Shown here: in pieces, positions 1-44,462 of the stretch
Layout: each line of letters begins with the position of its first letter
Position numbering within the stretch: the stretch's first letter is position 1
From: Roseburia sp.
GTDB taxonomy: Bacteria; Bacillota; Clostridia; Lachnospirales; Lachnospiraceae
Assembly (NCBI GenBank): GCA_023662875.1
Contig: JAMPIG010000020.1
Coordinates: 1 to 44,462 of the forward strand
Length of the DNA: 44,462 bases
Direction of reading: 5' to 3'
The notes under the pieces: generated by a model
Database searches by the model: none
What the model saw: the letters and a program-made list of their open reading frames with translations, nothing else
Told to the model about the DNA's origin: nothing
Made by a program: the position numbers and the translations under genes

Positions 1-828
1 CTGCGTCTGGAACGCGGGCCAGCACTTGCCGGCGATCGCCACATACTTGCGGTAGCCCCTGTGCTCCTCCACCCAGTCGAGCAGGGTCAGCTCATACTGC
101 GCCAGCTTCTCCAGAACCTCCGGCTTCTTGTTGCCTGCGCCGAGCTCCTCCGCCATCTCCGTTACCTTCGCAGGGATTCTCTCGTCCCCCGCATGCTTGT
201 TGAACGCCTCAAACAGATCCAGCTCGGAATTCTCCTCGATCTCTACGCCCAGATTATACAGCTGCTTGATCGGCGCGTTGCAGGCCAGGAAATTTAAGGG
301 TCTGGGGCCGAAGGAAATAATCTTCAGATTGTTCAGACCTACGATCGCCCTTGCGATGGGCACGAACTCGTTGATCATGTCCGCGCATTCCTCGGCGGTC
401 CCTACAGGATATTCGGGAATATACGCCTTAATATTGCGCAGCTTCAGGTTATAGCTTGCGTTCAGCATACCGCAGTAAGCGTCGCCGCGGCCGTCCAGCA
501 GATCGGCCTGGCTCTCCTCCGCCGCCGCAATAAACATGGAAGGCCCGTCAAAATGCTTCGCCAGCAGCGTCTCGGAAATCTCGGGGCCGAAGTTCCCAAG
601 ATATACGCAGAGCGCATTGCAGCCTGCCTTTTTCACGTCCTCAAGAGCCTGTACCATATGGATTTCGCTCTCCACGATACAAATCGGGCACTCGTAAATG
701 TCAGCGGCGTCATACTTATCCGTGTACGCCTTGATCAGGGCCTTTCTCCTGTTCACGGACAGACTTTCCGGGAAGCAGTCGCGGCTGACGGCCACAATAC
801 CGATTTTTACCTGGGGTAAATTGTTCAT
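1..828 (-). CDS. L-fucose/L-arabinose isomerase-like protein, C-terminal part off the window
   Basis: The minus strand is open from ATG at 828 to the window edge (276 codons, no stop), so this is the N-terminal part of a longer protein. It begins MNNLPQVKIGIVAVSRDCFP and continues with Rossmann-like stretches (NALCVYLGNFGPE near residue 70, KIISFGPRPLNF near 170), as expected of the N-terminal domains of the FucI/AraA isomerase superfamily. These enzymes interconvert aldoses and ketoses in the cytosol using a divalent metal. The metal-binding residues lie in the missing C-terminal part and cannot be checked. An AGGAG motif precedes the ATG. Downstream of a DUF4867 gene and a xylulokinase gene, it probably supplies the ketose that the kinase phosphorylates. 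The substrate sugar is not determined. Confidence 0.75.
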   Translation of the reverse strand, partial: MNNLPQVKIGIVAVSRDCFPESLSVNRRKALIKAYTDKYDAADIYECPICIVESEIHMVQALEDVKKAGCNALCVYLGNFGPEISETLLAKHFDGPSMFIAAAEESQADLLDGRGDAYCGMLNASYNLKLRNIKAYIPEYPVGTAEECADMINEFVPIARAIVGLNNLKIISFGPRPLNFLACNAPIKQLYNLGVEIEENSELDLFEAFNKHAGDERIPAKVTEMAEELGAGNKKPEVLEKLAQYELTLLDWVEEHRGYRKYVAIAGKCWPAFQTQ

Positions 829-963
829 GTTTTGATCCTCCTGTTATTCTTATTGATTAAGGCATGTCCTGCACGCCATAATTCTCCTGAAGGGAAATCT
901 TTGATTTTCCCCTGCTCTATCTTACCATATTCCCACGGCCTGTTTCCAGACCTTTTCCCTTTT

Positions 964-1605
964 TTATTCCGCGATATCCAGATTCTTTCCCTTCAATCCC
1001 AGGAATTTACCTTCGTCCAGGCCTCCCTCCGGATGGCCGATCAGCCACTTGTTTACCGCGGTGATAAGGCAGTCCTCGTTCTCCGCAGCGTTCCCCTTCG
1101 CTCCGGGATGCGCCGCCTTCAGCGGATAATTGGTTCCCCTGGGAAGCACAATCGCCACCTGGAATCCCTTTCCGTCAACGCTGCAGGGCGCGTAATGCAG
1201 GGTCGTCGCATACACCTCTACCGCCGTTCCCGCGGGAACCAGAAAGGCCTCCATCTTCGCCGTGTCATAAGTGTGATCCGCCTCCACGTCCTGAAGCATC
1301 CCCAGGATCAGGATCGCGTCCGTCGCCGCGACGTTAATCTCCGAATCCCTGTGGTACTCCACCGCGTTCAGCTTCGTATTGTGGCCGTTGCAATAGCCGA
1401 TCTGGATCGGCATCTCCCCGTAGATTACCCGGGACAGCGCTTCCATCGCCCCCGTCGCCTCCAGCTCCGGGATGCTGGGCTCATACGCAACGCCCTCCGG
1501 AACCGGCGTCGCCTTCATCGCCTCCAGCAATTCGCTGAGATCTACATGATTAATAACGCGCCCGTACTTTCCAAAAGCGGGATCTGTCACTGTTAAAATT
1601 TTCAT
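964..1605 (-). CDS. DUF4867 family protein (cupin-like), sugar-metabolism associated
   Basis: 213 aa, starting MKILTVTDPAFGKYGRVI. I recognise the general character of DUF4867, a family of about 200 residues that sits beside isomerase and xylulokinase genes in Clostridia. No enzymatic role is established for it. The middle of the protein (residues 75-180) has a beta-rich cupin feel, with His/Glu pairs (CNGHNTK, EYHRDSE, DHTYD, TLHYAPC) that could bind a metal. That would suit a sugar epimerase, isomerase or mutarotase, but this is inference. It lies between xylB (146-nt gap) and the isomerase gene (135-nt gap) on the same strand, so it is likely part of the same operon. No signal peptide or membrane segment is visible. 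Confidence 0.65.
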   Translation of the reverse strand: MKILTVTDPAFGKYGRVINHVDLSELLEAMKATPVPEGVAYEPSIPELEATGAMEALSRVIYGEMPIQIGYCNGHNTKLNAVEYHRDSEINVAATDAILILGMLQDVEADHTYDTAKMEAFLVPAGTAVEVYATTLHYAPCSVDGKGFQVAIVLPRGTNYPLKAAHPGAKGNAAENEDCLITAVNKWLIGHPEGGLDEGKFLGLKGKNLDIAE

Positions 1606-1751
1606 TTTCCTCTTCCTTTCCCTGAATTCCTCCGGTATCGAACCGTAAACGGCTCTCTTCCGTTCCCGGCCCTTTCCCTCCGATATCCTACCGGCTCTTG
1701 CTCCGGCTCCCTCACAGCCCTTCCGCCGTGTCCGGCTTTCCGAACCGCAGC

Positions 1752-3221
1752 CTACAACAGCTTCTCAAACAACGGCTTGCAGGCGGGATAAATCTCCTTA
1801 AACTGAGCGTAGCGGGCCTCGTACTTCTTCACCAGCTCCTCCTCCGGCTCTACCGTATCCACAATTTTTACGATCTTTTCCGCGATCTCCTCTACGCTTG
1901 CGTACTCGCCGCAGGCCACCGCCGCCAGCATGGCTCCGCCCATAGCGGGTCCCTCCTCGCTCTCGATCACGTCCACCTTCAGGTTCAGAACGTTCGCGAT
2001 AATCTTTTTCCAGAGCGGACTCTTTGCTCCTCCGCCACAGATCTTCGTGCGCTTCAGATCGATCCCCAGGGACTTTGCCACCTCCAGCGAATCACGCAGG
2101 GCGAACGCTACGCCCTCCAGCACCGCCTGCGTCATATCCGCCCGCGTAGTGTCCATCGTCATACCGATAAAGGTCGCCCTGGCGTTAGGGTTATTGTGGG
2201 GCGAGCGCTCTCCCATGAGATAAGGGAGATAGAAGACATGATTTTCTCCCAGCTGATCAATCTTTTCCTGTTCCCCGGCGTAATCCTTCGTCCCGATGAT
2301 CTCGTCCATCCACCACTTATTGCAGCTGGCGGCGCTGAGCATACAGCCCATCAAATGATAGCTGCCGTCCGCATGGGCAAAGGAATGCAGCGCGTTAAAC
2401 TTATCCACGCCGAACTTTTTCGAGGAAATAAAGATGGTTCCGCTGGTTCCCAGGGAAATATTACACATGTTATCTCCCACGGTTCCCGTTCCGACCGCCG
2501 CCGCGGCGTTATCCCCCGCTCCGGCCGCCACCTTGCAGGACTCCGGAATCCCCAATTCCCGGGCGATCTCCGGCAGCACCGTCCCAACCGCCTCGTAGCT
2601 CTCGTAGCAGGTCGCCAGCTGCTCCTCCCGGATTCCGCAGATCTCGCACATCTCCCGGGACCATCTGCGGTTCTTCACGTCAAACAGGAGCATCCCGGAG
2701 GCGTCCGACACATCCGTACAGTGTACGCCGGTCAGCTTATACGCAATATAGTCCTTGGGCAGCATGATCTTCGCAATCCGGGCAAAATTTTCCGGCTCCT
2801 TATTTTTCACCCAGAGAATCTTAGGCGCGGTAAACCCGGCGAAAGCGATGTTTGCGGTGTACTCCGACAGCTTCTCCTTGCCGATCGCCTGATTCAGATA
2901 GTCCGTCTCCTCCGTCGTTCTCCCGTCGTTCCAGAGGATCGCGGGACGGATCACATTGTCCTCCCCGTCCAGGATCACCAGACCGTGCATCTGCCCGCCA
3001 AAGCTGATTCCGGCCACCTGGCTTTTGTCCGAGCCCTCAAGCAGCTCCCGGATCCCTTCCATCGTCTGCGCATACCAGTCCTCCGGCCTTTGCTCGGACC
3101 AGCCGGGATGCGGGAAATACAGAGGATATTCCCTGGAAACCACATTTACGATTTTCCCCTCGCTGTCCATCAGCAGCAGCTTTACCGCCGATGTCCCCAG
3201 ATCAATACCTATGTACAGCAT
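1752..3221 (-). CDS. xylB: xylulokinase, FGGY family
   Basis: 489 aa, the normal length for a xylulokinase. The N-terminus MLYIGIDLGTSAVKLLLMDS is the phosphate-1 motif of the FGGY/actin-like ATPase fold. The segment GGQMHGLVILD (around residue 76) matches the substrate-contacting region of XylB. The C-terminal domain carries the FGGY signature-like KICGGGAKSPLWKKIIANVL near residue 395. It should phosphorylate D-xylulose, or a related ketose, to the 5-phosphate in the cytosol with ATP. It is read before the DUF4867 and isomerase genes and has its own promoter (3277-3305) and an AGGAG-type ribosome site (GGGAGG, 6 nt before ATG). Since the adjacent isomerase is FucI/AraA-like and not XylA, the physiological ketose may differ from D-xylulose. 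Confidence 0.93.
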   Translation of the reverse strand: MLYIGIDLGTSAVKLLLMDSEGKIVNVVSREYPLYFPHPGWSEQRPEDWYAQTMEGIRELLEGSDKSQVAGISFGGQMHGLVILDGEDNVIRPAILWNDGRTTEETDYLNQAIGKEKLSEYTANIAFAGFTAPKILWVKNKEPENFARIAKIMLPKDYIAYKLTGVHCTDVSDASGMLLFDVKNRRWSREMCEICGIREEQLATCYESYEAVGTVLPEIARELGIPESCKVAAGAGDNAAAAVGTGTVGDNMCNISLGTSGTIFISSKKFGVDKFNALHSFAHADGSYHLMGCMLSAASCNKWWMDEIIGTKDYAGEQEKIDQLGENHVFYLPYLMGERSPHNNPNARATFIGMTMDTTRADMTQAVLEGVAFALRDSLEVAKSLGIDLKRTKICGGGAKSPLWKKIIANVLNLKVDVIESEEGPAMGGAMLAAVACGEYASVEEIAEKIVKIVDTVEPEEELVKKYEARYAQFKEIYPACKPLFEKLL

Positions 3222-3276
3222 TTGTAACCTCCCATCTTATTTTTGCGCCGCTCTGTGCACGAGCACGCTTAATTTT

Positions 3277-3305
3277 ATGATACTGGTAATCCGTCCAAAA
3301 TGCAA
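3277..3305 (-). promoter_or_regulatory. sigma-A promoter of the xylB operon
   Basis: On the minus strand TTGCAT, a 17-nt spacer and TATCAT, 56 nt ahead of xylB. Just downstream lies GTGCTCGTGCAC, a GTGC-based inverted sequence that could be an operator. No specific regulator is suggested. Confidence 0.6.
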
Positions 3306-3314
3306 GGGTAAAAC

Positions 3315-3345
3315 AAAAGAATTTGAGCTTCGCCAAAATTCTTTT
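3315..3345 (-). terminator. intrinsic terminator between the DUF5692 gene and xylB
   Basis: A perfect 10-bp stem (AAAAGAATTT paired with AAATTCTTTT) with an 11-nt loop, followed on the minus strand by TTTTGTTTT-type sequence. It is A-flanked on the other side, so it could act in both directions. It separates the DUF5692 transcript from the xylB promoter. Confidence 0.55.
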
Positions 3346-3422
3346 TCCTGAATCAAAGGGAACACGCAATCCGGAAGGAAATCCCCACTCGCGTATAATT
3401 TTCCGCGCCGGGGAAAACAGTC

Positions 3423-3459
3423 GAGGGGAGCCGCAGCCCAAACCGCTGCCGCTCCCCTC
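3423..3459 (-). terminator. GC-rich hairpin after the DUF5692 gene
   Basis: Arms GAGGGGAGC and GCTCCCCTC with four further inner pairs after one mismatch, 25 nt past the stop of the DUF5692 gene. The following T-run (TGTTTTCC) is weak, so it may be a 3'-end stabiliser or a partial terminator backed up by the hairpin at 3315-3345. Confidence 0.45.
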
Positions 3460-3483
3460 TTAAGGATAAATCTTATTCTGTTA

Positions 3484-4545
3484 TTATTCCGCTCTCTCCA
3501 TTGCCTCTACAAAGTCCCTGGTTCCCACAAAGATTTCGTTCTTGTAAGGATTCTTCTTCGCGGCGATCGAACGCTTAATAATTACGGAAAGACAGACGAT
3601 ATTGATCACCAGCGCCAGGAAGGAGATCACTCCCTGCGGTACAGCGTTGGGCTGGATTCCCGCCATCTGGGAGGCCGTCATATTCGCCAGATCCAGTCCC
3701 GTTACCGCTCCCGTATTCTCATACAGCGTGGGCAGGACGGAGAATCTGGTTCCGATCTGGAACAGCGGGAACACCTGCGCAAACATACACCAGGTCGCCA
3801 GGGTGTTGGCCCGGTTCTGAATCCAGCCGCCCTTGTTCCAGAACGCGTTGGCAAAGGTAGGTGCCAGCAGCAGCGCGACGCCGCAGTACCAGGTATGGGT
3901 CGGCAGATTGTTGTAGGTATAAGCGAAATTCCAGATATCATAGGCCACGATGTACCAGATCGTCATATCCGGCCAAAGCATATCGGACTTATTCTTATCC
4001 TTGGAGGAATAAATTCCCCACCAGCCGGTCATACAGAAAATATTGATCAGCCCGGCAATACCGTTCAACCAGTTCCACCAGCCGCCGTTCAGCCAGACCT
4101 TCTCGTTGGAATACCACCAGCCGTTCACCGCGGACGCGCCCCGGATTGCAGACTCGAAATCGGAGCCTACCGCGATCAGGATATTGATCGCGACGATCAC
4201 AAAGGGGAACGCCTTGAACCATTCCTTCGCGCCGATTCCCTTCTTGTACTTTAAGAACATGAAGCCGATACATCCTGCCACCGCCGCATAAAGCTTCGCG
4301 TAATGGAACCATCCGTTCATGTAACGGTAGGTCTGATTGTTCAGAGCCCACTCCGCTCCTGTCGCCGCACCGATCTGGATAGCGATAAAATAGACCGTCA
4401 AAGCCCCGAGGATTACCCCAAAAAAGAGAATCCCGCCGTACTTTGTCCGGCGCTCGATCTCGTTCGTGATCACAAGTCCCAGGAACACGAGCAGCAGCCC
4501 GAGCAGCTGATACATGGCGTTATCGCCGTAAATCTGGAATAACAT
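3484..4545 (-). CDS. multi-pass membrane protein, DUF5692-like
   Basis: 353 aa of largely hydrophobic sequence with about eight to ten probable membrane helices (for example QLLGLLLVFLGLVI near residue 13 and VISFLALVINIVCLSVII near 310). It is very rich in tryptophan: about 18 residues, with pairs in GGWWNW, GWWYS and TGWWGIY. I believe it belongs to DUF5692, a Clostridia membrane family of this length with no known function; I cannot confirm this by search. It has its own strong promoter (4607-4635) and is flanked downstream by hairpins, so it looks monocistronic. It lies between a sugar-kinase operon and a vWA lipoprotein, and neither neighbour settles its role. A transport or small-molecule permease role is possible but not shown. 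Confidence 0.7.
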   Translation of the reverse strand: MLFQIYGDNAMYQLLGLLLVFLGLVITNEIERRTKYGGILFFGVILGALTVYFIAIQIGAATGAEWALNNQTYRYMNGWFHYAKLYAAVAGCIGFMFLKYKKGIGAKEWFKAFPFVIVAINILIAVGSDFESAIRGASAVNGWWYSNEKVWLNGGWWNWLNGIAGLINIFCMTGWWGIYSSKDKNKSDMLWPDMTIWYIVAYDIWNFAYTYNNLPTHTWYCGVALLLAPTFANAFWNKGGWIQNRANTLATWCMFAQVFPLFQIGTRFSVLPTLYENTGAVTGLDLANMTASQMAGIQPNAVPQGVISFLALVINIVCLSVIIKRSIAAKKNPYKNEIFVGTRDFVEAMERAE

Positions 4546-4606
4546 ATCTATTCCCTCCTCCTAAGTTTTTCCATGCACGGAATCCCGTACATTTTCATAT
4601 GTCCTT

Positions 4607-4635
4607 ATTATAACGCTCTCCTTTTCTTTTTGCAA
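4607..4635 (-). promoter_or_regulatory. strong sigma-A promoter of the DUF5692 gene
   Basis: On the minus strand TTGCAA, a 17-nt spacer and TATAAT, about 60 nt before the ATG, followed by a GGAGG ribosome site. One of the closest matches to consensus in the window. Confidence 0.75.
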
Positions 4636-4754
4636 TCTCCCGACGCAAATTATTCACGCATTTTCGCCATCTTCTGCAGCCTGCGATCGTTTCGCCCCGT
4701 TCCCACCGGAAAACAGACTCTCCAAACTCAGAATTGCAAAGGATCGCCGCCCGT

Positions 4755-6554
4755 TTACCCGTTTCGCTGCAGCTTCCGAACCAGCCAGGCAAATTCATCC
4801 CTGTACTCGTCGTTCTCCGTGTCCGCCCCCCTCAGCAATTCCCGGACGTTGTCAAAGGAAGCGTCCTTCTTATACTCGCTGTCCCGCAGGAGCAGGCCAA
4901 ACTCCGCCACAGCCGCCGCGAACCGAAAATCCGCCGAGGGCTCCCGGCTGTACGCCTCCTGGGTAATCGGATAGGAACAAAGCCTGCTGCTGTCGGACTC
5001 AGGCTCCTTATAGCGGATCCTGAGATTCATCCACTCCCCGTTTTCCACGCCGACGGCTCCGTCCTGCGCCTGGTACTTCAGCTCTGTCTGGGGAACCTCC
5101 TGGGAAGAATCCGCCGGAATGATCTCATAAAGCACCGTCACCGTATGGCCTGCGCCGATTTCTCCCGCATCCTTTTTATCGTCGTCGAAATCCTCCGTAG
5201 CCAGCATCCTGTTCTCGTATCCCAGAAGGCGATATCCCTTGACATACGCCGGGTTAAACTCGATCTGAAGCTTTACGTCCTTCGCCACCGTCACCAGCGT
5301 AGCCCCCATCTGCTCTACCAGCACCTTCTTCGCTTCCCCCAGCGAATCGATATAAGCATAGTTTCCGTTGCCCTTATCCGCCAGAGTCTCCATCTTGTTA
5401 TCCTTCAAATTTCCGGTTCCGAAGCCCAGCACCGACAAAAACACCCCTGACTCCTTCTTCTTCGCCACCAGTCTCTCCAGCTCGCTCTCGCTGCTCAAGC
5501 CCACGTTCAGATCCCCGTCCGTAGCCAGCAGAATCCGATTGTTCCCGCCTTCGATATAGTACTCCTCCGCCAGCCGGTAAGCCGCCTCGATCGCTCCCGC
5601 GCCGTTCGTGGAGCCGCCGGCCACCAGACCATCCAACGCCTCAAGGATCTCCTCCTTCCGGTCTCCGCTCACACCCTCCAGCAGAACCGACTCATCCCCC
5701 GCATAGGTAATGATCGAAACCCTGTCCTTCTCCGTCAGCTCCTGGGCCAGCAGAGCGAAGGCACGCTGCAGAAGAGGAAGCTTATCGTCGCTGTACATGG
5801 AGCCGGATACGTCCAGCAGAAAAACCAGATTGGAATCCGGCGCTTCGCTGAAATCAATCTCCTCCGTCTTCAGGCCGATCTGCAGCAGCCGGGCATCCCG
5901 ATTCCAGGGACAGTCGCCCATAACCGCCGTTACCCCGAAGGGATCCTCCCCGCGGGGCAGCGCGTAATCATAAGAAAAATAGTTCAGCATCTCCTCGATA
6001 CGAACCGCGCCTGCCGGAATGTCCTCCATCCGGTAGCCGTCCTCAATCATCCGCCGCAGATTACTGTAGGCAGCGGTATCCACATCCGCCGAAAAGGTGG
6101 AGAGCGGTTCATTGACCACCGACCGATAACCCATCTCCTGAATACTGCTGTATTCCTCCGTATTCCAATTTTCCGAACCGATCCCCCAGAATCCCGTCGA
6201 CTCCATCGGCGCGCAAGCCAAATCGTAAACGACTTCGGCCTCCCCCGACATGATTTGCCCGTCGGCCCGATTCCAGTCGTTTTCTCCCAATATCCACGCC
6301 GACCCTGACCCGTCGTAACCCTCCGCGGGTGTTCCCTCGACTGTCGCGGCGTAGCCATCCTGTCCTGCTCCTCCGGATACCCCCTGATACATCCCGCTGT
6401 TTCCGCCGTACTCTCCCTGCCCCGTCCAACCGCTTCCGCCCAAATTTTCGGAGCCGGACGCTCCCCGCCTGTCGGAGTCGCTTCCGCACCCTCCGAGTAC
6501 CGCGCATAATAGGGATACGGATACAATAGCAGCCGTTATTTTTCTTGTCTTCAT
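4755..6554 (-). CDS. von Willebrand factor A domain lipoprotein (YfbK-like)
   Basis: 599 aa. The N-terminus is a lipoprotein signal with lipobox L20-G-G-C23, so the mature protein is anchored on the outer face of the membrane. Residues 25-140 are Gly/Ser/Tyr-rich and low in complexity. Residues 143-200 (LSTFSADVDTAAYSNLRRMI) match the region found ahead of the vWA fold in YfbK-type proteins. The vWA domain follows, with an intact MIDAS: DVSGS (around 249), the Thr of GSTNGAG and ATDGD. The C-terminal ~200 residues resemble DUF3520. The role is presumably metal-dependent protein binding at the cell surface; no specific partner is known. A GGGAGG site precedes the ATG, and a motif at 6624-6655 matches the one before the ECF sigma gene, so the gene is probably part of that regulon. 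Confidence 0.88.
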   Translation of the reverse strand: MKTRKITAAIVSVSLLCAVLGGCGSDSDRRGASGSENLGGSGWTGQGEYGGNSGMYQGVSGGAGQDGYAATVEGTPAEGYDGSGSAWILGENDWNRADGQIMSGEAEVVYDLACAPMESTGFWGIGSENWNTEEYSSIQEMGYRSVVNEPLSTFSADVDTAAYSNLRRMIEDGYRMEDIPAGAVRIEEMLNYFSYDYALPRGEDPFGVTAVMGDCPWNRDARLLQIGLKTEEIDFSEAPDSNLVFLLDVSGSMYSDDKLPLLQRAFALLAQELTEKDRVSIITYAGDESVLLEGVSGDRKEEILEALDGLVAGGSTNGAGAIEAAYRLAEEYYIEGGNNRILLATDGDLNVGLSSESELERLVAKKKESGVFLSVLGFGTGNLKDNKMETLADKGNGNYAYIDSLGEAKKVLVEQMGATLVTVAKDVKLQIEFNPAYVKGYRLLGYENRMLATEDFDDDKKDAGEIGAGHTVTVLYEIIPADSSQEVPQTELKYQAQDGAVGVENGEWMNLRIRYKEPESDSSRLCSYPITQEAYSREPSADFRFAAAVAEFGLLLRDSEYKKDASFDNVRELLRGADTENDEYRDEFAWLVRKLQRNG

Positions 6555-6623
6555 CAGAATCCTCCCGCCTTTCCGTAGTCTCTTCCTTGTGGTTCCCGCC
6601 GGTTGCGGTTCCCTCTGTCATCT

Positions 6624-6655
6624 ACACGGATCAGGATTCTGTTTTTTATGGGAAA
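6624..6655 (-). promoter_or_regulatory. predicted ECF sigma promoter of the vWA lipoprotein gene
   Basis: On the minus strand TTTCCCATAAAAA followed by CGTGT, the two ends spanning exactly 32 nt. The same pair with the same total span occurs before the sigma gene (8255-8286). The -10-like CGTGT is about 70 nt ahead of the start codon. CGT-type -10 elements are usual for ECF sigma factors. Assignment to this particular sigma factor is inference. Confidence 0.6.
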
Positions 6656-6721
6656 TATGAAATTTTTTTAAATTTATCAGGAACCCGCTTCCGTTCTCCT
6701 CCTGCCCGAAGCTGTTCCTCC

Positions 6722-7630
6722 TCACTTTACTCCCGCCAGCCGGTATGTTTTCTCTCCATCAAACTCGGCCAGCTCAAAAGCATAGATCTCATAAACTTCG
6801 CCTTCCTCCAGAAGCTCCGACCCGCTCCTTCCTTCATACAGCGTAATTCTGCCGCCTGCCTGCAGCGTCAAATCCTCCGAGGCTCTAATTTCGGCTGTGT
6901 ATATAACCTGCCCTTCTTCATTCATAACGTCTGTTACCATTACCTGTAGGACAATATTCCCCGTGCACTCTCCTTCCGCAGCCCCTTCGGCTGCCGTCAA
7001 ATTCTCCATTGGTGCCTCAAGCATGACACCAGGCTCTTCCATATTGTTTATGCCAGGATTCGCGGCGATCTCCATTCCGTCAGCCATGATCCCAAGTTCG
7101 GCCGCGGCTTCCATCCCGGCTGCACCTTCCATCTCCCCTGCGCCTTCCATGCCCTCTGCCGCTCCGGCAAAATCCTCCGCCGCCTCATAAGCGTTATGCT
7201 CCACAAACAGGATATTTGCATTTCCGTTCATCGGATTCCCGTCCAAGCCCTCCCCTGACATTCCATTCTTGGGCAAAGACAGGCTTCTCAAGCTGAACCC
7301 CGTCACAGCAAGACAGAGACAGGCCGCCGCCGTTCCCCAGATCCAATAGCTTTTCCGCCTGCCCGCTCCTGAGGCAGCGGATCTCTCTTCCGGCAAACCT
7401 CCCTCTACTCCTGCCTGAAATGCCCGCGGCTTGGAAACTCCCCCTGCTACTGCCTGATATTCCCGCAGCTCGGAAGCCCCCTTTGTTGCTGCCTGATATT
7501 CCCGCAGCTCGGAGCCGCCGGTTCCCTCTGCTGCCCCTTTCTCCTCCAGACCGCTCTTTATCCGCTCCCATAGATCCGGCGCGTCCTGATTGGTAAACTC
7601 CCTGTATTCCTTCTCCAGATTCTTACTCAT
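6722..7630 (-). CDS. anti-sigma factor, single-pass membrane protein
   Basis: 302 aa. The N-terminus (SKNLEKEYREFTNQDAPDLWERI) resembles the short cytosolic region of clostridial ECF anti-sigma factors. Residues 38-80 contain near-identical tandem units (SELREYQA twice, then SKPRAFQA). One membrane helix follows (WIWGTAAACLCLAVTGFSL, around 116-134). The outer part is a low-complexity Gly/Ala/Met/Glu segment and then a small beta-rich domain (residues 225-300). The start codon lies inside the end of the sigma gene (8-nt overlap), the usual arrangement for translational coupling of sigma and anti-sigma. No zinc-binding HxxxCxxC motif is seen, so it is not a ZAS-type anti-sigma factor. Function is inferred from position and topology. 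Confidence 0.8.
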   Translation of the reverse strand: MSKNLEKEYREFTNQDAPDLWERIKSGLEEKGAAEGTGGSELREYQAATKGASELREYQAVAGGVSKPRAFQAGVEGGLPEERSAASGAGRRKSYWIWGTAAACLCLAVTGFSLRSLSLPKNGMSGEGLDGNPMNGNANILFVEHNAYEAAEDFAGAAEGMEGAGEMEGAAGMEAAAELGIMADGMEIAANPGINNMEEPGVMLEAPMENLTAAEGAAEGECTGNIVLQVMVTDVMNEEGQVIYTAEIRASEDLTLQAGGRITLYEGRSGSELLEEGEVYEIYAFELAEFDGEKTYRLAGVK

Positions 7631-8156
7631 ATCCGCATCTCCTCAGCTTTTTGATCGCATTCTGATACTGCCAGGTAACCGTACCCATCGGCAGCTCCAG
7701 AATATCCGCAATCTCCCGAAAGGTCAAATCCCCCATAATCTTCAGATTGACCACTTCCCGTTCCCCGGGCCTTAAAAGCTCCAACGCCTGTTCCAAATGA
7801 ATCCCGGACAATACCTCCCGCTCCACATCGTCCCCGGCTGTCTGCTCCGGTATTCCTTCCGAAAAATCATCTGTCAAAAGCTCCCTCTTCCTCTTCCGCA
7901 CCAGATCCACCGCCATATTTCTGGCCACAGCAGCCATCCACGCCCTGTGCCCCCGACGGCTCTCGTAAACATCCGCCAGCCTCCAAAGCTTTATAAAAAA
8001 TTCGCTGGTCACATCCTCCGCATCCTCCCGGTTTTGCAGCACACGCAGGACAACCGAATAGACAAAGCCAATATACGCCTCATAAACCTCATGCAGCGCT
8101 TCTTTATCCCCGGCTCTCATTCTTTCCATACACGCATGAAACTGTCTGTCCTCCAC
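7623..8156 (-). CDS. RNA polymerase ECF sigma factor
   Basis: 177 aa, typical for ECF sigma-70 proteins. Region 2 covers about residues 22-92 (FVYSVVLRVLQNREDAEDVT, then the helix ending AVDLVRKRKRE). Region 4 covers about 122-175 with a helix-turn-helix (LTFREIADILELPMGTV). There is no region 1 or 3. It binds core RNA polymerase and directs it to a small set of promoters until held by the anti-sigma factor encoded immediately downstream. Translation starts at GTG (8154-8156), preceded by AGGAG at 5-nt spacing. A bipartite motif about 100 nt upstream matches one ahead of the vWA lipoprotein gene, which suggests autoregulation. The signal it responds to cannot be seen. Confidence 0.95.
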   Translation of the reverse strand: MEDRQFHACMERMRAGDKEALHEVYEAYIGFVYSVVLRVLQNREDAEDVTSEFFIKLWRLADVYESRRGHRAWMAAVARNMAVDLVRKRKRELLTDDFSEGIPEQTAGDDVEREVLSGIHLEQALELLRPGEREVVNLKIMGDLTFREIADILELPMGTVTWQYQNAIKKLRRCGYE

Positions 8157-8254
8157 CGCTTCTCCTCTCTCTCATTTTCCCGCCGCCCTTCGCCTCAACG
8201 AATACCGATACCCGGCAGCGAACAGCGGGCTTCCGGCTCAAGCCCACATAGAAA

Positions 8255-8286
8255 ACACGTTTTCGCCCTTCCGTTTTTATGGGAAA
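8255..8286 (-). promoter_or_regulatory. predicted autoregulated ECF promoter of the sigma operon
   Basis: On the minus strand TTTCCCATAAAAA and CGTGT, spanning 32 nt, identical in elements and span to 6624-6655. Sequence between the two ends is not conserved apart from a GAA trinucleotide, as expected for -35 and -10 elements and not for a simple duplication. Confidence 0.6.
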
Positions 8287-8336
8287 CAATAGAAATCATG
8301 TTTCGCAAGAATTCTATTACCATGAATAATTGAAAT

Positions 8337-8365
8337 GCGCGGCCAGATCCCTGTCCGTACCGCGC
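8337..8365 (-). terminator. possible terminator hairpin after the Rpn-family gene
   Basis: Arms GCGCGG and CCGCGC separated by 17 nt, then ATTTCAATT on the minus strand. The T-run is poor, so this is a weak call. It lies about 45 nt past the stop of the gene at 8410-9291 and ahead of the sigma promoter. Confidence 0.35.
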
Positions 8366-8409
8366 GTTCCTGCAATCTACTCTGTCTTATCCTTTTCATC
8401 CATTTGAGG

Positions 8410-9291
8410 TCATATCCCATACTCCGCTAACAGCTGTCTCGCATAAGCTTCATCGTTCGCCACTCTCAGAATCTCCTCCTGACGATTTTTCTCTACTAAA
8501 CATTCCATCAACCTCCTCATCAGGGCAATGCCTTCTTCCCTGCCTTCTTCCCTGCCATATTCTCTCTCCTGCTCCCGGATCACCTTCATTACGGCCTCTT
8601 CATTATACTCATAAATACTCATGGGCACTACCTCCGCCTTGTTCTTTCGCAGGAATTCGGATAGAATTCCCTCACTGATACACTGGTCTACCGCCAATGG
8701 GACAGCCTCCTTCACCGGCATCGTCCTCGCCTTTTCCCTCACGCAATCCACATACTGCATATATTCCTTCAATGTCCGGCACTGCTCCTTCAGCTCTTTG
8801 TTCTTTCCGGCATTGATGTTCCAAACCTGCACCCTCAATTCCAGCTGAGGAGGCACTGACTCCCGCCCCTGAAAGGACTCCGACAGCCTCAATTCCATCC
8901 GCTCCGGCAAATCATCCACTCCATTATAGAATACCGCAAACCGGGCCTCCGGCAGCATGAGCCTTTTCCTCCCGTAGATGCTCCCCTCGTCAATCAACTT
9001 CTCGTACTCCTTCGCCACATACAGCAGGAACCGCAGGGGCATATTCGGGTTCACCGTAGACTGATGCTCATATAGATACAAACTGAAATCCGCCAGAAAC
9101 GCCAGATCATTTTTCATACTCATATAGACCGCATTTTCCAGCGTTACAATCTCCAGAAAATCCGGATTCGTATAATGCGTACCGTTCATGGCGTTGTACA
9201 GGCTCAACAGATTTCCCCTGTCCCGGAACAGCATACAAAACACCGTATCCTTCGTACTTCGCTTGCCGACAACCTTTTCGTCCTCTTTCAT
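8410..9291 (-). CDS. Rpn-family PD-(D/E)XK nuclease / putative transposase
   Basis: About 293 aa if read from ATG at 9291, which has AGGAGG just upstream. An earlier in-frame ATG at 9360 lacks a ribosome site. The N-terminal half carries the Rpn/PDDEXK pattern: KDTVFCMLF, then ADFSLYLYEHQ (Asp and E-x-Q of the nuclease core), then FAVFYNGVD. Such proteins are widespread in Lachnospiraceae; the E. coli homologues promote RecA-independent recombination and cut DNA. The C-terminus is a charged coiled-coil-like stretch (EQEREYGREEGREEG). A related but clearly diverged gene lies at 31327-32295, so the two flank the adhesin locus. No terminal inverted repeats were found around it, so it is not called an insertion sequence. 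Confidence 0.85.
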   Translation of the reverse strand: MKEDEKVVGKRSTKDTVFCMLFRDRGNLLSLYNAMNGTHYTNPDFLEIVTLENAVYMSMKNDLAFLADFSLYLYEHQSTVNPNMPLRFLLYVAKEYEKLIDEGSIYGRKRLMLPEARFAVFYNGVDDLPERMELRLSESFQGRESVPPQLELRVQVWNINAGKNKELKEQCRTLKEYMQYVDCVREKARTMPVKEAVPLAVDQCISEGILSEFLRKNKAEVVPMSIYEYNEEAVMKVIREQEREYGREEGREEGIALMRRLMECLVEKNRQEEILRVANDEAYARQLLAEYGI

Positions 9292-9735
9292 GTACCTCCT
9301 CTTCCACAGGGTACGCAAAAGAAGAGACGCCTGAACCGTTTCTGTTCTCTCCGACCCCATGCCTGTTTAAAATAATGTGATTAAAAGCATAGAATTCGTT
9401 GAGATCAGATAGATTCTGATAGAATAACAGATGATATGTTCAAAGAATATATGCTTTATAGAAATTGTATCAAATAATTCAGGAATTGGCAATCTTTTTT
9501 TACGAAAAAAGTGTTTCTTGCGTATTTATTATAGATGTGCTACATTCAAGTCAAAACATAATTTATATGAAGCTCGCCTGAAAGAAATCCGGGTCGGAAC
9601 ACCCGGGAGGATTGTGTCGGGATGGAAAGAATGGCCGCGGAAGAAACAAAATCCTGCTAATAGAAAGTTAAGCACTTTTTGAAAAAGTTCATAAAACATT
9701 CTGTGTACATTGCTCTTTTCAGCCCTTTCTATAAT
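9292..9735. other. AT-rich intergenic region between the Rpn gene and the glycosyltransferase operon end
   Basis: 444 nt with no convincing gene; an 83-codon plus-strand frame at 9431-9682 has no ribosome site or recognisable sequence. A candidate minus-strand promoter for the Rpn gene is TTGATA, 16 nt, TATATT (9446-9473). No clear intrinsic terminator follows the stop of the last glycosyltransferase gene at 9736; only a short hairpin (ACTTTTT and AAAAAGT, near 9673-9690) is visible. Confidence 0.5.
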
Positions 9736-11889
9736 TCAATATTTTGCCTTTATTTCATCCCACAGCGCTCCATATTCCTTATTACCATAATAACTCTCCA
9801 GTGCAGCTACTTTTTCCAGCGCTACTTTTTTCAGATTTGCAAGCTGCTTCGAATTCCCTCTTTCCAACGAATACAAAACTGCACTTTTCCTATCTTTGAA
9901 CAATTCTCCCGCCGAACGTCTGGATAATGATTCAGATAACGAATTACTTTGATTTCTTCTATCCCATTCATAAGAAAAATCGTTTAAAAAACATACCTTA
10001 TTAGCATAAGATAATATATATGGAGTCCATGCGTCATCTTCATATGGCATAATTGGAAACATCCTTGTTTTCACGAGTGACGCCCGGTATATTTTATTCC
10101 AAACTACCACACCTACTCCATCACCATGGCTATAAATTGGGAAAAAATCCTCCACTGCTATCGGCACATCCTCTATCACAGGATAATTCATTTTTTTAAT
10201 ATATTCCGTATCCATCACTGCGTACGCAGATGTAATCGCAATATCACAATCATTTTTTTTCGCAGACTGATATAACCTTTTTGCCATATTAGGTCGGATC
10301 ATATCATCCGCATCCACGAATCCTACATACTCGCCTTTTGCGCGTCTTACTCCCGTATTCCTTGCCGTTGCCGCTCCATTGTTTTCCTGATGTATTAGCA
10401 CAACATTCTTATAATTCTCAGCATACCACTCAATCACCTTCCTTGTATTATCCATACTCCCATCGTCCACGACAACGATTTCGACATTCGGTTGCGACTG
10501 TGCCAATATTGTATCAATACATCTGGCTATATAATTCTCCGCATTATAAGCCGGTACAACCATGCTGACACTGAAATTATCATAGCTCCTTTCCTGCAGA
10601 TAGGCCGTCTCTGATTCTGCTAAAATGAGCTTCCCTCTTAAAGTCTCCACATATGCCTTTGCAATAACGCCCTTTTCTTTTTCCGTTCCCTTCAACAATA
10701 GGTAATGCTGGTAAGAATCCCTCGTATTCTCCAATAATTTGCCTGCCGTATCATAAATCAAAACGCCATCCGCCTCCCCTTGAAAATCCCAGGAAAAGGC
10801 CAGATTTCCCCCGTAAGATTCATTCAGCGCAACAGAACGGAACGCATTTTCTCCGGCCTTATACACTCTCTCCGGCAGAGGAAGCCTTCCCGCATCCTTC
10901 CGGTAGAAAGCCTGCATCGCCTCAATCAGGCACTTCTTTGTATAATATCCATTCCGCAAAGCCGGGGCAAACTGCTCCACCGATTTTACATAGTCCCGAT
11001 ACTCTTCTTCTGTGATTTTCTCGACTACTGCTGCCGCTTCATCCAGAGAATCAACCACAAACCCTAATCGATTCTCTACGATCAATGTCTGATGGGAGTT
11101 CCCCACCGGGACAATAACCGGAATCCCTGCCGCCAAATACCTCGCCAGAGAAAAAGAATTACTCTGCTCCATATAGTTACGGGAATACTCGTCCTTGTGC
11201 CAGACCATACCGAAACCGCCTTTATGCAGTTCTGAAAGGAGCTGATACGGCTCCCTTTCCCCAAGATTCTGGACATTCTGGCCTGGGTTCGTTGAAACGT
11301 GATATAACTTTAACGTCACGGGATAATTCCAGCTATCCATTCCCGCGAAGCCTTCTCCGTCCGTAAAATATATTTCCTTTTTAAACGTCGGTTCATTACC
11401 AAGTGGTTCATTAACCGTACAATCCCACATTTCCTGTACTACATATTTCATGTTTTTACGGATTCCATTCTCTATGAACCACTGCCTCATAGCATAGGTC
11501 GGAACAATTAATACCTCCGCCTGATTAAGCAGACCGATAACCGACCCCTGCTGGGATTTCTTTTCTTCATCGGCCAGAAACTCCATTTCGTGAACAAAAA
11601 TCGCAAGCCGCCCGCCGTAAGCTTTGATACGATTCACTAATTCATTTTCAAACCGCATACCATTTCCAAGCGGGAATTGATAAATGATAAGATCCCCGCT
11701 ATTGATTCCCGCAATGATTCCATCCAGTCTGCTGCTGAGGCTTTCCCATCCTTCTTCTTCCCAAAAAAGGCGGTAAATTCCCATCTCGCGGCAGCCTAAC
11801 TGATGCCCTATTTCCGCAACCATATGCTGCATATAATGGGATTTGTCCCGCAATGACCAGCCATTAATTCGTGTAATATATGTCTTCAT
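9736..11889 (-). CDS. fused glycosyltransferase: Gtf3-like domain + GT2 domain (copy B)
   Basis: 717 aa from ATG at 11889, which has GGAGG 7 nt upstream and aligns with the start of the paralogue at 14157; an in-frame ATG at 11943 is less likely. Residues 1-330 (MKTYITRINGWSLRDKSHYM onward, with AAGIPVIVPVG near 250) resemble streptococcal Gtf3, the second-sugar transferase of SRRP glycosylation. Residues ~350-435 form a small beta-rich linker domain. From ~440 there is a GT2 domain: SMVVPAYNAE, VVVDDGSMDNT and the metal-binding DADD. It should add sugars to the SRRP in the cytosol. It is the last gene of the aSec operon, 123 nt after its close paralogue. Base composition falls in the 3' half, which suggests the GT2 domain had a separate origin. 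Confidence 0.88.
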   Translation of the reverse strand: MKTYITRINGWSLRDKSHYMQHMVAEIGHQLGCREMGIYRLFWEEEGWESLSSRLDGIIAGINSGDLIIYQFPLGNGMRFENELVNRIKAYGGRLAIFVHEMEFLADEEKKSQQGSVIGLLNQAEVLIVPTYAMRQWFIENGIRKNMKYVVQEMWDCTVNEPLGNEPTFKKEIYFTDGEGFAGMDSWNYPVTLKLYHVSTNPGQNVQNLGEREPYQLLSELHKGGFGMVWHKDEYSRNYMEQSNSFSLARYLAAGIPVIVPVGNSHQTLIVENRLGFVVDSLDEAAAVVEKITEEEYRDYVKSVEQFAPALRNGYYTKKCLIEAMQAFYRKDAGRLPLPERVYKAGENAFRSVALNESYGGNLAFSWDFQGEADGVLIYDTAGKLLENTRDSYQHYLLLKGTEKEKGVIAKAYVETLRGKLILAESETAYLQERSYDNFSVSMVVPAYNAENYIARCIDTILAQSQPNVEIVVVDDGSMDNTRKVIEWYAENYKNVVLIHQENNGAATARNTGVRRAKGEYVGFVDADDMIRPNMAKRLYQSAKKNDCDIAITSAYAVMDTEYIKKMNYPVIEDVPIAVEDFFPIYSHGDGVGVVVWNKIYRASLVKTRMFPIMPYEDDAWTPYILSYANKVCFLNDFSYEWDRRNQSNSLSESLSRRSAGELFKDRKSAVLYSLERGNSKQLANLKKVALEKVAALESYYGNKEYGALWDEIKAKY

Positions 11890-12012
11890 ATTGGAACCTC
11901 CATTTTTGTGCTTTATCACTATTCTCCGTATCCGAAATTGCATATTTTACAGTAACACTCTCGGAATCCTTTCATATCCTTTTTACACCAATATACAATC
12001 CAGCACTCAAAC

Positions 12013-14157
12013 TCAAAATCGCCCTATTTCTTCTATCAATTTCCTGGCCTCCGGAAACGGAAACACATCCGCAAACCCAATCGCATAACCCCATGCCAAT
12101 CTCTTTAACAAGGGTCTTTTCTGCGGGTTCCCGTTCTCCAGAAAATACATAACATATTCCCTGCTATCTTTAAACTGTTCTTCCAGTGACTTGCTGGACG
12201 CTGATTGAACATATGTGGTATTTCGGAGCGTCCTGTCATAATCATATAAATGTTCATTAATATAGCAAAGGCTCTCAGCATAAGACAATATACATGGCAT
12301 CCATGCGCTATCTTCGTATGTTACCTTAGGCATTGGATGCTCTGCCACAAGAGATTTTCTATATAATTTATTCCAAACCACCGGATACGCATATCTAACA
12401 TAGTGTTCAAAAAAAGTCTCTACAGGAATGGGTACATCCTCTTCTAAGGAGTAAGCTCCTACCTCTCCATATCCTTCATTGGTCACTTGATAAGATGGTG
12501 CCATTGCTATATCGCAGTTGTTTTTTGTGATAGATTTATACAGCCGTCCTACCATGTTCGGTCTAGCCATATCATCACTATCTATATATCCTATGTAATC
12601 TCCACTCGCATACTTCACACCGGTATTTCTCGATATCGCCGGTCCTGAATTTGACTGATAAACCGATTTCACCTGTGGAAACCTATCTTCATACCAGCTA
12701 ACAATTTCCTGTGTCCGGTCTGTGCTCCCATCGTTCACGATTATAGCCTCTAAATCAGCAAATGATTGTGCCAATACAGTATCTATAGCCCTGGCAATAA
12801 ATTCCTCGGCATTATATGCTGCAATAATAATACTAACTTTAGGTTTGAAATAGTTCTTTTTTCCCAAATAAACCACTTCCGATTCCGCCAAAATCATTTT
12901 ACCTTTTAGGGTCTCCACATAAGCCTTTGCGATAACTCCGTTTTTCTTTTCCGTTCTCTCTAATAAGATATAATGCTGAAGAATATCTCTTGTGTTCCCC
13001 AGCAATTCTCCTGCCGTATCATAAATCAAAATACCGTCCGCTTCCCCTCGGAAGTCCCAAGAAAAAGCTAAATTTCCCCCATAAGATTCATTCAGCGCAA
13101 CAGAACGGAATGCATTCTCCCCGGCCTTATACACTCTCTCCGGCAAAGGAAGCATTCCTGCATCCTTCCGGTAAAAAGCCTGCATCGCCTCGATCAGACA
13201 ATTCTTTGTATAATACCCATTCCGCAAAGCTGGGGCAAACTGCTCCACCGACTTTACATAGTCCCGGTATTCTTCTTCCGTTATCTTTTCAACCGCTGCA
13301 GCCGCCTCTCCCAGAAAATTGACCACAAGCCCCAGGTGATTCTCCTCAATCAATGTCTGATGGGAAATTCCCGCCGGGACAATAACTGGAATTCCCGCCG
13401 CCAGATACCTCGCCAGAGAAAAAGAATTACTCTGCTCCATATAGCTACGGGAATACTCGTCCTTATACCAGATCAGACCAAAGCCGCCTTCATGCAGTTC
13501 TGAAAGAAGCTGATGCGGCTCTCTTTCCCCGAGATTCTGTACATTCTGACCTTGAGCCGCCGCAACATTATACAATGTCAACGTCACAGGATAATTCCAT
13601 TCGTTCATTCCCGCGAAGCCTTCCCTATCCGTAAAAAGGATTTTCCTTTTTAACATCGGCTCATTACCAAGCGATTCATTGACTGTATAATCCCACATTT
13701 CCTGCACTACAAATTTCATGCTTTTACGGATTCCGTTATCAATTAGCCACTTTCGTATAGCATAGGTCGGGACAATTAATACTTCCGCCTGATTAAGCAG
13801 ACCGATTGCTGCCCCTTGTTGGGATTTCTTTTCTTCATCGGCCAGAAACTCCATTTCGTGAACAAAAATCGCAAGCCGCCCGCCGTAAGCTTTGATACGA
13901 TTCATCAATTCATTTTCAAAACGCATACCGTTTCCGGTCGGAAACTGATAGATAATAAGATCCCCGCTATTGATTCCCGCAATAATTCCATCCAGTCTGC
14001 TGCTGAGGCTTTCCCAACCTTCCTCTTCCCAAAAAAGGCGATAAATTCCCATCTCGCGGAAGCCTAGCTGATGTCCTATTTCCGCAACCATATGCTGCAT
14101 ATAATGGGATTTATCCCTCAGCGACCAACCGTTAATTCGTGTAATATATGTTCTCAC
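12013..14157 (-). CDS. fused glycosyltransferase: Gtf3-like domain + GT2 domain (copy A)
   Basis: 714 aa from a GTG start (14155-14157) with GGAGG 7 nt before it. Residues 1-440 are almost the same as in the gene at 9736-11889, with long identical runs such as MQHMVAEIGHQLG and RVYKAGENAFRSVALNESYG. The GT2 part (from ~448) differs: SIIIAAYNAEEFIARAIDTV, IVNDGSTDRT and metal-binding DSDD. The two genes thus share an acceptor-side Gtf3-like half but have distinct second transferases, and probably add different sugars or act at different steps. It sits 124 nt after the GT-D fusion gene on the same strand. No membrane segment is present, in keeping with cytosolic glycosylation before export. Confidence 0.88.
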   Translation of the reverse strand: MRTYITRINGWSLRDKSHYMQHMVAEIGHQLGFREMGIYRLFWEEEGWESLSSRLDGIIAGINSGDLIIYQFPTGNGMRFENELMNRIKAYGGRLAIFVHEMEFLADEEKKSQQGAAIGLLNQAEVLIVPTYAIRKWLIDNGIRKSMKFVVQEMWDYTVNESLGNEPMLKRKILFTDREGFAGMNEWNYPVTLTLYNVAAAQGQNVQNLGEREPHQLLSELHEGGFGLIWYKDEYSRSYMEQSNSFSLARYLAAGIPVIVPAGISHQTLIEENHLGLVVNFLGEAAAAVEKITEEEYRDYVKSVEQFAPALRNGYYTKNCLIEAMQAFYRKDAGMLPLPERVYKAGENAFRSVALNESYGGNLAFSWDFRGEADGILIYDTAGELLGNTRDILQHYILLERTEKKNGVIAKAYVETLKGKMILAESEVVYLGKKNYFKPKVSIIIAAYNAEEFIARAIDTVLAQSFADLEAIIVNDGSTDRTQEIVSWYEDRFPQVKSVYQSNSGPAISRNTGVKYASGDYIGYIDSDDMARPNMVGRLYKSITKNNCDIAMAPSYQVTNEGYGEVGAYSLEEDVPIPVETFFEHYVRYAYPVVWNKLYRKSLVAEHPMPKVTYEDSAWMPCILSYAESLCYINEHLYDYDRTLRNTTYVQSASSKSLEEQFKDSREYVMYFLENGNPQKRPLLKRLAWGYAIGFADVFPFPEARKLIEEIGRF

Positions 14158-14281
14158 ACCGAAGCCTCCGTTATCGTTTCTCAGGTATTATTACATTTTC
14201 TAAACAATGCCCAAAAGTATAAATTTCAACAAACACTATCTCAAACCATGCCGCCACTTCGTAGATTCTCTGCAGCATTGC

Positions 14282-16156
14282 TCATTCTTCCACCACCCTC
14301 TCCACCACTTCCTCCTCATAAATATCATCTGCCTGCAAATCAATAAACTCATCAAAATTGAACTCCGCCGTATGCTTATGATTAAGCTTTGTTTTTTGGG
14401 TGACGCCCATCTTATACCACTCATATTCCGAATCAATATGTCCGATATCCACTGCCCAATATCCCGCGAGCGCCAGATCATAAGCTAACGCCTTCGCTGT
14501 CGGCCCCAGCATAAGCAAAATCAATTTATCTGCCCCATGCCGCTTAACAGCGTTCAAAATCTCCTCGTATTTGCCATACGCATTTCGGGAAGGACAAATA
14601 ATCCTCTCCACAGACTTTGCACCCTGAAAGAGATCGTTTCCCACTCCGGATCTTGAATAAACTCCTTCCACAATCAAAATACTTTTATCCGAAAAGAATT
14701 CCTTCAAATCCTGAAAATGCTTTCCGGATATTGATTTATCTGCCCGGTCAATATAAGGCCGTGAAAGAAAAGTGCTGCCATACTGTTTTTCGCCGGATAA
14801 AACCTCCCGATAGAAATCCTGATACTGATTTAAATGCGCATCCCAAAACGAATTACATTCAGCCGTGTAACGCTCCCTTTTCTCAAAGACATCCGGAAGG
14901 CACACCAGCAGTTTCTCATTATCCGGCATAGTTATAATTTTCTTCAGCTTCTCCGCAAGTTCTCCATCATAATCCTGATAGGGAATAGAGTGTCCGGTCA
15001 TTAAATCCACTTCCCCGTCCCCAAACCGGGCAATCGAAATTCTTTTATCTCTGATATAAGCCAAGGTCTCCTGCATATCCATGACCCGTATCGTTTTTGC
15101 AGCAGAATCTGAATTCTGCATTTTCTCCCTGTACACCGTGTCCGTTATCGGAAGCTCGCTCATATCTGCCCGCAGTAACATCTGAATTGCATCTATCAGA
15201 AACTTTTTCGTAAAATACCCATTCCGAATCAATGGCGCAAAGCTCCCTACATGCTGCACATATCCACGATATTCCGCTTTCTCCATACTTCGAACTCGGT
15301 TCACCGCCTCATCCAAGCTGTCAACCGCCAGCCCGAGATGATTTTTTTCGATTAAATATTGATTGGAAATTCCTCTTGGAACAATTATCGGTATTCCTGC
15401 TGCTAAATAAGCGCTGAGCTTAATGGTGTTGTTATATTTCATGTATTGATGCCAGTATTCGTCCCCATACCATACAAGGCCGAATCCGCCTTTTGACAGT
15501 TCAAGCAACAAGCTGTTGGGATCCATCCACCCCATTTCCTGTACGTTTTCTCCTGTACATTCTTCTGAAGTATATACTTTCAGCGGTACATTATATCCCC
15601 ATTGCTGAGGGAACAAAAACTTTGACGGATTTCCCGCAAAATGAATTTCTTTTCGAAATTGCGGAGTCTGTCGAAAATGAATATCCGTCGTATAATCCCA
15701 GATTTCCTGTACCGCAAATTTCATATTCTCCCGAATTCCATTATTCTTCAAAAATCTTTTCATGGCATAAGAAGGAACTACCAGCGCCTCCGCCGAATTA
15801 AACAGACCGATCACATACCTCAGCATAAAACGACTGCTCTCGATCATAAGGGATTCTACATCATGCACAACTATGATGATTCTTCCCCCATATGCCTTGA
15901 TCCGATCAATCAGCTTTTCTTCAAACTCCAGTTGATGCCAGGTCGGATGCTGAAAGAAAACAATGTCACCCGGGGATATGCTGGCAATAATACCGTCATA
16001 TCGGGCGCTCCGGCTTTCTTCGCTTTCCTCCCTTGAATTATAAAAATAAATCCCCATATTCCTAAAGCCCATTTGATGCGCTATATCAGAAACCATCTCC
16101 TGCGCATCCTGCGCTGTGCCGCCCAGTCCGTTCGTACATGTTATAAATACTTTCAT
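14282..16156 (-). CDS. fused glycosyltransferase: Gtf3-like domain + GT-D (DUF1792) domain
   Basis: 624 aa. Residues 1-335 are Gtf3-like (MKVFITCTNGLGGTAQDAQE; RYDGIIASISPGDIVFFQHP; AAGIPIIVPRG), diverged from the two downstream paralogues. Residues ~365-605 are a GT-D fold domain of the DUF1792 family: RISIARFGDGEVDLMTG holds the DGE metal motif, and the ILIVEGVYSRSGVGNDLF and LILLMLGPTAKALAYDL segments follow the family. In Streptococcus parasanguinis the GT-D enzyme dGT1 adds the third sugar of the Fap1 glycan and Gtf3 adds the second, but there they are separate proteins. Fusion here suggests one polypeptide performs both steps. It follows gtfB with a 17-nt gap. The C-terminus ends in an acidic run (DDIYEEEVVERVVEE). 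Confidence 0.88.
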   Translation of the reverse strand: MKVFITCTNGLGGTAQDAQEMVSDIAHQMGFRNMGIYFYNSREESEESRSARYDGIIASISPGDIVFFQHPTWHQLEFEEKLIDRIKAYGGRIIIVVHDVESLMIESSRFMLRYVIGLFNSAEALVVPSYAMKRFLKNNGIRENMKFAVQEIWDYTTDIHFRQTPQFRKEIHFAGNPSKFLFPQQWGYNVPLKVYTSEECTGENVQEMGWMDPNSLLLELSKGGFGLVWYGDEYWHQYMKYNNTIKLSAYLAAGIPIIVPRGISNQYLIEKNHLGLAVDSLDEAVNRVRSMEKAEYRGYVQHVGSFAPLIRNGYFTKKFLIDAIQMLLRADMSELPITDTVYREKMQNSDSAAKTIRVMDMQETLAYIRDKRISIARFGDGEVDLMTGHSIPYQDYDGELAEKLKKIITMPDNEKLLVCLPDVFEKRERYTAECNSFWDAHLNQYQDFYREVLSGEKQYGSTFLSRPYIDRADKSISGKHFQDLKEFFSDKSILIVEGVYSRSGVGNDLFQGAKSVERIICPSRNAYGKYEEILNAVKRHGADKLILLMLGPTAKALAYDLALAGYWAVDIGHIDSEYEWYKMGVTQKTKLNHKHTAEFNFDEFIDLQADDIYEEEVVERVVEE

Positions 16157-16173
16157 CGGCTTCTCTATCTCCC

Positions 16174-17547
16174 TTATCCGTTCTCCCCTTCCATCACCTT
16201 CCGATAATCCTCCGGAAACTCCACCAGCGCCGCCGCTCGCTGCTTCTGCAGCCGCTCCGCCAGAGTCGGAACATTCTCAATCGTCTCCCGGAGATCCCGA
16301 ATCAGCCTGTCCGCTTCCCCAGCCGGATAAATCTGCCCGCCATCAACATAATCCCGGTTATGAGCCGTCTCCTGAAAAGCAAAAATCAGCTGATTGTTCA
16401 GAAACGCCCTGCGCACTGCGGAAACAATCTCTCCCTCGTAATTGATATCCAGATAATAATCACACTGGGCAAAAAGCTCCTTTAAGACCCCTGACTTTAC
16501 CCCCGGGTATAAACTGACGTTATCAAAACTCTCCATACTCATCAATTTAGAGGACATTTCCGTCAGCGCCGCAATGTGGAAATGCATCTGGGGGATCGCC
16601 TTTACGATCTCCTGGCAATGCTCGATCCGGTCGGAATTGGTGCAGATCAGCGCTTCCTTTCTGCGCCTGTTCTTTCTCCGGAAGGGATAGATAAAGCCCA
16701 GCTTCTGTACCATCTCTTTTGAAGCCCCCAGCTCCAGAAGTCTGGTATAGGAGCGCTCCATCTGTACGATAATCCGAGCCGTCCTGGGCGCTTCTCCCCG
16801 CAGAATCATCTGCATATTCCCCGGTATCTCATCCCAGACCGGCTCCTGCCAGAATAAGACGTCCCTCTTTTCCGAACCGCTGCCCAGCGCGTTCGATACA
16901 AAAAAGGGCGTAGACAGGGAGTTGAAGAACAGTCTGGCGGTTTCAAACCCCGCCCGCTTGAGGAAATAAACGATGAAGTCCGTCTTGGTGCGGAAGAACC
17001 TGATCTCCTTCCCCTCGTTCAGGATAATATCCCCGGTGACATAATTTTGCACGATGATTTCCAGCCCGGTCGCGGAAAACCAGGATTTATTAACTTTTTG
17101 CCCTTTCGCGTTAAAGGTTGTCCGGGCGTAGAGCGCTCCGTAACGGTTATAGTGATCGCTTACTCTGACGACTCCTCTCTCGTCCAGCCAGTCCACGACG
17201 TTTACCAGCCTTTTATGCGCTGGCTCAGCGTAAAAGATCCTTCCCCGCTCCCGGCTTAAATCGCTGACCTTTCCGTTGATGTTGCTTCCGCTGATCTCCC
17301 AATACTCCGGTACGGTAATCTGGTTAAAGTATCTGGGCTTCCCCGAGATTCCCTCCTGGTTCTTAAAGTCCCCCAAAAAGAACCCGAATACAGAGATTAC
17401 GTCCTCCGGCAAAAAGCCGTCGTCCTCGATGACGACCGCCGGGAACTCATATCCCGCCTGCTTAAAAGAAGTATGCAGATCCCTGCTGCCCTGTCCGTAA
17501 TAGTCGAAGAGCAATACTATTTGCTCCGCCTGATTGTTTCCGCCCAT
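16174..17547 (-). CDS. gtfB: accessory Sec glycosylation chaperone/subunit GtfB
   Basis: 457 aa, close to the usual GtfB length. The opening EQIVLLFDYYGQGSRDLHTS, the region RIFYAEPAHKRLVNVVDWLD near residue 145 and RNNRRRKEALICTNSDRIEH-like sequence near 300 fit GtfB (Gtf2). GtfB pairs with GtfA and recognises the serine-rich substrate, while GtfA catalyses transfer of GlcNAc to Ser/Thr. Its start lies 31 nt inside the end of gtfA (AGAAGAG-type site before ATG), so the two are translationally coupled and made in similar amounts, as expected of a complex. No membrane helix is seen. It acts in the cytosol on the SRRP before export. Confidence 0.88.
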   Translation of the reverse strand: MGGNNQAEQIVLLFDYYGQGSRDLHTSFKQAGYEFPAVVIEDDGFLPEDVISVFGFFLGDFKNQEGISGKPRYFNQITVPEYWEISGSNINGKVSDLSRERGRIFYAEPAHKRLVNVVDWLDERGVVRVSDHYNRYGALYARTTFNAKGQKVNKSWFSATGLEIIVQNYVTGDIILNEGKEIRFFRTKTDFIVYFLKRAGFETARLFFNSLSTPFFVSNALGSGSEKRDVLFWQEPVWDEIPGNMQMILRGEAPRTARIIVQMERSYTRLLELGASKEMVQKLGFIYPFRRKNRRRKEALICTNSDRIEHCQEIVKAIPQMHFHIAALTEMSSKLMSMESFDNVSLYPGVKSGVLKELFAQCDYYLDINYEGEIVSAVRRAFLNNQLIFAFQETAHNRDYVDGGQIYPAGEADRLIRDLRETIENVPTLAERLQKQRAAALVEFPEDYRKVMEGENG

Positions 17548-19016
17548 CTCTTCTCCACCTCTCCCGTAAGATAGTTTTTCGCCTTCTCATAAGCGTGCTG
17601 ATGAAAGCTCTCCAGATCCGCCTCCGTAAACATCCGGATAATCCGATCTGTCAGCTCCCTTACCCGATCTTTCTTATCCATCTTATCCTCAACCGGAATC
17701 AGATAACCGTTCTCCCCGTCGTCGATAAAGGTCTGATTCCCATACCGGACGTCAAAGCCGATGATGGGCAGGCCGGAGCCGATGGCCTCCAGCAGGGAAA
17801 GTCCGAAGCCCTCGCTGGTAGACCCTGACAGATAAGCCTCGTAATTCTGGTAAAGCTCGTCCAGCTTCTGCTGGCCGCAAAGCCGGATATATTGTGCGCA
17901 GCCCTTTTGGGAGATTTGCTCCTGCAGCCTGGCTTCCTCTCCCCCTTTTCCGTAGATATCCAGGGACAAATCCGGAATCTTCTTTCTGGCCTCCGCAACC
18001 GCGTCGATCAGCCAGTCCACATGCTTCTCCGTAGCCAATCTTGAGGCGGTAATCAACGAATGCTTTTTCCGGGCTTTCGCAGGAATGCGTATCTCGTCCA
18101 TGCTTCCTACGGGAATTGTTACGACGTTTGGCTCTACGCCTACATACTGTCGAAACTGCTTCCGCATCAGCTGATTTTGGGGTTCCGTCGCCGTGACGTA
18201 AAAATCTACATGTCTGTACTGTGAGAAGGAGTACTCGTAATAATTGTTCCAAAGAATATTGTTCTCGCTCGTGGCTCCCTCGCTGAAATGATCCGCGTGA
18301 ATCATAATCCCTACCCGGGCAGGGCTCGCGTTCTGCAGGATTGCCTGACCGATACCGGTGGTTCGGTCGATGAGAACGACGTCCTCCTTCGTCAGGCTCA
18401 ACCGGGATACCATGTACCCGACCAACTCCTCCTTGGAGCAGAGCAGCTTATCCGGGAACTGATACATTACGACGTCATTGTCCGTAATCTCCTCATACGC
18501 CACGCTGCCATTTTCGTTGAAAAATCTCCTCTGATACAGATGGGCCGTGTTATCCAGAGGCGCGTAGTACTCCGAATAAATCCTGCAATAAGTATAATAG
18601 TCCTTTCGGATCAGGCAGTTATTCGAAACCATCTCTACCCGGTGCACCCTGTCGCCAGCCGCGTCCGTCATATAAACCGTATAAAAATTGTTTGTCCCCG
18701 GAAAAACATATTTTGCAGTCGCTCCCTGCCGGGAGAAGGTATAGGGCCGGTCTCCCAGCGTCTCCTCCAGCTGTGACAGGGTATAGGTTACGGGCGCGAT
18801 TTTGCAATCCGTAAAGAAGGTGTAAAGCCAGATGACCTCTTCGTCCCGGAAACCCATGTTCTCCGTCATATGCTGGATATTATCCCGGGGGAACATATCC
18901 GTAAAGACAAATTTTGCCGGCTGTCCGATTCGGCGGAAGATGTTTGCCCTGTAGGCCTGGGCATATTCCACCCCGCTGCTGGCCCAGCCGATTCCAAGAT
19001 TAAAATTGTAAATCAT
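17517..19016 (-). CDS. gtfA: accessory Sec O-GlcNAc transferase GtfA
   Basis: 499 aa, standard for GtfA (Gtf1), a GT4-type GT-B enzyme. It starts MIYNFNLGIGWASSGVEYAQ, the family N-terminus. Residues ~75-190 form the extra beta region that binds GtfB. The catalytic C-terminal half has SLITASRLATEKHVDWLIDA and the E-x7-E signature in SEGFGLSLLEAIGSGLP near residue 405. It transfers GlcNAc from UDP-GlcNAc onto Ser/Thr of the SRRP in the cytosol. AAGGAG lies 8 nt before the ATG. It follows secA2 with a 12-nt gap and overlaps gtfB, placing glycosylation in one transcript with export. Confidence 0.93.
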   Translation of the reverse strand: MIYNFNLGIGWASSGVEYAQAYRANIFRRIGQPAKFVFTDMFPRDNIQHMTENMGFRDEEVIWLYTFFTDCKIAPVTYTLSQLEETLGDRPYTFSRQGATAKYVFPGTNNFYTVYMTDAAGDRVHRVEMVSNNCLIRKDYYTYCRIYSEYYAPLDNTAHLYQRRFFNENGSVAYEEITDNDVVMYQFPDKLLCSKEELVGYMVSRLSLTKEDVVLIDRTTGIGQAILQNASPARVGIMIHADHFSEGATSENNILWNNYYEYSFSQYRHVDFYVTATEPQNQLMRKQFRQYVGVEPNVVTIPVGSMDEIRIPAKARKKHSLITASRLATEKHVDWLIDAVAEARKKIPDLSLDIYGKGGEEARLQEQISQKGCAQYIRLCGQQKLDELYQNYEAYLSGSTSEGFGLSLLEAIGSGLPIIGFDVRYGNQTFIDDGENGYLIPVEDKMDKKDRVRELTDRIIRMFTEADLESFHQHAYEKAKNYLTGEVEKRWAETIRRSK

Positions 19017-19028
19017 AGCGTATTCTCC

Positions 19029-21368
19029 TTATGGAAATAATATGTGAAGCTTCCCTTTTTCATCCGTAAATACGTCGCTCAGCAGAATGTTACGGATGAT
19101 CTCCTTCTTTGCCGTTCGTTCCATCTCCCGGAAGGACTTCAGGGCCTCCTTCTGGTACTCAAACACCGGGTTCCTCTGGGCGCTGGAGCGGCCGCTGACC
19201 GCGAACTGCAGCTGCTGCAGGTAGTCCACCTGCTCTACCCAGGTATTGTCGATCGTACTCAGCGTAGCTACCCGTATAAACTCATTCAGCTCCTGCTTCC
19301 CGCCCAGCTTTTCCTTCTGCTCTTCCAGACCTTTCATCACCAGGTTCAGGAGATAGGCTTCCACCGCCTCCGGGTTCTCCAGAGACAGCTCTCCGCCCTC
19401 CTTCTCCAGCCGATAGGAAAGATTATCCAGAATATAGCGGTTTAGTTGATGAATCTCCAGCTTTTTATGCTCCCTCAAAAAGCTGCGGATATTTTCCCGG
19501 GCAATCTGCATAATCGTACCCGCAGGAAGCGTACCTCCGTCCAGGAGCTGGTTTCTAGCGGAGTACATCAGATCTCTCTGGTACTTCAGGACGTCGTCGT
19601 AAGCCGCCGCCTGTTTTCGGCTGAATACCGCCTGTTCCTCCCCCAGCGCCTGCATCCTGTCGATCAGCTTCTTTAACTTCCGGCGTCCGACCCGTTTTTT
19701 CCCCTCGACATACTTTTTTACTTTTTTCAGCTTTTTTTCCGCGACGACCTTATCCTCCAGGGATACGAAAAACTGGCTCGTCCCCGGATCGCCCTGCCTC
19801 CCCGCCCGGCCTCTGGCCTGGCGCTCCTGCCGGGTATTGGCCATCCGTCCGATCCCGATAACCGCTAGTCCGCCCAGCTCCTTTACACCTTCGCCCAGCC
19901 GGATATCCGTTCCCCGGCCCGCCATCGAGGTCGCCACCGTTACCGCTCCCGGCTGCCCTGCTTCCCGGATCATCTCCGCCTCCCAGAAAGCATTGTTCGC
20001 GTTTAAGACACAATGCGGAATCCCTTCCTCCATCAGGAGCCTGGAAATAATCTCCGTCTGGCCGATCGTTGTCGCTACGATCAGTATCGGCCGCCCCGTC
20101 TCATGGATCGCTGCGACCTCGTCAATCGCCGCTTCATACTGTTCCTCCGCTTTTATAAAGTAACGATCCTTTAAGTCCTTCCTTTGCAAGGGACGGTTAG
20201 GCGGTATGACTAAAACCTTTTTCTTATAGAGATCCAGCAATTCGTCCGACGCGTCCGCCATAGTGCCGCTCATCCCCGCCATCTTCGGAAACATCGTAAA
20301 AAGGCTCTGATAGGTAATCGAGGCCATGGAACGCGTCTCCTGACTGACCTCCGCCTTCTCCTTCGCCTCTAAGGCCTGATGCTGGCCGCCGTGGAGCTTG
20401 ACCCCCTTCAGCATACGCCCCGATCCCTCGTCCAGCAGCTCGACCTCTCCCTTTTCGGAGATCATATAATCCTTATCCTTCTCGAAAAGAGTATGAGCCC
20501 TCAGCGCCAGGGTTACATGGCGGTTGATCTCGAAATGCTCCTTGCTGTAAAAGTTGTCAATCCGGAAAAAGGTTTCCGCGTATTGAATCCCTTCCTCCGT
20601 AAACCAGACCGCCTTATCCTTCATTTCATAGTCCCTGTCTTCTTCCAGAGTCGTCACAAAGAAATCCGTCATATCGTACAGGTTGGACTGCACCCGGGGC
20701 GCTCCCGCGACGACAAGAGGCATCTTCGCCGCGTCCAGCAGGACGGAATCCGCCTCGTCGATAATTACGAAGTAAAATTCCCGCATAAACCGGTCTTCCT
20801 TACTGGGTACAAGGTTGTTAAACAGGTAGTCAAATGCGAGTCCGCCGTGGGTCGTATAGACAATATCCGCCTCGTACATCTTCTTTTTGGAATCCTCAGA
20901 GGACGCCTCCGGCTTTCCCTTATCCTCTTCGGATCCCGACGTTACCGTAAGCCCCATAAATCGATACACCGGCCCCATCTCCTCCGCGTCCCGAGCCGCC
21001 AGATATCCGTTTGCCGTTACCAGAATCGTACTCTTCCCCGTCAGGGCGTTAAGATATAGGGGCATTGTCGCCATCAGCGTTTTACCCTCGCCGGTATTCA
21101 TCTCCGCCAGATACCCCTGATGCATGGCGATCGCCCCCAATACCTGAACGTCATAGGGCGCTTTCCCCAGGAGCCGGTAATCCGCCTCGCAGATCGCGGC
21201 GTAGGCCTCCGGCAGCAGGTCGTCAAGACTCTCGCCCGCCGCGAGCCGCCCCTTAAACTCTACGGTCAGATGGGCCAGCTCCTCGTCCGACTTTTCCCTC
21301 ATGCTTTCTCCGCGGCTTCTTACCTGACCGAGAAGCTTTTCCATCTGTTTTCGTATTTTCCGTCTCAT
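19029..21368 (-). CDS. secA2: accessory Sec ATPase SecA2
   Basis: 779 aa from ATG at 21368 (a TTG at 21374 is an alternative). It is shorter than housekeeping SecA and lacks the C-terminal zinc-binding tail. Walker A is GEGKT (93-97) and Walker B is DEAD (204-207); the second nucleotide-binding fold has VTVATSMAGRGTDIRLGEGV near residue 490 and ARGRAGRQGDPGTSQFFVS near 525. It drives ATP-dependent export of the glycosylated SRRP through SecY2, with Asp1-3. The gene begins inside asp3, overlapping it by 116 nt, which is long for an operon overlap and implies tight coupling of the two. gtfA follows 12 nt later. Confidence 0.95.
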   Translation of the reverse strand: MRRKIRKQMEKLLGQVRSRGESMREKSDEELAHLTVEFKGRLAAGESLDDLLPEAYAAICEADYRLLGKAPYDVQVLGAIAMHQGYLAEMNTGEGKTLMATMPLYLNALTGKSTILVTANGYLAARDAEEMGPVYRFMGLTVTSGSEEDKGKPEASSEDSKKKMYEADIVYTTHGGLAFDYLFNNLVPSKEDRFMREFYFVIIDEADSVLLDAAKMPLVVAGAPRVQSNLYDMTDFFVTTLEEDRDYEMKDKAVWFTEEGIQYAETFFRIDNFYSKEHFEINRHVTLALRAHTLFEKDKDYMISEKGEVELLDEGSGRMLKGVKLHGGQHQALEAKEKAEVSQETRSMASITYQSLFTMFPKMAGMSGTMADASDELLDLYKKKVLVIPPNRPLQRKDLKDRYFIKAEEQYEAAIDEVAAIHETGRPILIVATTIGQTEIISRLLMEEGIPHCVLNANNAFWEAEMIREAGQPGAVTVATSMAGRGTDIRLGEGVKELGGLAVIGIGRMANTRQERQARGRAGRQGDPGTSQFFVSLEDKVVAEKKLKKVKKYVEGKKRVGRRKLKKLIDRMQALGEEQAVFSRKQAAAYDDVLKYQRDLMYSARNQLLDGGTLPAGTIMQIARENIRSFLREHKKLEIHQLNRYILDNLSYRLEKEGGELSLENPEAVEAYLLNLVMKGLEEQKEKLGGKQELNEFIRVATLSTIDNTWVEQVDYLQQLQFAVSGRSSAQRNPVFEYQKEALKSFREMERTAKKEIIRNILLSDVFTDEKGKLHILFP

Positions 21369-21801
21369 CCTCAATTTCCCGAATTATTACCGAATGGAAG
21401 TGGAAATGAGTCATTCCACCGTTGATAAGCTGCAGTCTGTAACTGTATGTCTTCAGCGGGCATTTAAAATTCGTTACCCGGTCTCTCAGGGTAATCACCC
21501 CTGCCTCCGTCTCATACCGATCATAAAACACCAGGCGCATCAGCCAGTTTTCTCCCTCCAGACAATCGATATTGACGATAATCTGATAACTGGTTTCCCC
21601 GTCGATCATAGGCAGCGCCGGTTCGATTCGCTGCATCTGATAGTTGGTCTTCGAATACCACTGCTTTAAAACCGTTCCCGGGGACATGAGATGATTCAGG
21701 TACTCCACATCATCCTTTTTATGATAAGTAATCTCCGAGCCGTAGAGATAGGTATCCGAAACATATTCATTCCAATAAATATTCCACCGTTGTAATTCCA
21801 T
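21253..21801 (-). CDS. asp3: accessory Sec system protein Asp3
   Basis: 182 aa. The N-terminal ~145 residues match Asp3: WNIYWNEYVSDTYLYGSEIT, then the SPGTVLKQWYSKTNYQ and FHFHSVIIREIED segments, a jelly-roll/carbohydrate-binding-like fold in characterised Asp3. It forms a complex with Asp1 and Asp2 and is essential for SRRP export. The last ~36 residues are basic and low in complexity (ASRSGKKPRRKHEGK) and are encoded where secA2 begins in another frame, so this tail may be a by-product of the overlap. It starts 2 nt after the asp2 stop codon. Confidence 0.85.
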   Translation of the reverse strand: MELQRWNIYWNEYVSDTYLYGSEITYHKKDDVEYLNHLMSPGTVLKQWYSKTNYQMQRIEPALPMIDGETSYQIIVNIDCLEGENWLMRLVFYDRYETEAGVITLRDRVTNFKCPLKTYSYRLQLINGGMTHFHFHSVIIREIEDETENTKTDGKASRSGKKPRRKHEGKVGRGAGPSDRRV

Positions 21802-21803
21802 CG

Positions 21804-23309
21804 TCAGTCCTTCTTCACTCTCCCGAAATCCTCCCGCAGAACCTTCTTATACTGGCTTGCAAACCAACTTACGATTCCGTTCGTATCGTCGTTATGGCGG
21901 CCATGTATACCCTTGCCGTACACCTGTACCCCTGTGGAATCCAGATGGGAAATCAGGGTATTATAAGCGTCCGAATCATAATCGTCCTCAATCATATATG
22001 CCACAATAAACTTCGTGTGCTCCCAATTCGCGGCGTCAAATTTCCTCCAGAACCGGTCGTTCAGCCTCTGTACCGCTCCCTTGTCCGTACTGCCTCCCAA
22101 ATACCGCAGCACATCCAGAGAGGTATCGAAATTTTTCGGACGATTCAGCCGAAGATTCCTCGCGATATTTCCCACGCTGGCCAAAGGCTTCCCCAGAATA
22201 ACCGCATGGGGCATAATATCGCAGCCGTAATACAGGGAGCCGTAAGTCCCCATCGAAAGCCCCGCCATGATGACCTGCTCCGGGGAAAATCCCAGCTCAT
22301 CCATGTACCGCCGGATCGTATCGACCATCATCCGCTCATACTCCGCGGAACCCATATAGAAACTGCCGCCCTCCAGCCTGGGCTCCGCTACCAGAAGATA
22401 GGGCGCTCCCATGCCCTCCATCATGTTATAGCCCTCAAAGCCCTGCCTCGTTTTATAACCTGAGAAAAAGACATTCAGCGGCGGCTTCCGGTCTCCAGGA
22501 TTAAAATAGCAGAAAATTTCCTCTCTCTGGGAGGTCACATACCGTTCACCTCCGGGGTTAAAATATCCGTACTCTCCACGGGAGTATCGGTCGTGCAGGG
22601 CAATCACCTGCAGCCTTCCCCTCCCCTTCGCCCGGAGCGAAACAAAGATCCAGCCTCCGGAATCCATGTTATCGATCCTTACTACCTCTTTTAAATCCTC
22701 CTCGCTGAATTCCCAGGTATTCAATACATCTGAAATACTTCCGCTGACAAATCTGGTCAATGATAAAGAAATTTCCACTTCCGGATCCTTCTGATATTCC
22801 AACCAAAGATCCAGCATCTGTCCCTGAAATACCGGAATATTATTTCTCCAGTATACGATCTGTCGAAATTCTTCCCCGTATTCTCCCCGCAGCTCTACAC
22901 TGTAATCTCCATTCCACTTGACGGAGCCGGAAAAGCCCTGGGCAATCGCGACGGCTCCCAAGCGAAATTTTTCCCCGTAGGGATGCGAGTAAAAGAGCCG
23001 GGCCTCCTGCTGAAAAAAATCCTGCAGCTCCGCCTCACGTATCCGCTTCCCCTTCTTCCTCTCGAAATACTCCCCCGCCTCGCCTTTCAGCGCTACCTGC
23101 TCCGTGGCAAACAGGCAATAAGCCTTAGTCCCGCGATATAGAGGCTCCAGCTCCTCCCGCAAAGGCGCTCGATCCAGGAAAACGATATCATACGGCTTTT
23201 TCGGTTTCTCCGTAAACGCCTCCGCATATTCCAGCTTTACTTCCCGTGGCAGGGAATAAATCTCTCTCCAATCTTTACTTCCTAACTGTAGTACCCGAAT
23301 CTCGTCCAA
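21804..23309 (-). CDS. asp2: accessory Sec system protein Asp2, predicted sugar O-acetyltransferase
   Basis: 501 aa from a TTG start at 23309, 35 nt inside the end of asp1 and preceded by GAGGTG. The C-terminal half is an alpha/beta-hydrolase-like domain with nucleophile Ser352 in AGLSMGTYGS and a likely catalytic His in GIHGRHND (469 or 472); acidic residues near 441-445 could complete the triad. In Streptococcus gordonii Asp2 acetylates GlcNAc residues of the SRRP and is also needed for export. The intact triad candidates suggest the enzyme activity is kept here. The N-terminal half is the Asp2 region that pairs with Asp1 and Asp3. Confidence 0.92.
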   Translation of the reverse strand: MDEIRVLQLGSKDWREIYSLPREVKLEYAEAFTEKPKKPYDIVFLDRAPLREELEPLYRGTKAYCLFATEQVALKGEAGEYFERKKGKRIREAELQDFFQQEARLFYSHPYGEKFRLGAVAIAQGFSGSVKWNGDYSVELRGEYGEEFRQIVYWRNNIPVFQGQMLDLWLEYQKDPEVEISLSLTRFVSGSISDVLNTWEFSEEDLKEVVRIDNMDSGGWIFVSLRAKGRGRLQVIALHDRYSRGEYGYFNPGGERYVTSQREEIFCYFNPGDRKPPLNVFFSGYKTRQGFEGYNMMEGMGAPYLLVAEPRLEGGSFYMGSAEYERMMVDTIRRYMDELGFSPEQVIMAGLSMGTYGSLYYGCDIMPHAVILGKPLASVGNIARNLRLNRPKNFDTSLDVLRYLGGSTDKGAVQRLNDRFWRKFDAANWEHTKFIVAYMIEDDYDSDAYNTLISHLDSTGVQVYGKGIHGRHNDDTNGIVSWFASQYKKVLREDFGRVKKD

Positions 23310-24897
23310 TGAACCGAATCACCTCTTCCCATTTTTCCAGCAGCCTTCCCGTGGTATACTGCTTTCCCAGCTCGTAAGAATAAACCGCCGCCTCATTCCA
23401 GCTTGTCAGACTATCCAGATAATAGGCCAGAATATCCTTTACATCTTCTATCTTCCTGACCACAAAGCCGTTCTTTCCATGCTCCACAAACTCCGTGTTT
23501 CGACTTACGATCTGCGGAATTCCCATACTGATCGCCATGATCTGTATATAGACCTCCGATTTATCCTGCAGATCTACCATCACCCTCTGCTCCCGCATAC
23601 ACCTGCTGACCGCCAGCTCATCTACGCATTGCTCCACAAAAAACTTCAGCGGAATTTCCTCCTCCTGATCCAGATTGTTTTCCGCCGTCCCCTTCGGCGT
23701 CCCCTCGATTGCCCAACCCGGTTCCAGCCCCGCCTCACTTAAGATTGCCGCCGTCTGCTCCAATAACCGCCGCCCTCTATCCCATTCCGACCTTCTGGTA
23801 AAGAGATGAACCCTTGCCTTCTCATTTTCCTCCAAATACTCTCCCAGATTCCGAATTAACTCCCGGAAGACCTCTTCCCTTAATCCGTCCACCGGCACCA
23901 TAATCTTCTGGACGTGAAGCTGCTGACTGATACCAAAGTCCACCCGGGAATCAAAAGGCGTAATATCTGTCATTTTCCGTACCAGCCCCGCCGACTCCTT
24001 TTGCAGCCGCTCCATGTTTTCCCGGGAATCTACAATAATGTAATCTGCGCTTTCGACTACATCAATAGATTCCGGATGATTCCGCACCGAATATCTGTCC
24101 GCATAAAAGGAAAGAATCCTTTTCTTTCTCTCCAACGGCCCCCTCAAAAGCGGCACATGGCGTTCCTGCATAGCAACGCAGAAAATATCTTCCCTGGCCG
24201 TCAACTGAAGATAGGCGTCGAATACCTCCTGTATGACTCGATCCATCCCGGAATAGGTTTGACCGGCAAATGTCTTCTCATACTCCCGGTCTCGGTACTG
24301 CAATAGATATTCCGGACATTTCGGATTGATTTCGACACGCCCGTCCTCCTCAAAGCAACGCAGCTTCCAGACGCCGCTTTCCATATAATAGTCCTGATAA
24401 ACCGGCTGCCCCTCCTTATAAACGACGCTGCTGGAAACAAACCCCCGATCGTCGTACAGATTCCGGCGATTGATGACTCCGTTTTGATAAATGTCAATCC
24501 GGATCGGGTTCCCGTCCTCACCGAATTCAATCTGGGCGTACTTTTTCCCGCGCAGCATCGCCACGATAACAAAAGGCGAATATACAAACTCGATCCCCGC
24601 CGGCCAGGCCAGATCATGAAAGGACAACACTCGCGCCCTCTTCCGTTTCACACATTGTATGGCGTCAAAGCAGGACCAGTAGGGCGCGTGATAGACGCCC
24701 TGCCGGTGCAGAAAATGCCGGAAATTTGGCGCAAAGCTGAGCAGGAGAATCTGATAGGGATAAACCCCGCTGCGGTGAAAGAGCTGAATCTGCTTTACCG
24801 TATCGTCAAATTCCGTATGAGTACGCCTTATGTACCAAATCTGTTCACTTTCTGACCACTTTTTTTCCTGATACCATGCCGGAATAAAATATAACAT
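23275..24897 (-). CDS. asp1: accessory Sec system protein Asp1
   Basis: 540 aa, the usual size for Asp1, which has a GT-B-like fold without proven transferase activity. It opens with MLYFIPAWYQEKKWSESEQI, close to the Asp1 N-terminus, and includes RVHLFTRRSEWDRGRRLLEQ-like and SMGIPQIVSRNTEFVEHGKN segments in the C-terminal half. It acts with Asp2 and Asp3 at the membrane in delivering the SRRP to SecA2/SecY2. AGGAG lies just before the ATG. It follows secY2 by 9 nt and overlaps asp2 by 35 nt. Confidence 0.9.
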   Translation of the reverse strand: MLYFIPAWYQEKKWSESEQIWYIRRTHTEFDDTVKQIQLFHRSGVYPYQILLLSFAPNFRHFLHRQGVYHAPYWSCFDAIQCVKRKRARVLSFHDLAWPAGIEFVYSPFVIVAMLRGKKYAQIEFGEDGNPIRIDIYQNGVINRRNLYDDRGFVSSSVVYKEGQPVYQDYYMESGVWKLRCFEEDGRVEINPKCPEYLLQYRDREYEKTFAGQTYSGMDRVIQEVFDAYLQLTAREDIFCVAMQERHVPLLRGPLERKKRILSFYADRYSVRNHPESIDVVESADYIIVDSRENMERLQKESAGLVRKMTDITPFDSRVDFGISQQLHVQKIMVPVDGLREEVFRELIRNLGEYLEENEKARVHLFTRRSEWDRGRRLLEQTAAILSEAGLEPGWAIEGTPKGTAENNLDQEEEIPLKFFVEQCVDELAVSRCMREQRVMVDLQDKSEVYIQIMAISMGIPQIVSRNTEFVEHGKNGFVVRKIEDVKDILAYYLDSLTSWNEAAVYSYELGKQYTTGRLLEKWEEVIRFIGRDSGTTVRK

Positions 24898-24906
24898 CTT
24901 GGGCTC

Positions 24907-26118
24907 CTATATAAAGATAAAATGCTCATAAGCGTCGTAACTGCGGATTGCAACAAATTCCCTGGCAAAGCTGCACGCCAGTCCCGTCAGCATCATGGCC
25001 GAAGAAGGCAGCATCGCCAGCGTCCCTTCTATCTTCCCCTGCATCTGTAAAAGCAGCGGCGTCCCCAGGCAGACACACATAACCGTCGCGCTGAAAAAAC
25101 TGATGCGGAACAGCGTTCTCCGCAGAAACCTCCTGGTCGGCTTCCCGGCATGTAAATCAACAATACTGTCGCCGCTTTTCAGGAACTGCTCCATCGTATC
25201 CTTAGGATTAATCATAAGCATTGTAAAGCCGATCGTCAGGAAATAAATAATCAGCAGATAAACCGCGAAACCCACTGGCTCCGTCATAATCAGATTCCGC
25301 TGCCACCAGACCAGCCCCTCGTTTTCCGGGAAGAAAAACCGAAGGAGATCCACGAAAAGCCTGGGAAGCATAAAGAACGCCGTCGAAAACATGACCGGCA
25401 TCACCCCGACCGGATTATACTTAACCGCCATATAATTTTTATCCGCATAAATATTATGGATGGAGACTCTCTGTAAAGGGAACCTCTTTTCCGTATTTTC
25501 CAAAAGCAGCATGATAAAAAACATTACGACTGACATTACAATCGGCAGAACCAGTTCTCTCCCGGTATGCCCTTTTACGTTATTATAGATTCCCGTAACA
25601 ATATTAAAGAGAAACAGTACCGTAGGGCCGCCGATCCCATATTTCTGGTTCAGCTTCGACATCCAGAGCATCAGGAAAGCGCCGACGATCATTTCCAGAA
25701 ACGCTGTCGTCTTTACCAGATACAATACATCTCCCCCGATACGATAGGTCAGCCCGTTCACCTTAAGAAACGCCTGAGCCACACATAACCCCAGCATCCC
25801 CGCCAACGTAATCTGCTGTATCCTGTTCGGCGACATTTTTTTCTTATAATCGGAGCTCACGCAGAGAAGCGCCAGCTGGCAGACCAGACTCGAAATCATC
25901 TGCGGGAAAATTCCCAGCGCAAAAATCGAGTATTCGTTCGCGTCGCCGCCGATTACCTGAATCAGCAGATTGTCAGCGTCCGCCGCATTCCCGCGATAAA
26001 CCTGCGTATCTACCCCGTAAAGAGGGATAAACCTTCCGATCATATAAACGATCAGGATTATCAACGTAAAAAGCAGCTTATATCCTGTTATCTTTTCCTT
26101 TTTTTCTACCTTCGCCAA
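24907..26118 (-). CDS. secY2: accessory Sec translocase channel SecY2
   Basis: 403 aa from a TTG start with GGGAG 6 nt before it. Ten membrane helices are expected and visible (the first is TLIILIVYMIGRFIPLYGVD). SecY features include FALGIFPQMISSLVCQLALL (helix 2 region), LYLVKTTAFLEMIVGAFLML and VGFAVYLLIIYFLTIGFTML. It is shorter than housekeeping SecY, as accessory SecY2 proteins are. It forms the membrane channel used by the glycosylated SRRP. No SecE or SecG homologue is recognised in the locus, though a 48-aa membrane peptide lies upstream. It begins 102 nt after that peptide, beyond a strong stem-loop. Confidence 0.92.
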   Translation of the reverse strand: MAKVEKKEKITGYKLLFTLIILIVYMIGRFIPLYGVDTQVYRGNAADADNLLIQVIGGDANEYSIFALGIFPQMISSLVCQLALLCVSSDYKKKMSPNRIQQITLAGMLGLCVAQAFLKVNGLTYRIGGDVLYLVKTTAFLEMIVGAFLMLWMSKLNQKYGIGGPTVLFLFNIVTGIYNNVKGHTGRELVLPIVMSVVMFFIMLLLENTEKRFPLQRVSIHNIYADKNYMAVKYNPVGVMPVMFSTAFFMLPRLFVDLLRFFFPENEGLVWWQRNLIMTEPVGFAVYLLIIYFLTIGFTMLMINPKDTMEQFLKSGDSIVDLHAGKPTRRFLRRTLFRISFFSATVMCVCLGTPLLLQMQGKIEGTLAMLPSSAMMLTGLACSFAREFVAIRSYDAYEHFIFI

Positions 26119-26150
26119 AGCTTTCTCCCAACCAATCCCAAGTACGGAAA

Positions 26151-26181
26151 TTAGTGACCACCTGTTTCAGATGGTCACTAA
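26151..26181 (-). terminator. 14-bp stem-loop between the SRRP/48-aa genes and secY2 (partial terminator or processing site)
   Basis: On the minus strand TTAGTGACCATCTG, loop AAA, CAGGTGGTCACTAA: a 14-bp stem with one G.U pair. Only TTT follows, so complete termination is doubtful. It could reduce transcription into the export genes or stabilise the 3' end of the adhesin mRNA. Confidence 0.6.
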
Positions 26182-26220
26182 CACCGAACCTCTATTTATT
26201 TCCTGAAGTCTGCTTTCCGC

Positions 26221-26367
26221 TTATCTCCCTTCCAGCTCCTCCAGTTCCTTCTTCAGGCTCTTCTTCCGGATTACCACAAAAGCGACCGCCGCGACCAGAA
26301 GAATCGTTCCGGGGATATCCCACCAACAAAAGCCTACTGTCAAATGCTCCAAAAAGCTTGCTGCCAT
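26221..26367 (-). CDS. 48-aa single-pass membrane peptide encoded directly after the SRRP gene
   Basis: 48 codons: MAASFLEHLTVGFCWWDIPG, then a hydrophobic helix TILLVAAVAFVVI, then a charged tail RKKSLKKELEELEGR that looks helical. The start codon is only 6 nt past the SRRP stop, and the end of the SRRP gene supplies AGAGGA as a ribosome site, so it is translationally coupled to the adhesin. Topology should be N-outside, C-inside. I do not recognise the family. Its size and position between the substrate and secY2 would suit a SecE/SecG-like partner (streptococcal loci have small Asp4/Asp5) or a helper of adhesin anchoring; neither is shown. Confidence 0.6.
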   Translation of the reverse strand: MAASFLEHLTVGFCWWDIPGTILLVAAVAFVVIRKKSLKKELEELEGR

Positions 26368-26373
26368 ATCCGT

Positions 26374-29300
26374 TTATCCTCTCTTTCCATTCTTCAGATC
26401 ATTGATTTTCTTCTTATCTTTCCTGGTACTTCCTACTCCGTAGGCCGCTGTGCCGCCTGCCAGAATCAGCTCCAGGAAGTGGAAGACACAATGCTTCGCT
26501 CCTTCGATTACGCCTGCGCTTGCAAGAGGCGCTGTCTCTTCCTCGATATCGATGCTTTCCGTATCCTCCTCGTTCTCAACTGCCAGAGGCGGTACTTCCT
26601 CCTCGATCTCCAATCCGTCGTCTTCCGGTGCCGGAGCCAGAGGCGCTGCCTCGTCATCAATATCTATCTCGGCTTCCGCTGCTTCGCTTGCGCTGGTAGA
26701 CTCGGACGCGCTTACGGATTCGGATGCGCTGGTGCTTGCTGCTTCACTTGCCGCTGTGCTGGCTGCTGTGCTGGCTTCGGTACTTGCCGTTTCGCTGGCT
26801 GCTGTGCTGGCTTCAGTACTTGCCGTTTCGCTGGCTGCTGTGCTGGCTTCGGTACTTGCCGTTGTCGATGCCGCTGTGCTTGCCGCTGTTGACGCCGCGT
26901 CGCTGGCTGCTGTCGATGCTGCTGTGCTGGCTGCCTCGCTTGCTGCCGTACTTGCGCTTGCGCTGTCCGACTCGCTGGTGCTTACGCTGCCCGAGACGCT
27001 TGCGCTGATGCTCTCCGACTCGCTTGCGCTTACGCTGCCCGAGATGCTTGCGCTGATGCTCTCCGACTCGCTTGCGCTGGTGCTTGCGCTTGTCGATGCG
27101 CTGGTACTTGCGCTTGTGGAAGCACTCGTCGATGCACTAGTACTTGCACTGGTCGATGCGCTTGTCGATGCGCTGGTGCTTGCACTGGTCGATGCACTGG
27201 TACTTGCGCTTGTGGAAGCGCTTGTCGATGCGCTGGTACTTGCGCTCGTGGAAGCACTCGTCGATGCGCTCGTGCTTGCACTGGTAGAAGCACTTGTCGA
27301 TGCGCTGGTGCTTGCGCTGGTCGATGCGCTGGTACTTGCGCTAGTTGATGCGCTCGTGCTTGCGCTCGTGGATGCGCTGGTGCTTGCACTGGTAGAAGCA
27401 CTTGTCGATGCGCTGGTACTTGCGCTCGTGGATGCGCTGGTCGATGCACTCGTGCTTGCGCTAGTTGATGCGCTGGTACTTGCACTCGTCGATGCACTGG
27501 TACTTGCGCTCGTCGATGCGCTCGTGCTTGCGCTGGTAGAAGCACTTGTCGATGCGCTGGTGCTTGCGCTAGTCGATGCACTGGTGCTTGCGCTAGTCGA
27601 TGCACTGGTGCTTGCACTCGTGGAAGCACTGGTGCTTGCACTCGTGGAAGCACTGGTGCTTGCGCTCGTCGATGCACTCGTGGAAGCACTGGTACTTGCA
27701 CTCGTCGATGCACTCGTACTTGCGCTAGTAGAAGCACTGGTGCTTGCACTCGTTGATGCGCTGGTACTTGCGCTCGTGCTTGCACTCGTCGAGGCACTGG
27801 TGCTTGCGCTCGTCGATGCGCTGGTACTTGCGCTCGTCGATGCGCTGGTACTTGCGCTCGTCGATGCGCTGGTACTTGCGCTCGTCGATGCGCTGGTACT
27901 TGCGCTCGTCGATGCGCTGGTGCTTGCGCTAGTAGAAGCACTCGTTGATGCGCTGGTGCTTGCGCTGGTGGAAGCACTCGTCGAAGCACTGGTGCTTGCG
28001 CTTGTGGAAGCACTCGTTGATGCGCTCGTGCTTGCGCTCGTTGATGCGCTGGTGCTTGCACTGGTAGAAGCACTTGTTGATGCGCTGGTACTTGCGCTGG
28101 TGGAAGCACTCGTCGACGCGCTCGTGGAAGCACTGGTGCTTGCGCTAGTAGAAGCACTCGTTGATGCGCTGGTACTTGCGCTCGTGGAAGCACTCGTTGA
28201 TGCGCTGGTACTTGCGCTCGTGGAAGCACTCGTCGATGCGCTGGTAGAAGCACTCGTGCTTGCGCTCGTCGATGCACTGGTACTTGCGCTTGTGGAAGCA
28301 CTCGTCGATGCGCTGGTACTTGCGCTCGTAGAAGCGCTTGTCGATGCGCTGGTGCTTGCGCTAGTCGATGCGCTGGTACTTGCGCTTGTGGATGCACTCG
28401 TCGATGCGCTCGTGCTTGCGCTCGTCGATGCACTGGTGCTTGCGCTAGTCGATGCGCTCGTGCTTGCGCTCGTCGATGCGCTGGTACTTGCACTGGTAGA
28501 AGCACTTGTCGATGCGCTCGTGCTTGCGCTCGTGGAAGCACTTGTCGATGCGCTGGTGCTTGCGCTAGTCGATGCACTGGTGCTTACGCTGGTAGAAGCA
28601 CTTGTCGATGCACTGGTACTTGCGCTTGTCGATGCGCTGGTGCTTGCGCTGGTTGATGCACTCGTGCTTGCGCTCGTGGAAGCACTTGTCGATGCGCTGG
28701 TGCTTGCGCTGGTTGATGCACTCGTGCTTGCGCTCGTGGAAGCACTTGTCGATGCGCTGGTGCTTGCGCTCGTGGAAGCGCTGGTACTTGCACTCGTTGA
28801 TGCGCTGGTGCTTGCGCTGGTCGATACACTCGTGCTTGCACTCGTTGAAGCACTCGTGCTTGCGCTCGTCGATGCGCTGGTAGAAGCACTCGTGCTTGCG
28901 CTTGTCGATGCGCTAGTGCTTGCACTCGTGGAAGCGCTGGTACTTGCGCTCGTCGATGCACTCGTGCTTGCGCTGGTAGAAGCACTCGTTGATGCGCTCG
29001 TACTTGCGCTCGTTGATGCGCTCGTACTTGCGCTCGTGGATGCACTGGTACTTGCGCTCGTGCTTGCACTGGTACTTGCACTGGTCGATGCACTCGTGCT
29101 TGCGCTTGTCGATGCGCTGGTAGAAGCGCTCGTCGATGCGCTGGTACTTGCGCTCGTGGAGGCACTTGTTGATGCGCTCGTGCTTGCACTCGTTGATGCA
29201 CTTACGCTATCACTATACGCCGTACTCGCTGCATTTGCTTCCTCACCTTCCGTTGTATTTCTGTTATAGACATAAGTTGTTCTAGTCGCCTGGGACCAAT

Positions 29301-31065
29301 AGCTCGTATCTCCACTAACTGTAAATTTCTTGATGGAGTTACCGTTTTCATCAAATACGTGATAATCGCCGTTTGCATCCGTTCCCAGCCTGCTCGCCTT
29401 TTTAATTTCACTATAGTTCCCTTTTCCATTTGCTTGTGTATAAAACTTACGATTACTGCCTATAACAAGCTGATTATTAGTTCCTTCCTCTGTAAGCTTA
29501 TGCCAATTTCCTTCTTGATCCTGAACAACTGCATATTTATAATCTGTTCCAACCAATTTATCTGTTCCACCTGCAACGACATACGACTCGTTGCCGACCT
29601 TATAACTGGTTGTTGAAGTACTCTCACCATTATAGCCATTGTTATTATAGACTGTGCTTCCTCTATTGTTTTTATATGTCGTATAACGCGCTTCACTTCC
29701 ATCAGCACTTACGGTAAACAGCTCTCTTTGCGTGACAACGCCATTCCTATCTTTTGTTTCCGAAAGGACATATGAGACTGTTCCATCGGCGTCAATCTGT
29801 CTGCGCAAAAAAGTCCGCTCTGTACCATTTATTTTAATCGTAATATTTTCCTTGCCCTCATCGGTGCTAACTGTGTACTCAATCGTTGGAGCTTCAGCGT
29901 CTTCGCCGAATTCCTTTTTATCTTGGTTATTCTTCTGCGTGGTTGTTACTTCTTCTCCGCGAACTCCGTCATAATTAACTTCCGCCTGCTTTACAATTAC
30001 CTTCCTTCCGACCTCATCATACGTATAAACCCGAGTAAGTTCCTTCCCCTCGCTATCTTTATAATATACCACATAAGACTTATCACCATTCGGTTCGATT
30101 TCTTTGCTTAAAGTCAACTTCTCACTCTTGATCTGGAACCTAATAATGGCTTCCGCAACCGCCTGCGCCGAGCCCGTTCCAGCTTCATAAGCCGCAAGCG
30201 CATTTGCATAGGCCGCAAGCTCATCCGCCGTTCCCTCGATCGCCGCCAGAGCCATGATCTCCTCTGTCGTATCTCCGTCCAGCGCATAACTAGCCGGAGC
30301 ATACGATCTAATCATGTTGAAAAGCGACATTACCAATCCTTGATCCGTCTCACTCGCTGCGCTGCTCTCGGACAAGCTGGTTGACTCGCTCTCCGATGTA
30401 CTGGTAGACTCGGATACGCTGGTCGAAGCGCTGACGCTCTCAGACTCGGAAACCACAACCGATTCGCTTTCGGACACGCTGGTCGAAGCAGAGTCGGACA
30501 GGCTGGTCGATGCGCTGGCGGAATCGGACTCAGACGCTACAATCGAATCGCTCTCGCTCTCGGACAGACGAACGGAATCAGACTCGGACGCCACAGCGGA
30601 GTCCCTTTCACTCTCGGACAGGCTGACTGCATCCGATTCAGACGCTACGATCGAATCGCTCTCACTCTCCGGCAGACGAACGGAATCAGACTCAGACGCC
30701 ACGATACTATCAGACTCGGATGCCACGACAGAATCACTCTCCGACAAACGGGCGGAGTCAGACTCGGATACAATAGCGCTGTCAGACTCGGACGCCACAG
30801 CGGATACGCTCTCACTCGCTCTACCGCTTGCCAACTCGCTCTCTCGCGCGCTGACTGCAATACTATTCTCGGTATCTACAACTGAAACCGATTCTAACGG
30901 AGTCTCTGTAGTAGACGCTTCAAGCTCCTCCGAAACGCTCGTGCTACCCTCCATCGAGTTATCTGATTCCATTGCATAAACCACATTGTAGTCCTGCATC
31001 AGATTCGCTCCGCCGAGCATCACTCCCGTTGCCGCAATACTTTTTAAGATGTCCTTTTTCTTCAT
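26374..31065 (-). CDS. serine-rich repeat glycoprotein adhesin, aSec substrate
   Basis: 1563 aa. Residues 1-31 are a short signal peptide with glycines in its core ([12 protein letters not shown]) and a V-Y-A cleavage site. Residues ~75-245 are the first Ser-rich region, built on ASESDS units. Residues ~265-615 are a non-repetitive domain of mixed charge, the likely ligand-binding region. Residues ~620-1330 are the second Ser-rich region of SAST repeats, extended to ~1455 by SxSES and AAST variants. The C-terminus has three acidic motifs ([27 protein letters not shown]), a hydrophobic stretch ([18 protein letters not shown]) and a basic tail. There is no LPXTG and no KxYKxGKxW signal, unlike streptococcal SRRPs. 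The ATG has AGGAG 10 nt upstream. As the first large gene of the aSec operon it is clearly the export substrate; its ligand is unknown. Confidence 0.9.
26700..27071 (-). repeat. degenerate Ser/Ala-rich repeats at the C-terminal side of the SAST tract
   Basis: Two imperfect [15 protein letters not shown] units, then a series of [15 protein letters not shown] units in place of SAST. They form a transition between the glycosylated stalk and the acidic membrane-proximal part of the SRRP. Confidence 0.8.
27072..29200 (-). repeat. SAST tandem repeat (second Ser-rich region)
   Basis: About 175 copies of a 12-nt unit coding Ser-Ala-Ser-Thr, with a few Val substitutions. A 24-nt higher order is common: one Ser of each pair of units uses TCN and the others AGY, as in TCG-ACG-AGC-GCA followed by AGT-ACC-AGC-GCA. 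Third positions vary, so the DNA is less uniform than the protein. Such tracts can change length by slippage or recombination, and assembly errors are possible here. Confidence 0.95.
30345..30845 (-). repeat. ASESDS repeats (first Ser-rich region)
   Basis: Units such as VASESDS, RLSESDS and IVASESDS repeat about 15-20 times near the N-terminus of the SRRP, then give way to [11 protein letters not shown]-type sequence. Acidic, unlike the neutral SAST tract. Confidence 0.85.
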
Positions 31066-31104
31066 AATCTGCTTTCTCCTCTCCCGATTATTTCTCGTTT
31101 CTCC

Positions 31105-31215
31105 CTATAATTTTGCTCCGCCTTTTTTAAATAGAACATTCGCCACGCTTCCGTGGCCTTCCTTCTCTTCAATAACCACTATATCAGGAGGGGTATCTCG
31201 CAAAGTGTCTCGCAT
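31105..31215 (-). CDS. possible 36-aa leader ORF upstream of the SRRP gene
   Basis: ATG-initiated frame of 36 codons beginning MRDTLRDTPPDIVVIEEKEG and ending FKKGGAKL, 39 nt before the SRRP start. Codon use resembles real coding sequence, and the same frame is open upstream through the A-rich stretch. No good ribosome site precedes the ATG, so it may be a leader peptide, a gene remnant or chance. Confidence 0.25.
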   Translation of the reverse strand: MRDTLRDTPPDIVVIEEKEGHGSVANVLFKKGGAKL

Positions 31216-31265
31216 CGCTTTTTCAAGAAACTTTTTTTTAATTTTTTCATTTTTTTTGCCAAAAA

Positions 31266-31303
31266 AAGACCGGGACGCCCGCTTTCTGCCGCTTCCCGGT
31301 CTT
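31266..31303 (-). terminator. intrinsic terminator between the upstream Rpn gene and the SRRP operon
   Basis: Stem AAGACCGGGA / TCCCGGTCTT (10 bp) with an 18-nt loop, followed on the minus strand by TTTTT. It lies 24 nt past the Rpn stop codon and should isolate the SRRP operon from upstream transcription. The SRRP promoter must therefore lie within 31066-31265; I could not pick out a convincing -35/-10 pair there. Confidence 0.85.
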
Positions 31304-31326
31304 GCTATGTCCGTTATAAATTTCTT

Positions 31327-32295
31327 TCAGGCAGGATGCGCGTCCAGCCTCTTAAGAACCGACTCGCAATCATAATCTGGCGCAAATTCTTTCGCCGCGT
31401 TGCAGATTGGCTCGATTACAGAAAGCTCTTCGACCAAATCCTCAGCGATCTTTTCAACCGACTGATTCAGCCGCAGCTTTTTGCAAATCTGAGTGACCAG
31501 CCGATTTCTGTCCCCGTCCATCCGGCCGATCTCGATTCCCTGTCCTCGTCCGATCTCGATTCCCTTTTCCATCCCAATCTCTTCGCTGTCCTCCCTGAGC
31601 AGCCTCTCGTAAAGCTCCTGGTCAAAATCATAGACTCCCATTTCCACAATCTCCTTCCTATGCTCCCCGAAAAACTCTGCAAGGATATTCTCCGACACGC
31701 ACTCATCCACAGCCTGACGCACTGCTTCCTCCGCACCAAGCCCGGCGTCCCTCTTCTTCCGGGCCTTCTCTACAAAGGACATATACCCCCTCAGGCTCTC
31801 GCATTTCTCCAAAAGTTCCCTGCTATAGCCCGGATTAATATTGATCACCGTTACCTTCAGTTCCAGCTCCGGCTCCGCTTCCTCTCTCTCGAACAGCTCC
31901 GATAGCCAGTATACCTGCTCCTCCGGCTGCTCTTCTACTCCGTTATAGAAGACAATAAACCTTGGTGCCGGAATCTTTATCTGCTTCCGGCGGTACAACA
32001 TTCCCGGCGGCGCGATCTTCTTCAATTCTTCCGCCACATAGTACAGGTTCCGAAGCGCCATATTCGGATTCGCACTGGATTGCTGCTCGCAGAGATTTAA
32101 TCTGGAGTCAACTACAAACGCGGCGTCATTCTTCACCTTCATGCAGAACGCTTCCTCCAGCGTGACGACCTCCAACTCCTCTTCCTTTTCATAAGATGTA
32201 TTGTTGACTGCGTTATACAGGGACAGCAAATTCTTCCTTTCTCTGTATAGCAGGCAGAACACATTGTCCTTGTGGTTCCTTGCCATGTTTGACAT
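31327..32295 (-). CDS. Rpn-family PD-(D/E)XK nuclease / putative transposase (second copy)
   Basis: 322 aa from ATG at 32295 with GAGGAG 8 nt upstream. It is related to the gene at 8410-9291: KDNVFCLLYRERKNLLSLYN, then VDSRLNLCEQQSSANPNMAL (Asp and E-x-Q of the nuclease core) and FIVFYNGVEEQPEEQV. Near residues 240-262 a Gly/Arg-rich segment repeats IEIGRGQGIEIGRMDG, a register-slipped repeat seen in this family. The shared architecture but modest identity points to separate arrivals, not a recent duplication. It stands upstream of the SRRP operon, separated from it by a strong terminator, and has its own promoter at 32477-32505. Confidence 0.85.
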   Translation of the reverse strand: MSNMARNHKDNVFCLLYRERKNLLSLYNAVNNTSYEKEEELEVVTLEEAFCMKVKNDAAFVVDSRLNLCEQQSSANPNMALRNLYYVAEELKKIAPPGMLYRRKQIKIPAPRFIVFYNGVEEQPEEQVYWLSELFEREEAEPELELKVTVININPGYSRELLEKCESLRGYMSFVEKARKKRDAGLGAEEAVRQAVDECVSENILAEFFGEHRKEIVEMGVYDFDQELYERLLREDSEEIGMEKGIEIGRGQGIEIGRMDGDRNRLVTQICKKLRLNQSVEKIAEDLVEELSVIEPICNAAKEFAPDYDCESVLKRLDAHPA

Positions 32296-32476
32296 AGCGT
32301 ACTCTCCTCTCCGCAGGAGAATAGTAATGCCTCATTTTGCTTTTCTCCCGCTTTTCTATTGATCGTTTGAATTTAAAGCAGGATTTTCAAAGATGATTTT
32401 CGACGGAAATAGCGGCGAAACGCGCTATCCGCTTGAACGAACAGATTGAATTTATGAAAGTGTCTGCTTTCCTTTA

Positions 32477-32505
32477 AGTATAACATAAGGCAAGATTCCT
32501 GGCAA
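32477..32505 (-). promoter_or_regulatory. sigma-A promoter with extended -10 for the second Rpn gene
   Basis: On the minus strand TTGCCA, 17 nt, TATACT, with TGT before the -10 hexamer (TGn extension). It implies a 5' leader of about 175 nt, in which I see no regulatory structure. Confidence 0.65.
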
Positions 32506-32695
32506 TAAAATTTATTCGTCCGGGCCTCAGCGCAGAAGCGATATGGTAAAAACAGATTGCTTTATCATCAAAAAAGGTATGCTGGAGAAGTTTTTCTCCG
32601 TGGACTACGCCGGGTGCGGCGATCTGTTCGAGGGGCTTTCCATCTGGAGGGAAAAAGGTGCTGATTGGCGATGCGGGCGCGGTTTGTCCGACGCC
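32506..32695. other. intergenic region after the BTAD regulator gene
   Basis: No complete gene. The stop codon of the regulator gene lies in a small hairpin (GACGC TTAAG GCGTC) without a T-run. A plus-strand frame from 32543 starts MVKTDCFIIKKGMLEKFF, which vaguely recalls the start of leucine-rich-repeat surface proteins, but it runs into the antisense of the regulator gene and is not called. Confidence 0.4.
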
Positions 32696-33982
32696 TTAAG
32701 CGTCCAGCTCCTCCTCCCTCAGCTCCTGCGTCATATCCGCATAATACCAGAGTTCTCCCTTGCCGCCCTGTTTTGCATAGGCGGATTCAATCCGGGAGAA
32801 GACAGGGCTGCAGAACTCCTTCTCGATATTGACGAGCATCAGGATAAAATGCCGGTTGCCGTATCTGGTATAGGCGTCCCCGATTCGCAGAGACGCGCCC
32901 AGAACACCCTTTAAAAGCGTCATCTCCTCCTGCAGGTTCATCTGCTTCTGGCCGTTCCTGATTTCCTTCCGGCTCAGGGTCAGGAACATCAAAACCGCCT
33001 CAAAATGGTTTCTCCCCTTGGCCCGGGCCACCAGTCGACAGTAGTCCACAAAGCTGGGATAGGTACAGTAATAGGCTCCTTTTACGGTTTTCTCACCGAA
33101 GATCGCTCTCTTAATATCGTTCTTTCGACCCATAAATACGCGATCCATATTCCGCCAGTCGCCCGGGCTGCCTGTGCCTTTCCTGTGATTTTTGTCGTTC
33201 AGCTCCAGCTTTTCAAAGCACTCCTGCATCTCCGCCGTGGGAGGCGTTCCAAGCTCTCTGGCGTACAGCTCCATCGTGCTGTTATAAATGTCAAGCGCTT
33301 CGTCGTAGCGATAGATTTCCAGATTGCATTTTATCAGCCGGGTCTGCCAGTTATCAAAAGGGTAGATCGAGGCTGCTTTCGTATAAAGGGCAAGCCGATT
33401 TTTATAATCGTTATTTTTTATATATTCCTTTTCCAGTTCCTGTATCGTATAAACGTAGAGACTCTTGTAATAGTCGCTTTTATGAAAAAACCAGGTTTCA
33501 GACTGGTTGGCGGGAAGCAGTTCGCCAGAGTACATCTCGTTCGCCCTGCGAAGCAATTCGATCCGCTCCGCGGAATCAGAGCGCCCCTCCCGATCCGCTT
33601 TTATGGACTCCTCTATCGTCCGTTCGAGTTTCATCACATCCGTCTCCAACGGCGTACTGATTTTCAAACGGCATTTTCCCTCGCTCAGCTCGACATACTC
33701 TTCCTCCGGAAGACCACAGGCTACCAGCTGCCCTTTCAGCCGGTAAATCAGATTATTCAGATTTCGATTGCGGTTTGCAGCCTCCGCACGGCTCTCATTC
33801 CATCCGTACAGGTTATCGATCAACTCATTCTTGGGGATTCCGTTCGGATAGGTCAGAAGGAGCATCTGAAGCAGCCGAACAGACTTCGAGCTTCCTATTT
33901 TATTCAGTTTTAACGCTTCCTCGCCGTAGTACATTGCGAAGCCTCCAAGTAGCTGCACCCGTAAAATCCTGCCCGACGACAT
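32696..33982 (-). CDS. BTAD-domain (SARP/AfsR-like) transcriptional regulator with GGDEF-like C-terminus
   Basis: 428 aa. Residues ~6-95 are an OmpR-type winged helix (ILRVQLLGGFAMYYGEEALK; NELIDNLYGWNE; NRNLNNLIYRLKGQL). Residues ~105-255 form the bacterial transcriptional activation domain of TPR-like helices (RRANEMYSGELLPANQSETW, DEALDIYNSTMELYAREL). The C-terminal ~130 residues end in RIGDAYTRYGNRHFILMLVN, which resembles a GGDEF-fold domain that has lost its active-site motif, a combination common in Lachnospiraceae regulators. It should bind DNA and activate transcription; the targets are unknown. It starts 54 nt after the AP2 gene on the same strand, so the invertible promoter would transcribe both. 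The next locus downstream is the SRRP/aSec cluster. Confidence 0.88.
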   Translation of the reverse strand: MSSGRILRVQLLGGFAMYYGEEALKLNKIGSSKSVRLLQMLLLTYPNGIPKNELIDNLYGWNESRAEAANRNRNLNNLIYRLKGQLVACGLPEEEYVELSEGKCRLKISTPLETDVMKLERTIEESIKADREGRSDSAERIELLRRANEMYSGELLPANQSETWFFHKSDYYKSLYVYTIQELEKEYIKNNDYKNRLALYTKAASIYPFDNWQTRLIKCNLEIYRYDEALDIYNSTMELYARELGTPPTAEMQECFEKLELNDKNHRKGTGSPGDWRNMDRVFMGRKNDIKRAIFGEKTVKGAYYCTYPSFVDYCRLVARAKGRNHFEAVLMFLTLSRKEIRNGQKQMNLQEEMTLLKGVLGASLRIGDAYTRYGNRHFILMLVNIEKEFCSPVFSRIESAYAKQGGKGELWYYADMTQELREEELDA

Positions 33983-34036
33983 CCCGGTTCCCTCCTGATT
34001 CCTTTTCCCTCACCCGCTGTCTCTTGCTTCGGAACA

Positions 34037-34930
34037 TCAATCCGGTTCTCTCTCTCCTTCCAGACGTTCCAGAAATTTATCATAAATCTCCTCGCTCCGC
34101 TGTCTGGCTTTCACCGCGTCGGTCAGCTGTTCAAAGGAGCCGAGATATTTTGTTTTCCCCTGAAAGGTAATCTGAGCCACCCAGAGTCCGCGCCTCCTGT
34201 TAAAATAGACCCCGTTATATCCGCTGGTATTACTTTTAATCAGCCGCCCGCTTTTGATCGCACGCAGCATCGCGACGGAGGTTCCCTCCGCCAACCCCAG
34301 ATTCTCTTTATAGACGCTGGCCTGCAGGCAGCCGCAGCTTTTCGTCTTCCCGCTCTGCAGGAGCGTCTGGCCTACGACAGTCTCCCTCCCGCAGTCGCAT
34401 CGGCATCTCCATCGGTGCATCCCCGCACGTTTTCCGGCGTATTCTGTAACCGTCAACTTTCCGAAGCGTTTCCCGACGAAATCCTTTCGCTCCGGATGAC
34501 TCAGGCAGCCGCAGCTCTTGTGTCCCCCGCACACCAGCCGCCCGATCTCGACCTCCGCTTCCCTCCCGCAGTCGCACCTGCAGATCCATATTGTTCCGCC
34601 CCCGCAGCCACGCTTTTTGGTGGGTTGGATTGCTGTCAGCCTTCCAAAACGCATCCCTGAGATATCCCTCTGGCCCGGTCCTACCGCAGAGCGGCAGCCG
34701 CAGTCTCGTACTGTTTCCCTCTGGAGACAGCGGGTATCCAGCAGGAGCTCTCCTCCGCAGTCGCAGCGGCAGCGCCAGACAATATAGCCGGACTTTCTTC
34801 TCTCGGTGGGTTCCGTCACCGTCAGCATACCGACCCTGCTTCCAATCCCTATCACGCCAGCCCCTTCTCCCTTTGCCTGATTAATTCCGCAGGCTACGGC
34901 GGCCTCCCGCAGGAATCTCTCCCAAACCAT
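34037..34930 (-). CDS. AP2-domain DNA-binding protein with three Cys-cluster repeats
   Basis: 297 aa from ATG at 34930, which lacks a good ribosome site. A GTG at 34855, with AAGGGG 5 nt upstream and closer to the first repeat, is a plausible alternative (272 aa). Three repeats (about residues 52-79, 115-142, 174-201) share W-[RI]-C-R-C-D-C-G followed by a closing CGC, with a FGKLTVTE-like strand before each; the clustered Cys could bind zinc. Residues 233-290 are an AP2 domain (SGYNGVYFNRRRGLWVAQIT; KYLGSFEQLTDAVKARQ), as in phage and mobile-element proteins. It is the first gene downstream of the inversion switch and probably co-transcribed with the BTAD regulator. A regulator or recombination accessory role is likely, but which cannot be told. 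Confidence 0.85.
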   Translation of the reverse strand: MVWERFLREAAVACGINQAKGEGAGVIGIGSRVGMLTVTEPTERRKSGYIVWRCRCDCGGELLLDTRCLQRETVRDCGCRSAVGPGQRDISGMRFGRLTAIQPTKKRGCGGGTIWICRCDCGREAEVEIGRLVCGGHKSCGCLSHPERKDFVGKRFGKLTVTEYAGKRAGMHRWRCRCDCGRETVVGQTLLQSGKTKSCGCLQASVYKENLGLAEGTSVAMLRAIKSGRLIKSNTSGYNGVYFNRRRGLWVAQITFQGKTKYLGSFEQLTDAVKARQRSEEIYDKFLERLEGEREPD

Positions 34931-34976
34931 GCGGCAAAGACATCCCTCAGAAGTTAAAGATAGATTCCCCGAAAAA

Positions 34977-35000
34977 AGGACAGAATCACCATTTTGTCCT
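34977..35000. repeat. left inverted repeat of the invertible segment, also a terminator-like hairpin
   Basis: 24 nt, the exact reverse complement of 35323-35346. Read on the minus strand it is AGGACAAAATGG then TGATTCTGTCCT. The two halves are themselves near-palindromic (arms AGGACARAAT), as in tyrosine-recombinase core sites. With flanking AAA and TTTTTT the minus-strand RNA would form a 9-bp stem, one mismatch, three more pairs and a GGTG loop followed by U residues. Confidence 0.92.
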
Positions 35001-35322
35001 TTTATCCAATCGATCCGTGTCGGCCACGAGAATCTTTGGGTGCCTTCTGAAGGCGATATATGACAATGGATCTCCTGCTTCGCTTGAATCCTAATGTTAT
35101 GAACTAAAAAAACATAAAAGCAAGGGTTCCGACTTTCTCTTATCCGGAGCCTCCGCTTTCATGCCCTGAAATCTGCAAGTCAACTATATTTGTCTTTTAT
35201 CGTCTTAAATAGCTTACAGGATTTGTACAAGCTATGACGTAAAACCACCTTGAATTTTACGTTTTCCGGTGGTAAAATGAGTCCATAAATAGCAATTCTG
35301 CAGGCGCTTTGTTTTTCATAGG
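35001..35322. mobile_element. 322-bp invertible promoter segment (phase-variation switch)
   Basis: The segment is bounded by perfect 24-bp inverted repeats and lies directly between a tyrosine recombinase gene and the AP2-BTAD regulatory operon. It contains one strong promoter (35250-35278), which points right in this sequence, away from the AP2 gene, so this assembly shows the OFF state. Inversion would aim it at the AP2 start about 45 nt outside the left repeat. No gene of its own is evident, though the frame of the AP2 gene stays open without an ATG for about 75 codons into the segment. Confidence 0.85.
35250..35278 (+). promoter_or_regulatory. invertible sigma-A promoter
   Basis: TTGAAT, exactly 17 nt, TAAAAT. 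It is overlaid by interleaved inverted sequences: ACGTAAAA (35238-35245) with TTTTACGT (35255-35262), and CCACC (35246-35249 region) with GGTGG (35268-35272), which could be an operator. Further on, AGGAGG (35320-35325) and ATG (35331) straddle the repeat boundary, so transcripts from this promoter carry a ribosome site leading into the inverted repeat. Confidence 0.8.
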
Positions 35323-35346
35323 AGGACAAAATGGTGATTCTGTCCT
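35323..35346. repeat. right inverted repeat of the invertible segment
   Basis: 24 nt, perfect reverse complement of 34977-35000, ending 4 nt before the recombinase stop codon. Here the flanks do not extend the internal palindrome, and no T-run follows on the minus strand, so unlike the left copy it should not terminate transcription. Confidence 0.92.
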
Positions 35347-35350
35347 TATG

Positions 35351-36250
35351 TCAGCTGATCAGCCCCAGCTTCTCCATCTGGCGCGCATGTGTCTCCCCTG
35401 TTGATATCAGATAAATCCTCGTTGTCTCGATACTGCTGTGTCCAAGCACGTCCGCCAGCTTTACAATATCCCGACAGACTTGATAAAAGCTTCTGGCAAA
35501 AAGATGGCGCAGATTATGTGGAAATACCTTGGCAGGGTTTACCGACGCCTTCCCGCATAAGTCCTTCATCTCCTGCCAAATCTGGCTGCGGGACATTCCG
35601 CGACCGTTTCGGGTCACAAAGATTTCTCCCGACCGGATTCCGTGCTTTCTGGCGTAATCCGTCAGCTTTTTACAAAGCTTGCCCGGCAGGAGGATCGTCC
35701 GCACCTTCCCTTTCAGAGAAATATCCGCGCGCCTCTGTTTCAGCGCTTCCATAGTAATATACTTTACCTCGGACACGCGAATACCGGTAGCGCAGACTGT
35801 CTCTAAGAGCAGCGCCAGACGTTCCTTGCCCGCGCCTTTTGCGGTTTCCAGAAGCCGTCCATACTCCGCCCGGCTCAGTTCCTTTTCCTGATCCCGGAAA
35901 GTGCGCCGCTGTATTTTCAGAAATTTCACTCTGCAGTCCTCCCAGCCCAGAAATCTCAGCAAGCTGTTCAGGGAGGAGAGCATAGCGTTTATGGTGGACG
36001 GGGCAAGTCCCGACGAGACCAAGTACGCCTTCCAGCCCGCGGCGGACTCCTTATCGAAGAGGGCGGCTTCCTCCGTTGCGGTCTCTCCAGGCGCTGCTGT
36101 CCCGGCGGCGGCTTCCTTCCCGAACTCCTTCAGCCATCCTTCAAAAGCCAAGATATCACGCAGGTATTTCTTGACCGTGTCCGCCGCATACTCCTCTTGT
36201 ACGAGATGTCCCCTATAATCAGTTATGTTTTTTTCTGTCAACCTGTACAT
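35351..36250 (-). CDS. tyrosine recombinase, likely invertase of the adjacent switch
   Basis: 299 aa. Residues ~5-110 are the SAM-like DNA-binding domain (YAADTVKKYLRDILAFEGWL), interrupted near 45-62 by a low-complexity Ala/Glu/Thr insertion. The catalytic set appears complete: Arg158 in ATGIRVSE, Lys182 in LKGKVRTILLP, His245-x-x-Arg248 in PHNLRHLFA, His271 in LGHSS and Tyr280 in SIETTRIY. It cuts and rejoins DNA through a 3'-phosphotyrosine. The gene ends 4 nt from the right inverted repeat, the usual setting for a dedicated invertase. It starts at ATG 36250 after AAGGAAG. Transcription of it runs toward the switch, so in OFF its message and the invertible promoter converge. No other phage or integrative-element genes are nearby, which argues against a prophage integrase. 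Confidence 0.9.
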   Translation of the reverse strand: MYRLTEKNITDYRGHLVQEEYAADTVKKYLRDILAFEGWLKEFGKEAAAGTAAPGETATEEAALFDKESAAGWKAYLVSSGLAPSTINAMLSSLNSLLRFLGWEDCRVKFLKIQRRTFRDQEKELSRAEYGRLLETAKGAGKERLALLLETVCATGIRVSEVKYITMEALKQRRADISLKGKVRTILLPGKLCKKLTDYARKHGIRSGEIFVTRNGRGMSRSQIWQEMKDLCGKASVNPAKVFPHNLRHLFARSFYQVCRDIVKLADVLGHSSIETTRIYLISTGETHARQMEKLGLIS

Positions 36251-36289
36251 TTTTCTTCCTTTCCGCCTTGCGCTGACTTGTTGATAAAA

Positions 36290-36450
36290 AAGTGCCGCAC
36301 AGCGGCACTTAGAAGAATGCTTCGCATTCTTCCCTTGCTACGATGCGATTTCCTATAAGATAAAAAAGCGTCCTGTCGGACGCTTTTGCTGCGACGAAGT
36401 TTCCTATAGAGTAAAGGAAAGCCCTTGAAACATTCCGTTTCAAGGGCTTT
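36290..36450 (-). terminator. cluster of four terminator-like hairpins after glgD
   Basis: In minus-strand order: 36418-36450 (14-bp stem, AAAGCCCTTGAAAC), 36364-36387 (AAAAGCGTCC stem, then T-run), 36312-36332 (GAAGAATGC stem) and 36290-36310 (AAGTGCCGC stem, then TTTTATC). Two or three have proper T-runs. The first probably ends the glgCD transcript. The linking sequences are imperfect copies of one another (TTTCCTATA and TTGCTRCGA blocks), so this is a tandem repeated module. An 80-codon frame across it is not credible. Confidence 0.8.
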
Positions 36451-36513
36451 TCTTCTCTCAATTTCGTCTCATAAACGCTTCCCTTCATGCTGCCAACGGC
36501 GGCATAAATAAAC

Positions 36514-37638
36514 TTATCCCATGGTATAGCGCTCGTTCTTCTCGACCACAATCCGGATCTGGCCTTCCTCGCCTACATACCGGGTATTGGCCCGGATGGT
36601 ATCCCGGCTCTCTACGATACAGTTTTCAATATAGGTATTATCCCCGATATAGACGTTGTTGAGAATAATGGAGTTCTTGATAACGCAGTTATTTCCGATA
36701 AAGCTGTTCTTGAAAATAACCGAATTCTCCACCGTCCCGTTGATAATACATCCGCTGGAAATCAGGCTGTTCTTCACGCTGGAGCCCACGTTGTACTTTG
36801 CCGGCGGCAGGTCGTCTACCTTGGAGTAGATATCGGGATATTGCTTGAAGAAATAATTCCTGACCTCGGGCTTCAGGAAGTCCATGTTCGTCCGGTAATA
36901 ATCCTCGACAGACGCGATATTGCGCCAGTAATCCCGAATCTTATAGCCGTAAATTCTCTTCAGATCCTTGTAGCGTACCAGAATATCCCGCACAAAGTCG
37001 TACCGATCCTCCTCCGCGCACTTCTCGATCATCTCGATCAGCTGGCGGCGGCGGAGCACATAGATCCCGCAGGAGATGGTATTGGTCTTCGCCTGCAGCG
37101 GCTTCTCCTCGATCTCCTCCACCCGGTAGTCCTCGTTCATGCGCACCGTGCCGAAACGCTCGATATTGGTTCCCGGCTCCATCTCCCGGCAGACCATGGT
37201 GATATCCGCCTTCTTCTCGATATGATACTCCAGCACCTTATTAAAGTCCAGCTTATAAACTCCGTCGCCGGAGGCGATTACTACGTAAGGCTCGTGGCTG
37301 TTCTTCAGGAAGGACAGGTTCTGGTAGATCGCGTCGGCCGTGCCTCTGTACCAGTTGCTGTTGTCCGCCGTGACGGTGGGCGTCAGTACCGCCAGTCCGC
37401 CCTGCTTACGTCCGAAGTCCCACCATTTCGAGGAGCTTAAATGCTCGTTCAGGCTTCTCGCGTTATACTGCGTCAGAACGGCTACCTTCTGGATATGGGA
37501 ATTGGACATGTTGCTCAATGTAAAGTCAATGCTGCGGTAGCTTCCCGCAACGGGCATCGCGCAAACCGCTCTCTTCTGCGACAATGCTTTCATTCTGTGG
37601 TTATTACCGCCTGCTAAAACGATTCCGATTGCTCTCAC
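36514..37638 (-). CDS. glgD: glucose-1-phosphate adenylyltransferase regulatory subunit GlgD
   Basis: 374 aa. N-terminal nucleotidyltransferase fold ([20 protein letters not shown]) and C-terminal left-handed beta-helix with hexapeptide repeats ([20 protein letters not shown]). Compared with GlgC, the Arg-rich nucleotide-binding loop is changed ([10 protein letters not shown] in place of [10 protein letters not shown]), as in GlgD proteins, which are poorly or not catalytic alone and modulate GlgC in a hetero-oligomer. The complex makes ADP-glucose for glycogen synthesis. Its start overlaps the end of glgC by 4 nt (ATGA), so the two are translationally coupled. A terminator follows about 60 nt later. 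No glgA, glgB or glgP is in the window. Confidence 0.95.
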
Positions 37639-38909
37639 TGTTCATCACCTGCCTTAATCAAAGTTTTACCGCTTGCGAGGCAGCCTCCCTCGTAGTCGGC
37701 CGCCGTAGTCTCGCCGAAGATTACGGAGTTCTTGCCCACAGAGACGCCGTCCGGGATCACGCTCTTCTCGCCTACGGTCACAAGCCCCTGGTTATAGATG
37801 TGAGGAGCCGTATCATTCTCCGCTTCCCCGCCCACGCCGAGTCTTACATGATCGCCGATCTTTACTTCCTCGGCGATGATCGCCTTGTTGACCTCGCAGC
37901 CATCTCCGATCTGCGTATGGTTCATGATGATGGAATCCCGCACCACCGTTCCCTTGCCGATGGTAACGCCGCAGCCGATTACCGAATTATATACCTTGCC
38001 GTAAATATCCGTACCTTCGCCTACGATACAGCGCTCCGCCACGCTGTCGTCTGACAGGTACTGCGGCGGCTGGATCTCGCTCTTCGTATAAATTTTCCAA
38101 TATTCCTCGTACAGGTTGAACTCGGGAACGATATCGATCAGCTCCATATTAGCCTCCCAGTAAGAGCTGAGAGTTCCCACATCCTTCCAGTATCCGGTAA
38201 ACTCATAAGCGTAAAGCGGCGCTCCCTTTTCATGGCAGTAGGGGATTACGTGCTTACCGAAGTCCAGCGCGGGCTGATCCGCCATCTTGATCAGCGCCTC
38301 CCGCAGAGTCTTCCAGTTAAAGATATAGATACCCATGCTCGCCAGGTTGCTTCTGGGATGCTCCGGCTTCTCCTCGAATTCCGTGATCCGCTTATGCTCG
38401 TCCGCAATCATGATGCCGAAGCGGCTGGCCTCCTCGATGGGTACAGGCATAACCGCGATCGTTACCTCCGCGTTGTTTGCCTTATGGAAATCCAGCATCA
38501 CCTCATAATCCATTTTGTAGATGTGGTCGCCGGACAAAATCAGGACATACTCCGGGTTAAAGCTCTCCATATACTCCAGATTCTGGTAGATTGCGTTAGC
38601 AGTACCGGTGTACCACTCGCTGTTGGAGCTCTTCTCGTAGGGCGGCAGAACGGTAACGCCGCCGATATTGCGATCCAGATCCCAGGGTATCCCGATTCCG
38701 ATATGCGCGTTCAGCCGCAGAGGCTGATACTGTGTTAAAACACCTACCGTATCAATACCGGAATTGATACAGTTTGAAAGAGGAAAATCGATAATGCGGT
38801 ATTTCCCTCCGAATGCTACCGCAGGCTTGGCCACCTTGGAAGTAAGGACTCCCAGACGGCTGCCCTGCCCGCCTGCCAACAACATGGCAATCATCTCTTT
38901 TTTAATCAT
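37635..38909 (-). CDS. glgC: glucose-1-phosphate adenylyltransferase catalytic subunit GlgC
   Basis: 424 aa, the usual length. [20 protein letters not shown] is the nucleotide-binding loop; [10 protein letters not shown]-type sequence ([13 protein letters not shown]) and [13 protein letters not shown] are the active-site segments; [20 protein letters not shown] is the sugar-phosphate site region. The C-terminus is a left-handed beta-helix. It makes ADP-glucose and pyrophosphate from glucose 1-phosphate and ATP, the committed step of bacterial glycogen synthesis. GAGGTG lies 7 nt before the ATG. It shares an AT-rich divergent promoter region with murC; a TGATATAAT extended -10 (38952-38960) faces it. 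Confidence 0.97.
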
Positions 38910-38951
38910 ATTGTCACCTCTGTCTAGCTTCTACCGTTTACCGGCAGACTT

Positions 38952-38960
38952 ATTATATCA
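38952..38960 (-). promoter_or_regulatory. extended -10 element of the glgCD promoter
   Basis: Minus strand TGATATAAT, about 45 nt before the glgC start codon. No good -35 hexamer is found at normal spacing, consistent with an extended -10 promoter. Confidence 0.5.
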
Positions 38961-39076
38961 TACCCAAAAGCAAAATGGAATATTTATTGCCAAAAATTTT
39001 GAAATTTGTACCATTTTTCTATTTAAATTTAACATATTTCCAAAATGGCAAAAAATTTTTTTTGTGTATTTTCTGT

Positions 39077-39105
39077 TTGTTTTTTCCGGCCAGAGTGCTT
39101 ATAAT
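39077..39105 (+). promoter_or_regulatory. murC promoter
   Basis: TTGTTT, 17 nt, TATAAT, about 80 nt before the murC ATG, in the AT-rich 274-nt region shared with the divergent glgC gene. Confidence 0.65.
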
Positions 39106-39183
39106 ATATCTTAGATCATAGAATCATAAAATTCGCATTTTGTTTCTATTATAAAGTATAACAACCAACAAGGAAGTGTCAGC

Positions 39184-40566
39184 ATGTATAAAATTGACTT
39201 TGACAGCCATTCCCACGTCTATTTTCTCGGCATCGGCGGCATCAGTATGAGCGGCCTGGCGGAGATCCTGCGCAACGCCGGGTTTATCGTATCCGGCTCG
39301 GATCGGGTCGCCTCCGATATTACAAGGGGTCTGGAAAAAAAGGGAATCACTGTAAAATACGGGGAAAGCTCCTCCCACCTCCCCGCCGATCTCGACTTCG
39401 CCGTACTGACAAGCGCCGTAAAGGAGACGAACCCGGAGCTCCGCGCTCTGCGGGAACGCGGAATCCCCTGCCTGTCAAGGGCGCAGCTGCTGGGTCAGCT
39501 GATGAAAAACTATCAGATCTCCGTAGCCGTCAGCGGTACACACGGTAAGACCACTACCACCTCCATGATCAGCGAGATCCTGCTGAAGGCGGGAACGGAT
39601 CCCACCCTCTCCATCGGCGGGATCCTAAAGAGCATCGGCGGCAATATCCGGATCGGCGGCAGCCGCTATTTTGTCACCGAGGCCTGCGAATATACCAACA
39701 GCTTTCTCAGCTTTTCGCCCACTGTCGGGCTGATCCTTAATATAGAAGAAGATCATATGGACTTTTTTAAGGATCTGGCCGATATACGGAATTCCTTCCG
39801 CCGGTTCGCGGAGCTGCTGCCGGAGGACGGATGCCTTATCATCAGCGCGGACATCCCCGATTACCGGGAGCTCACAGAGGGCCTGTCCTGCCGGATTATC
39901 ACCTTTTCCTGTGTCAGCGGAGCCGCCGATTACTATCCCTCCGCTATTTCCTACGACGACTTCGGTCACCCCTCCTTTCTGCTTCATAGTCCCGGCCGTC
40001 CGGCGGAAGGCTTCTCCCTGAAGGTGCCCGGGCTGCACAATATCGGAAACGCCGTCGCCGCGGCCGCCCTGGCGGATTATCTGGCGGTAGACCGGCCGGT
40101 CACAATATCCGCTCTCCGGGAATACGCCGGAACCGACCGCCGTTTCGAGTATAAGGGGTCTGTCGGCGGCGTCACCATAATAGATGATTATGCGCATCAC
40201 CCCACGGAAATTACCGCGACCTTGTCCGCAGCGCAAAAATATCCTCACAAAACCCTCTGGTGCGTCTTCCAGCCCCATACCTATTCCAGGACAAAGGAAT
40301 TTATGGGCGATTTTGCGAAGGCCCTCTCTCTGTCGGATCGTGTCGTTCTGGCGGACATCTTTCCCGCAAGGGAGACCGATCATCTTGGGATCAGCTCGGA
40401 GACCCTTCAGGCCGAAATCCGTGCGCTCGGACATGATTGCGATTATTTTCCGACTTTCGACGAAATTGAAAATTTCTTACTGGAAAATTGCATAAACGGC
40501 GATCTGTTGATAACTATGGGTGCCGGGGATGTGCATAAAATCGGCGAAAATCTTCTTGGTTCCTAG
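39184..40566 (+). CDS. murC: UDP-N-acetylmuramate--L-alanine ligase
   Basis: 460 aa, normal for MurC. The N-terminal UDP-binding domain opens with VYFLGIGGISMSGLAEIL. The ATP P-loop is GTHGKTT (118-124). EACEYTNSFLSFSPTVGLIL and LNIEEDHMDFF carry the Mur-ligase metal and substrate residues, and the C-terminal domain has IDDYAHHPTEI and TYSRTKEF. It adds L-alanine to UDP-MurNAc in the cytosol, the first step of the peptidoglycan stem peptide. AGGAAG lies 8 nt before the ATG. It is the first plus-strand gene of the right part of the window, separated from the dnaD gene by a DnaA-box-rich spacer. Confidence 0.97.
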   Translation: MYKIDFDSHSHVYFLGIGGISMSGLAEILRNAGFIVSGSDRVASDITRGLEKKGITVKYGESSSHLPADLDFAVLTSAVKETNPELRALRERGIPCLSRAQLLGQLMKNYQISVAVSGTHGKTTTTSMISEILLKAGTDPTLSIGGILKSIGGNIRIGGSRYFVTEACEYTNSFLSFSPTVGLILNIEEDHMDFFKDLADIRNSFRRFAELLPEDGCLIISADIPDYRELTEGLSCRIITFSCVSGAADYYPSAISYDDFGHPSFLLHSPGRPAEGFSLKVPGLHNIGNAVAAAALADYLAVDRPVTISALREYAGTDRRFEYKGSVGGVTIIDDYAHHPTEITATLSAAQKYPHKTLWCVFQPHTYSRTKEFMGDFAKALSLSDRVVLADIFPARETDHLGISSETLQAEIRALGHDCDYFPTFDEIENFLLENCINGDLLITMGAGDVHKIGENLLGS

Positions 40567-40724
40567 TTATCCACAATATCCACAGGCTATAACCGTTTCT
40601 TTTGCTCTCGGCCTGTGGATATCTTTCCCAATCCGGTGGATATCTTTTTTGTCGGCTGTCTCCGGGAAGCCCGCAATACGGGCATCCTTTTTTCAAGCTC
40701 CGACGGGTATCCACTTTATCCACA
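40567..40724. promoter_or_regulatory. DnaA-box cluster between murC and the dnaD-like gene
   Basis: Two perfect TTATCCACA boxes (40567-40575 and 40716-40724), one-mismatch boxes ATATCCACA at 40576-40584 and, inverted, at 40614-40622, and weaker copies (GGTGGATAT 40635-40643; GTATCCACT near 40708). The 40576 and 40614 boxes are the two arms of a 12-bp inverted repeat. The downstream genes encode primosome proteins, so DnaA control of their expression or DnaA titration is plausible. Confidence 0.65.
40669..40693 (+). terminator. possible murC terminator
   Basis: GCCCG-CAATA-CGGGC followed by ATCC and six T. The stem is only 5 bp of GC pairs (plus A-T at the base), and it lies within the DnaA-box region about 100 nt after murC. 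Confidence 0.5.
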
Positions 40725-40799
40725 CTTTCCACATTTCCCGAGCTTTTCAGGCTTCTCAACGGTTTCGGGAAAATGACTATATCTTTTTCAAAAACCTTA

Positions 40800-40808
40800 T
40801 GATATACT
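40800..40808 (+). promoter_or_regulatory. extended -10 promoter of the dnaD-dnaI operon
   Basis: TGATATACT at 40800-40808, about 120 nt before the start codon and 75 nt after the last perfect DnaA box. No good -35 hexamer, as usual for TGn promoters. Confidence 0.5.
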
Positions 40809-40836
40809 GTGTCTACTGCGCGAGATCTGCAGCGTG

Positions 40837-40908
40837 GTTCCGGAGAAGATCGGAGGTTTCGTCCGCGAAAAATTGCCCGCAGGGAGCTTTGCCGCTCCTC
40901 TCCGGAAC
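40837..40908 (+). ncRNA. structured 5' leader of the dnaD-like gene
   Basis: A perfect 10-bp closing stem, GTTCCGGAGA (40837-40846) with TCTCCGGAAC (40899-40908), encloses smaller hairpins such as GGAGC-TTTGCC-GCTCC. It ends a few nucleotides before the GAGGGG ribosome site. No known riboswitch class is recognised. It could control translation or mRNA stability. Confidence 0.35.
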
Positions 40909-40930
40909 GGGCAGAGGGGTGTATGATACA

Positions 40931-42004
40931 ATGGCACGTTTGACGATTTATCAGGATAACGACGGCAACTCAACCGTCGTGTCCAATCTCTTTATTGACA
41001 AATACATGAAGGATGCCAACGACGCGCAGCTGAAGGTCTATCTCTATCTTCTCCGCATGATGAACGCACGCCTGGCTACCAGTGTGTCCGATATTGCGGA
41101 CAAGTTCAACCATACGGAAAAAGAGGTGGAGCGCGCCCTGACCTACTGGGAGAAGCGCGGTCTTCTGTCCTTGGATTACGCTCCGGACAAGACTCTGATC
41201 GGAATCCATATCCGCGAGCTGCGGGAGGACGCAAAGCCCCAGGGCGGTGCCCCGGTTTCCTCCTTTGTCCCGGTTCCGGCCGAAGCCCGGGATCCGGAAA
41301 AGCTTCGGGAAGAAACAGCGGTTCCCGCACCCCGGTTTGAAAAACCTGTCTATACCGCCGCTCAGCTTCGGGAGTTTAAGGAGCGCGAAAATACGGAGCA
41401 GCTTCTGTACGTTACCGAAAGGTACATCGGTCGGCCGCTGACTCCCGCCGAGATGAAAACAATCCTCTATTTTACGGACGAGCTTCATTTTTCGGACGAT
41501 CTGGTCGATTACCTGATTCAGTACTGCGTGGATAAGGGAAAGAAGGACTTTAAGTATATCGAGAAAGTAGCCGTCAACTGGGCTGAGGAGGGGATCACAA
41601 CTCCCGCTCAGGCTCAGGCGGAGACTGTCTTGTATAATAAAAATGTCTATTCGATCATGAAGGAGCTGGGGAAGAGTAACGCTCCCACCCCGAAGGAGAC
41701 CGAGTACATAACCAGATGGATTAACGAGTACGGCTTCGCCAACGATGTGATCTTCGAGGCCTGCGAGCGCACCGTCATGGCGACGGACAAGAACCGCTTT
41801 GAATACGCGGATCGTATCCTGAGCAGCTGGCATGAGCAGAATGTACATCACAAGGCTGATATTGCCCGGATCGACGAGCTTTATCGGCAGCGTAAAAAGA
41901 ATACCGCTCCCCAGCCCAACCGGCAGTATACCAACCGCTTTAATCAGTTTTCGCAGAACACCTACGACTTTGACGCTCTGGAAAAGGAACTCCTGAGCAA
42001 TTAG
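40931..42004 (+). CDS. DnaD-domain primosome protein (DnaB/DnaD family)
   Basis: 357 aa from ATG at 40931, with AGAGGGG upstream; the frame is open further 5' but that part covers the DnaA-box region and is not coding-like. Residues ~10-100 are an N-terminal winged helix (NLFIDKYMKDANDAQLKVYL; FNHTEKEVERALTYWEKRGL). Residues ~100-145 are a charged Pro/Glu linker. Two DnaD domains follow (from YTAAQLREFKE near 150 and from NAPTPKETEYI near 250), each with the YxxxxG/W-type ends (DFKYIEKVAVNWAEEG; RFEYADRILSSWHEQ). It remodels DNA and helps load the replicative helicase. It is followed by the helicase-loader gene, the usual partner. Confidence 0.9.
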   Translation: MARLTIYQDNDGNSTVVSNLFIDKYMKDANDAQLKVYLYLLRMMNARLATSVSDIADKFNHTEKEVERALTYWEKRGLLSLDYAPDKTLIGIHIRELREDAKPQGGAPVSSFVPVPAEARDPEKLREETAVPAPRFEKPVYTAAQLREFKERENTEQLLYVTERYIGRPLTPAEMKTILYFTDELHFSDDLVDYLIQYCVDKGKKDFKYIEKVAVNWAEEGITTPAQAQAETVLYNKNVYSIMKELGKSNAPTPKETEYITRWINEYGFANDVIFEACERTVMATDKNRFEYADRILSSWHEQNVHHKADIARIDELYRQRKKNTAPQPNRQYTNRFNQFSQNTYDFDALEKELLSN

Positions 42005-42090
42005 AATACCCTACTCTTCCCTTAACGCAAGGCAGGAACGGCGCAGTATATTAAGCCCGGCAGCCACATGAGAACACAAGGAGAACAACC

Positions 42091-43104
42091 GTGTCACTTA
42101 CCAATTCTCAATTCGAATCCATCCTCAGGGACTACGACCGGATCCGGGACGAAAACCGCCGTCTCCTGGACGCGAGAAGGGCGACGGTTTATCAGACCGT
42201 CGCCGGATATCAGGAGCTGGAGGATTCCGTAAGCGCCCTCTCCGTCTCCGCCGCCAGGGCTTCCCTTGCAGGGGATGAGGACGCCCCCCGGAGGCTCCAT
42301 CAATCTCTGGCTGAGCTCGCCCTGCGCCGAAAGGCGCTGCTGGCAGACGCCGGCTTCCCGGAGGACTACCTGGATCCCGTCTATCAATGCCCTCACTGCC
42401 GGGACACCGGCTATATCACAGACGAAGAAAACCGAAAGCAAAAATGTTCCTGCTTCCGGCGGCGGGAAATCTCCATCCTTTATTCCCAATCCAATATTCA
42501 GGACATAATCGCGAAAGAAAACTTTTCCACCCTCTCCAAAGTCTACTATCAGGGAGAGGATCTGCAGCGCTTTGAAGCCGCTGTAAACCTGAGCCTGGAA
42601 TTCGTTAAATCCTTCGACCGGGACTACCGTAATCTTCTGCTTTATGGTACAGTAGGAACGGGCAAGAGCTTTTTGTCGGGCTGCATCGCCAGGGAGCTGA
42701 TCGACAGCGGGCACTCTGTCATTTACTTCAGTTCTTCCGCGCTCTTCGAAGCCTTGGCCAGATATTCCTTCGACCATAAGGAAAAGGACGCCCTGCAGGA
42801 AATGTACGAGGACATCTATGGTTGTGATCTTCTGATTGTGGACGACCTGGGCACGGAAATTACCAACTCCTTTGTAGCCTCGCAGCTGTTCTCCTGTCTG
42901 AACGAGCGGGGACTGCGGAACAAGTCCATGATCATATCCACTAACCTTTGCCTGGAGGAACTCAGGGATCGCTATTCCGACCGTATCTTTTCCCGGATTA
43001 CCAGTTCCTTTTCCCTGTGCAAGCTTACCGGGCCCGATATCCGGATCTACCGAAAACGCTTTCCGAACACCGTCGGGAAACGCCCCGGGACGGAAGTTCC
43101 GTAA
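42091..43104 (+). CDS. DnaI/DnaC-type helicase loader ATPase
   Basis: 337 aa from a GTG start with AAGGAG 7 nt upstream. The N-terminal ~95 residues are helical and charged. A zinc-binding cluster follows: C100PHC103 and C119SC121. The AAA+ domain has Walker A GTVGTGKS (186-193), Walker B LLIVDDLG (247-254), and an Arg-finger/sensor region ending FSRITSSFSLCKLTGPDIR. It loads the replicative helicase onto DNA with the DnaD-like protein encoded 86 nt upstream. IstB-type transposition helpers share this fold, but the zinc cluster, the length and the dnaD neighbour favour DnaI. Confidence 0.92.
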   Translation: MSLTNSQFESILRDYDRIRDENRRLLDARRATVYQTVAGYQELEDSVSALSVSAARASLAGDEDAPRRLHQSLAELALRRKALLADAGFPEDYLDPVYQCPHCRDTGYITDEENRKQKCSCFRRREISILYSQSNIQDIIAKENFSTLSKVYYQGEDLQRFEAAVNLSLEFVKSFDRDYRNLLLYGTVGTGKSFLSGCIARELIDSGHSVIYFSSSALFEALARYSFDHKEKDALQEMYEDIYGCDLLIVDDLGTEITNSFVASQLFSCLNERGLRNKSMIISTNLCLEELRDRYSDRIFSRITSSFSLCKLTGPDIRIYRKRFPNTVGKRPGTEVP

Positions 43105-43154
43105 TCCAAGATCTATAAACCCTGTCAACATTCTATCATCAAAAGGAGTCAAGT

Positions 43155-44339
43155 ATGGGCAATCGCGAAGAAAAGAGAAACCTTGAAACCATTCCCGTCG
43201 GGTCTTTGGGAATTATTCCACTGGAGGGCTGCAGGACACTCGGCGAGAAAGTGGATCAGTATCTGGTAAAATGGCGGGCAGAGCGGGAAAGCGAGCATAA
43301 AGAGTCCCTGGCCTTTTCCGGATACCAGCGGGAATCCTACCTGCTGAATGCCAAAGTACCCCGCTTCGGTTCCGGCGAGGCAAAGGGTATGATCCTGGAA
43401 TCCGTCCGGGGAACCGACCTCTACCTTCTGGTGGATGTCTGCAACTATTCCCTGACCTACTCCCTCTGCGGCCATGAAAACCATATGTCTCCCGACGATC
43501 ACTATCAGGATCTGAAGCGAATCATCGCCGCTGTAGGCGGAAAGGCCCGCCGGATCACCGTGATTATGCCCTATCTCTACGAAAGCCGCCAGCATAAGCG
43601 AACCTCCCGTGAGTCTCTCGACTGTGCCCTGGCGCTACAGGAGCTGGTTCATATGGGAGTCGATAATATCATCACCTTCGACGCCCACGATCCCAGAGTC
43701 CAGAACGCGATTCCTCTACACGGTTTTGAAACGGTACAGCCCGCCTATCAGTTCATCAAGGGACTGCTCCGGAATGTAAAGGATCTTAAGCTGGATTCCG
43801 AGCATATGATGGTCATCAGTCCTGACGAGGGCGGCATGAGCCGGGCAATCTATATCGCCAACGTCCTGGGTCTGGATATGGGTATGTTCTACAAGAGGCG
43901 GGATTATACAAGAGTCGTGGGCGGCCGGAATCCCATCGTCGCCCATGAATTCCTTGGCACCAGCGTCGAGGACAAGAATATGATCATCATCGACGACATG
44001 ATTTCCTCCGGCGAAAGCGTTCTGGAGGTCGCTTCGGCCCTGAAGGAGCGGAAAGCCGCCAAGATCTTTGTGTTCTCTACCTTCGGCCTGTTTACCAACG
44101 GACTGGAAAAGTTTGATAAAGCTTACGAAAACGGCATCATCGACAGGGTTCTCACCACAAACCTGATCTACCAGACTCCGGAGCTGCTGCATCGTCCCTG
44201 GTACATCAACTGCGACCTGAGCAAATACATCGCCTATATCATCGATACTCTGAACCACGATTCGTCCATCAGCGACCTGCTGAATCCCAACGAAAGGATT
44301 CAGAGCATCGTAGCCAGGTACAAGAACGGCGAGCTGTGA
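43155..44339 (+). CDS. prs: ribose-phosphate pyrophosphokinase, long clostridial form
   Basis: 394 aa, about 75 longer than the common ~315-aa enzyme, with an extended N-terminus (residues 1-50) and insertions typical of the Lachnospiraceae form. Key segments are VIMPYLYESRQHKRTSRESL (flexible loop region), DAHDPRVQNAIP, ISPDEGGMSRAIYIANVLGL and the PRPP-binding loop IIDDMISSGESV. It makes PRPP from ribose 5-phosphate and ATP in the cytosol for purine, pyrimidine, His, Trp and NAD synthesis. AAAGGAG lies before the ATG. It follows the helicase-loader gene by 50 nt, so it may share its transcript, and ends at a strong terminator. Confidence 0.95.
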   Translation: MGNREEKRNLETIPVGSLGIIPLEGCRTLGEKVDQYLVKWRAERESEHKESLAFSGYQRESYLLNAKVPRFGSGEAKGMILESVRGTDLYLLVDVCNYSLTYSLCGHENHMSPDDHYQDLKRIIAAVGGKARRITVIMPYLYESRQHKRTSRESLDCALALQELVHMGVDNIITFDAHDPRVQNAIPLHGFETVQPAYQFIKGLLRNVKDLKLDSEHMMVISPDEGGMSRAIYIANVLGLDMGMFYKRRDYTRVVGGRNPIVAHEFLGTSVEDKNMIIIDDMISSGESVLEVASALKERKAAKIFVFSTFGLFTNGLEKFDKAYENGIIDRVLTTNLIYQTPELLHRPWYINCDLSKYIAYIIDTLNHDSSISDLLNPNERIQSIVARYKNGEL

Positions 44340-44347
44340 CAACGTCA

Positions 44348-44383
44348 AAAGTCCGTAAACAGCAATGTTTACGGACTTTTTTT
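44348..44383 (+). terminator. intrinsic terminator after prs
   Basis: Perfect 13-bp stem AAAGTCCGTAAAC / GTTTACGGACTTT with loop AGCAAT, then further T residues, 9 nt past the stop codon. Confidence 0.95.
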
Positions 44384-44411
44384 ACAGACATCTTCCCTCT
44401 GACGCTTCTAG

Positions 44412-44462
44412 CTCCCCGAGTAGGGCTCGAACCTACAACAACTCGGTTAACAGCCGAGTGCT
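44412..44462 (-). tRNA. tRNA-Asn (anticodon GTT), 5' part off the window
   Basis: On the minus strand: anticodon arm ACTCGG-CTGTTAA-CCGAGT with anticodon GTT, T arm GTAGG-TTCGAGC-CCTAC and acceptor 3' strand TCGGGGA with discriminator G. No CCA is encoded (GCTAG follows). The D arm and 5' acceptor strand lie beyond the right edge. Confidence 0.93.

Follow-up and report, generated by a model that had tools for sequence, protein, structure and literature searches.

A probable promoter-inversion switch, captured in the OFF orientation, ahead of AP2/BTAD regulator genes and a serine-rich adhesin locus in Roseburia

Control by inversion of a DNA segment is exemplified by the fimB/fimE-fimS-fimA system of E. 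coli. In fim, a tyrosine recombinase lies beside a promoter segment flanked by inverted repeats, which drives genes for a surface structure (PMC2784873, PMC7446863). Clostridial inversion switches are known from cwpV, flgB and cmrRST of C. difficile, with RecV catalysing inversion at cwpV and flgB (PMC2784873, PMC6837544). The cwpV switch, a case of inversion acting on a surface protein, has its promoter outside the inverted region and is proposed to act by termination (PMC2784873), while flgB and cmrRST combine an invertible element with a c-di-GMP riboswitch (PMC6837544). Small invertible sites in Clostridia are most often found near signalling and chemotaxis genes (PMC5903667), and in hCom2, inverton group 139 and invertase group 35 tie Clostridia invertons to nearby tyrosine recombinases (PMC11892184). 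By the printed coordinates, one example of group 139 has arm and segment lengths similar to those described below, the likeness being one of lengths; the term 'serine-rich' is absent from the main text of that paper.

Serine-rich repeat protein (SRRP) adhesins, exported via the accessory Sec (aSec) system, aid colonisation and play a part in disease; most work on them concerns streptococci, staphylococci and lactobacilli. The streptococcal and lactobacillar aSec loci comprise genes for the SRRP, SecA2, SecY2, Asp1-3, GtfA, GtfB and extra glycosyltransferases, and a C-terminal LPXTG anchor is usual in SRRPs. In the open-licence literature, taken mostly at the level of abstracts, no report was found that joins an aSec/SRRP locus to DNA inversion; others may exist elsewhere.

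The window analysed here, a stretch of 44,462 nucleotides from a Roseburia sp. genome, contains an aSec/SRRP locus preceded by AP2/BTAD regulator genes, a short segment between inverted repeats and a recombinase gene. This arrangement is best explained as an invertible promoter in its OFF state, an interpretation that is largely supported. The perfect 24-nt inverted repeats described in an earlier, sequence-only reading (34977-35000 and 35323-35346) are present and pair exactly over one more base, giving arms of 25 nt: a left, operon-side (distal) arm at 34976-35000 on the forward strand and a right, recombinase-side (proximal) arm at 35323-35347 on the reverse strand. Over 35 nt, the pairing is 89%. 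Each arm is itself a near-palindrome, as that reading had also described, and is presumed to be a recombinase site. At the composition of the window, 6e-8 perfect 24-nt inverted pairs no more than 600 nt apart are expected by chance, and the longest pair in 20 mononucleotide shuffles was 14 nt; inverted repeats thus surround a short segment well beyond chance, as in an inverton. The 322 bp between them (35001-35322) form the presumed invertible segment, judged from the repeats and from relatives in which the same layout flips. Read operon-ward, the left arm (34971-35000, reverse strand) forms a hairpin followed by TTTTTT, with a folding energy of -10.8 kcal/mol, a possible attenuator of the ON transcript.

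An Xer-like tyrosine recombinase of 299 amino acids, the presumed invertase, is encoded at 35351-36250 on the reverse strand, its stop codon lying 4 nt from the 24-nt right arm. It matches the Pfam families Phage_integrase (1.2e-22) and SAM_1, and residues R158, K182, H245, R248, H271 and Y280, which we take to be the catalytic residues, align with those of XerD, bearing out the complete catalytic set ascribed to it earlier. All six are retained in each of 29 aligned recombinases. A nearby recombinase with its catalytic residues, another hallmark of an inverton, is therefore also present. The closest curated families are of the Xer type, at scores far below their cut-offs (XerA, 118.8 of 220; XerD, 107.3 of 329.6; XerC, 103.4 of 335.15). 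Beyond the recombinase gene lie glgD and glgC. Among the window proteins scanned, none other than the recombinase matched a phage family; region 8410-9360 gave a weak Rpn/transposase match.

Between the arms, an extended -10 promoter-like site (35250-35278, forward strand; TTGAAT-17-TAAAAT, with TGG as TGn before the -10 element) points at the 3' end of the recombinase gene and away from the AP2/BTAD operon, which is the OFF orientation and agrees with what had been read from the sequence. Promoter-like matches are common (six in 30800-36600, against 4.3 expected), so that the match proves nothing by itself; its support comes from conservation of position. In 30 of 33 segments with both arms known and an unambiguous promoter, the top-scoring promoter begins at 58-86 nt from an arm, compared with 19 of 990 block shuffles (made with 2-mer blocks, and so not strictly dinucleotide-preserving). 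Of these 30 well-placed promoters, seven are directed away from the recombinase (ON); the other 23 face it, as do the remaining three of the 33; locus L086 was excluded from the orientation counts because its promoter scores alike both ways. The OFF orientation is predominant in these assemblies (26 of 33 segments). The site inside the segment, conserved in sequence and position, may be an active promoter.

The segment also contains a terminator-like hairpin with a T-run (35105-35167, reverse strand), which faces the operon in the present orientation and had been omitted from the earlier reading. Its energy is -12.9 kcal/mol in the scan; a longer fold, in which some of the T-run is paired as well, gives -23.1 kcal/mol. 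Among the 33 segments, 16 have a terminator-like hairpin of -14 kcal/mol or lower on the opposite strand to the promoter, where dinucleotide shuffles predict 1.0, and four have one on the promoter's own strand, where 0.5 is expected; the window hairpin, at -12.9, is outside the 16. With a cut-off of -8 kcal/mol, the counts are 23 against 8.9 expected for the opposite strand and 11 against 5.1 for the same strand. Promoter and terminator are antiparallel in the segments, though not universally: a good opposite-strand terminator is absent from the aSec cassettes of genomes G026 (0.0) and G019 (contig C86, -4.1). With the promoter pointing away from the operon and the terminator toward it, the OFF state would be doubly set, and leakage from the co-directional recombinase gene blocked.

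All genes on the operon side are on the reverse strand. The first that the flipped promoter would reach (34037-34930) encodes a 297-residue protein with repeated cysteine motifs and an AP2-like carboxy-terminus, for which the match (20.8 bits) is under the Pfam cut-off of 33.3. The motif repeats, of the form WRCRCDCG...KSCGC, are perhaps zinc-binding; relatives of this protein stand alone in loci L028, L031 and L082 and are fused to BTAD in L125. It is followed by a BTAD transcriptional activator-like protein of 428 residues (32696-33982; Pfam, 44.6 bits), which matches the NCBIfam SARP model AfsR weakly (19.2 bits), and by a 322-residue protein (31327-32295) without a Pfam or NCBIfam match at 0.001, similar by eye to the Rpn type. 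Then comes the presumed adhesin, an SRRP of 1563 residues with SAST repeats (26374-31065), of which 49% are serine or threonine. This long serine-rich repeat preprotein adjoins the aSec genes and contains no [LIV]PxTG motif in its last 60 residues. The window SRRP and its relatives have a common signal-like amino-terminus by eye, GGA...NVVYA or similar.

Downstream of the SRRP gene, Pfam and NCBIfam matches identify the whole aSec set: SecY2 (24907-26118, Pfam SecY), Asp1 (23275-24897), Asp2 (21804-23309), Asp3 (21253-21801), SecA2 (19029-21374, Pfam SecA domains), GtfA (17517-19016, Pfam GtfA_EBD) and the glycosylation chaperone GtfB (16174-17547; TIGR02919, 505.8 bits against a cut-off of 338.3). 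Three more glycosyltransferases (GT-D, GT2 and GT2) occupy 9736-16156. The locus thus resembles the streptococcal and lactobacillar ones in content, but unlike these is preceded by a recombinase-inverton unit and AP2/BTAD genes, and its SRRP lacks the C-terminal LPXTG. The sequence-only reading had held that regulators and no surface protein were controlled; the nearest genes are indeed regulators, but an SRRP adhesin and accessory Sec genes follow. Taken as a whole, the island is of the accessory Sec/SRRP type.

That transcripts from the switch simply read through into the SRRP gene was considered, an idea weakened by a terminator-like hairpin of -22.1 kcal/mol with a T7 run, located between the 322-residue protein gene and the adhesin gene (31260-31303, reverse strand). 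There is a promoter-like site ahead of the 322-residue protein gene, and upstream of the SRRP gene an extended -10 element without a good -35 was seen by eye, a weak candidate promoter; TGCGAGA direct repeats, also found by eye, precede this candidate -10. The terminator and the candidate promoters before both genes make simple read-through unlikely, and control of the adhesin probably runs via the BTAD protein. Activation of the SRRP gene by BTAD, a domain that Pfam names an activator domain, is the step we prefer, unproven as it is. A BTAD or AP2-BTAD gene is also located upstream of the SRRP gene in genomes G026, G124 and G457: in G457, BTAD is about 300 nt before it, and in G026, AP2-BTAD is about 650 nt before it with a gene for a 125-residue protein in between, the spacing in G124 being identical. 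Members of this 125-residue family lie between regulator and surface-protein gene at L125:8856-9230 (approximate) and L012:9550-9927 and are 68% identical.

At the window locus, a single orientation was seen. A reversed copy of the segment was not found in its own genome, nor in viral contigs by exact site, and a near-identical recombinase was found in no other genome searched, the best match being 81% over part of the protein. At equivalent loci in relatives, both orientations are present, in G026/G124, Acetatifactor muris and G019, as the comparison of related genomes proposed earlier was meant to reveal; inversion is therefore visible at equivalent switches, while the segment of the window itself is seen in one orientation only. 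Probably this copy flips too, its recombinase acting on these repeats. Genomes G026 and G124 have a near-identical aSec/SRRP locus, consisting of recombinase, segment, fused AP2-BTAD gene (564 residues, Pfam) and SRRP gene, with SecY2 genes 100% identical over 1200 nt; in G124, the SRRP and SecY2 genes are on separate contigs, joined by their likeness to G026. The flanks are colinear, with 5 and 0 differences over 1 kb on each side, and the 258-bp segment with 21-bp arms shows one mismatch when flipped against 153 when compared directly. G026 is ON and G124 OFF, and the one base that differs in the segment belongs to the TG of the extended -10 element.

Two A. muris contigs, C13 and C94, have exactly 127 nt in common, made up of the end of the recombinase gene and the arm; past this stretch, they enter one and the same segment from its two different ends. 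The final 127 nt of C13 are the reverse complement of part of C94. A fork in an assembly graph built with k=127 would be expected to leave an overlap of exactly 127, which makes it probable that the reads of one isolate contained both orientations, a conclusion drawn from contig overlaps. Contig C20 likewise ends exactly at the arm core, with a 127-nt overlap with C81; a search of that genome for a contig with the reversed C20/C81 junction found none. C81 contains the segment in the ON orientation, an inactive recombinase paralogue and an SRRP gene, the repeats of which match the beginning of contig C11 (SecY2-Asp1-Asp2). Its segment matches that of G019 contig C86, which is OFF, at 177.5 flipped against 16.5 direct, the joins C81-C11 in A. 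muris and C86-C196 in G019 being inferred passages through repeats. A further pair, A. muris C17 and G019 C341, gives 176 flipped against 17.5 direct, where 300 shuffles reached at most 25. Two A. muris junction patterns had no match among the viral contigs. Locus L149, the one relative from the IMG/VR viral collection, shares 7927 identical nt with the A. muris C104 locus in the same orientation, and so is no evidence of a flip.

The protein search yielded 33 loci from genome contigs, and recombinase homologues with E values up to 1e-40 are found in 30 of 138 genus genomes, nine of which list more than one match. The association with inverted repeats was counted for ORFs of at least 150 residues with 500 nt of downstream sequence, in loci L007-L035, L071-L090 and L118-L139. 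An inverted pair follows recombinases of at least 40% identity in 22 of 34 cases by a strict rule (pair starting no more than 60 nt from the stop codon) and in 26 of 34 by a loose one; by either rule, it follows none of 320 other ORFs and none of 10 homologues below 40% identity. The eight of the 34 without a pair even by the loose rule are L025, L027, L029, L032, L033, L082, L087 and L090; in L032, a pair is present farther from its shortened ORF. The recombinases of L008, L010 and L017 are outside the 34, a longer ORF on the other strand having been selected there, and all three have repeat pairs.

Asp2 (PF16929) scores above threshold in 15 of the 138 genus genomes and in 10 of 299 sampled family genomes, the window's own genome being in both sets. 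Among 22 stretches upstream of Asp2, ten start inside a serine-rich ORF and four inside SecY2 or Asp1, so that in these 14 nothing upstream is visible. Where the upstream side of a genus aSec locus is visible or linkable, the cassette is present in five of six: on one contig in the window and G026, and linked by inference in G124, A. muris and G019. In the sixth, G052, there is no recombinase upstream, with the contig ending about 4.9 kb upstream of the first SRRP gene. Outside the genus, no cassette is found at the four aSec loci with at least 7 kb in view (G457, G426, G327 and G359), nor in the approximately 5 kb viewed in G441. The tree places the aSec-linked recombinases, with G124 omitted because it nearly duplicates G026, in three positions: A. 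muris C20 with G019 C86 (100/99), the window recombinase with its own-genome paralogue on C118 (100/99), and that of G026 in a group of four rows (100/99). A single grouping is rejected in AU tests on 25 of the 35 tree rows (p of 3e-5 for three rows and 6e-46 for four), indicative values because the tests were run after the first tree had been seen. Placement and rejection together point to recruitment, or recombinase swapping, more than once.

The window's own genome has two more cassettes, on contigs C118 (L007) and C96 (L071), both before BTAD genes and giant ORFs; the C96 giant ORF has an LPXTG motif, and the C118 cassette is truncated where its contig stops. Over 22 nt, the C118 and window sites are distinguished by one base, which makes cross-talk conceivable. 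LPXTG and vWA/SpaA proteins are among the targets of other cassettes. A. muris DSM 23669 has four cassettes, one of them before an apparent aSec/SRRP locus, and among its contigs both junctions are represented for one cassette, with a fork at another.

Sister cassettes contain further layers. A recombinase-like protein is encoded after the operon-side arm in ten aligned genes; in the nine cases where both arms were located, no other gene comes before it. In nine paralogues, the catalytic lysine, first histidine, second histidine and tyrosine are each lost in 9/9 and the second arginine in 8/9, while the first arginine is kept in 8/9 and a new conserved carboxy-terminus is present, which in most reads PRCLWKMY...EQLTVGWE. 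These inactive recombinase-like genes are L074:7394-8200, L012:7435-8292, L014:2066-2902, L011:1783-2631, L010:7251-8072, L081:5474-6316, L077:3771-4613(-), L082:7439-8389, L021:7115-7942 and L078:7342-8436(-). Six were scanned, with matches above cut-off to the SAM-like N-terminal family in five and to the integrase family in two. Homologues with E below 1e-50 are found in five of 138 genus genomes (G019, G041, G164, G026 and G170), and none at that level in the window's own genome. In locus L163 (G170:C29), two tandem recombinase paralogues at 2298-4100 (reverse complement coordinates) are most like the inactive type. Possibly, the inactive protein is an ON-state feedback factor acting on the flip.

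A c-di-GMP-I riboswitch (RF01051) is present at gathering score in eight of 33 other loci scanned, at or shortly before a large surface gene where this is in view: L077:3389-3504(-), L081:6478-6790, L074:8466-8709, L082:8544-8901, L009:4767-4830, L031:7711-7818, L022:7866-7957 and L023:7967-8039, with two hits each in L081, L074 and L082. In the window, none was found at the gathering threshold. Sister cassettes with a riboswitch, like flgB and cmrRST of C. difficile, would place inversion and a second messenger in series.

We consider it probable that the window contains a DNA-inversion switch with a BTAD-relayed, bistable display of a glycosylated adhesin. The adjacent tyrosine recombinase would cut and rejoin the DNA at the two near-palindromic repeats, flipping the 322-bp segment. 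In the OFF state, judging from the layout, the internal promoter would fire toward the 3' end of the recombinase gene, antisense to it, and the opposed terminator would stop recombinase-gene transcripts before they reach the AP2 and BTAD genes. After a flip, the promoter would be aimed at AP2 and BTAD, and the BTAD activator would switch on the neighbouring SRRP and accessory Sec/glycosylation genes, with bistable display of the glycosylated adhesin as the expected outcome; activation of the adhesin genes by AP2/BTAD, and the phenotype, are the presumed parts of this scheme. A counterpoint is the TTTTTT hairpin exactly at the operon-side exit, which might attenuate the ON transcript.

A terminator switch like that of cwpV would work differently: transcription would come from an outside promoter, for example that of the recombinase, a flip would remove or restore the terminator, and the internal promoter would be incidental. 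The proposed termination at cwpV, from a promoter outside the inverted region (PMC2784873), is a precedent for this. We regard it as unlikely here, because the spacing between extended -10 promoter and arm is nearly constant in 30 of 33 segments, the promoter turns round whenever its segment does, and G026 has the same layout without an opposite-strand terminator in the scan; internal promoter and terminator probably act together. Quite improbable is also that the locus is a fossil, the remains of an integrated element or of a switch now locked and unable to flip here. The one orientation seen at the window locus would fit such a remnant, but the arms are perfect over 25 nt, the recombinase reading frame and catalytic residues are intact, the paralogue on C118 of the same genome has a like layout and a nearly identical site, and related loci flip. 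That the recombinase is an integrase or dimer-resolution enzyme, with the repeats as its sites and without gene control, we hold to be very improbable. Its closest curated families are of the Xer type, as such an enzyme would suggest; against this, the scores are far under the XerA, XerC and XerD cut-offs (118.8 of 220 at best), the inverted sites carry a conserved promoter and adjoin surface-protein genes in many cassettes, and no other window protein scanned matches a phage family.

The promoter-inversion switch with BTAD relay would, by analogy, work like fim with a cwpV-like terminator element added. Unlike fim as it is described, there is one adjacent recombinase, the nearest targets are AP2 and BTAD, and a glycosylated SRRP, together with its accessory Sec system, would be the output. 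Unlike in C. difficile, where recV is not beside cwpV, each cassette has its own recombinase, and the targets differ; the cwpV promoter is outside its switch (PMC2784873), and the window promoter-like site is inside. The arrangement is real and ordinary in principle, and is new in its target, its circuit and the degree of natural evidence.

More tentatively, and as a view we would not yet favour over its opposite, the data suggest a modular flip cassette, composed of a dedicated recombinase, near-palindromic sites and an antiparallel promoter-terminator pair, that, within one gut genus, was recruited or had its recombinase swapped at least three times before aSec loci and is also used before giant surface proteins, with interchangeable second stages (AP2 and BTAD, or an inactive paralogue made only when ON, some then followed by c-di-GMP riboswitches). 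If this is true, both inversion and a second signal would gate adhesin display, and the inactive recombinase might feed back on the flip. If gut Lachnospiraceae invert an SRRP switch, adhesion, glycan display and exposure to immunity and phages would be heritably mixed within a clone.
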